Below are positions 1 through 33,841 of a stretch of DNA of 33,841 bases, piece after piece; positions within the stretch are counted from its first letter, which is position 1, and each line of letters starts with the position of its first letter. The translations under genes and the position numbers were made by a program. This stretch comes from Pseudomonadota bacterium. GTDB taxonomy: Bacteria; Pseudomonadota; Gammaproteobacteria; Burkholderiales; Burkholderiaceae_C. The notes under the pieces are model-generated. The model worked only from the letters and a program-made list of their open reading frames with translations, was not told the origin of the DNA and did no database searches. The stretch covers positions 1 through 33,841 of the forward strand of contig JAIUOM010000034.1 in the NCBI GenBank assembly GCA_020161215.1. Reading direction: 5' to 3'.

Positions 1-39
1 AACGGCCGGCCACGGGCCGAGGGTTTGGCGCCGGGGGAA

Positions 40-2214
<2,175 letters not shown>

Positions 2215-2269
2215 CGCGCGCGGGCGAGGTTTCATCATCTGCCCACCGCCGACACGCGAGGAGACACCG

Positions 2270-3637
2270 ATGAACCACACCGCCGGGCTGCATTGGGAAG
2301 CCGGTACCAGCCGTATTCCGTTTGCCGTCTACACCGACGAGCAACTGCATCAGAAGGAGCTGGAGCGCTTCTTCTACAACGGCCACTGGTGCTATGTGGG
2401 CCTGGAGGCCGAGGTGCCGCAGCCGGGCGACTTCAAGCGCACGGTGGTGGGCGAGCGCTCGGTCATCCTGAGCCGCGCCGCCGACGGCAGCCTGCACTGC
2501 TTCGAGAACGTGTGCGCGCACCGCGGCATGCAGTTTTGCCGCCAGCGCCACGGCAACCGCAAGGAGTTTGTCTGCCCCTACCACCAGTGGAGCTACACGC
2601 TCAGCGGCGACCTGCAAGGCGTGCCGCTGCGCCGTGGCGTGCGCCAGGACGGCCAGGTCAAGGGCGGCATGCCGGCCGACTTCAATCCCAAGGACCATGG
2701 CCTGACCAAGCTGAAAGTCGCCACGCGCGGCGGCGTGGTGTTTGCCAGCTTTGACCACGACGTGGAGCCGCTGGAGGATTACCTGGGCCCCACCATCCTG
2801 CAGTACTTCGACCGCCTGTTTGATGGCCGCGAGCTGAAGCTGCTGGGCTACAACCGCCAGCGCATCCCCGGCAACTGGAAGCTGATGCAGGAGAACATCA
2901 AAGACCCCTATCACCCCGGCCTGCTGCACACCTGGTTTGTCACCTTCGGCCTCTGGCGGGCGGACAACAAGGCCGCGCTGAAGATGGACGCCCACCACCG
3001 CCACGCCGCGATGATCTCCACGCGCGGCAACGCTGGCGCCAAGTCGGATGTGTCCAACGTGTCCAGCTTCAAGTCGACCATGGAGCTGGAGGACAAGCGC
3101 TTTTTAGACATCGTGCACGAAGACTGGTGGGGCGAACCCACGGCGGTGATGACCACCATCTTCCCCAGCGTGATCTTCCAGCAGCAGGTCAACAGCGTGT
3201 CCACCCGCCACATCCAGCCCGATGGGCACGGCAACTTCGATTTTGTCTGGACGCATTTCGGCTTTGCCAACGACACGCCCGAGATGACCGCGCGCCGACT
3301 GCGCCAAGCCAACCTGTTTGGCCCGGCCGGTTTTGTGTCGGCCGACGACGGCGAGGCGATCGAGCTGTCGCAATGCGGCTTCGAGCAAAAGCCCGGCCAC
3401 CGCGCGCTGGCCGAGCTGGGCGGGCGCGGCGTCGAAGAAACCGACCACATGGTCACGGAGACCCTGATCCGCGGCATGTACGAGTACTGGCGAAAAGTGA
3501 TGGAGACAGAGACAGTGCCCCCACGCTCCGCGGCTTCGCCTGCTGCGCTGCCCCCCGAGGGGGCCGCGCCCTCGCTTGGGGCGGCCCGGCGCGAGGGCGG
3601 GGCTTCGTTGCACGCCGACAGCGGCGGAAAGGCCTGA
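2270..3637 (+). CDS. Rieske non-heme iron oxygenase, large (alpha) subunit, salicylate 5-hydroxylase type
   Basis: 455 residues; the catalytic subunit of a three-component ring-hydroxylating oxygenase. The Rieske [2Fe-2S] ligands are C82, H84, C102 and H105 (CAHRG...CPYHQW). The mononuclear iron site is H215 and H220 with bridging D212 in KDPYHPGLLH, plus a downstream acidic ligand at D359/D360. Overall sequence resembles NagG (salicylate 5-hydroxylase) and AndAc (anthranilate dioxygenase); the NagR-like regulator favours a salicylate-type substrate. The start is the ATG behind GAGGAGA, 28 codons into the open frame. Homology ends near residue 412. The last ~40 residues are encoded by a GC-rich dispersed repeat and look like an acquired tail. 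It is followed four bases later by the beta subunit. No reductase gene lies nearby. Confidence 0.93.
   Translation: MNHTAGLHWEAGTSRIPFAVYTDEQLHQKELERFFYNGHWCYVGLEAEVPQPGDFKRTVVGERSVILSRAADGSLHCFENVCAHRGMQFCRQRHGNRKEFVCPYHQWSYTLSGDLQGVPLRRGVRQDGQVKGGMPADFNPKDHGLTKLKVATRGGVVFASFDHDVEPLEDYLGPTILQYFDRLFDGRELKLLGYNRQRIPGNWKLMQENIKDPYHPGLLHTWFVTFGLWRADNKAALKMDAHHRHAAMISTRGNAGAKSDVSNVSSFKSTMELEDKRFLDIVHEDWWGEPTAVMTTIFPSVIFQQQVNSVSTRHIQPDGHGNFDFVWTHFGFANDTPEMTARRLRQANLFGPAGFVSADDGEAIELSQCGFEQKPGHRALAELGGRGVEETDHMVTETLIRGMYEYWRKVMETETVPPRSAASPAALPPEGAAPSLGAARREGGASLHADSGGKA
3515..3602. repeat. GC-rich palindromic repeat, copy 1 (in the alpha-subunit C-terminus)
   Basis: Contains the box CCCCCACGCTCCGC (3518-3531) followed by a stem GCCCCC-3-GGGGGC (3550-3564). 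The same box and the same stem, in inverted orientation and similar spacing (18 versus 16 bases), occur inside recG. Here the repeat is translated as the terminal ~35 residues of the oxygenase alpha subunit. Confidence 0.75.
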
Positions 3638-3641
3638 AGCC

Positions 3642-4127
3642 ATGGTCAACACCCTCGACTTCGACACCTGGCAAGCCCTCATGCGCCTGCAGGCCGATTA
3701 CGCCGCCGCCGTCGACTCCAGCCACTGGGAGTTGTGGCCCGACTTCTTCACCGAAGACGGCGTTTACAAGCTGCAGCCGCGCGAGAACCACGAACGCGGT
3801 TTTCCGCTGTGCACCCTGACCTTCGACGGCAAGGCCAGCCTGCGCGACCGTGTCTACGGCATCAAGGAAACGCTGTTTCACGACCCTTATTACCAGCGCC
3901 ACGTCGTCGGCGCGCCGCTGGTGCGTGAGGTGCTGACTGACGGCAGCATCGTCTGCGAATCCAATTACGCCGTATTCCGCACCAAGCTGAACGGGCTGTC
4001 CACGGTCTTCAACGTCGGGCGCTACATGGACCGCGTGGCACGCACGGCCGAAGGTCTGAAGTTCGCTGAACGTTTGGCTGTCTATGACAGCGAAATGATC
4101 CCCAATTCGATCATTTACCCCGTGTGA
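3642..4127 (+). CDS. Ring-hydroxylating oxygenase, small (beta) subunit
   Basis: 161 residues, the usual size for a beta subunit, with the SnoaL/NTF2-like cone fold expected from the pattern ADYAAAVDSSHWELWPDFFTE near the N-terminus and an ENH/ERGFPL loop. It structurally supports the alpha subunit in an alpha3beta3 hexamer and carries no cofactor. The pattern matches NagH/AndAd-type subunits. The start is the ATG four bases after the alpha stop; the longer open frame upstream lies in the alpha repeat tail and is discarded. The ferredoxin gene follows 10 bases later, so the three genes form one operon. Confidence 0.92.
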   Translation: MVNTLDFDTWQALMRLQADYAAAVDSSHWELWPDFFTEDGVYKLQPRENHERGFPLCTLTFDGKASLRDRVYGIKETLFHDPYYQRHVVGAPLVREVLTDGSIVCESNYAVFRTKLNGLSTVFNVGRYMDRVARTAEGLKFAERLAVYDSEMIPNSIIYPV

Positions 4128-4137
4128 GGAAGTCACC

Positions 4138-4449
4138 ATGAGCCAATGGACCGACGTCGCCGCCGCAGACGACATCTTTGAAGGCGCTGCCATCGCCGTC
4201 ACGCCCAGCGGGCTGGACATTGCCGTCTACAAGACCGAGGCCGGCGAGGTGTTTGCCACCGACAACATCTGCACGCATGGTCACGCCCGCCTGTGTGATG
4301 GTTTTCTGGAGGGGCACGAGATCGAATGCCCCTTCCACCAGGGCCGCTTCGACATCCGCACTGGCCAGCCCACGCTGGAGCCCTGCGTGGACGCGATCAA
4401 GAGCTATCCCGTCAAGATCGAGGGTGGTCGGGTGTGGCTGGAGATTTGA
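4138..4449 (+). CDS. Rieske-type [2Fe-2S] ferredoxin of the oxygenase system
   Basis: 103 residues with C45-x-H47 (CTHGH) and C64-x2-H67 (CPFH), the Rieske ligand pattern of NagAb/AndAb-type ferredoxins. It passes electrons from an NAD(P)H:ferredoxin reductase to the alpha subunit. It starts 10 bases after the beta subunit, behind GAGGAAG. It is the last gene of the operon. The reductase (NagAa equivalent) is absent from this locus, so electrons must come from a reductase encoded elsewhere. A palindromic AT-rich repeat follows the stop codon directly. Confidence 0.95.
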   Translation: MSQWTDVAAADDIFEGAAIAVTPSGLDIAVYKTEAGEVFATDNICTHGHARLCDGFLEGHEIECPFHQGRFDIRTGQPTLEPCVDAIKSYPVKIEGGRVWLEI

Positions 4450-4450
4450 G

Positions 4451-4516
4451 ATAAATAGCTATTTAAATAGTAGCTGAAGGCGCCAGATTCCCTAGCGTCA
4501 GAGGCCGGTTTGATGC
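4451..4516. repeat. AT-rich dispersed repeat, copy 1 (intergenic)
   Basis: Contains the perfect palindrome CTATTTAAATAG followed by TAGCTG, then 26 bases, then GGCC. The spacing TAGCTG-N26-GGC(C) recurs in copies at 18275 and 18575. It sits between two convergent genes, where the hairpin could also help end transcription. The pattern matches, from memory, a repeat common in Comamonadaceae genomes. Confidence 0.65.
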
Positions 4517-4529
4517 TTGAAAACCTGCG

Positions 4530-5018
4530 TCAGGCTACCCACGGCGTGGGCAGTGCCGGCTTGCTCACCATCAGCCAGAAGACGAGTAGCATGGCGACGA
4601 ACGCGGGGTAGCCCAGGGCCTCCCACACCCGCGCCAGCCGCCAGTAGATGGCGGGCAGATCCCGGCCCTGGTCGGCCGCAGCCTGGGCCAGGCGCGCCAT
4701 GCGCCACTGCAGCCACACCACTGGCAGCCACAGCGCGCCGGTCAGCACATACAGCAGCAGCGACCAGGCGATCCACGGCGTGCTGAGCGGCCAGCCCGCC
4801 AGGTGTGCCATGGCGATCCCGGTGAGCGGTTGCACCACGACCGCAGGCGTGGTGAACCACCAGTCCGCGCGCACCACCAGGCGCGCCACCACCGCTTGCG
4901 CGCGCACGTCGCCGCTGCGGTTGGCAAAGAACATGTAGAAGGCCGTGCCCAGGCCGGTGCCCACCAGCAGCACGCTGGAGATGATGTGGACGAACTTCAG
5001 CAGCAGGTAGGTGTTCAT
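4530..5018 (-). CDS. DUF2269-like integral membrane protein
   Basis: 162 residues with about four membrane segments (near 4-30, 54-74, 78-102 and 135-152). The N-terminus, with KFVHIISSVLLVGTGLGTAF, is typical of the predicted membrane proteins grouped as DUF2269; their function is unknown. The ATG overlaps the stop of the upstream DoxX-like gene by four bases (ATGA), so it is probably translated by coupling. It is the last gene of a run starting at queA. It converges on the ferredoxin gene with a repeat between them. Confidence 0.8.
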   Translation of the reverse strand: MNTYLLLKFVHIISSVLLVGTGLGTAFYMFFANRSGDVRAQAVVARLVVRADWWFTTPAVVVQPLTGIAMAHLAGWPLSTPWIAWSLLLYVLTGALWLPVVWLQWRMARLAQAAADQGRDLPAIYWRLARVWEALGYPAFVAMLLVFWLMVSKPALPTPWVA

Positions 5019-5407
5019 GCGCGCACGTCCTGGCGCCACAACAGCAGCAAAGCGGCCGCGATCGGCACGTTCTTGGCCAGCGGCCCGAACGGATGCAGCC
5101 ACCACGCCGGCTCCACCGCGCTCGCCAGCAAGGTCATGACGCCCATGGCCCCCAGCGCCGCCAGATAGGCCGCGCGTCCCGGCCGCCACCACAGCCACAT
5201 GCCAATCAGCAAGTCGGCGGCCACGCCGCAGCCCATCAGCCAAGGTTTGACTGGTGCCCATGCAGCGGGCAGCGCTGCCAGCAGCGCCAGGCTTTGGCCG
5301 TTCCATTCCCACAGCGACACTGCGGCCGTCCACAGCCACAAGCCAGCCAGGCTGAGGCGCAGCCAGCGCCATTCAGGACTCAGAGGGGCGGTCGTGCGCG
5401 CGTTCAT
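5015..5407 (-). CDS. DoxX-like small membrane protein
   Basis: 130 residues with about four hydrophobic segments and short loops. The tail LHPFGPLAKNVPIAAALLLLW is typical of the DoxX-like family, whose members are small four-helix membrane proteins of poorly defined, often redox-linked, function. It overlaps the preceding oxidoreductase gene and the following DUF2269 gene by four bases each (ATGA), showing tight translational coupling. The chain of three genes suggests a shared function with the NAD(P)-binding protein upstream, but I cannot name it. Confidence 0.8.
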   Translation of the reverse strand: MNARTTAPLSPEWRWLRLSLAGLWLWTAAVSLWEWNGQSLALLAALPAAWAPVKPWLMGCGVAADLLIGMWLWWRPGRAAYLAALGAMGVMTLLASAVEPAWWLHPFGPLAKNVPIAAALLLLWRQDVRA

Positions 5408-6525
5408 GCGAGGTCCGTCACCATGCCCCAGCGGGCGAACTCGGGGGCGAACTCGTCCAGCCGCAGCAGTCCGGCGGCGGTGTGCGCGCCGGGCGGCGGC
5501 CCGTCACCACGTGCCAGCCGGCGCGCCAGCAGGATCGCGGCCATGCAGGGAATTTCGGGCCCATGGTCGCAGTCTGCGGCAATGTCCCAACGTGCCTGGG
5601 CCGCCTGGCCCTGCGCGTCAAGGCCACTCACTTCGACAAACATGCCGCCCAGGGCGCTGCCCCAACGGTCAAACAGCGGGGCCCCACGGTGCAGGGGGGC
5701 GGCCAGCTTTTCGGGCCGCGCCAGCAGCCCAGCGCGCCGCAGCGCCGCCAGCCACGCGAACACGGTTTGCGACAGCGGCACTTCCAGCGCGGCGCGGAAC
5801 ATCACTTCGTCACGCACGCCATAGCGCGAAGGGAACAGCTCCAGATCCGGGATGTCGCACAAGGCGCCACGGCGCGGCGCCATGCGCGCAAAGCGCACCG
5901 CGCTCGGGCGCGCCCAGCCGGGCGCCTGCTGCCAACGGCCGCCGCGCCAGATGTCGATGGGCGCGCCGCAATAGCTGAGCACGGCCGCCAGCGTGGCCAC
6001 GCCGCGGGGTGCGGTCTGCGCCGGGGCGATACAGATATCGATGCGGTGCACGGCCCGCCAACCCGCGCTGAGCTGCTCCACCACGGCCGACGACAGCGCC
6101 GGCACTGTGCTGGCGCCGCTGACCGCGCAGCGCTGGGCGGCGGTGAAGGCGTCGTTCAACGCGGCCGGAAAGTCGCACACAAAGCGCCGCCCGTCCGCCA
6201 GGTCAATGTAGTGTGCTCCTGCATCCGCGCAGGCCTGCGCCACCGCGTACTGCTGGGCCTGAAACGGGCCGGCCGTGTGGATCAGCAAGCCGATGCCCTG
6301 CGCGCGCAGGCGCTGCGCCAGCTGTGGGTCGGCCGCATCCAGCGCCAGGGCTTGGGCGCCCACGGCGTCGGCCAGAGCGCGGGCGCGGGTGGCGTCACGG
6401 CCGGCCACCACCAGCCGCAGCGTTGAATCCTGCGCCAGGGCCTTGACGATGCGCGTGCCAAAGTGGCCGTAGCCGCCCAGCACGAGCACGGTCAGCGGCG
6501 GTGGAGTGGCGCGCGGCCCCGTCAT
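5404..6525 (-). CDS. Saccharopine dehydrogenase-like NAD(P)-binding protein
   Basis: 373 residues. The N-terminus is a Rossmann fold, [15 protein letters not shown] near residue 11, followed by VVAGRD at the end of the second strand and HTAGPFQ, all typical of the saccharopine dehydrogenase NADP-binding family. The C-terminal half has no motif that fixes a substrate. True saccharopine dehydrogenase activity is unlikely; many family members are uncharacterised. The ATG chosen (MTGPRATPP) overlaps the queA stop by four bases. It is coupled in turn to the DoxX-like gene. Confidence 0.85.
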
Positions 6526-7568
6526 GGCGTGACCGGCGGCGTGCGCACCAGCCACATCGCATCCCCGTAGCTGAAGAAGCGGTAGCGCTCGGCGATCGCG
6601 TGGCGGTACAGCGCCATGATGTGTTCGTAGTCTGCAAACGCGCTCACCATCATCATCAAGGTGCTGCGCGGAAGGTGGAAGTTGGTGACCAGGGCGTCCA
6701 CCACCTGAAACTCGAAACCCGGCGTGATGAAGATGCCGGTGTCGCCGTGGGCCTGCCCGCTGGCGGCCCAGCTTTCCAGCGTGCGCACGGTGGTGGTGCC
6801 CACGGCCACTACGCGTCCGCCGCGGGCCCGGCAGGCGCCAATGGCGGTTCGCGTGGCCTCGGGCACGTGGTAGCGCTCGCGGTGCATCACATGCTCGGCC
6901 AGGGACTCGGTCTTGACGGGCTGGAAAGTGCCCGCGCCCACGTGCAGGGTGACGGCGGCGCGCTGCACGCCACGCGCTTCTATCGCGCCCAGCAGCGCCG
7001 CGTCAAAGTGCAGCGCCGCCGTGGGTGCGGCCACCGCGCCCGGGTTGGCGGCAAACACGGTCTGGTAGCGCGTTTCGTCATCGGCCGAGTCGGCATGCGT
7101 GATGTACGGGGGCAGCGGCACATGGCCGTGAGCAGCCATCAGGGCGTAGGCATCATCTAAAAAACGCAGGTGGAACAGGGGGCCGCTCGCATCGGGCCAG
7201 CGGCCGAGCAGCTCGGCGCTGAAGCCGCCGGCCATCTGCAGCACAGTGCCCACGGGCGGCTTCTTGCTTACCTTCATGTGGGCGGCCACCGTGCCATCGT
7301 CCAGCACGCGCTCGACCAACAACTCCAGCTTGCCGCCAGTTGGCTTTTCTCCGAACAGGCGTGCCTTGACGACCTGGGTGTCGTTGAAGACCAGCAAATC
7401 GGCCGGCGCCAGCAGCGCGGGCAGCTCGCGAAACACCCGGTCCACGGGCACGGCGCGGCTGCCGTCCAGCAGGCGCGAGGCGCTGCGCTCGGGCGCGGGG
7501 TGTTGGGCGATCAGCTCGGGCGGCAGGGCGAAATCGAAGTCGCCGGTGGTGAAGGTGTGGGTGCGCAT
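6522..7568 (-). CDS. queA: S-adenosylmethionine:tRNA ribosyltransferase-isomerase
   Basis: 348 residues, full family length. It transfers and isomerises the ribosyl group of AdoMet onto preQ1-modified tRNA to form epoxyqueuosine, the step after Tgt. Family features visible are the N-terminal [52 protein letters not shown] and the C-terminal [17 protein letters not shown]. The start is the ATG giving [11 protein letters not shown]; an upstream extension of the frame would run into the recG start and is rejected. It diverges from recG across 58 bases. Three unrelated membrane or oxidoreductase genes are coupled downstream of it. Confidence 0.97.
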
Positions 7569-7626
7569 GGGGCTTGAGGGCCGGACGGGCCCGTGCCAAG
7601 AAGTCGGACGAAGGCAGAATTGTTCC

Positions 7627-9750
7627 ATGTCCGATGCCGCCGTCCCCTTGTCCGCGCCGCAGAAGGCCTTGCGCAAGCTGGGCCTGGTGCGCGACATCGA
7701 TCTGGCGCTGCACCTGCCGCTGCGCTACGAGGACGAGACGCGCATCGTGCGCCTGACCGATGCTCGCCACGGCGAGGTGGTGCAGGTGGAAGGCGAGGTG
7801 ACGCACCAGGAGGTGGTGTACCGCCCGCGGCGCCAGCTGCTGGTGACGCTGAACGATGGCAGCGACTCGGCGGTGTTGCGTTTTTTCAACTTCTACCCCT
7901 CGCAGCAAAAGCAGATGGCGGTCGGCACCCGGGTGCGCGCGCGCGGCGAGCTGCGGGGTGGCCTGGCCGGCCTGACCCTGATGCACCCCACGGTGCGCGC
8001 GGCCGGCGGCACGCTGCCCGAAGCGCTGACGCCTGTCTACCCCACGGTGGCCGCGCTGCCCCAGGCCTACCTGCGCAAGGCGGTGCTGGCCGGGTTGGCG
8101 GGGGCTGAGCTGTCGGAGACCATCGCACCAGCGTTTTTGAATGAAATTGCCGATCTGTCGGCGTGGGATCTTCGTCGGGCGCTCACTTTTTTGCACCGCC
8201 CGACACCCGACGTGTCCTTGGCCCAGTTGGAAGACCACAGCCATCCGGCCTGGCAGCGCCTGAAGACCGAGGAACTGCTGGCGCAGCAGCTGTCGCAATT
8301 GCAGTCGCGCCGCGCGCGTGAGCGCCTGCGCGCGCCGCCGCTGCAGGCGGGGCCGGACGGTTTGCCGGGGCGCTTGTTGGCGGTGCTGCCGTTTCAGCTG
8401 ACCAGCGCCCAGCAGCGCGTGGCCCAGGAGATCGGGCACGACATCGGGCGCACGCAGCCGATGCACCGCCTGTTGCAAGGCGACGTGGGTTCGGGCAAGA
8501 CCGTGGTGGCGGCGCTGGCCGCCACCACCGCCATCGACGCTGGCTGGCAGTGCGCGCTGATGGCGCCCACCGAAATCCTGGCCGAACAGCACTTTGCCAA
8601 GCTGGTGGACTGGCTGGCGCCGCTGCTGGCCCCGCTGGGCAAGCGCGTGGCCTGGCTCACCGGCAGCCAGAAGAAGAAGCAGCGCACCGAGATGCTGGCG
8701 GCCATCGAATCGGGCCAGGCGGCGCTGGTGGTGGGCACGCACGCCATCATCCAGTCGCAGGTGCGGTTTCAGCGCCTGGGCCTTGCCCTCATCGACGAGC
8801 AGCACCGTTTTGGGGTGGAGCAGCGGCTGGAGCTGCGCCGCAAATTGCAGGGCGATGCAGCCCCCTCCGGGGGCAGCGAGCCGTGCAGCGGCGGAGCGTG
8901 GGGGTCGGCCACCCTTGAGCCGCATCTGCTGATGATGAGCGCCACCCCCATCCCGCGCACGCTGGCGATGAGCTACTACGCCGACCTGGAGGTGTCCACC
9001 ATCGACGAGTTGCCCCCCGGCCGCACCCCGGTGGTCACCAAGCTGGTGGCCGCGCACCGGCGCGCCGAGGTGATCGAGCGCATCGCCGCCCAGATCGCCC
9101 AGGGCCGGCAGGTGTACTGGGTGTGCCCGCTGATCGAGGAGAGCGAGGCGCTGGATCTGCGCAACGCCACCGAAACCCACGCCGAGCTGGGCAGCGCCTT
9201 GCCGGGGCAGGAGATCGGTCTGCTGCACTCGCGCCTGCCGCCGGCCGAGAAAAAAGAGGTGATGCAACGCTTTGTCGGCGGCGAGCTGCCGGTGCTGGTC
9301 AGCACCACCGTGATTGAGGTCGGCGTGGACGTGCCCAACGCCAGCCTGATGGTGATCGAGCACGCCGAGCGCTTTGGCCTGAGCCAGTTGCACCAGTTGC
9401 GTGGCCGCGTCGGGCGCGGCACCGCGGCCTCGGCCTGCGTGCTGCTGTACTCGCCGCCCGAGGGCGGGCGCCTGGGCGAGACGGCGCGTGCGCGCTTGAA
9501 AGCCATGGTGGAAACCAACGACGGCTTTGAGATCGCCCGGCGCGATCTGGAGATTCGTGGCCCCGGCGAATTCTTGGGTGCACGCCAAAGCGGCGCCGCG
9601 CTGCTGCGCTTTGCCGATCTGGCGCAGGACGCCCCCCTGCTGGAATGGGCTCGCCGCGTGGCGCCACGCCTGCTGGACGAAGCCGCCCCGCTGGCCCAAC
9701 GGCACGTGGACCGTTGGCTGGGGGGGCGGGCCGACTATCTCAAGGCTTGA
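7627..9750 (+). CDS. recG: ATP-dependent DNA helicase RecG
   Basis: 707 residues. RecG remodels stalled replication forks and branch-migrates Holliday junctions. The N-terminal wedge (OB-fold) domain precedes the helicase core, which has Walker A GDVGSGKT (285-292), DEQH box (390-393), motif [14 protein letters not shown], and the C-terminal QLRGRVGRG. The protein is slightly longer than usual: between RLELRRK and [11 protein letters not shown] about 22 residues (around 410-432, rich in Gly, Ala and Ser) are encoded by a GC-rich dispersed repeat also found at the end of the oxygenase alpha gene. The frame is preserved, so the enzyme is probably active. The ATG giving MSDAAVPL is chosen because the upstream extension is antisense to queA. 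Confidence 0.97.
8851..8912. repeat. GC-rich palindromic repeat, copy 2 (inside recG)
   Basis: Inverted copy of the element at 3515: stem GCCCCC-3-GGGGGC (8860-8874) followed by GCGGAGCGTGGGGG (8891-8904), the exact reverse complement of the 14-base box in copy 1. It adds about 22 codons in frame between the DEQH and SAT helicase motifs. Confidence 0.75.
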
Positions 9751-9859
9751 GCGGGGTGTGGATGGGCATGCTGCAGTCTGTCGCCCCGGTTACAAAGCGA
9801 TGTGCGCGAATCCCGCTACGCTGCGGGCTGCGCCACCAACCACCGGACGACAGCTCACC

Positions 9860-10720
9860 ATGGCTCTTGAACTGAATTCACGCCGACTCATCCCTCTTGC
9901 CCTGGCCGCGCTGTTGAGCGCTTGCGCTGGCTCGCCGCTTTCGCAGCAAGCCAGCGCGCGCACCGAGGCTGCGCCGCCGACCGCGCCGTCCGAAATCGGT
10001 GAGCTGCGCCCCGGCATGCTGCGCGGCTACCTGGACCGCGCGGCGCTGCCCGACAGTCTGGCGCTGCTGCCCGCGCCGCCGCAGCCCGGCAGCCCGGCCG
10101 CGGCGGCCGACGAGGCCACCTACCGCGCCACCCGCGCGCTGCTGAGTACCCCGCGTGGCGCCTTGGCGCGTGCCGATGCGCAACTGAGCTTTCCTGCCGC
10201 CGCCAGCACCTTTGCCTGCGCCGCCCAGCTCGACATCACGCCCGAAGGCACGCCGCACCTGGTCACCTTGATGCGCCGCACCCTGGTCGATGCCGGTCTG
10301 TCCACCTACGGCGCCAAGGACCATTACAAGCGCCAGCGCCCCTTCGCCCAGCACAAGGACGCCAGCTGCACCCCGGACGAAGAAGGGCGGCTGGCCAAGG
10401 ACGGCTCCTACCCCTCCGGCCACGCCGCGCTGGGCTGGGCTTGGGCCCTGGTGCTGACCGAACTGATGCCCGATCGCACCAACCCCCTACTGCAGCGCGG
10501 CTATGCCTTCGGCCAAAGCCGAGTGATTTGCGGCGTGCACTGGCAAAGCGACGTCGAGGCCGGTCGCCTGATCGGCTCGGCGGCGGTGGCGCGTCTGCAC
10601 GCCGACCCGGTGTTTGAGGCCCAGATGCGTGCTGCAGGCCAGGAAGTGCGCGCCGCCCGCGCCGCCGGCCGTGGGCCGACGAAGGATTGCGCGGCCGAGG
10701 CGGCGGCGCTCAAGCCCTGA
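9860..10720 (+). CDS. Class A-type nonspecific acid phosphatase (PAP2 superfamily), lipoprotein
   Basis: 286 residues. It begins with a lipoprotein signal ending in the lipobox LSAC (Cys22), placing it in the periplasm anchored to a membrane. All three PAP2 motifs are present: K153-x6-R160-P161, GSYPSGHA at 182-189 (the class A acid phosphatase signature) and SR221-x5-H227-x3-D231. H188 and H227 are the likely catalytic histidines. It probably hydrolyses phosphomonoesters in the periplasm. The 109-base gap after recG holds a CCCGC/GCGGG hairpin. The upstream open frame overlaps recG and is ignored. It is followed closely by the dehalogenase gene. Confidence 0.92.
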   Translation: MALELNSRRLIPLALAALLSACAGSPLSQQASARTEAAPPTAPSEIGELRPGMLRGYLDRAALPDSLALLPAPPQPGSPAAAADEATYRATRALLSTPRGALARADAQLSFPAAASTFACAAQLDITPEGTPHLVTLMRRTLVDAGLSTYGAKDHYKRQRPFAQHKDASCTPDEEGRLAKDGSYPSGHAALGWAWALVLTELMPDRTNPLLQRGYAFGQSRVICGVHWQSDVEAGRLIGSAAVARLHADPVFEAQMRAAGQEVRAARAAGRGPTKDCAAEAAALKP

Positions 10721-10733
10721 TCTGCTGGCTGCC

Positions 10734-11669
10734 GTGACCGCCGCCGAACCCGCCGCCGAACCCGCCGCCGAGCTGCTGCCGGGCTTTGAGTCCATCGACG
10801 TCGATACCGACGTGGGCGTGCGCATTCACGCGCGCGTGGGCGGACACGGCCCACCGCTGTTGCTGCTGCACGGCCACCCGCAGACGCACGCCATCTGGCA
10901 CCGCGTGGCGCCGCGCCTGGCTGGGCATTGCCGTCTGGTGCTGGCCGATCTGCGCGGCTATGGCGCTTCGTCCAAGCCGGCCGGCGAGCCCGAGCACGGC
11001 AATTACAGCAAACGCGTGATGGCGCGCGACATGCTGCGCCTGATGCAGGCGCTGGGCCACGCGCGTTTCGACGTGCTGGCGCACGACCGCGGCGCGCGCG
11101 TGGCGCACCGGCTGGCCGCCGACCATCCTCAGGCGGTGCGGCGCCTGGTGCTGCTCGACATCGCGCCCACCCTGGCCATGTACGAGCAAACCAGCGAGGC
11201 CTTTGCCCGCGCCTACTGGCACTGGTTCTTTCTGATTCAGCCGGCGCCGCTGCCCGAGCGGCTGATCGAGGCCGACCCGGCTGGCTACGTACGCGACGTG
11301 ATGGGCCGGCGCAGCGCCGGCTTGGCGCCGTTTGATCCGCGTGCGCTTGCCGCTTACCAGCAAGCCCTGGCGCGGCCCGGCGCGGCGCACGGCGTGTGCG
11401 AGGACTACCGGGCGGCGGCGGGGATTGATCTGGAACACGACCGCGCCGACCGCGCCGCCGGCCACCGTCTGGCGCCGCCGCTGCTGGCCCTGTGGGGCGA
11501 GCAGGGCGTGGTGCACCGGTGTTTCGAGCCGCTGGCCGAATGGCACCGGGTGGCCGACGACGTGCGTGGCCAGTCCTTGCCCTGCGGCCACTACATCGCC
11601 GAGGAAGCGCCCGAGGCGCTGCTGGCGCAGGTGCTGCCGTTTCTTCTGGATGGGCATGGCGCGGCATAG
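10734..11669 (+). CDS. Haloacetate (fluoroacetate) dehalogenase-like alpha/beta hydrolase
   Basis: 311 residues from the GTG start (VTAAEPAAEP). It is an alpha/beta-hydrolase with the full catalytic set of characterised fluoroacetate dehalogenases: nucleophile D118 and carboxylate-binding R119/R122 in HDRGAR, acid D142 in LLDIAPT, the halide pocket H163/W164 in YWHWFFL and Y225 in CEDYR, and base H286 in GHYIAEEAPE. Such enzymes hydrolyse haloacetates to glycolate. Sequence and spacing fit EC 3.8.1.3, but epoxide hydrolase-like relatives exist. The start is uncertain: no clear ribosome-binding site, and a 12-base tandem repeat encodes EPAAEPAAE at the N-terminus. Confidence 0.82.
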   Translation: MTAAEPAAEPAAELLPGFESIDVDTDVGVRIHARVGGHGPPLLLLHGHPQTHAIWHRVAPRLAGHCRLVLADLRGYGASSKPAGEPEHGNYSKRVMARDMLRLMQALGHARFDVLAHDRGARVAHRLAADHPQAVRRLVLLDIAPTLAMYEQTSEAFARAYWHWFFLIQPAPLPERLIEADPAGYVRDVMGRRSAGLAPFDPRALAAYQQALARPGAAHGVCEDYRAAAGIDLEHDRADRAAGHRLAPPLLALWGEQGVVHRCFEPLAEWHRVADDVRGQSLPCGHYIAEEAPEALLAQVLPFLLDGHGAA

Positions 11670-11723
11670 CCGCGGCCGTGCGCGCAAAGGCGTCAGAATG
11701 TCGGCTCTGGCGCTTGTTTTCCC

Positions 11724-12701
11724 ATGACGCTCACCGAACTCAAATACATTGTGGCGGTCGCCCGCGAAAAGCACTTCGGCAAGGCGGCCGAGGCCTGCTT
11801 CGTGTCGCAGCCCACGTTGTCGGTGGCCGTGAAGAAGCTGGAGGACGAGCTGGAGCTGAAGCTGTTCGAGCGCAGCGCCGGCGAGGTCACCGTGACGCCG
11901 CTGGGCGAGGAGATCATCCGCCAGGCCCAGAGCGTACTGGAGCAGGCCGCCGAGATCAAGGAAATCGCCAAGCGCGGCAAGGACCCGCTGGGCGGCCCGC
12001 TGAAGCTGGGCGTGATCTACACCATCGGCCCTTATTTGCTGCCCGACCTGGTGCGCCAGAACATCGAGCGCACGCCGCACATGCCGCTGATGCTGCAGGA
12101 AAGCTTCACCGTGCGTCTGCTGGAGATGCTGCGCACCGGCGAGATCGACTGCGCCATCCTGGCCGAACCTTTCCCCGACACCGGCCTGGCCATCGCGCCG
12201 CTGTACGACGAGCCTTTCATGGCCGCAGTGCCCATCGACCACCCGCTGGCCGCCGCCGACGCGGTGAGCTCCGAGGCGCTGAAGAACGAGCACATGCTGC
12301 TGCTGGGCACCGGCCACTGCTTTCGCGACCACGTGCTGCAGGTCTGCCCCGAGTTCGCGCGCTTTTCCAGCGCCACCGAGGGCATTCGCAAGAGCTTCGA
12401 GGGTTCCTCGCTGGAAACCATCCAGCACATGGTGGCCGCCGGCATGGGCGTGACCCTGGTGCCCCGGCTGGCGGTGACGGCCGAGGCTTTGGCCGCGCGG
12501 CCGCGGCCCGAGCCGGTGCCGGGCGCCGCGCGCGCGCTGATCCGTTACCTGCCGGTGCGCGACGAAGCCGGGGGCCCGCCGCCCACGCGGCGCGTGGTGC
12601 TGGCCTGGCGGCGCAGCTTCACGCGCTACGAGGCCATCGCGGCGTTGCGCAACGCGGTCTACGCCTGCGAACTGCCCGGCGTGACCCGGCTGTCGACCTG
12701 A
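11724..12701 (+). CDS. oxyR: Hydrogen peroxide-sensing regulator OxyR
   Basis: 325 residues, LysR family. The N-terminal helix-turn-helix reads MTLTELKYIVAVAREKHFGKAA. The redox pair C199 (GTGHC) and C208 (VLQVC) falls at exactly the E. coli OxyR numbers, so this is a true disulfide-switch peroxide sensor that activates catalase and peroxidase genes. The location near recG is a known arrangement in several proteobacteria. The stop codon overlaps the start of the downstream PAP2 gene by one base (TGATG). There are 54 bases upstream, enough for its own promoter. Confidence 0.95.
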   Translation: MTLTELKYIVAVAREKHFGKAAEACFVSQPTLSVAVKKLEDELELKLFERSAGEVTVTPLGEEIIRQAQSVLEQAAEIKEIAKRGKDPLGGPLKLGVIYTIGPYLLPDLVRQNIERTPHMPLMLQESFTVRLLEMLRTGEIDCAILAEPFPDTGLAIAPLYDEPFMAAVPIDHPLAAADAVSSEALKNEHMLLLGTGHCFRDHVLQVCPEFARFSSATEGIRKSFEGSSLETIQHMVAAGMGVTLVPRLAVTAEALAARPRPEPVPGAARALIRYLPVRDEAGGPPPTRRVVLAWRRSFTRYEAIAALRNAVYACELPGVTRLST

Positions 12702-13573
12702 TGGCGACCTCCGCCGTGACCGCGGGCGTGGCGCCCGCGGTGCCTGAGGAGCTGGCGCGCGAGGTGGTGCGTGCGCAACTGGCTTTCGACCCCCTGGTCC
12801 CCTGGTTGCTGGCGCTGCTGCTGGTGCTGATGGGCGCGGTTTTCTGGCGTTGGGGCGTCGCGCGCCCCTGGCCCCCCGCCACCCAGGCCCGGGTGCGTGC
12901 GGCGGTGGCGTTGGGCCTGTTGTGGGCGGCGTTGGCCTGGGGCTTGTTTGGCGCTCCGGCCGCGCCGCTGCCCGTGCTGCAGACGCTGGATGCCGCGGCG
13001 GCGGCCTGGGCGCGGGACGTGCAAGCGCTGCCGGCGCTGCCGTGGCTGGCGGTGCGCCTGAGCGACCTGGGTGAATTGCTGGTGCTGGCCGGCGTCACCG
13101 GCGTGGTGGCCGCGGGCCTGCTGCTGGCGCGCCGGCCCGCGCTGGCCCTGGGCTGGGTGCTGGCCATTGGCATCAACAGCCTGGCGGTGCGGGTGTTGAA
13201 GAATCTGTTTGCCCGCGCCCGACCGCTGGCGGGCGAGCCGAGCCGCATGGACGGCGCGGGCGACTGGATTACCTCCGGCTTCAGCTTTCCCAGCGGGCAC
13301 GCGGCCGGCTCGGCCATGGTCTACGGTGTGCTGGCCTGGTTGCTGTGCCAGCGCGTGCCGCCCGCCTGGCGCTGGCCGGTCGGGTTGGCTTGCGCGCTGT
13401 TGGTGGGCGGCGTCGCCATCAGCCGCGTGCTGTTGGGCGTGCATTTTTTGAGCGACGTCGTGGGTGGCCTGCTGTGGGCCGGTGCACTGGGGCTGCTGGC
13501 GGTCACCGTGCTCGACCGGCTGGGCGCCACTGCGGTAAATTCAATTCCAGATCGTCCGCTGTCGCTGCGGTGA
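12701..13573 (+). CDS. Integral membrane PAP2-family phosphatase
   Basis: 290 residues with about six hydrophobic segments. It carries the three PAP2 motifs on the membrane face: K167-x6-R174-P175, [11 protein letters not shown] with H200, and SR242-x5-H248-x3-D252. Homologues act on lipid phosphates or polyprenyl diphosphates (PgpB/undecaprenyl pyrophosphate phosphatase type). The start codon overlaps the oxyR stop, so it is probably translated by coupling. It precedes ubiA by 28 bases. A role with prenyl lipids is possible but is only suggested by proximity. Confidence 0.88.
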
Positions 13574-13601
13574 CGGCGCGAAAAGCCATCAAAATGTGTG
13601 C

Positions 13602-14492
13602 ATGACACCCACCATGATCGCTCCGCCGCCGCGCGGCAAGCTGTCCTTGTACCTGGACCTGATCCGCTGGGACCGCCCCGCGGGCTGGCTGCTGCTGCTG
13701 TGGCCCAGCTTGAGCGCGCTGTGGCTGGCGGCGGACGGCTTTCCCGGTTGGCACCTGCTGCTCGTGTTCGTGCTGGGCACCGTCCTGATGCGCTCGGCCG
13801 GTTGCTGCGTCAACGACGTCGCCGACCGTGAGTTCGACCGCCACGTCAAGCGCACCGCCGGCCGCCCCGTCACCAGCGGCCAGGTGGGCGTGAAGGAGGC
13901 GTTGACCCTGGGCGCGGTGCTGGCCTTGGTGGCCTTTGGGCTGGTGCTCACCACCAACGCCGCCGCCATCGCCTGGTCGTTTCCGGCCCTGGCCATCACC
14001 TTGATTTACCCCTACGCCAAGCGCCACGTGTCGATGCCGCAGGCGGTGCTGGGCGTGGCGTTTTCCTTCGGCATTCCGGTGGCCTACGCGGCGGTGCAGG
14101 GGCAGGTGCCGTCCGTGGCCTGGCTGCTGCTGCTGGGCAACCTGTTCTGGGTGCTGGCCTACGACACCGAATACGCCATGGTCGACCGCGACGACGACCT
14201 GCGCATCGGCATGAAGACCTCGGCCATCACCCTGGGGCGCTGGGACGTGGCGGCGATCATGGCTTTCTACGCCGCCCACCTGCTCATCTGGGCCTGGCTG
14301 ATTTCACGGCAGATCTGGCACCCACTGCTGTGGCTGGCCTTCGGCGTGGCGGTGGCGCAGGTGCTGTGGCACTACCGGCTGATCAAGGACCGCACGCGCG
14401 ACGGGTGTTTTCAGGCCTTCCGCGCCAACCATTGGCTGGGCGCCACGCTGTTCGCCGGCATCGTGCTGGCCTATGCGCTGCCGCCGATGTGA
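13602..14492 (+). CDS. ubiA: 4-hydroxybenzoate octaprenyltransferase
   Basis: 296 residues, mostly hydrophobic (about eight or nine helices). It prenylates 4-hydroxybenzoate in the second committed step of ubiquinone synthesis at the inner membrane. The first aspartate-rich motif is N71-D72-x2-D75-x3-D79 (NDVADREFD); the second is [12 protein letters not shown]. The N-terminal [19 protein letters not shown] is typical. The ATG giving [10 protein letters not shown] is chosen; a GTG two codons upstream and an ATG four codons downstream are alternatives. It ends ten bases before the convergent FAD oxidoreductase gene. Confidence 0.96.
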
Positions 14493-14502
14493 AGGGGGCG
14501 CG

Positions 14503-15687
14503 CTACAGAATGCCGGCTTCGGCGTAGGGTTCGGCGCGCCGCACGCGGTCGTACCCGAGCCGGCTCAGATCCAGCGACTGGTAACGGCCGCGCACGATCA
14601 ACTCCGCGATGCCCCGCGCCGCCGCCGGCGCGTGCATCATGCCGTGTCCCGAGAAGCCCGCCACGGTGTACAGATTGGGCCGCCCGCCCGACCAGGCGCC
14701 AATCACCGGGTTGCCGTCCAGCTCGTTGACTTCGTACAGCCCGGACCAGGTGCGGTGGCAGCGCGCCGCCTCGAAGGCCGGGAAGCGGTGCGCCACGGCC
14801 GGCCACACCATGCGTTCGAAATAGTCGTGATCGACGTCGAAGTTGAATCCACGGGATGCGTCGCCGTCCACCAGGCCGCCCGAAAACCCCTGGCCCTCGG
14901 AGCGAAAGGCCAACCGCGCCACGTCCTTCACATAGGGCAGGCGCTCGACCGGCGAGCCGGGCGTGAAATAGTGTTCGTAGCGGCGCATGGGCGACACCGG
15001 CAGCGGCATCCCGAACAGCGCCGCCACCTGCCCCGACCACGCGCCACACGCGTTGACGAAGGCCTCGGCGCTGAGGTCGCCGCCGCCGCCCAGGACGACC
15101 GAACGCACCTTGACCGAATCCGTGCGAGCCGCCACCACGCGGTCCTGGATGTACTCGGCGCCCAGTTCGACGGCTTTGCGCCGAAAACCCCACAGCAGCC
15201 CGTTCGGGTCGCACCAGCCGTCGCGCGGGGTGAGCGCGCCGGCGCCCAGATCGTCCACGCGCATGGACGGAAAGCGCTGCTTCAGCTCGGCCGGTGTCAG
15301 CAGATCGACCACGCAGCCGTGTGCCCGCTGAATGGCCACGTTGCGCTCCAGGTTCGCGACATCCTGCGCAGGTACGATGAACAGATAGCCGCCTTCGACC
15401 CAGTCCACCGGCGCGGGGCGCCCGTGGCTTGCCATCGTGGCCTCGAACTGCTTGATGAAGTCGATGCTGAACTTCGACATCTCGATGTTCTCGGGGCAGG
15501 TGAATTGCACCCGGCAGCCGCCCGAGGCCCGGAGCGCCGAGGCGAACTCGTAGGTGGGGTCGGGTTCAAGCACGCACACCGACAAGCCGGGCGAGGCCTT
15601 GAGCAGGAAATAGGCGATGGCCGAACCCACGATGCCGCCGCCCATCACGGCGACGTCGTACCGAGTGTTCTCAAGCGGTGAGGTCAT
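14503..15687 (-). CDS. FAD-dependent oxidoreductase, DAO family
   Basis: 394 residues. The N-terminal FAD-binding Rossmann motif is VMGGGIVGSAIAYFLL, followed by the acidic residue in CVLEPD. The C-terminal GFSGHGMMHAPAAARGIAELI is the usual FAD-contact end of the D-amino acid oxidase/sarcosine oxidase-beta/FOXRED1-like group. It probably oxidises a secondary or D-amino acid type C-N bond; the substrate is unknown. The ATG giving MTSPLENTRYD is chosen because the upstream extension covers the divergent promoter. It diverges from a glutamate-type binding protein, which may bring in its substrate. Confidence 0.88.
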   Translation of the reverse strand: MTSPLENTRYDVAVMGGGIVGSAIAYFLLKASPGLSVCVLEPDPTYEFASALRASGGCRVQFTCPENIEMSKFSIDFIKQFEATMASHGRPAPVDWVEGGYLFIVPAQDVANLERNVAIQRAHGCVVDLLTPAELKQRFPSMRVDDLGAGALTPRDGWCDPNGLLWGFRRKAVELGAEYIQDRVVAARTDSVKVRSVVLGGGGDLSAEAFVNACGAWSGQVAALFGMPLPVSPMRRYEHYFTPGSPVERLPYVKDVARLAFRSEGQGFSGGLVDGDASRGFNFDVDHDYFERMVWPAVAHRFPAFEAARCHRTWSGLYEVNELDGNPVIGAWSGGRPNLYTVAGFSGHGMMHAPAAARGIAELIVRGRYQSLDLSRLGYDRVRRAEPYAEAGIL

Positions 15688-15726
15688 GCAGGTCGGAAAG
15701 TTGAAAATGGGGTAGTGGAAGCGCTG

Positions 15727-15763
15727 ATTGACAATGTATCCGTCATTGGATCCAATTGTCAAT
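15727..15763. promoter_or_regulatory. Symmetric divergent promoter with a VanR-type GntR operator
   Basis: The perfect 12-base palindrome ATTGGATCCAAT (15745-15756) is identical to the operator recognised by Caulobacter VanR, a GntR/FCD regulator. It is flanked by the inverted pair ATTGACAAT (15727-15735) and ATTGTCAAT (15755-15763), each supplying a TTGACA -35 box for one direction. Rightward, TTGACA at 15728 is 17 bases from TCCAAT. Leftward, TTGACA at 15762-15757 is 18 bases from TACATT. A repressor on the palindrome would block both promoters. The GntR/FCD gene 0.9 kb away is the natural candidate. Confidence 0.72.
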
Positions 15764-15790
15764 TTTCTTGTCATACCCCGGGAGTCAGCC

Positions 15791-16675
15791 ATGAAACTTC
15801 AGATCGTCCTCGTCGCGCTCGCCCTGTCGGCACCGCTGGCGCAGGCCCAGTCCACGGACACGCTGGAGAAAATCCGCGCCAGTGGCGAGATCACCGTCGG
15901 CCACCGCGATTCCTCGATTCCCTTTTCGTACATCGTCGCCCAAGGCAGCGAACCGGTCGGCTACGCGGTCGAGATCTGCAAGGAAGTCGTGGCCGCGGTC
16001 CGCCAGCAGCTGAACCTGCCCGGGTTGAACGTGAAGTACATGACCGTGACCTCGCAAAACCGCATTCCCTTGGTGCAGAACGGCACGGTCGACATCGAGT
16101 GCGGCTCCACCACCAACTCGGTGGCGCGTCAGCAGCAGGTGGCCTTTGGTCCGAACTACATCATGGTGGGGGTCAGCGCGGCGGTGCGCAAGGACTCGGG
16201 CATCAACAGCTTCGCCGACCTGAACGGCAAGACCATCGCCACCACCACCGGCACCACGTCGATTCCCCTGCTGCGCGCCTACAAGCGGGCCGACAACGTC
16301 CAGGTCAACGAGATCTACGGCAAGGACCACGCCGACTCGTTCCTGCTGCTGTCCTCGGGAAGGGTCAGCGCGTTCGTGATGGACGACGTGCTGCTGGCCG
16401 GCCAGATCGCCGCGTCCAACGCGCCGGGCGACTACAAGATCCTGGGTGAAACCCTGCGCCAGGAGCCCTACGGCATCATGCTCCGCAAGGACGACCCCAA
16501 GTTCAAGGCCCTGGTCGACGCCACGGTCACGGGGCTGATGAAAAGCGGCCGGATCAACGAGATGTACGCCAAGTGGTTCACTTCGCCGATTCCGCCGCGC
16601 GGCGTGAACCTGAACTTCCCGATGACCGAAGCCACGCGGGAGCTCTACCGCAACCCCAACGACAAGGGGGTGTGA
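15791..16675 (+). CDS. Amino-acid ABC transporter binding protein, GltI-like
   Basis: 294 residues with a cleavable signal peptide (hydrophobic stretch to PLAQAQS, about residue 20), so it is periplasmic. It belongs to the family 3 polar-amino-acid solute-binding proteins: IRASGEITVGHRDSSIPFSY, GYAVEICKEV, VDIECGSTTNS, and a GKTIATTTGTTS hinge region, as in the glutamate/aspartate-binding GltI. No permease or ATPase gene is adjacent, so it must share a membrane complex encoded elsewhere. The ATG follows GGGAGTCAGCC. It is divergent from the FAD oxidoreductase and convergent with the GntR gene. Confidence 0.9.
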   Translation: MKLQIVLVALALSAPLAQAQSTDTLEKIRASGEITVGHRDSSIPFSYIVAQGSEPVGYAVEICKEVVAAVRQQLNLPGLNVKYMTVTSQNRIPLVQNGTVDIECGSTTNSVARQQQVAFGPNYIMVGVSAAVRKDSGINSFADLNGKTIATTTGTTSIPLLRAYKRADNVQVNEIYGKDHADSFLLLSSGRVSAFVMDDVLLAGQIAASNAPGDYKILGETLRQEPYGIMLRKDDPKFKALVDATVTGLMKSGRINEMYAKWFTSPIPPRGVNLNFPMTEATRELYRNPNDKGV

Positions 16676-16682
16676 GCCCGCC

Positions 16683-17324
16683 TTATTGGGCTTGAAGGGC
16701 CTGTTGGGTGTGCGCGATGTGCTCTTCCAGCAGGTGCACGGCCCGCGCCACGTCGCGTTCGATGCAGGCGCGCAGAATCAGCCGGTGCTCGCTCTGCGGC
16801 AATTGGCGGCCGGTCTTGTGCGACTGCAGCGCGCGCATCTGCACGCCGATGCCTCGCACCAGATCCTCGATCATCTTCAGCAGGCGCGGCCGGCTGCAGG
16901 CGCGGTACAGGGTCAGGTGAAACTGCAGATTGAACTCTGACCACGCCAGGGGCGATTCGGTGCCGTCGTAGCGCGACAGCACCTCGCGCGCGGCCTTATG
17001 GTCGGCCGCCGTCATGCGGGGAATGGCCAACTGCAGCGCCCGCGTTTCCAGCCCGATCCGGATATCCAGCGCCTCCAGCAATTCGGGGATGGACTGAGAG
17101 GCCACCACCGAGCCGGTGTGCGGCGTATGGGCCACCAGGCCTTCGGCTTGCAGGCGTTTCAGCGCCTCGCGCACGGGGATCCGGCTGACGCCGAAGCGCC
17201 GGGCCAGGGCTTCCTGCTTCAAGGGCACGCCAACGCCAAGAGAGCCGCTCAGGATCAGATCGCGCAGCGCGTGGGTCACGGCGTCGGCGGAGAGCACCGG
17301 GGGGGCCGGGGCGACGGCACTCAT
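16683..17324 (-). CDS. GntR-family regulator, FCD subfamily
   Basis: 213 residues. The N-terminal winged helix-turn-helix contains EALARRFGVSRIPVREALKRL (about 38-58), typical of the family. The C-terminal all-helical FCD ligand domain shows FNLQFHLTLY and SEHRLILRACIERD, which supply the metal-binding histidines; the usual Asp before the first His appears replaced by Asn. It lies seven bases from the end of the convergent binding-protein gene. It is the likely owner of the VanR-type palindrome between the FAD enzyme and the binding protein (inference). Confidence 0.93.
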   Translation of the reverse strand: MSAVAPAPPVLSADAVTHALRDLILSGSLGVGVPLKQEALARRFGVSRIPVREALKRLQAEGLVAHTPHTGSVVASQSIPELLEALDIRIGLETRALQLAIPRMTAADHKAAREVLSRYDGTESPLAWSEFNLQFHLTLYRACSRPRLLKMIEDLVRGIGVQMRALQSHKTGRQLPQSEHRLILRACIERDVARAVHLLEEHIAHTQQALQAQ

Positions 17325-17416
17325 GGGCGAATCATCTCCAGGTGGGGTGGGGCGCGGTCATTCTACGGTCGGGCCTGGGGTTGCAGGGGGTGGGCGTTCG
17401 GCTCCCGCTCAGGCGG

Positions 17417-18271
17417 CTAGCGCCCGAACTCGTCGCCCAGCTCCTTCGCGCGCACGCAGGCGGCGCGCATGGCCTCGACGAAGCTGCCCTGGACACCGGC
17501 TTGTTCCAGCCGCGTCAGGGCCGCATGGGTCGTGCCGCCCTTGCTGGTGACGCGCTCGCGCAACGTGGCCAGCGGCTCGGGCGAATCCTTGGCCAAGGCG
17601 CTGCCGCCCAGGAAGGTGCCGACGGCCAGGCGGCGCGCCTGGTCGGGCGACAGACCCAGCTCGGTGCCGGCTTGCTGCATGGCCTCCAGAAAGTAAAACA
17701 CGTAGGCCGGGCCGGAACCGGACAGGGCGGTGACGGCGTCGAGCTGCTCCTCGCGCTCCACCCACAGGTACTCGCCGGTGGTGGAAATCACCGCCTCGGC
17801 CAGGCTGCGGTCGGCCGGGGTGACGGCGGGCGCGGCGTACAGGCCGGTCATGCCCTGGCCGACCAGGGCCGGGGTGTTGGGCATGCAGCGCACGACGCGG
17901 TCGTGGCCCATGGCGCCGCCGATCGCGCCGGCGCGGATGCCGGCCATCACCGACAGCTGCGGTGCGCCGCCGGCGTGCGGCGCCACGGCTTGCGCGGCGT
18001 CCCGGAAGCTCTGCGGCTTGACGGCCCAGACCACCAGGTCGGCGCCGCCCAGAAACGCGCCCGCCGCCGGCTGGGCGTCCACGCCGTGCTGGGCGCGCAG
18101 GGCCTGGCGCGCGGCCTCGAAGGGTTCGAGCACCGCGATCTGCTCGGCCGGCAGGCCCCGCCGCCGCAGGCCGCCGATGATGGCGCCGGCCATGTTGCCG
18201 CCGCCGATGAAGGCGATGCGGGTCGAGGGGGGCAGGGTGAAGGGCTGGGTCATGGGGGGTTGGGTGGGCAT
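17417..18271 (-). CDS. proC: Pyrroline-5-carboxylate reductase
   Basis: 284 residues; the last step of proline synthesis, NAD(P)H reduction of 1-pyrroline-5-carboxylate. The N-terminal Rossmann motif is IAFIGGGNMAGAII, then VVWAVKPQ, and the family signature ALSGSGPAYVFYFLEAM followed by GTFLGGSALAKDS and TSKGGTT. Two starts are possible: MPTQPPM (given) or MTQPFTL six codons later. The first lies four bases after a palindromic repeat, and neither has a clear ribosome-binding site, so the start is uncertain. The 92 bases toward the GntR gene show nothing notable. Confidence 0.95.
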   Translation of the reverse strand: MPTQPPMTQPFTLPPSTRIAFIGGGNMAGAIIGGLRRRGLPAEQIAVLEPFEAARQALRAQHGVDAQPAAGAFLGGADLVVWAVKPQSFRDAAQAVAPHAGGAPQLSVMAGIRAGAIGGAMGHDRVVRCMPNTPALVGQGMTGLYAAPAVTPADRSLAEAVISTTGEYLWVEREEQLDAVTALSGSGPAYVFYFLEAMQQAGTELGLSPDQARRLAVGTFLGGSALAKDSPEPLATLRERVTSKGGTTHAALTRLEQAGVQGSFVEAMRAACVRAKELGDEFGR

Positions 18272-18274
18272 GGT

Positions 18275-18330
18275 TAGCTATTGAAACAGTAGCTGCTCAG
18301 GATTCAGCGGCGCCGGCCTCGGGCAGATTT
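18275..18330. repeat. AT-rich dispersed repeat, copy 2 (upstream of proC)
   Basis: TAGCTATTGAAACAGTAGCTG forms an imperfect hairpin (18275-18295), followed after 26 bases by GGC and a T-run. It has the same layout as the copies at 4451 and 18570. It occupies the space directly before the proC start and would cover a ribosome-binding site. The rest of the 141-base gap between proC and the VOC gene shows no further feature. Confidence 0.6.
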
Positions 18331-18412
18331 TTCCCATATTCTGACCGCGCCGGCGAGGGCTTGGGCGGCGCTTTGTCGGACCGGGCGCGGTCTGGGCGGC
18401 GCACGCCGCGTC

Positions 18413-19246
18413 TCAGCCCGCATCTCCACCCAGCCAGAGCGGCATGCCGTGGGTGCGCGCCGGATCAAGCCGCTTCGCCGGGCCTTGGCCGCGCACCTGC
18501 AGGGCAAAGGGGCCTTCGCCGTCGCCCTCGCCCTGGCGCGCCAGGCGTTCCTGGAGCGGCTTGGCGACTTCAAAATCAATAGCTGATCTGGAAGTATCCA
18601 CGCCGGCCAATGGCCTAAAAAGCTCGAAATCGGTGTCCGCCAGCCGGTAGCTGGCCCCGCCGGGCCGGGGCTGCAGCGGGAGGTCCGGGCCGAGCAGGGC
18701 TTGCCAGCGGGTGCGGGTGAGTTCGAAATCCCGTGCCGCCACGGCCACGTGGGCGATGCCGGTGGCGCGGTTGGCATGCTGGCGCGCCGCGCCTTCGGGC
18801 ACGCGCAGGGCGCGCGGCGTGAGGTCGGCGCACAGAAAGGGCACGTCGGGCGTGTCGTGGCGGGCGCTTTCCCAATCGATGCGCACGCCGTCCGGGCGGT
18901 GCCGCCCGCCGGGGATGGGGCCGCGCAGCGTGCCGAGGCCGCGCGCCTGGGCCGCGGCCAACGCGGGGCCCACGGCGCCGGGCAGCAGGGCGTGATCGAC
19001 CAGGCCTTCGCCGTGCGCCTGCAAGGTGCGCCACCAGCGTTCTTCGGGGGCGGGGGCGCGCCAGGCAATGATCTCGATGTAGGCGCCGTCCTCGAACACC
19101 ACCAGCGCGTTGTGCGAGGTACGGCCGGGGTGCGCGCCGCCGGGCGTGACGGTGAAACCCAGGGCGCGGAAGTTCTCGCTGGCGCGCGCCAGATCGTGCA
19201 CCGCCAGCACCACGTGGTCGAGCTGGCGCAACTGGGGCTCGGTCAT
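18413..19246 (-). CDS. Glyoxalase-like (VOC superfamily) protein
   Basis: 277 residues. The N-terminal LRQLDHVVLAVHDLARASENFRALGF and YIEIIAW, plus a second VOC half around IAHVAVAARDFELTRTRWQALLG, give two beta-alpha-beta-beta-beta modules. His27 and Glu residues could bind a metal, but the reaction is unknown. Residues about 207-225 (PLAGVDTSRSAIDFE) are encoded by a degenerate copy of the AT-rich dispersed repeat. It starts five bases after the Bug binding-protein stop, so the two form an operon. The ATG giving MTEPQLRQLD is used. Confidence 0.87.
   Translation of the reverse strand: MTEPQLRQLDHVVLAVHDLARASENFRALGFTVTPGGAHPGRTSHNALVVFEDGAYIEIIAWRAPAPEERWWRTLQAHGEGLVDHALLPGAVGPALAAAQARGLGTLRGPIPGGRHRPDGVRIDWESARHDTPDVPFLCADLTPRALRVPEGAARQHANRATGIAHVAVAARDFELTRTRWQALLGPDLPLQPRPGGASYRLADTDFELFRPLAGVDTSRSAIDFEVAKPLQERLARQGEGDGEGPFALQVRGQGPAKRLDPARTHGMPLWLGGDAG
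18570..18622. repeat. AT-rich dispersed repeat, copy 3 (inside the VOC gene)
   Basis: TCAAAATCAATAGCTG followed after 26 bases by GGCCTAAAAA. TAGCTG-N26-GGCC has the same spacing as the intergenic copy at 4451. It is translated in frame on the minus strand and lies near the end of the second VOC module. Confidence 0.6.
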
Positions 19247-19251
19247 GGGCG

Positions 19252-20244
19252 TCACTCGACGACCTTGAGGCCGGTGGTCTTGACGAACTGCGTCCAACGG
19301 TCGTACTGCTGCTTGGTGTAGCGATCCAGCGCAGGGCCGTCGCTGGCCACCACTTCAAAGCCCAAGGCGTTGAGTCTTTGCTTCACGTCGGGGGTGTTCA
19401 GCGCGCCCTGAAACTCGCCGGTCAGCTTGGCGACGGTGGCGCCGGGCGTGGCGGAGGGCGCGAAGATGCCGATCCACGAATAGGCCTCGAAGCCCGGAAA
19501 GCCGGATTCGGCCACCGTGGGTACGTTGGGCAGATCGGGCAGGCGGGTGGCGCCGGTCACGGCCAGGGGCTTGACCTTGCCGGCCGAAATTTGCCCCTTG
19601 AGGGCGGCGTAGGACAGCAAGGTCAGGCTGGCCTGATCGCTGATCACCGCCTGCACGGCCGGGCCGCCGCCGCCGTGCGGCACGTGCAGCACGAAGATGC
19701 CGGCCTGGCGCTTGATGTCTTCCATCACCAGGTGGTTCATCGAGCCGACGCCGGTGGAGGCGTAGGAAAAACGCGCCGGCTGCTTGCGCGCCGCCGCCAC
19801 GAATTCGCGCAGGTTGGCCGCCGGCACGCTGGCCGAGGCGCCGATGACCAGCGGAAAGCGCACCGCCAAGCTCACGCCGACGAAGTCCTTGAAGGTGTCG
19901 TAGGGCAGGTTGGGCTTGACGATGGGGTTGATGGCGTGGGTGTCGAAGCACACCAGCAAGGTGTTGCCGTCGGGCGCGGCGCGGGCCACGAACTGGGTGC
20001 CGATCTGGCTGGCGGCGCCGGGCTTGTTGTCGACGATGACCGAGCGCCGGGCCAGCTCGCCCAGGCGCGGCTGGATGGTGCGGGCGGTGATGTCGGTGCT
20101 GCCACCGGGCGGAAAGGTGACCACCAGGCGCAACGGCGGGCCATCCTGGGCTTGGGACGTCAGGGGCAGGCCCAGCAACGTGGCACCGCTGCCCAGTGCG
20201 GCGGCTTGGACGAACTGACGACGGGAAGGCACGAAGGTTGGCAT
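19252..20244 (-). CDS. Tripartite tricarboxylate transporter binding protein (Bug/TctC family)
   Basis: 330 residues. The N-terminus carries a twin-arginine-type signal, SRRQFVQAAALGSG, ending near SQAQDG, so the mature protein is periplasmic. Family landmarks are LRLVVTFPPGGSTDITAR, VDNKPGAASQIG, APDGNTLL and PNVPTVAESGFPGFE. Bug proteins bind small carboxylates. No TctA/TctB membrane genes are adjacent, as is common for the expanded Bug families of Burkholderiales. The ATG is preceded by AGGAGAG. The VOC gene follows after five bases; the gene diverges from the thiamine-diphosphate enzyme. Confidence 0.95.
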   Translation of the reverse strand: MPTFVPSRRQFVQAAALGSGATLLGLPLTSQAQDGPPLRLVVTFPPGGSTDITARTIQPRLGELARRSVIVDNKPGAASQIGTQFVARAAPDGNTLLVCFDTHAINPIVKPNLPYDTFKDFVGVSLAVRFPLVIGASASVPAANLREFVAAARKQPARFSYASTGVGSMNHLVMEDIKRQAGIFVLHVPHGGGGPAVQAVISDQASLTLLSYAALKGQISAGKVKPLAVTGATRLPDLPNVPTVAESGFPGFEAYSWIGIFAPSATPGATVAKLTGEFQGALNTPDVKQRLNALGFEVVASDGPALDRYTKQQYDRWTQFVKTTGLKVVE

Positions 20245-20314
20245 ACGAAGCTCTCCTAGGGTGGAACAAATATAGGGCCGTGGGGCGGTCTGACCAGTGG
20301 GGTAGCCGGAAATT

Positions 20315-20369
20315 TTGCTTGCTAAATAAGCATTCTTATAAGTATACTTAACCACATACACAGATGCAA
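20315..20369. promoter_or_regulatory. Overlapping divergent promoters with palindromic operator
   Basis: The perfect 12-base palindrome TAAGTATACTTA (20339-20350) has the GT-AT-AC core common in GntR/FCD operators. It covers -10 hexamers in both directions. Leftward, TTGCAT (20369-20364) is 17 bases from TATACT (20346-20341). Rightward, TTGCTT (20315) is 16 bases from TATAAG (20337), or TTGCTA (20319) is 18 bases from TATACT (20343). A second inverted repeat, TGCTT/AAGCA, lies just left. The remaining part of the 233-base gap shows no gene. Confidence 0.6.
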
Positions 20370-20477
20370 GCCCAAGCCGGTGATCGCGATCGCCACGCGC
20401 CCAAGACCCGGCGCGACTTGCGCGCAAAGCCCGGACCGCACGGATTTCAAACTTGACCAGACCCACGGAGTAGCGAA

Positions 20478-22199
20478 GTGACCACGACAATGAACGGCGC
20501 CCAAGCCCTACTGAAGATGCTGGAGTTGCACGGCGTGACGCATGTGTTTGGCCTGCCGGGGGAAACCACCATCGGCTGGTACAAAGAGTGGCAAAAGGGC
20601 TCGAGCATCGAGTACGTGCTGACCCGCGACGAACGCACCGCCTCTTTTGCCGCCGAGGCCTATGCCAAGGTCACCGGGCGGCCCTGCGTGCTGGAGGCGC
20701 CCAGCCCCGGGGTGACCCATTGCACGCCGGGCATCACCGAGGCCTACCTGAGTTCGGTGCCGGTGATCTTCTTCAGCTCGGACATCCCGGTGAACCAGGA
20801 CAAGAAGCACGGCCTGACCGGCGTCGACCAGACCGCCTTGTACGCCAGCATTTGCAAGGAGTCGTTCTACCTGACCAGCGTCAAGGACATCCCCTTCATG
20901 CTGCGCCGTGCCTTCCGCGTGGCGACGTCTGGCCGCCCGGCACCGGTGCACATCCGGGTGCCGATCAACATCTTCCACGAGCGCGCCGAGCTGTCCGACC
21001 TGTACGCCGAGCCCGAATACCAGCACTACCCCGCGCACCGGCCGGTGGCCGACCACGGGAAGATCCGCGAGGCGATTCTGGTCTTGCTGGCGGCCGAAAA
21101 ACCGCTGATCGTGTGCGGGCAAGGGGCCTTGATTTCGAAGGCGTCCGAGGTTGTGCTGGCGCTGGCCGAGCGCCTGCAGATCCCCATCGCCACCACCACG
21201 CCAGGCAAGGGCGCGGTGCCCGAGACGCACCCCTTGGCGCTGCGCGTCATTGGCGCGCGCGGCGGCATGGACTATTCGAACCGCTACGCCTTGGAGGCCG
21301 ATACGGTGTTCTTCATTGGCAGCAACACCGATTCCAGCTCCACCAACCACTGGAAGCTGTACGGCGACCCCGGCAGCAAGACCTTTTTGCACCTGGACAT
21401 CGCGGAAGCCCATGTCGGCAACAACTTCCCGGTGAAAGTGGGCCTGGTGGGCGATGCCCGGGCGACCCTGGCGTATATGTTGGAGCTGATCGAGGCCGAG
21501 CACGGCGACGTGCGGCGCCAGCCGCTCGATCTGACCGAGACCAAGCGCGCCGCGCTGGACGCCGTGTTCAACTCGACCGTGGCCATGCCGGCAGGCACGA
21601 TTTCCCCGGTGAAACTGTCGCAGGCCCTGGACGCCCTCTTGCCGCCCAACGCCATCGTGACCGCCGAGCCGGGGGTCAGCGCCATTTACCCGTCGGCGCT
21701 GCTGTCCGTGCGCGAAGCCGGGCGCCGCTACCTCACCAATTATTCGATGGGGGCCCTGGGCTACGCGGTGCCGGCCGGCATCGGCGCGGCCTATGCCAAC
21801 GACGGCCCGGTGATCTCGTTCACGGGCGATGGCTCGTTGGCCTTTGTCCTGGGTGACTTTGAAACCATCAAGCGCAGCGGGAAAAACATCACCGTGATCC
21901 TGACCCGCAACGACACCTACGGCTGGATTCGCGGCGAGGCGATTTTGCTGGACGGCGTGGACGCCCCGTGGACCACCGATTTTGGCGCGGTGGACTACGT
22001 CAAGGTGGCCGAGGGCTTTGGTTTTGCCACCGCACGGATCACGTCGGAAGAGCAGATCGAGGCCGTGCTGAGAGAGGCCATCGAAAACCCGGGCGCCAAC
22101 TTCATCGAGGTGGTCGTTCCGTCGCAGGACCAGATCGTGCCTTTCGTGCCGCCCTGGGTTCAGGCCGCGAAAGACAAGAAGTTGCCGTACTTCGAGTGA
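20478..22199 (+). CDS. Thiamine-diphosphate-dependent enzyme, acetolactate synthase-like
   Basis: 573 residues with the three domains of the ALS/benzoylformate decarboxylase family. The catalytic Glu52 lies in RDERTASFAAEAYAK. The central domain contains LIVCGQGALIS. The cofactor motif begins G450-D451-G452 and ends at N478. Nothing in the sequence fixes the substrate; I do not recognise it as sulfoacetaldehyde acetyltransferase or classic IlvB, and no small subunit gene is adjacent. The GTG start is preferred over an ATG four codons later because GGAG lies seven bases upstream. It diverges from the Bug/VOC operon and is followed by a GntR gene 68 bases on. Confidence 0.88.
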   Translation: MTTTMNGAQALLKMLELHGVTHVFGLPGETTIGWYKEWQKGSSIEYVLTRDERTASFAAEAYAKVTGRPCVLEAPSPGVTHCTPGITEAYLSSVPVIFFSSDIPVNQDKKHGLTGVDQTALYASICKESFYLTSVKDIPFMLRRAFRVATSGRPAPVHIRVPINIFHERAELSDLYAEPEYQHYPAHRPVADHGKIREAILVLLAAEKPLIVCGQGALISKASEVVLALAERLQIPIATTTPGKGAVPETHPLALRVIGARGGMDYSNRYALEADTVFFIGSNTDSSSTNHWKLYGDPGSKTFLHLDIAEAHVGNNFPVKVGLVGDARATLAYMLELIEAEHGDVRRQPLDLTETKRAALDAVFNSTVAMPAGTISPVKLSQALDALLPPNAIVTAEPGVSAIYPSALLSVREAGRRYLTNYSMGALGYAVPAGIGAAYANDGPVISFTGDGSLAFVLGDFETIKRSGKNITVILTRNDTYGWIRGEAILLDGVDAPWTTDFGAVDYVKVAEGFGFATARITSEEQIEAVLREAIENPGANFIEVVVPSQDQIVPFVPPWVQAAKDKKLPYFE

Positions 22200-22267
22200 C
22201 GAGAGCCCCGTGCGAGTCCCTGAAAATTACGCATACTCATGCTGCTCATCCCTACAAGTGCTCGCTG

Positions 22268-23020
22268 ATGCCCTCCAAAGTTGACGCTCCGCACGCCGTG
22301 CGTGTGAAATCCGGGTCCCATGGTGTGGGCGCCATTTCCACCGCCCGGCGCGCGCGCGGCTCCGACGTGCTGAACCGTCTGCGCGACATGGCCATTGCCT
22401 ACGAGCTGAAACCCGGTGAGCGCTTGTCCGAGATCGAGTTGGCCGAGCGCCTGGGCGTCAGCCGCACGCCGGTGCGCGAGGCGCTGGCGCGGCTGGTCAC
22501 CGATGGTTTTCTGGCGCCGGCCAGCCGCGGCTTCGTGCGCCGCCCGCTGGACGTGCAGGAAACGCTGGATTTGTACGAGGCGCGCCTGGCCATCGAGCGC
22601 GAATGCCTGCGCCTGGCGCTCACGCGCGCCACGCCCGAGCAAATCGAGGAGGCGCAAGACTACCTGGCCGGCAGCCGTCAGGTGCGCCCGCCCACCCCGG
22701 TGCGCGAGCTGGTGGCGCTGGACGAGGCCTTCCATCTGCGCATTGCCGCCATGGCCCACAACGCCGAGTTGCTGCGCCTGCTGGAGAACCTGAACCAACG
22801 CATCCGCTTCGTGCGCTGGCTGGCCATGGAAAGCGTGGGCCGCGAATCGACCCAGGAGCAGCACCAGCAACTGCTCGACGCCCTGGCCGCCGGCCAGGCC
22901 GAGGAAGCCGAGCGCTGCCTGAGCCAGCACATCGGCCTGCGCCGCGAGCAGGTGGTGGAGGCGATTGGGCGTGGGCTGGCGCGCATCTACATGCCGCAAG
23001 AGGACGCCGCGCAACCCTGA
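22268..23020 (+). CDS. GntR-family regulator, FCD subfamily
   Basis: 250 residues. After about 28 probably disordered residues comes the winged helix-turn-helix (AERLGVSRTPVREALARL). The FCD domain keeps the metal-site pattern: LDEAFHLRIAAMAHN, then EQHQQLLDAL and SQHIGLR. It lies downstream of the thiamine-diphosphate enzyme on the same strand and probably controls the divergent promoters carrying TAAGTATACTTA (inference). The ATG giving MPSKVDAPH has no strong ribosome-binding site, so the start could be further in. Confidence 0.92.
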   Translation: MPSKVDAPHAVRVKSGSHGVGAISTARRARGSDVLNRLRDMAIAYELKPGERLSEIELAERLGVSRTPVREALARLVTDGFLAPASRGFVRRPLDVQETLDLYEARLAIERECLRLALTRATPEQIEEAQDYLAGSRQVRPPTPVRELVALDEAFHLRIAAMAHNAELLRLLENLNQRIRFVRWLAMESVGRESTQEQHQQLLDALAAGQAEEAERCLSQHIGLRREQVVEAIGRGLARIYMPQEDAAQP

Positions 23021-23032
23021 GGCGGGCCCGCC
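23021..23032. terminator. Possible bidirectional terminator stem
   Basis: A perfect GC palindrome, GGCGGGCCCGCC, lies in the 16 bases between the stops of two convergent genes. There is no T-run and almost no loop, so terminator function is only suggested by position. Confidence 0.25.
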
Positions 23033-23036
23033 TGGC

Positions 23037-24089
23037 TCAGTGGCCGGGCGGCGGCGCGGTGCTGCCGCGCACCACCAGCTCCACCGGGTACTGCATGACG
23101 CGCTCGTGGGGCTGGTTTTCCAGCCGGGCGATCAGTTGTTCGGCGGCGCCGTGGCCGATGGCCGTGACGGGGGTCGCCACGCTGGTCAACGGCGGCGTCT
23201 GGGTGGCGCCAAGGTCGGTGTTGTCCACCCCGGTCACCGACAGCTGCTCGGGAATGCGAATGCCCAGCTTGCGGCAGGCCAGCATGGTGCCGACCGCGAA
23301 CACGTCGTTGGTGGCCACCACGGCGCTGGGGCGCTGAGGCTGGCTGAGCAGTTGCGTGGCGGCCGCCTCGGCCTCCGGCAGGGAAATAGCGGCGTAGGCC
23401 ACGTGGCGCTCGTCCAGCGTCAGGCCGTGTTGCGCCAGCGTGCCGCGCAGTCCCTCGCCACGCGCCCGGGCGCGGTCGTTGCCCGTCAGGTGGGCGCTGA
23501 GCAGGCCGATGTGGCGATGCCCCAGCGCAATCAGGTGCCGTGCCACCAGCTGGGTGGCGGCCTGGTTGTCGAAGCCGATGCAGGGGTGGCGCTGCGCGGG
23601 GTCGGCGCCCCAGGTCAGCACGTAGGGGCGGCCGTAGTCGTCCAGCAGGGAAAACAAGGCCTGCTCATGGTCCAGGCCGACCAGCACGAAGGCGTCCACC
23701 CCATGCTCGATCAACTGGCCGGCCAGGCGTGTTTCGACGGCCAGGTCGTAGTGGTGTTCGGCCAGCACCACCACGTAGCCGCGCTCACCCAGCCGCTGCT
23801 GCAAGGCGCTGGTGGTGCGCGCGTACAGCGCGTAGTCGAAACTGGGCACGAGGGCCCCCACCATCTTGCTGCGGTGGCTGCGCAAGGCGCGCGCCGCGCC
23901 GTGCGGCACATAGCGCAGCTTGGCGGCGGCGTCGAGCACGCGCTGGCGGGTGTCGGGGTCGACCGAACCCGGCTGGTTCATGGCGCGCGAGACGGTGGCC
24001 GTGGAAACGCCCGCCAGTTGCGCCACGTCCTTGGCGCCCGAGCGTGTCTTGCGGGCAGTGAATTCGGGTGGGGCGGTGGGCGGAAGCAT
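23037..24089 (-). CDS. LacI-family transcriptional regulator
   Basis: 350 residues. The N-terminal helix-turn-helix is KDVAQLAGVSTATVSRAMNQPGSV, with the hinge helix near AARALRSHRSKMVGALVPS. The periplasmic-binding-protein-like effector domain follows (IGLLSAHLTGNDRARARGEGL, SAVVATNDVFAVG, LSVTGVDNTDLG). Its short ~10-residue extension before the HTH is ordinary. It diverges from the ABC transporter/sulfatase/glycerol operon and very probably represses it. Two CG-centred operators lie in the shared 205-base spacer, one close to its own start. Confidence 0.94.
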   Translation of the reverse strand: MLPPTAPPEFTARKTRSGAKDVAQLAGVSTATVSRAMNQPGSVDPDTRQRVLDAAAKLRYVPHGAARALRSHRSKMVGALVPSFDYALYARTTSALQQRLGERGYVVVLAEHHYDLAVETRLAGQLIEHGVDAFVLVGLDHEQALFSLLDDYGRPYVLTWGADPAQRHPCIGFDNQAATQLVARHLIALGHRHIGLLSAHLTGNDRARARGEGLRGTLAQHGLTLDERHVAYAAISLPEAEAAATQLLSQPQRPSAVVATNDVFAVGTMLACRKLGIRIPEQLSVTGVDNTDLGATQTPPLTSVATPVTAIGHGAAEQLIARLENQPHERVMQYPVELVVRGSTAPPPGH

Positions 24090-24118
24090 GACAGGGCGCT
24101 TGGGGAGTGTGCCGCAAT

Positions 24119-24132
24119 AGTAAACGTTTGCA
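24119..24132. promoter_or_regulatory. LacI-type operator, near the regulator gene
   Basis: AGTAAACGTTTGCA is centred on CG with an 8-base perfect core AAACGTTT. Five of seven positions are symmetric across the halves, typical of LacI-family sites. It lies 30 bases before the lacI-type start, where it would allow autorepression. Confidence 0.6.
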
Positions 24133-24231
24133 CGACACGCTTTCGCCCATTTCGGAACAAGATCAAACCCAAGAAATACGGGTAATCCCGGGACGATTTT
24201 CGCAGAGCAGTCGATAGACTTGGGGCACCGA

Positions 24232-24245
24232 TGTAATCGATTTCA
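24232..24245. promoter_or_regulatory. LacI-type operator, near the transporter operon
   Basis: TGTAATCGATTTCA matches a near-perfect palindrome, six of seven positions in each half, of the LacI-family form TGNAATCGATTNCA. The candidate -10 hexamer TGTAAT is inside it, so binding would block the operon promoter. It lies about 113 bases centre-to-centre from the other operator, close to a whole number of helical turns, which could allow looping. A further AACGTT palindrome is at 24258-24263. Confidence 0.62.
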
Positions 24246-24294
24246 TGAACCTGGTCCAACGTTCCAAGGCGATGGGCCGCACAGGAGGCACGGC

Positions 24295-25692
24295 ATGAGG
24301 CGAGTGATCCAGAGCCAAGGGGGCGCCACACGGCGCGAGATCGTCGGCGGCGCGGCCGCCCTGGGGGTGGCGATGTGGAGCGGGCGCGCCTGGGCTCAGG
24401 CCAGTGCCGACCTGGGACCGTACCAGCAGGCCAAGATCAACTGGCGGCAAGCCGAGGGCGAGTCGATCTCGGTGGCGGTGATTCCGGCCAGCTACTTTGA
24501 AAACCTGCTCAGCCTGCTGCCGCAGTTCGAGGCCCTCACCGGTATCAAGGTGCGGCCCGAGAAGGTGCCGCCCGGGCAGATCCGCCAGAAGGCGATGCTG
24601 GATCTGTCGTCCAAGACCGGCACCTACGCCACCCACGCGGCCGACCCCATGTACTACCCGCTGTACGTGGCCAACAAGTGGGTCGACCCGCTGGACCGCT
24701 ACCTGAACGACGCCACGCTGACGGACCCGGCCTGGTTCAACTATGGTGACATCCTGAAGGCCTGGCGCGAGGCCGATTCCATCGACGGCAAGCCCTACGG
24801 CATTCCCTACGACGGCGAGGTGACCGTGCAGGTCTACCGCAAGGACCTGTACGCGGCCAAGAACCTCAAGCCGGCCGAGACCTACGACCAGTTGCTGGCC
24901 AACGCCAAGGCCTTGAACGACCCGGCCAACCGCGCCTATGGCCTGGCCTTGCGCGGCTTTGCCGGTGCTGGGCAGAACATGTACATCTACCCCTCGCTGC
25001 TGCGCGGCTTTGGCGGTGGCTGGTTCCAGGGCAAGGTGCTGACAGTGAACACGCCGGAGGCGGTGAAGGCACTGGAGTGGTACGTGAACGCGCTCACCCA
25101 GTACGCGCCGCCTGCCGTGCGCAACTGGAACTGGCCGGACATCGCCGACGCCTTCTCGCAGGGCTCGGTGGCCTGCTACGTGGACGCGCACTCGTCCGCC
25201 GCCGTCATCACCAACCCCGAAAAGTCCAAGGTGGTGGGCAAGGTGGCCTACGCGCGCTGGCCCAAGGGGCCGGCGGGCAAGCGCGTCACCTCGATCTGGA
25301 ACTGGGGCTTTCCCATCAACGCCGCGCTGTCCGAGAAGACCAAGCGCGCCACCTGGCTGTTCATCAGCTGGGCCGCGGCGGCCGAGACCCAGGCGCGCAC
25401 CTCCTGGAAGTTCGACGGGCCGGCCAAACGCTCGGGCCTGAACCGCCTGTCGCTGTGGAAGTCGCCCGAGTTTGCCGAGGCCATGAAGAACGCCGGCGAC
25501 AACTTCATCCCCGCGGCGCTGGAGTCGCTGGAGCAGGACACCGACGTCGATTGGCGCCCACGCGTGCCGCAGTGGCCGGCGGTGGGCGAGACCATGGCCA
25601 CGGCCATTCAATCCGCCCTGGTGGGGCAGAAAAAGCCGAAGGAAGCGCTGGACGAGGCCCAGGCGCGCATTGCCCAGGTCATGAAAAGCTGA
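24295..25692 (+). CDS. ABC transporter extracellular binding protein, carbohydrate type (family 1)
   Basis: 465 residues. The N-terminus has a twin-arginine-like signal (TRREIVGGAAALGVAM, ending near AWAQA), so the mature protein is periplasmic. The pattern LLPQFEALTGIKVRPEKVPPGQIRQKAMLDL, IDGKPYGIPYDGEVTVQVYRKDLY and SIWNWGFPIN is that of family 1 sugar/polyol binding proteins, closer to polyol-binding SmoE-type proteins than to UgpB by eye. The ligand is unknown. The ATG is preceded by AGGAGG at a good distance. It is the first gene of a tightly packed operon whose other members suggest a sulfated or glycerol-containing ligand. Confidence 0.92.
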   Translation: MRRVIQSQGGATRREIVGGAAALGVAMWSGRAWAQASADLGPYQQAKINWRQAEGESISVAVIPASYFENLLSLLPQFEALTGIKVRPEKVPPGQIRQKAMLDLSSKTGTYATHAADPMYYPLYVANKWVDPLDRYLNDATLTDPAWFNYGDILKAWREADSIDGKPYGIPYDGEVTVQVYRKDLYAAKNLKPAETYDQLLANAKALNDPANRAYGLALRGFAGAGQNMYIYPSLLRGFGGGWFQGKVLTVNTPEAVKALEWYVNALTQYAPPAVRNWNWPDIADAFSQGSVACYVDAHSSAAVITNPEKSKVVGKVAYARWPKGPAGKRVTSIWNWGFPINAALSEKTKRATWLFISWAAAAETQARTSWKFDGPAKRSGLNRLSLWKSPEFAEAMKNAGDNFIPAALESLEQDTDVDWRPRVPQWPAVGETMATAIQSALVGQKKPKEALDEAQARIAQVMKS

Positions 25693-25698
25693 GCGCCC

Positions 25699-26595
25699 AT
25701 GAGCCTTGCCGCCCCCATCGACGTGATGGCGCGGCAGGAGCGGCGTTTCGCGCTGGCGTTGTTCGCGCCGGCCTTTGTGCTGCTGCTGCTGATCACTACC
25801 GCGCCGCTGATCTTCCTGGCCTGGAACAGCCTGCAGAAGCTGGACATGAGCATGCCCTGGCTGTCCGGCTTCGCTGGGCTGGACAACTACGCCAAGATGG
25901 GGGGCGACCCGCGTTTCTGGAATTCCCTGGCGCTGACGGCGGTCTACACCGCCTCCACGGTGGTGCTGCAGGTGTTCATTGGCCTGTCGCTGGCCCTGCT
26001 GGTGCTGCAAATTCCCCGTGGTCAGGCGCTGCTGCGGGTGGCGGCCATCCTGCCCATCGTGCTGGCGCCGGTGGTGGTGGGCCTGTTCTGGCGCACCCTG
26101 GTGCTGGCGCCCGACGTGGGCCTGGTGGACGTGGTGACGCGCGCGCTGGGCCTGGGCAGCCACAACTGGCTGGGTGACCCGCAGCTGGCGCTGATCTCGG
26201 TCATCGCCATCCACACCTGGCAATGGACACCGTTCGCCTTTCTGGTGCTGCTGGCCACCCTGGCCACGCTGCCGCCCGATGTGTACGAAGCGGCGCGGCT
26301 GGATCGCGCCGGGCCGGCGCAGCGCTTTTGGCACATCACGCTGCCGCTGATCCGACCGGCGGTGGTGATGGTGGTCATCCTGCGCACCATGACGGCGCTG
26401 TCGGCGTTCGCGGCGATCTTTGCCGCCACCGGAGGCGGCCCGGGCACCGCCACCGAAATCCTGAACCTGTACGCCTACCGCACCTCGTTCACCGAGCTGA
26501 ACCTGGGGTATGGCTCGGCGCTGGCGATGGTGCTGCTGGCCATCACTGTGCTCATTTCCTGGCTGCTGTTCAGCCGCCGAAAGGCCCGGGCATGA
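25699..26595 (+). CDS. ABC transporter permease (MalF/UgpA-like)
   Basis: 298 residues with about six transmembrane helices. The cytoplasmic EAA loop, EAARLDRAGPAQRFW, contacts the ATPase. It belongs to the CUT1 carbohydrate importer class. It begins six bases after the binding-protein gene and overlaps the second permease by four bases (ATGA). It forms the translocation channel with that protein. Confidence 0.94.
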   Translation: MSLAAPIDVMARQERRFALALFAPAFVLLLLITTAPLIFLAWNSLQKLDMSMPWLSGFAGLDNYAKMGGDPRFWNSLALTAVYTASTVVLQVFIGLSLALLVLQIPRGQALLRVAAILPIVLAPVVVGLFWRTLVLAPDVGLVDVVTRALGLGSHNWLGDPQLALISVIAIHTWQWTPFAFLVLLATLATLPPDVYEAARLDRAGPAQRFWHITLPLIRPAVVMVVILRTMTALSAFAAIFAATGGGPGTATEILNLYAYRTSFTELNLGYGSALAMVLLAITVLISWLLFSRRKARA

Positions 26596-27434
26596 TCGCC
26601 CCGCGCGCAAGTCGGCAAGCGCTGCTGCTGGTGGTGGCCGGGTTGCTGGTGTCGGTGTGGGCGTTTCCGGTGCTGTGGGCGCTGCTGACTTCGTTCAAGA
26701 CCGAGCGCGACGTGCTGGCCTACCCGCCACTGCTGGTGTTCAGCCCGACCTTGACCAACTATCAGGACGTGCTGTGGGGCCCGTCCTCGATCCTGCCCAA
26801 CCTGTGGTCCAGCCTGGTGGTGAGCTGCGCCGCCACGGCGCTGACAATGCTGTTTGCCGTGCCCGCCGCCTACGCGCTGGCGCGCCTGCGCTATCCCGGA
26901 CGGCGCATCAGCGGCTTTTATGTGCTGGCCACGCAGATGCTGCCGCCGGTGGGGCTGGTGATTCCCTACTACCTGGTGCTGCAGCGGGTGGGCTGGCTGG
27001 ACAGCTACAGCGGGCTGGTCACCATCTACCTGACGTTTTCCTTGCCGTTCGCGATCTGGCTGCTGGTGTCGTATTTCGAAGATGTGCCTTATGAGATGGA
27101 AGAAGCCGCGTTGCTGGACCGCGCCGGCCGTCTGCGCGCGCTCTGGTACGTGATCCTGCCGCAGGTGCGCGGCGGCATGGCGGTGACCACGGTGTTTGTG
27201 TTCCTGAACGCCTGGAACGAATTCATGTTCGCGGTGGTGCTGGGTGGCAACCGGGTGCGGCCGGTCACCGTGGCGATGTTCAATTTCATCTCTGTCGAGC
27301 AGACGCAGTGGGCGCGTCTGGCGGCCGGGGCCATGGTGGCCATGGCCCCGGTAATCATCGTCGGGCTGCTGGCGCAGCGCCATATCGTCAAGGGCCTCAC
27401 GGTGGGCGCGGTCAAGGGAGGGGGGCGTCGATGA
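26592..27434 (+). CDS. ABC transporter permease (MalG/UgpE-like)
   Basis: 280 residues with about six transmembrane helices and the EAA loop EEAALLDRAGRLRALW. It is the second channel subunit of the CUT1 importer. Its ATG lies inside the stop of the first permease, and its own stop overlaps the ATPase start, so all three are translationally coupled. The upstream extension of the open frame is out of frame with the first permease and is discarded. Confidence 0.94.
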   Translation: MIAPRASRQALLLVVAGLLVSVWAFPVLWALLTSFKTERDVLAYPPLLVFSPTLTNYQDVLWGPSSILPNLWSSLVVSCAATALTMLFAVPAAYALARLRYPGRRISGFYVLATQMLPPVGLVIPYYLVLQRVGWLDSYSGLVTIYLTFSLPFAIWLLVSYFEDVPYEMEEAALLDRAGRLRALWYVILPQVRGGMAVTTVFVFLNAWNEFMFAVVLGGNRVRPVTVAMFNFISVEQTQWARLAAGAMVAMAPVIIVGLLAQRHIVKGLTVGAVKGGGRR

Positions 27435-28489
27435 GCACAGGCAAGGGCGCGGTGCGGTTCGAGGGCGTGGTCAAGCGCCACGGGCCGACCACGGTGCTGC
27501 ATGGCGTGGATCTGGAGATCCAGGCCGGCGAATTTTTCGTGCTGCTGGGGCCTTCTGGGTCCGGCAAGACCACCACGCTGCGCATCCTGGCCGGCCTGGA
27601 GCCGGTCAGTGGCGGGCGCGTGTTCATTGATGGCGAGGACGTCACCACGGTGGAGCCGGGCGCCCGTGACGTGGCCATGGTGTTTCAGAGCTATGCGCTG
27701 TACCCGCACATGACGGTGGAGCAGAACATCGGCTTTCCGCTGCGCATGGTCGGCACGCCGCGCCAAGCCGTCGAGCAGGCCGTGCGCGACGCCGCCACGC
27801 GCGTCAGCATCGACCATTTGCTCAAACGCCGGCCGGGCCAGTTGTCGGGTGGCCAGCAGCAGCGCGTGGCGTTGGCGCGCGCCATCGTGCGCCAGCCCAG
27901 GTTGTTCTTGCTGGACGAACCGCTGTCCAACCTGGACGCCAAGCTGCGCCTGGAAACGCGCCTGGAACTCAAGCAACTGCAGCGCGCGCTGGGCGTGACC
28001 ACGGTCTATGTCACCCACGACCAGGAGGAAGCCATGACCCTGGCCGATCGCGTGGCCGTGTTCATGGACGGGCGCATCGTGCAAGTGGCCACGCCGCGCG
28101 ACATCTACGGTCGGCCGGCGCAGGTGGCGGTGGCCGGCTTCATCGGCACGCCGCCGATGAATCTGCTGCCGGGTGTGTGGCAGGGCGCCGAAGTGCGGAT
28201 CGACGGCGTGGCGCATCCGGTGCCGGCCCATGCGCCGCAGGCGCGCGAGGTGACCGTAGGTGTGCGCCCGGGTGACTTGCACCCGGGGCCCGTCGGCAGT
28301 GCGGCGCGCGTGAACTACATCGAGGAGCTGGGCGACCACCGCATTCTGGACCTGGATGCGGGCGGCCAACGCCTGAAGCTCAAGACCGACGCTCGCAACG
28401 ACCTGGTCGAGGGCGACACGATCCACGTCGGCTTCGAGCCGGCGGCGGTGCACCTTTTCGACCGCGCCAGCGGCGCCCGCCTGAACTGA
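27431..28489 (+). CDS. ABC transporter ATPase (MalK/UgpC-like)
   Basis: 352 residues. Walker A GPSGSGKTT (40-48), Q-loop Gln86, signature LSGGQQQ (138-144), Walker B FLLDEP (159-164) and switch His196 are all intact. The C-terminal ~110 residues form the regulatory TOBE/OB domain of the CUT1 ATPases (VGVRPGDLHPG and VGFEPAAVHLFD). It powers import by the two permeases and may energise only this system, as its gene is coupled to theirs. The sulfatase gene begins 26 bases later. Confidence 0.95.
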   Translation: MSTGKGAVRFEGVVKRHGPTTVLHGVDLEIQAGEFFVLLGPSGSGKTTTLRILAGLEPVSGGRVFIDGEDVTTVEPGARDVAMVFQSYALYPHMTVEQNIGFPLRMVGTPRQAVEQAVRDAATRVSIDHLLKRRPGQLSGGQQQRVALARAIVRQPRLFLLDEPLSNLDAKLRLETRLELKQLQRALGVTTVYVTHDQEEAMTLADRVAVFMDGRIVQVATPRDIYGRPAQVAVAGFIGTPPMNLLPGVWQGAEVRIDGVAHPVPAHAPQAREVTVGVRPGDLHPGPVGSAARVNYIEELGDHRILDLDAGGQRLKLKTDARNDLVEGDTIHVGFEPAAVHLFDRASGARLN

Positions 28490-28515
28490 ACCCGCTCACC
28501 CACAAGGGAACCACC

Positions 28516-30135
28516 ATGCGCTCCACACGCCCGAACGTCCTGCTGATCCTGAACGACGACATGGGGTATTCCGACATCGGCTGCTACGGCGGCGAGATCG
28601 AGACCCCCCACCTGGACCGCCTGGCTGCGGGCGGACTGCGTTTCTCGCAGTTCTACAACACGGCGCGCTGCAGCCCCTCGCGTGCGTCCTTGCTCACCGG
28701 CCTGCACCCGCACCAGACCGGCATCGGCATCCTGACCTATGACTCGGGACCCGAGGGCTATGCCGGCAACCTGAACCAGCGCTGCGCCACCATTGCCGAG
28801 GTGCTGAAACCCGCGGGTTACCGCAGCTATCTGAGCGGCAAGTGGCATGTGTCGAGCAATCTGGTCGAGCCGACCGACTCGTGGCCGATGCAGCGCGGCT
28901 TTGACGATTTTTTTGGCACCATCATCGGCGCCGGCAGCTTCTATGACCCCAATACGCTGACGCGGCGCAACCAGAACGCTGAGCACGAGGCGCGTGCGCC
29001 GGGCTTTTTCTACACCGACGCCATCAGTGACGAGGCGGTGAAGTTCCTGCGGCAGCACCGCGATGCGCACGCCGACAAGCCCTTCTTTCAGTACGTGGCC
29101 TACACCGCGCCGCACTGGCCGCTGCATGCGCACCCCGAGGACATCGCCAAGTACAAGGGCCGCTTCGACGCCGGCTGGGACCAGCTGCGCGAGCAGCGCC
29201 TGGCGCGCCTGGTGGCCAGCGGTATCCTGGATGCGCAGTGGCAGCTGACGGCGCGCGACCCGCGCCAGCCGCCCTGGACGGAGGCCGAGCACAAGGCCTG
29301 GCTGGCCAACTGCATGGAGGTGTACGCGGCGCAGATCGATCGCATGGACCAGGGCATTGGCCGCATCCTGGCGGCGCTGCAGGACATGGGTCAACTGGAC
29401 GATACGCTGGTGATTTTCCTGTCCGACAACGGCGCCTGCGCCGAGGACATCCCCGAGGGCGTGACGGTGGACGAGTTGGTCAGCAAGCTGATGATCGCCC
29501 GCTCGCACACCCGGGACGGCGCCGTGGTGCGCTTTGGCAACACCCCGGACATTGCCCCCGGCCCCGAAGACACCTACCAGAGCTACGGCCAGGCCTGGGC
29601 CAATCTGTCGAACACGCCGTTCCGGCTGTACAAACACTGGACGCACGAGGGCGGCATTTCCACGCCGCTGATCTTCCACTGGCCGGCCGGCATCGCGCAG
29701 CGTGGCGAGGTCCGCCACACACCGGGCTACTTGCCGGACATCATGGCCACCATTGTCGAGGTGGCGCAGGCGGCCTATCCCGAGCAGCTGGGCGAGCGCG
29801 ACATCCTGCCGCTGGAAGGCCATTCGCTGGCCGGCGCCTTCGCGGCCGACGCGCCCGAGCGCCCGCCCATGTTCTGGGAGCACGAGGGCAACGCCGCCAT
29901 GCGCGACGGCCGCTGGAAGCTGGTGCGCGAGTACCCCAAGGCCTGGGAGCTGTACGACATGCAAGCCGACCGGACCGAACTGCACGACCTGGCCGCCCAG
30001 CAGCCCGAACGCGTGGCCCGCATGGCCGGGCAGTACCAAGCCTGGGCTCAGCGCGCCGGGGTGCTGCCGCGCGATCAGGTGCTGGCGCTGATGCGCAGCC
30101 AGGGCGTGACCCAGGCCTTCTGGGAAGAGGAGTGA
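28516..30135 (+). CDS. Formylglycine-dependent sulfatase, arylsulfatase family, cytoplasmic
   Basis: 539 residues. The N-terminal NVLLILNDDMGYSDIG gives metal-binding D14/D15. The activation motif C52-S-P-S-R is the Cys-type formylglycine site, whose Cys52 must be oxidised to formylglycine. Other conserved parts are GKWH and FLSDNGA. Architecture and length match Pseudomonas aeruginosa AtsA. There is no signal peptide, so it acts in the cytoplasm on an imported sulfate ester. The ATG follows AAGGGA. It is coupled to a formylglycine-generating enzyme whose GTG overlaps its stop codon. Confidence 0.95.
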   Translation: MRSTRPNVLLILNDDMGYSDIGCYGGEIETPHLDRLAAGGLRFSQFYNTARCSPSRASLLTGLHPHQTGIGILTYDSGPEGYAGNLNQRCATIAEVLKPAGYRSYLSGKWHVSSNLVEPTDSWPMQRGFDDFFGTIIGAGSFYDPNTLTRRNQNAEHEARAPGFFYTDAISDEAVKFLRQHRDAHADKPFFQYVAYTAPHWPLHAHPEDIAKYKGRFDAGWDQLREQRLARLVASGILDAQWQLTARDPRQPPWTEAEHKAWLANCMEVYAAQIDRMDQGIGRILAALQDMGQLDDTLVIFLSDNGACAEDIPEGVTVDELVSKLMIARSHTRDGAVVRFGNTPDIAPGPEDTYQSYGQAWANLSNTPFRLYKHWTHEGGISTPLIFHWPAGIAQRGEVRHTPGYLPDIMATIVEVAQAAYPEQLGERDILPLEGHSLAGAFAADAPERPPMFWEHEGNAAMRDGRWKLVREYPKAWELYDMQADRTELHDLAAQQPERVARMAGQYQAWAQRAGVLPRDQVLALMRSQGVTQAFWEEE

Positions 30136-31070
30136 AAGCCTGCTGCACGCCCCAGGCGGTCCGACCGGCCGGCGTGGTGCCGGCGGCGGGGACGGCCAGG
30201 GGCCAAGCGGCGATCGACTGGGTGGCTTTGCCCGGGGGGCGCTTTCTGATGGGCACCGATTCGCGCGAGGGTTTTGCCGAGGACGGCGAGGGTCCGGCGC
30301 GCGAGGTCACGGTGAGCGCCTTCGCGCTGGGGCGCACGGCGGTCACCAATGCCCAGTTTCGCGACTTCGTGCGTGCCACGCGCCATGTCACGCAGGCCGA
30401 GGCGGCCGGGAATTCTTTCGTCTTCTACCTGCAGGTGGCGCCCGAGCTGCGCCAGGCCACGCGCCAGGTGGCGCGCGACGTGCCCTGGTGGCTGCCGGTG
30501 GAGGGCGCCTGCTGGCAGCGGCCCGAGGGGCCGGGCTCGTCGATGCTGGAGCGGCTGGACCACCCGGTGGTGCACATCTCGTGGCACGACGCGCAGGCTT
30601 TCTGTGCCTGGGCTGGCGCGCGGCTGCCGACCGAGGCGGAGTGGGAGTTCGCGGCGCGTGGCGGCCTGGCCGGCCAGCGCTATCCCTGGGGCGACGAGCT
30701 GGTCGACGGTGGGCGCGGCCAGTGCCAGATCTGGCAGGGCGAGTTTCCGGCCCACCCCGCGCCGGGCTGGGCGCCCGGCACCCTGCCGGCGCAAGCCTTG
30801 CCGCCCAACGGCCATGGTTTGCACCACATGGTGGGCAACACCTGGGCCTGGTGCGCCGACTGGTTCAGCCCCGACTACCACCGTGAAACGCCGGCGCTGG
30901 ACCCCGTGCAGTCCAGGATGACCGGGCGGCGCTCGCAGCGCGGCGGCTCGTTCCTGTGCCACGCCTCGTATTGCAATCGCTACCGGGTGGCGGCGCGCGG
31001 CGCCAACACCCCCGACACCAGCACCAGCCACTGCGGCTTTCGCGTGGCGCGCTCGGGGCCACTACAGTAG
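30132..31070 (+). CDS. Formylglycine-generating enzyme (sulfatase maturase, FGE/SUMF1 type)
   Basis: 312 residues. This oxygen- and copper-dependent enzyme converts the sulfatase Cys to formylglycine. The catalytic pair C276 and C281 lies in [15 protein letters not shown], followed by [13 protein letters not shown], which matches human and bacterial FGEs closely. Earlier landmarks are [16 protein letters not shown] and [15 protein letters not shown]. The start is a GTG inside the TGA of the sulfatase (GTGA overlap), with GAAGAGGAG just upstream, so sulfatase and maturase are made in step. The glycerol kinase gene follows after seven bases. Confidence 0.96.
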
Positions 31071-31077
31071 TGCCACC

Positions 31078-32616
<1,539 letters not shown>

Positions 32617-32672
32617 GCGCCGCCGCGCCGGCCTCCGCCGATTCGTCCCGAAAATCGTCGTATCGTTGCGCC

Positions 32673-33841
32673 ATGAGCACCACGCCCCTGCCCACCGACC
32701 GCGCCGCGTTGCTGCAACGCCTGGCCGAACCGCGCCGCTACGACATCGCCATCGTCGGCGGGGGCGCCACCGGCCTGGGCGTGGCGGTGGACGCCGCGCT
32801 GCGCGGCCACAGCGTGCTGCTGGTGGAAGCGCAGGATTTCGCCAAGGGCACCTCGTCGCGCGCCACCAAGCTGGTGCACGGCGGCGTGCGCTACCTGGCC
32901 CAGGGCAACATCCACCTGGTGCGCGAGGCCTTGCGCGAGCGCGTGCACATGCTCGACAGCGCGCCGCACCTGGCCCAGCCGCTGCCTTTCGTGATGCCCT
33001 CGTACCGCCTGTGGGAAACGCCGTTCTATGGCGTCGGCCTGAAGATGTACGACGCGCTGGCCGGGCGCGCCGGGCTTGGGCGCACCGAGTGGCTTGGCGC
33101 GAGCCAGGCGCGCGGCCTGCTGCCTGGCGCCCAGCCGCGGGGGCTGCGCGGCGGCGTCAAGTACTGGGACGGCCAGTTCGACGATGCCCGCCTGGCGCTG
33201 GCGCTGGCACGCACGGCAGCCGCCAAGGGCGCGCTGCTGGTCAACTACTGCCCCGCGCTTGAACTGCTGCATGAAGGCGGCAAGGTCGCCGGCCTGGTCT
33301 GCGAAGACACGGAATCGGGCCGGCGCTTCACGCTGCGCGCCAAGTGCGTGGTCAACGCCACCGGCCCCTGGGTGGACCTGTTCCGCCAGCAGGATGCCGA
33401 GGCCCAGGGCCGTCCCGTCAAGCCCATGGTCGCGCCCAGCCAGGGCGTGCACGTGGTCGTGGACCGCGACTTCCTGCCCAGCGATCACGCCCTGCTCGTG
33501 CCCAAGACGGCCGATGGCCGCGTGCTCTTTGCCGTGCCCTGGCTGGGCAAGGTCATCCTGGGCACCACCGACACCCCGCGCAACGACCTGGCACGCGAGC
33601 CCCTGCCGTTCCCCGAGGAGCTGGACTTCATCCTCACCGAGGCCGGACGCTACCTCACGCGCCAGCCCACGCTGGCCGATGTGCGCAGCATGTGGGTGGG
33701 CCTGCGCCCGCTGGTCAAGCCCCAGGACGACGACGGCGAGAACACCAAGAAGATCAGCCGCGAGCACACGGTCATGTCCAGCCGCACCGGCCTGGTCACC
33801 GTGACGGGCGGCAAATGGACCACCTACCGCGCCATGGCCGA
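32673..33841 (+). CDS. glpD: FAD-dependent glycerol-3-phosphate dehydrogenase, 3' truncated by window end
   Basis: 389 codons are visible of an expected ~500-530; the frame is open to the end of the window. It oxidises sn-glycerol 3-phosphate to dihydroxyacetone phosphate and passes electrons to ubiquinone at the inner membrane. The FAD-binding motif is IAIVGGGATGLG (residues 26-35), followed by the family signature GTSSRATKLVHGGVRYL (59-75). FAVPWLGKVILGTTDTP and the late RSMWVGLRPL are also typical. The ATG giving MSTTPLPTD is the first in frame. It completes the glycerol branch of the operon with glpK. Confidence 0.96.
   Translation, partial: MSTTPLPTDRAALLQRLAEPRRYDIAIVGGGATGLGVAVDAALRGHSVLLVEAQDFAKGTSSRATKLVHGGVRYLAQGNIHLVREALRERVHMLDSAPHLAQPLPFVMPSYRLWETPFYGVGLKMYDALAGRAGLGRTEWLGASQARGLLPGAQPRGLRGGVKYWDGQFDDARLALALARTAAAKGALLVNYCPALELLHEGGKVAGLVCEDTESGRRFTLRAKCVVNATGPWVDLFRQQDAEAQGRPVKPMVAPSQGVHVVVDRDFLPSDHALLVPKTADGRVLFAVPWLGKVILGTTDTPRNDLAREPLPFPEELDFILTEAGRYLTRQPTLADVRSMWVGLRPLVKPQDDDGENTKKISREHTVMSSRTGLVTVTGGKWTTYRAMA

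Follow-up and report, generated by a model that had tools for sequence, protein, structure and literature searches.

The window analysed here, a whole contig of 33,841 nucleotides, carries eight co-directional genes that, with a divergent regulator gene, most probably form an operon, under the control of LacI, for the catabolism of glycerol sulfate (as the 1/3-sulfate and/or the 2-sulfate), a reading to which we give a probability of about 0.6. The binding protein and ABC importer would carry this charged ester to the cytoplasm, where the sulfatase, activated by its own formylglycine-generating enzyme (FGE), would hydrolyse glycerol sulfate to glycerol and inorganic sulfate. GlpK would then convert glycerol to glycerol 3-phosphate (G3P), and GlpD would yield dihydroxyacetone phosphate. 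Uptake ahead of desulfation would retain the freely diffusing glycerol in the cell.

Organization and putative regulation of the operon

The eight genes run on the plus strand from 24295 to the contig end, as seen from the open reading frames and their coordinates (Table 1). The intergenic gaps are 6, 26, 7 and 56 bases, and three 4-base overlaps join permease 1 to permease 2, permease 2 to the ATPase, and the sulfatase to the FGE. The Pfam and NCBIfam assignments bear out the first-pass annotation, which had described eight packed genes for a CUT1 importer, a sulfatase, an FGE, glpK and glpD. The eight genes are probably co-transcribed. A promoter scan of 24000-33841 returned no site, but with 0.5 expected this is uninformative.

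Table 1. Features of the window.
Feature	Coordinates	Strand	Assignment
proC-like gene at the left edge of the ancestral proC-glpK interval	17417..18271	-	homologous to L109:7355-8269 (P5CR_dimer)
proC-to-glpK interval, ~12.8 kb	18272..31077		no equivalent in the compared congeners
LacI-family regulator gene, transcribed away from the operon	23037..24089	-	LacI, Peripla_BP_3 (Pfam)
Candidate LacI operator 1, TAGTAAACGTTTGCAC	24118..24133		13/16 to family consensus
Candidate LacI operator 2, ATGTAATCGATTTCAT	24231..24246		15/16 to consensus ATGYAAWCGWTTRCAT
CUT1 substrate-binding protein	24295..25692	+	SBP_bac_1 (Pfam)
ABC permease 1	25699..26595	+	BPD_transp_1
ABC permease 2	26592..27434	+	BPD_transp_1
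ABC importer ATPase, MalK/UgpC type	27431..28489	+	ABC_tran, OB_MalK, TOBE_2
Putative cytoplasmic class I (formylglycine) sulfatase, AtsA-type; RCSPSRASLLTG	28516..30135	+	Sulfatase (Pfam PF00884)
Predicted FGE, GTG start	30132..31070	+	FGE-sulfatase (PF03781), 255 bits
Glycerol kinase glpK	31078..32616	+	GlpK (TIGR01311), above cut-off
Glycerol-3-phosphate dehydrogenase glpD, 3' end beyond contig	32673..33841	+	DAO/GlpD; PRK12266 below cut-off

The LacI gene is divergent from the binding-protein gene at 32 of the 80 related loci described below, and a palindrome is present in all 32 of these spacers, which suggests that the operon is under LacI control. At 13/16 the motif was absent from eight unlinked glpK loci (L098-L103, L105, L106) and from L107, L109 and L112, giving no regulon link to those loci.

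Importer, sulfatase and glycerol genes

The start of the binding protein (24295) was placed by hand, and its N-terminus appears twin-arginine-like by eye. The protein shares 58-86% identity with 28 relatives. Its closest solved structures are 5iai and 4rya, the latter a named sorbitol binder, and the sulfoquinovosyl glycerol binder SmoF is distantly related. This kinship points to polyols. Ugp models were among the best NCBIfam matches of the importer subunits, but all fell below their cut-offs (UgpA 111 vs 335, UgpE 76 vs 297, UgpC 400 vs 432 bits), and the identity as a UgpBAEC importer of G3P was rejected. Glycerol importer operons of the glpSTPQV type have two ATPase genes; the window operon has one, and that identity was rejected too. 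Two ATPase matches were found at L103.

The sulfatase N-terminus (MRSTRPNVLLILNDD), read by eye, has no signal peptide, in agreement with the initial description of an AtsA-type enzyme lacking one. The protein contains CSPSR, which conforms to the formylglycine motif C-x-P-S-R, and the longer motif RCSPSRAS[LM][LM]TG is found in all 80 sulfatase relatives as well as in the window. The nearest solved sulfatases by both sequence and fold are 7all from Bacteroides and 1hdh, the Pseudomonas aeruginosa AtsA, with 33-35% identity in a fold search, the only use made of the structure model (mean pLDDT 75.9). Ten residues aligned with AtsA (D14, D15, C52, R56, K109, H111, H200, D304, N305 and K373), which we take to be its metal- and sulfate-binding residues, are invariant in a 27-sequence alignment. 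The enzyme is predicted to hydrolyse a sulfate ester. Two other identities were rejected by score, namely choline sulfatase (TIGR03417, 108.7 bits vs 433.45) and the phosphoric/sulfuric ester hydrolase PehA (NF045661, 65.5 vs 900). The neighbouring protein combines an FGE-sulfatase domain with LCHxSYCNRYR, presumably the FGE active site with its Cys, and is predicted to be an FGE; LCHxSYC is kept throughout a 73-row alignment.

GlpK scores 703 bits against an NCBIfam equivalog cut-off of 590 and is the sole match detected in its own genome. GlpD is truncated because the window ends with the contig, and scores 271 bits vs 360; the full-length GlpD of L032 reaches 299, and those of L118, L104 and L054 are above the cut-off. 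Further glpD matches in the same genome are weak and partial. In 19 of 20 chosen genomes glpK is single-copy (E<=1e-40), and by hand count 3 of 93 other CUT1 permease matches in these 20 genomes are no more than 10 kb from glpK, and one more is just outside that distance at 10.02 kb.

Conservation of the module and its linkage to glp genes

Among the best 80 relatives, an FGE gene was found in 72, a binding-protein gene in 65, and glpK and/or glpD in 16. The records of these 80 loci name Pseudomonadota groups, save for L062 (labelled an Acidobacteria bin) and L082 (an uncultured bacterium), and the module recurs over them more than by chance. The unit conserved elsewhere is regulator-importer-sulfatase-FGE, to which the glp part is optional: the fetched DNA of 64 loci holds no glp gene, 53 of them with adequate flanks and 11 with a short flank. 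Of the eight-gene set first annotated as a unit, the importer, sulfatase and FGE hold together while the glp part does not, and the 64 loci go part of the way to what that annotation had named as counter-evidence, homologous operons with glpK/glpD transcribed separately and the sulfatase unlinked. The sulfatase-FGE-glpK order that it had proposed to look for is present, with glpK-glpD after the FGE, in 11 of 80 loci, in addition to L024, which is cut just inside glpK. One of the 11, L013, has a TctC gene between FGE and glpK. One conserved operon of all eight genes was rejected on these counts.

The 16 linked loci represent five contexts: glpK-glpD follows the FGE in three, glpD-glpK precedes the importer in one, and MFS-sulfatase-FGE lies beside glpR-glpD-glpK in another. 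A Sulfitobacter plasmid adds a sixth, glpD-glpK-GntR-sulfatase-TRAP-FGE; glpK adjoins the sulfatase in only one of six plasmid records examined of 22. Thus three transporter classes (ABC, MFS and TRAP) accompany the linked sulfatase, and both glp gene orders occur. At L054 a DeoR/GlpR-like gene on the opposite strand separates FGE from glpD, so that the genes there are adjacent rather than a single operon. The roseobacter TRAP binding protein beside the same sulfatase has its closest matches in 4p47 and 8t9t, the second an isethionate binder, and a DHPS TRAP protein ranks lower, which points to small hydroxysulfonates; since these resemble glycerol sulfate, we count this kinship in its favour.

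In a tree of 15 linked and 18 unlinked glycerol kinases, a single clade of linked kinases was rejected (AU p 0.0003). The module has thus been joined to local glp genes more than once. The window's kinase groups with unlinked congeners (support 89, branch not starred). Mapped on the sulfatase tree, linkage requires 6 changes, at least 4 of them forced by starred branches; gains and losses are treated alike, so the three contexts with glpK-glpD after the FGE may go back to one origin and have moved afterwards. The first-pass idea of an imported sulfate ester yielding glycerol gains strength from the five contexts in 80 loci and the plasmid, the three transporter classes and the separate kinase lineages, and glycerol sulfate is the substrate that we infer. 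Tentatively, and at somewhat less than even odds, a dedicated carbon pathway for it may have been assembled several times from one sulfatase-FGE pair, local glycerol genes and interchangeable ABC, MFS or TRAP importers.

Within the genus, the proC-glpK interval is found both occupied and unoccupied. In 5 of 8 congeners fetched, the module is missing and glpK adjoins proC at distances from 110 bp to 3.7 kb, the aligned stretches of L112 being 110 bp apart, while in the window the interval contains the module and a TctC/TPP-enzyme/GntR-like stretch. Homology to the unoccupied relatives sets in close to the glpK start, from 7 bases ahead of it to 12 bases past it, which means that nothing recognisable is retained of the sequence upstream of glpK in those relatives. 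The concatenated module tree gives 64/56 for four Ramlibacter-group loci with the window outside, a result compatible with transfer as well as with vertical descent followed by loss.

Alternative explanations

The substrates might instead be other or broader small organosulfates (sulfates of C2-C5 polyols, hydroxyketones or hydroxyacids), with glp genes optional because glycerol or dihydroxyacetone is only one product. The 64 loci without glp genes would fit this, and extra genes at some loci hint at it: a second distant sulfatase (13 of 80 loci), TauD cluster members (four loci; Pfam run on L037), aldehyde and hydroxyacid-type dehydrogenases (L017), and MR/MLE and GMC neighbours in some clades. 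In the excerpts of PMC12224290, the sulfates of glycolic acid, lactic acid and hydroxyacetone are reported as the most abundant C2-C3 aerosol organosulfates. However, the mean column identity of 74% for the binding protein (29 sequences) and 79% for the sulfatase (27) suggests one ligand, and no other catabolic gene in the neighbour clusters was seen in as many different contexts as glpK, although TctC genes recur too (19 loci). We regard this explanation as rather unlikely.

Coincidence, in which a metabolically unrelated sulfate-scavenging module landed before glycerol genes, would agree with the variable proC-glpK interval, which holds other genes in several relatives, and with the presence of the sulfatase in a single genome among the 29 from the genus. 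The recurrent adjacency, whichever way round the glp genes lie and whichever of three transporter types is present, together with the single-copy glpK makes it improbable. The ligand could also be a sulfated glycerol conjugate, such as the sulfated glycosylglycerol offered as an example by the first-pass annotation, with glycerol released by a glycosidase encoded elsewhere. The sugar/polyol class of the binding protein and its distant relative SmoF are in line with this, but no glycoside hydrolase was found in the scans of neighbouring genes or among 25 listed of 78 families in 62 neighbour proteins (chosen from 96 cluster representatives), which favours plain glycerol sulfate, and the TRAP and MFS versions of the locus suit a small ligand better; a sulfated glycoside is thus disfavoured and quite improbable. 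Least probable, by a small margin, is an alkaline phosphatase superfamily enzyme acting as phosphodiesterase or phosphonate esterase, with an importer for glycerophosphodiester or G3P: the Ugp matches and the potential promiscuity of such hydrolases toward phosphoesters, mentioned in the excerpts of a choline sulfatase study (PMC5870055), speak for it, but the Ugp and PehA scores lie below cut-off, the AtsA residues are invariant, and GlpK would be superfluous if a phosphodiester yielded G3P.

Comparison with known systems

The glycerol ABC importer locus glpSTPQUV of Rhizobium leguminosarum VF39 likewise adjoins glpK and glpD and serves catabolism via glycerol 3-phosphate; as described in the excerpts of a report on its Cupriavidus metallidurans relative (PMC7912956), it has GlpR control, glycerol as ligand and no sulfatase, whereas loci of the window's kind have a LacI or GntR regulator, a sulfatase, an FGE and, in the window, one ATPase. 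Sinorhizobium meliloti BetC, the choline-O-sulfate sulfatase, is also a class I formylglycine enzyme and acts on an alkyl sulfate, according to the excerpts of PMC5870055. Its sulfatase family is separate, as the choline-sulfatase score given above indicates. To our knowledge BetC has no importer-FGE-glp operon. AtsA and 7all share aligned catalytic residues with the window sulfatase; the AtsA context is sulfur scavenging, whereas the neighbours of the window gene are an importer of sugar type, a LacI gene and the glycerol genes. SmoF and the isethionate/DHPS TRAP systems take up small hydroxylated sulfonates, and their binding-protein kinship is distant. Their ligands are C-S sulfonates, which are cleaved by enzymes other than formylglycine sulfatases, whereas the proposed route uses an O-sulfate ester and a formylglycine sulfatase.

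Glycerol sulfate, as two isomers, is reported with other small organosulfates from atmospheric particles, and an alkyl sulfate can be a class I sulfatase substrate (excerpts of PMC12224290 and PMC5870055, respectively). No bacterial route for glycerol sulfate was found in the literature searched, a search with most subscription papers outside it. We propose a specific, testable route by which a small organosulfate could serve as bacterial carbon, and a likely substrate for a sulfatase family labelled only arylsulfatase in records. If correct, glycerol organosulfates, including the kind found in aerosols, would have a biological sink.

The operon and its genome

The draft genome carrying the window (4.52 Mb, completeness 98.13%, contamination 2.95%) holds eight plus-strand genes that run to the end of contig C74, which the window spans in full; the 3' part of GlpD is missing there. 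Pfam and NCBIfam assign them to a CUT1 importer (a binding protein, two permeases and one ATPase), a sulfatase, a formylglycine-generating enzyme (FGE), GlpK and GlpD, all known families. The gene coordinates bear out the tight co-directional packing described in the first-pass annotation, a packing consistent with co-transcription, and the sulfatase, read by eye, indeed has no signal peptide. The motifs CSPSR in the sulfatase and LCHxSYC in the FGE are present. GlpK is the sole match found in this genome and further GlpD matches are weak and partial only; additional sulfatase and FGE homologs lie on other contigs, and one MIP-family match was found elsewhere. Between proC and the divergent LacI gene lie three more genes; the TPP-dependent enzyme scored below the displayed NCBIfam cut-offs and the GntR-like gene was called by eye. 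No such stretch was seen at this place in four loci fetched from relatives (L008, L009, L011, L013).

Coordinates and arrangements in the window and in fetched loci (L-numbers)
Feature	Locus	Position	Strand	Arrangement
TctC-like gene (-), TPP-dependent enzyme (+), GntR-like gene	Window	19252-23020		Between proC and LacI gene
LacI-family gene	Window	23037-24089		Divergent from operon
Palindrome sites	Window	24118; 24231		13/16; 15/16
Operon	Window	24295-33841	+	Importer, sulfatase, FGE, glpK, glpD
Context A	Ramlibacter-group loci, Caenimonas, window			Module, glpK, glpD at proC-rplN site
Context B	L024-L026, L028, L032			glpK-glpD after FGE; L024 cut; GMC gene beyond glpD in four
Context C	L055, L063			glpD-glpK before binding protein
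Context D	L054			MFS-sulfatase-FGE beside DeoR/GlpR-like gene, glpD, glpK
DeoR/GlpR-like gene	L054	about 10620-11430	-	Between FGE and glpD, opposite strand
Context E	L082, L084			glpK-glpD after FGE, followed by a further sulfatase and an AMP-binding gene (Pfam, L082)
Context F	Sulfitobacter faviae plasmid NZ_CP116421.1 (L118)	7984-17551		glpD-glpK-GntR-sulfatase-TRAP(3)-FGE

Conservation of the importer-sulfatase-FGE module

A sulfatase scan of genome contigs gave 396 relatives, of which the best 80 (69-88% identity over the best segment) were examined. All 80 carry RCSPSRAS[LM][LM]TG. An FGE lies in the fetched DNA of 72 loci; six of the eight genomes without a local one have a homolog elsewhere, and two have none, at E<=1e-20. 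The binding protein was found in the fetched DNA of 65 loci. Nine of the remaining 15 have a short left flank, an MFS-cluster gene directly upstream replaces the binding protein in L052, L054 and L062 (Pfam run on L054), and other genes occupy that place in L037, L046 and L048. A divergent LacI gene occurs in 32 of the 80 loci, and in 18 the ATPase and sulfatase genes flank a GntR/UTRA cluster (Pfam searches of L078 and L081). Mean column identity is 74% for the binding protein (29 rows) and 79% for the sulfatase (27 rows). Therefore, from the content of the 80 loci, the conserved unit is regulator, importer, sulfatase and FGE. Close sulfatases are patchily distributed, being found in 3/399 genomes of the order (E<=1e-150) and 1/29 of the genus (E<=1e-100), the organism's own counted in both.

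Several genes accompany the module. ORF clustering places a ClC-type channel gene, possibly an exporter of the released sulfate, after FGE in 12 loci (L061, L064, L066-L069, L071, L072, L076, L078-L080; Pfam searches of L067 and L061). In 13/80 loci a second sulfatase, distant at 25-40% identity, is encoded within or close to the module (L014-L018, L029, L037, L041, L046, L048, L050, L082, L084). Directly 5' of the sulfatase, a TauD-type dioxygenase gene is found in L037, L039, L048 and L049 (ORF cluster; Pfam on L037); this family includes alkylsulfatases. In 16 loci a GMC oxidoreductase cluster is encoded close to the module, on the other strand (L025, L026, L028, L032 and, among L064-L080, those of Bradyrhizobium type); these loci span one beta- and one alphaproteobacterial clade (Pfam run on L025). 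L014, L028, L049 and L084 come from metagenome bins titled Bordetella parapertussis; their sulfatases cluster with sulfatases from other environmental bins, and the titles look doubtful.

Linkage to glycerol genes

Either or both of glpK and glpD stand beside the module in 16/80 loci, 15 with glpK and L012 with glpD only; the fetched DNA of the other 64, 11 with a short flank, contains no glp genes. Conservation of the order sulfatase-FGE-glpK elsewhere, raised in the first-pass annotation, held for the sulfatase with its FGE (72/80) and only in part for glpK, which lies by the module in those 15 loci. An FGGY kinase near L050 was left out of the count, being only 27% identical.

Context A was assigned by comparison for L008, L009, L011 and L013 and by shared flank clusters for L010 and L012; the window's right flank is cut. 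In L104, an extended L055, a DeoR/GlpR-like gene lies 5' of glpD-glpK on the same strand. The L054 arrangement is adjacency, not a single operon, because its DeoR/GlpR-like regulator is on the other strand. Context F came from a separate plasmid search outside the 80 loci, in which 6 of 22 matched records were examined; glpK was not seen at the sulfatase in the other five (two Paracoccus, Labrenzia, Bradyrhizobium, Phaeobacter). The Labrenzia plasmid has a 24% identical FGGY kinase upstream. The Phaeobacter plasmid has a TauD gene and a homolog at 47% identity, and its stretch, like that of Paracoccus albus, yielded no FGE. GlpK exceeds the NCBIfam cut-off in L118, L104, L054, L082 and L025, and GlpD in the first three; GlpD of L032 falls below it.

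INDEPENDENCE. The linked/unlinked label on the sulfatase tree requires 6 changes, gains and losses counted alike, at least 4 of them forced by starred branches. A single clade of linked glycerol kinases was rejected (AU p 0.0003) on a 33-row tree of 15 linked and 18 unlinked kinases, the Sulfitobacter plasmid kinase left out, in which the window kinase groups with unlinked congeners (support 89, not starred).

As a control, 20 genomes were chosen, ten carrying glp genes beside the module and ten lacking them there. glpK is single-copy in 19 (E<=1e-40), and 19 of their 112 CUT1 permease matches are the module's own. By hand count, 3 of the 93 others lie within 10 kb of glpK, in genomes G013, G014 and G006 (in G006 beyond the linked module, 9.97 kb); one in G005, at 10.02 kb, is just beyond the limit. 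The G013 locus (L103) resembles the known glycerol importer operon glpSTPQV, with two ATPase matches beside GlpD.

The proC-glpK site

Eight congener glpK loci (L107-L114) were fetched, L113 and L114 being left out of the proC comparison. A proC-like gene lies beside glpK in five of the eight: in L112 the two aligned stretches lie 110 bp from each other, and in L107, L109, L110 and L111 the gap measures 1.3 to 3.7 kb and contains other genes. No proC alignment was obtained for L108. The same-family genomes L115 and L116 have spacings of about 130 and 100 bp, and several relatives continue from glpK to glpD and the ribosomal genes rplN to secY (Pfam on L115). The window has 12.8 kb between its aligned stretches, and glpK alignments with relatives start 7 bases before to 12 after its start codon. 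The interval also holds the module in L008, L009, L011 and L013. Acquisition of the module by transfer and its loss from congeners both fit a concatenated module tree, in which four Ramlibacter-group loci, the window not among them, are joined at only 64/56.

A candidate LacI operator

The 16-base palindrome ATGYAAWCGWTTRCAT matches at >=14/16 positions in 32/32 divergent LacI/binding-protein spacers, a count that is partly circular because the consensus was drawn from the same spacers. It occurs twice or more in 18 of them, the first two copies 88-127 bases apart, and shuffled spacers contained it in 0.02 of 32 on average. Searching at 13/16 found no copy in L107, L109 and L112 or in L098-L106, a set made up of the linked L104 and eight unlinked glpK loci. 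We propose the palindrome as a candidate LacI operator.

Ligand and proposed pathway

The nearest structures to the ABC binding protein are 5iai, a sugar transporter protein by name, and 4rya, likewise a sorbitol transporter protein, with ribitol and mannitol as their crystal ligands; maltose-type proteins follow and SmoF ranks lower. In roseobacters and relatives it is replaced by a TRAP binding protein, whose closest structures are 4p47 (E 9.7e-33) and 8t9t, an isethionate binder (2.7e-32); a DHPS TRAP protein (1.4e-15) ranks amid many other TRAP proteins. The TRAP importer of L118 has a binding protein with this kinship to isethionate and DHPS binders. A polyol-type pocket, a hydroxysulfonate-type pocket and the yield of glycerol upon desulfation would most simply be reconciled by glycerol sulfate. 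Among solved sulfatases, 7all and AtsA (1hdh) are closest. Alkyl sulfate hydrolysis through S-O cleavage is described as possible for a class I sulfatase (PMC5870055), glycerol sulfate isomers are reported from aerosol particles (PMC12224290), and a table on high-fat-diet mice lists 2,3-dihydroxypropyl sulfate a single time among metabolites (PMC10773723). Neither the gene combination nor the proposed substrate turned up in the literature searched, most subscription journals lying outside its reach.

In the proposed pathway, the ABC system would import the sulfate ester, and the sulfatase, its C52 converted by FGE, would hydrolyze it to glycerol and sulfate. GlpK and GlpD would then carry the glycerol to dihydroxyacetone phosphate. 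In genomes with an unlinked glpK, the module would depend on that copy.
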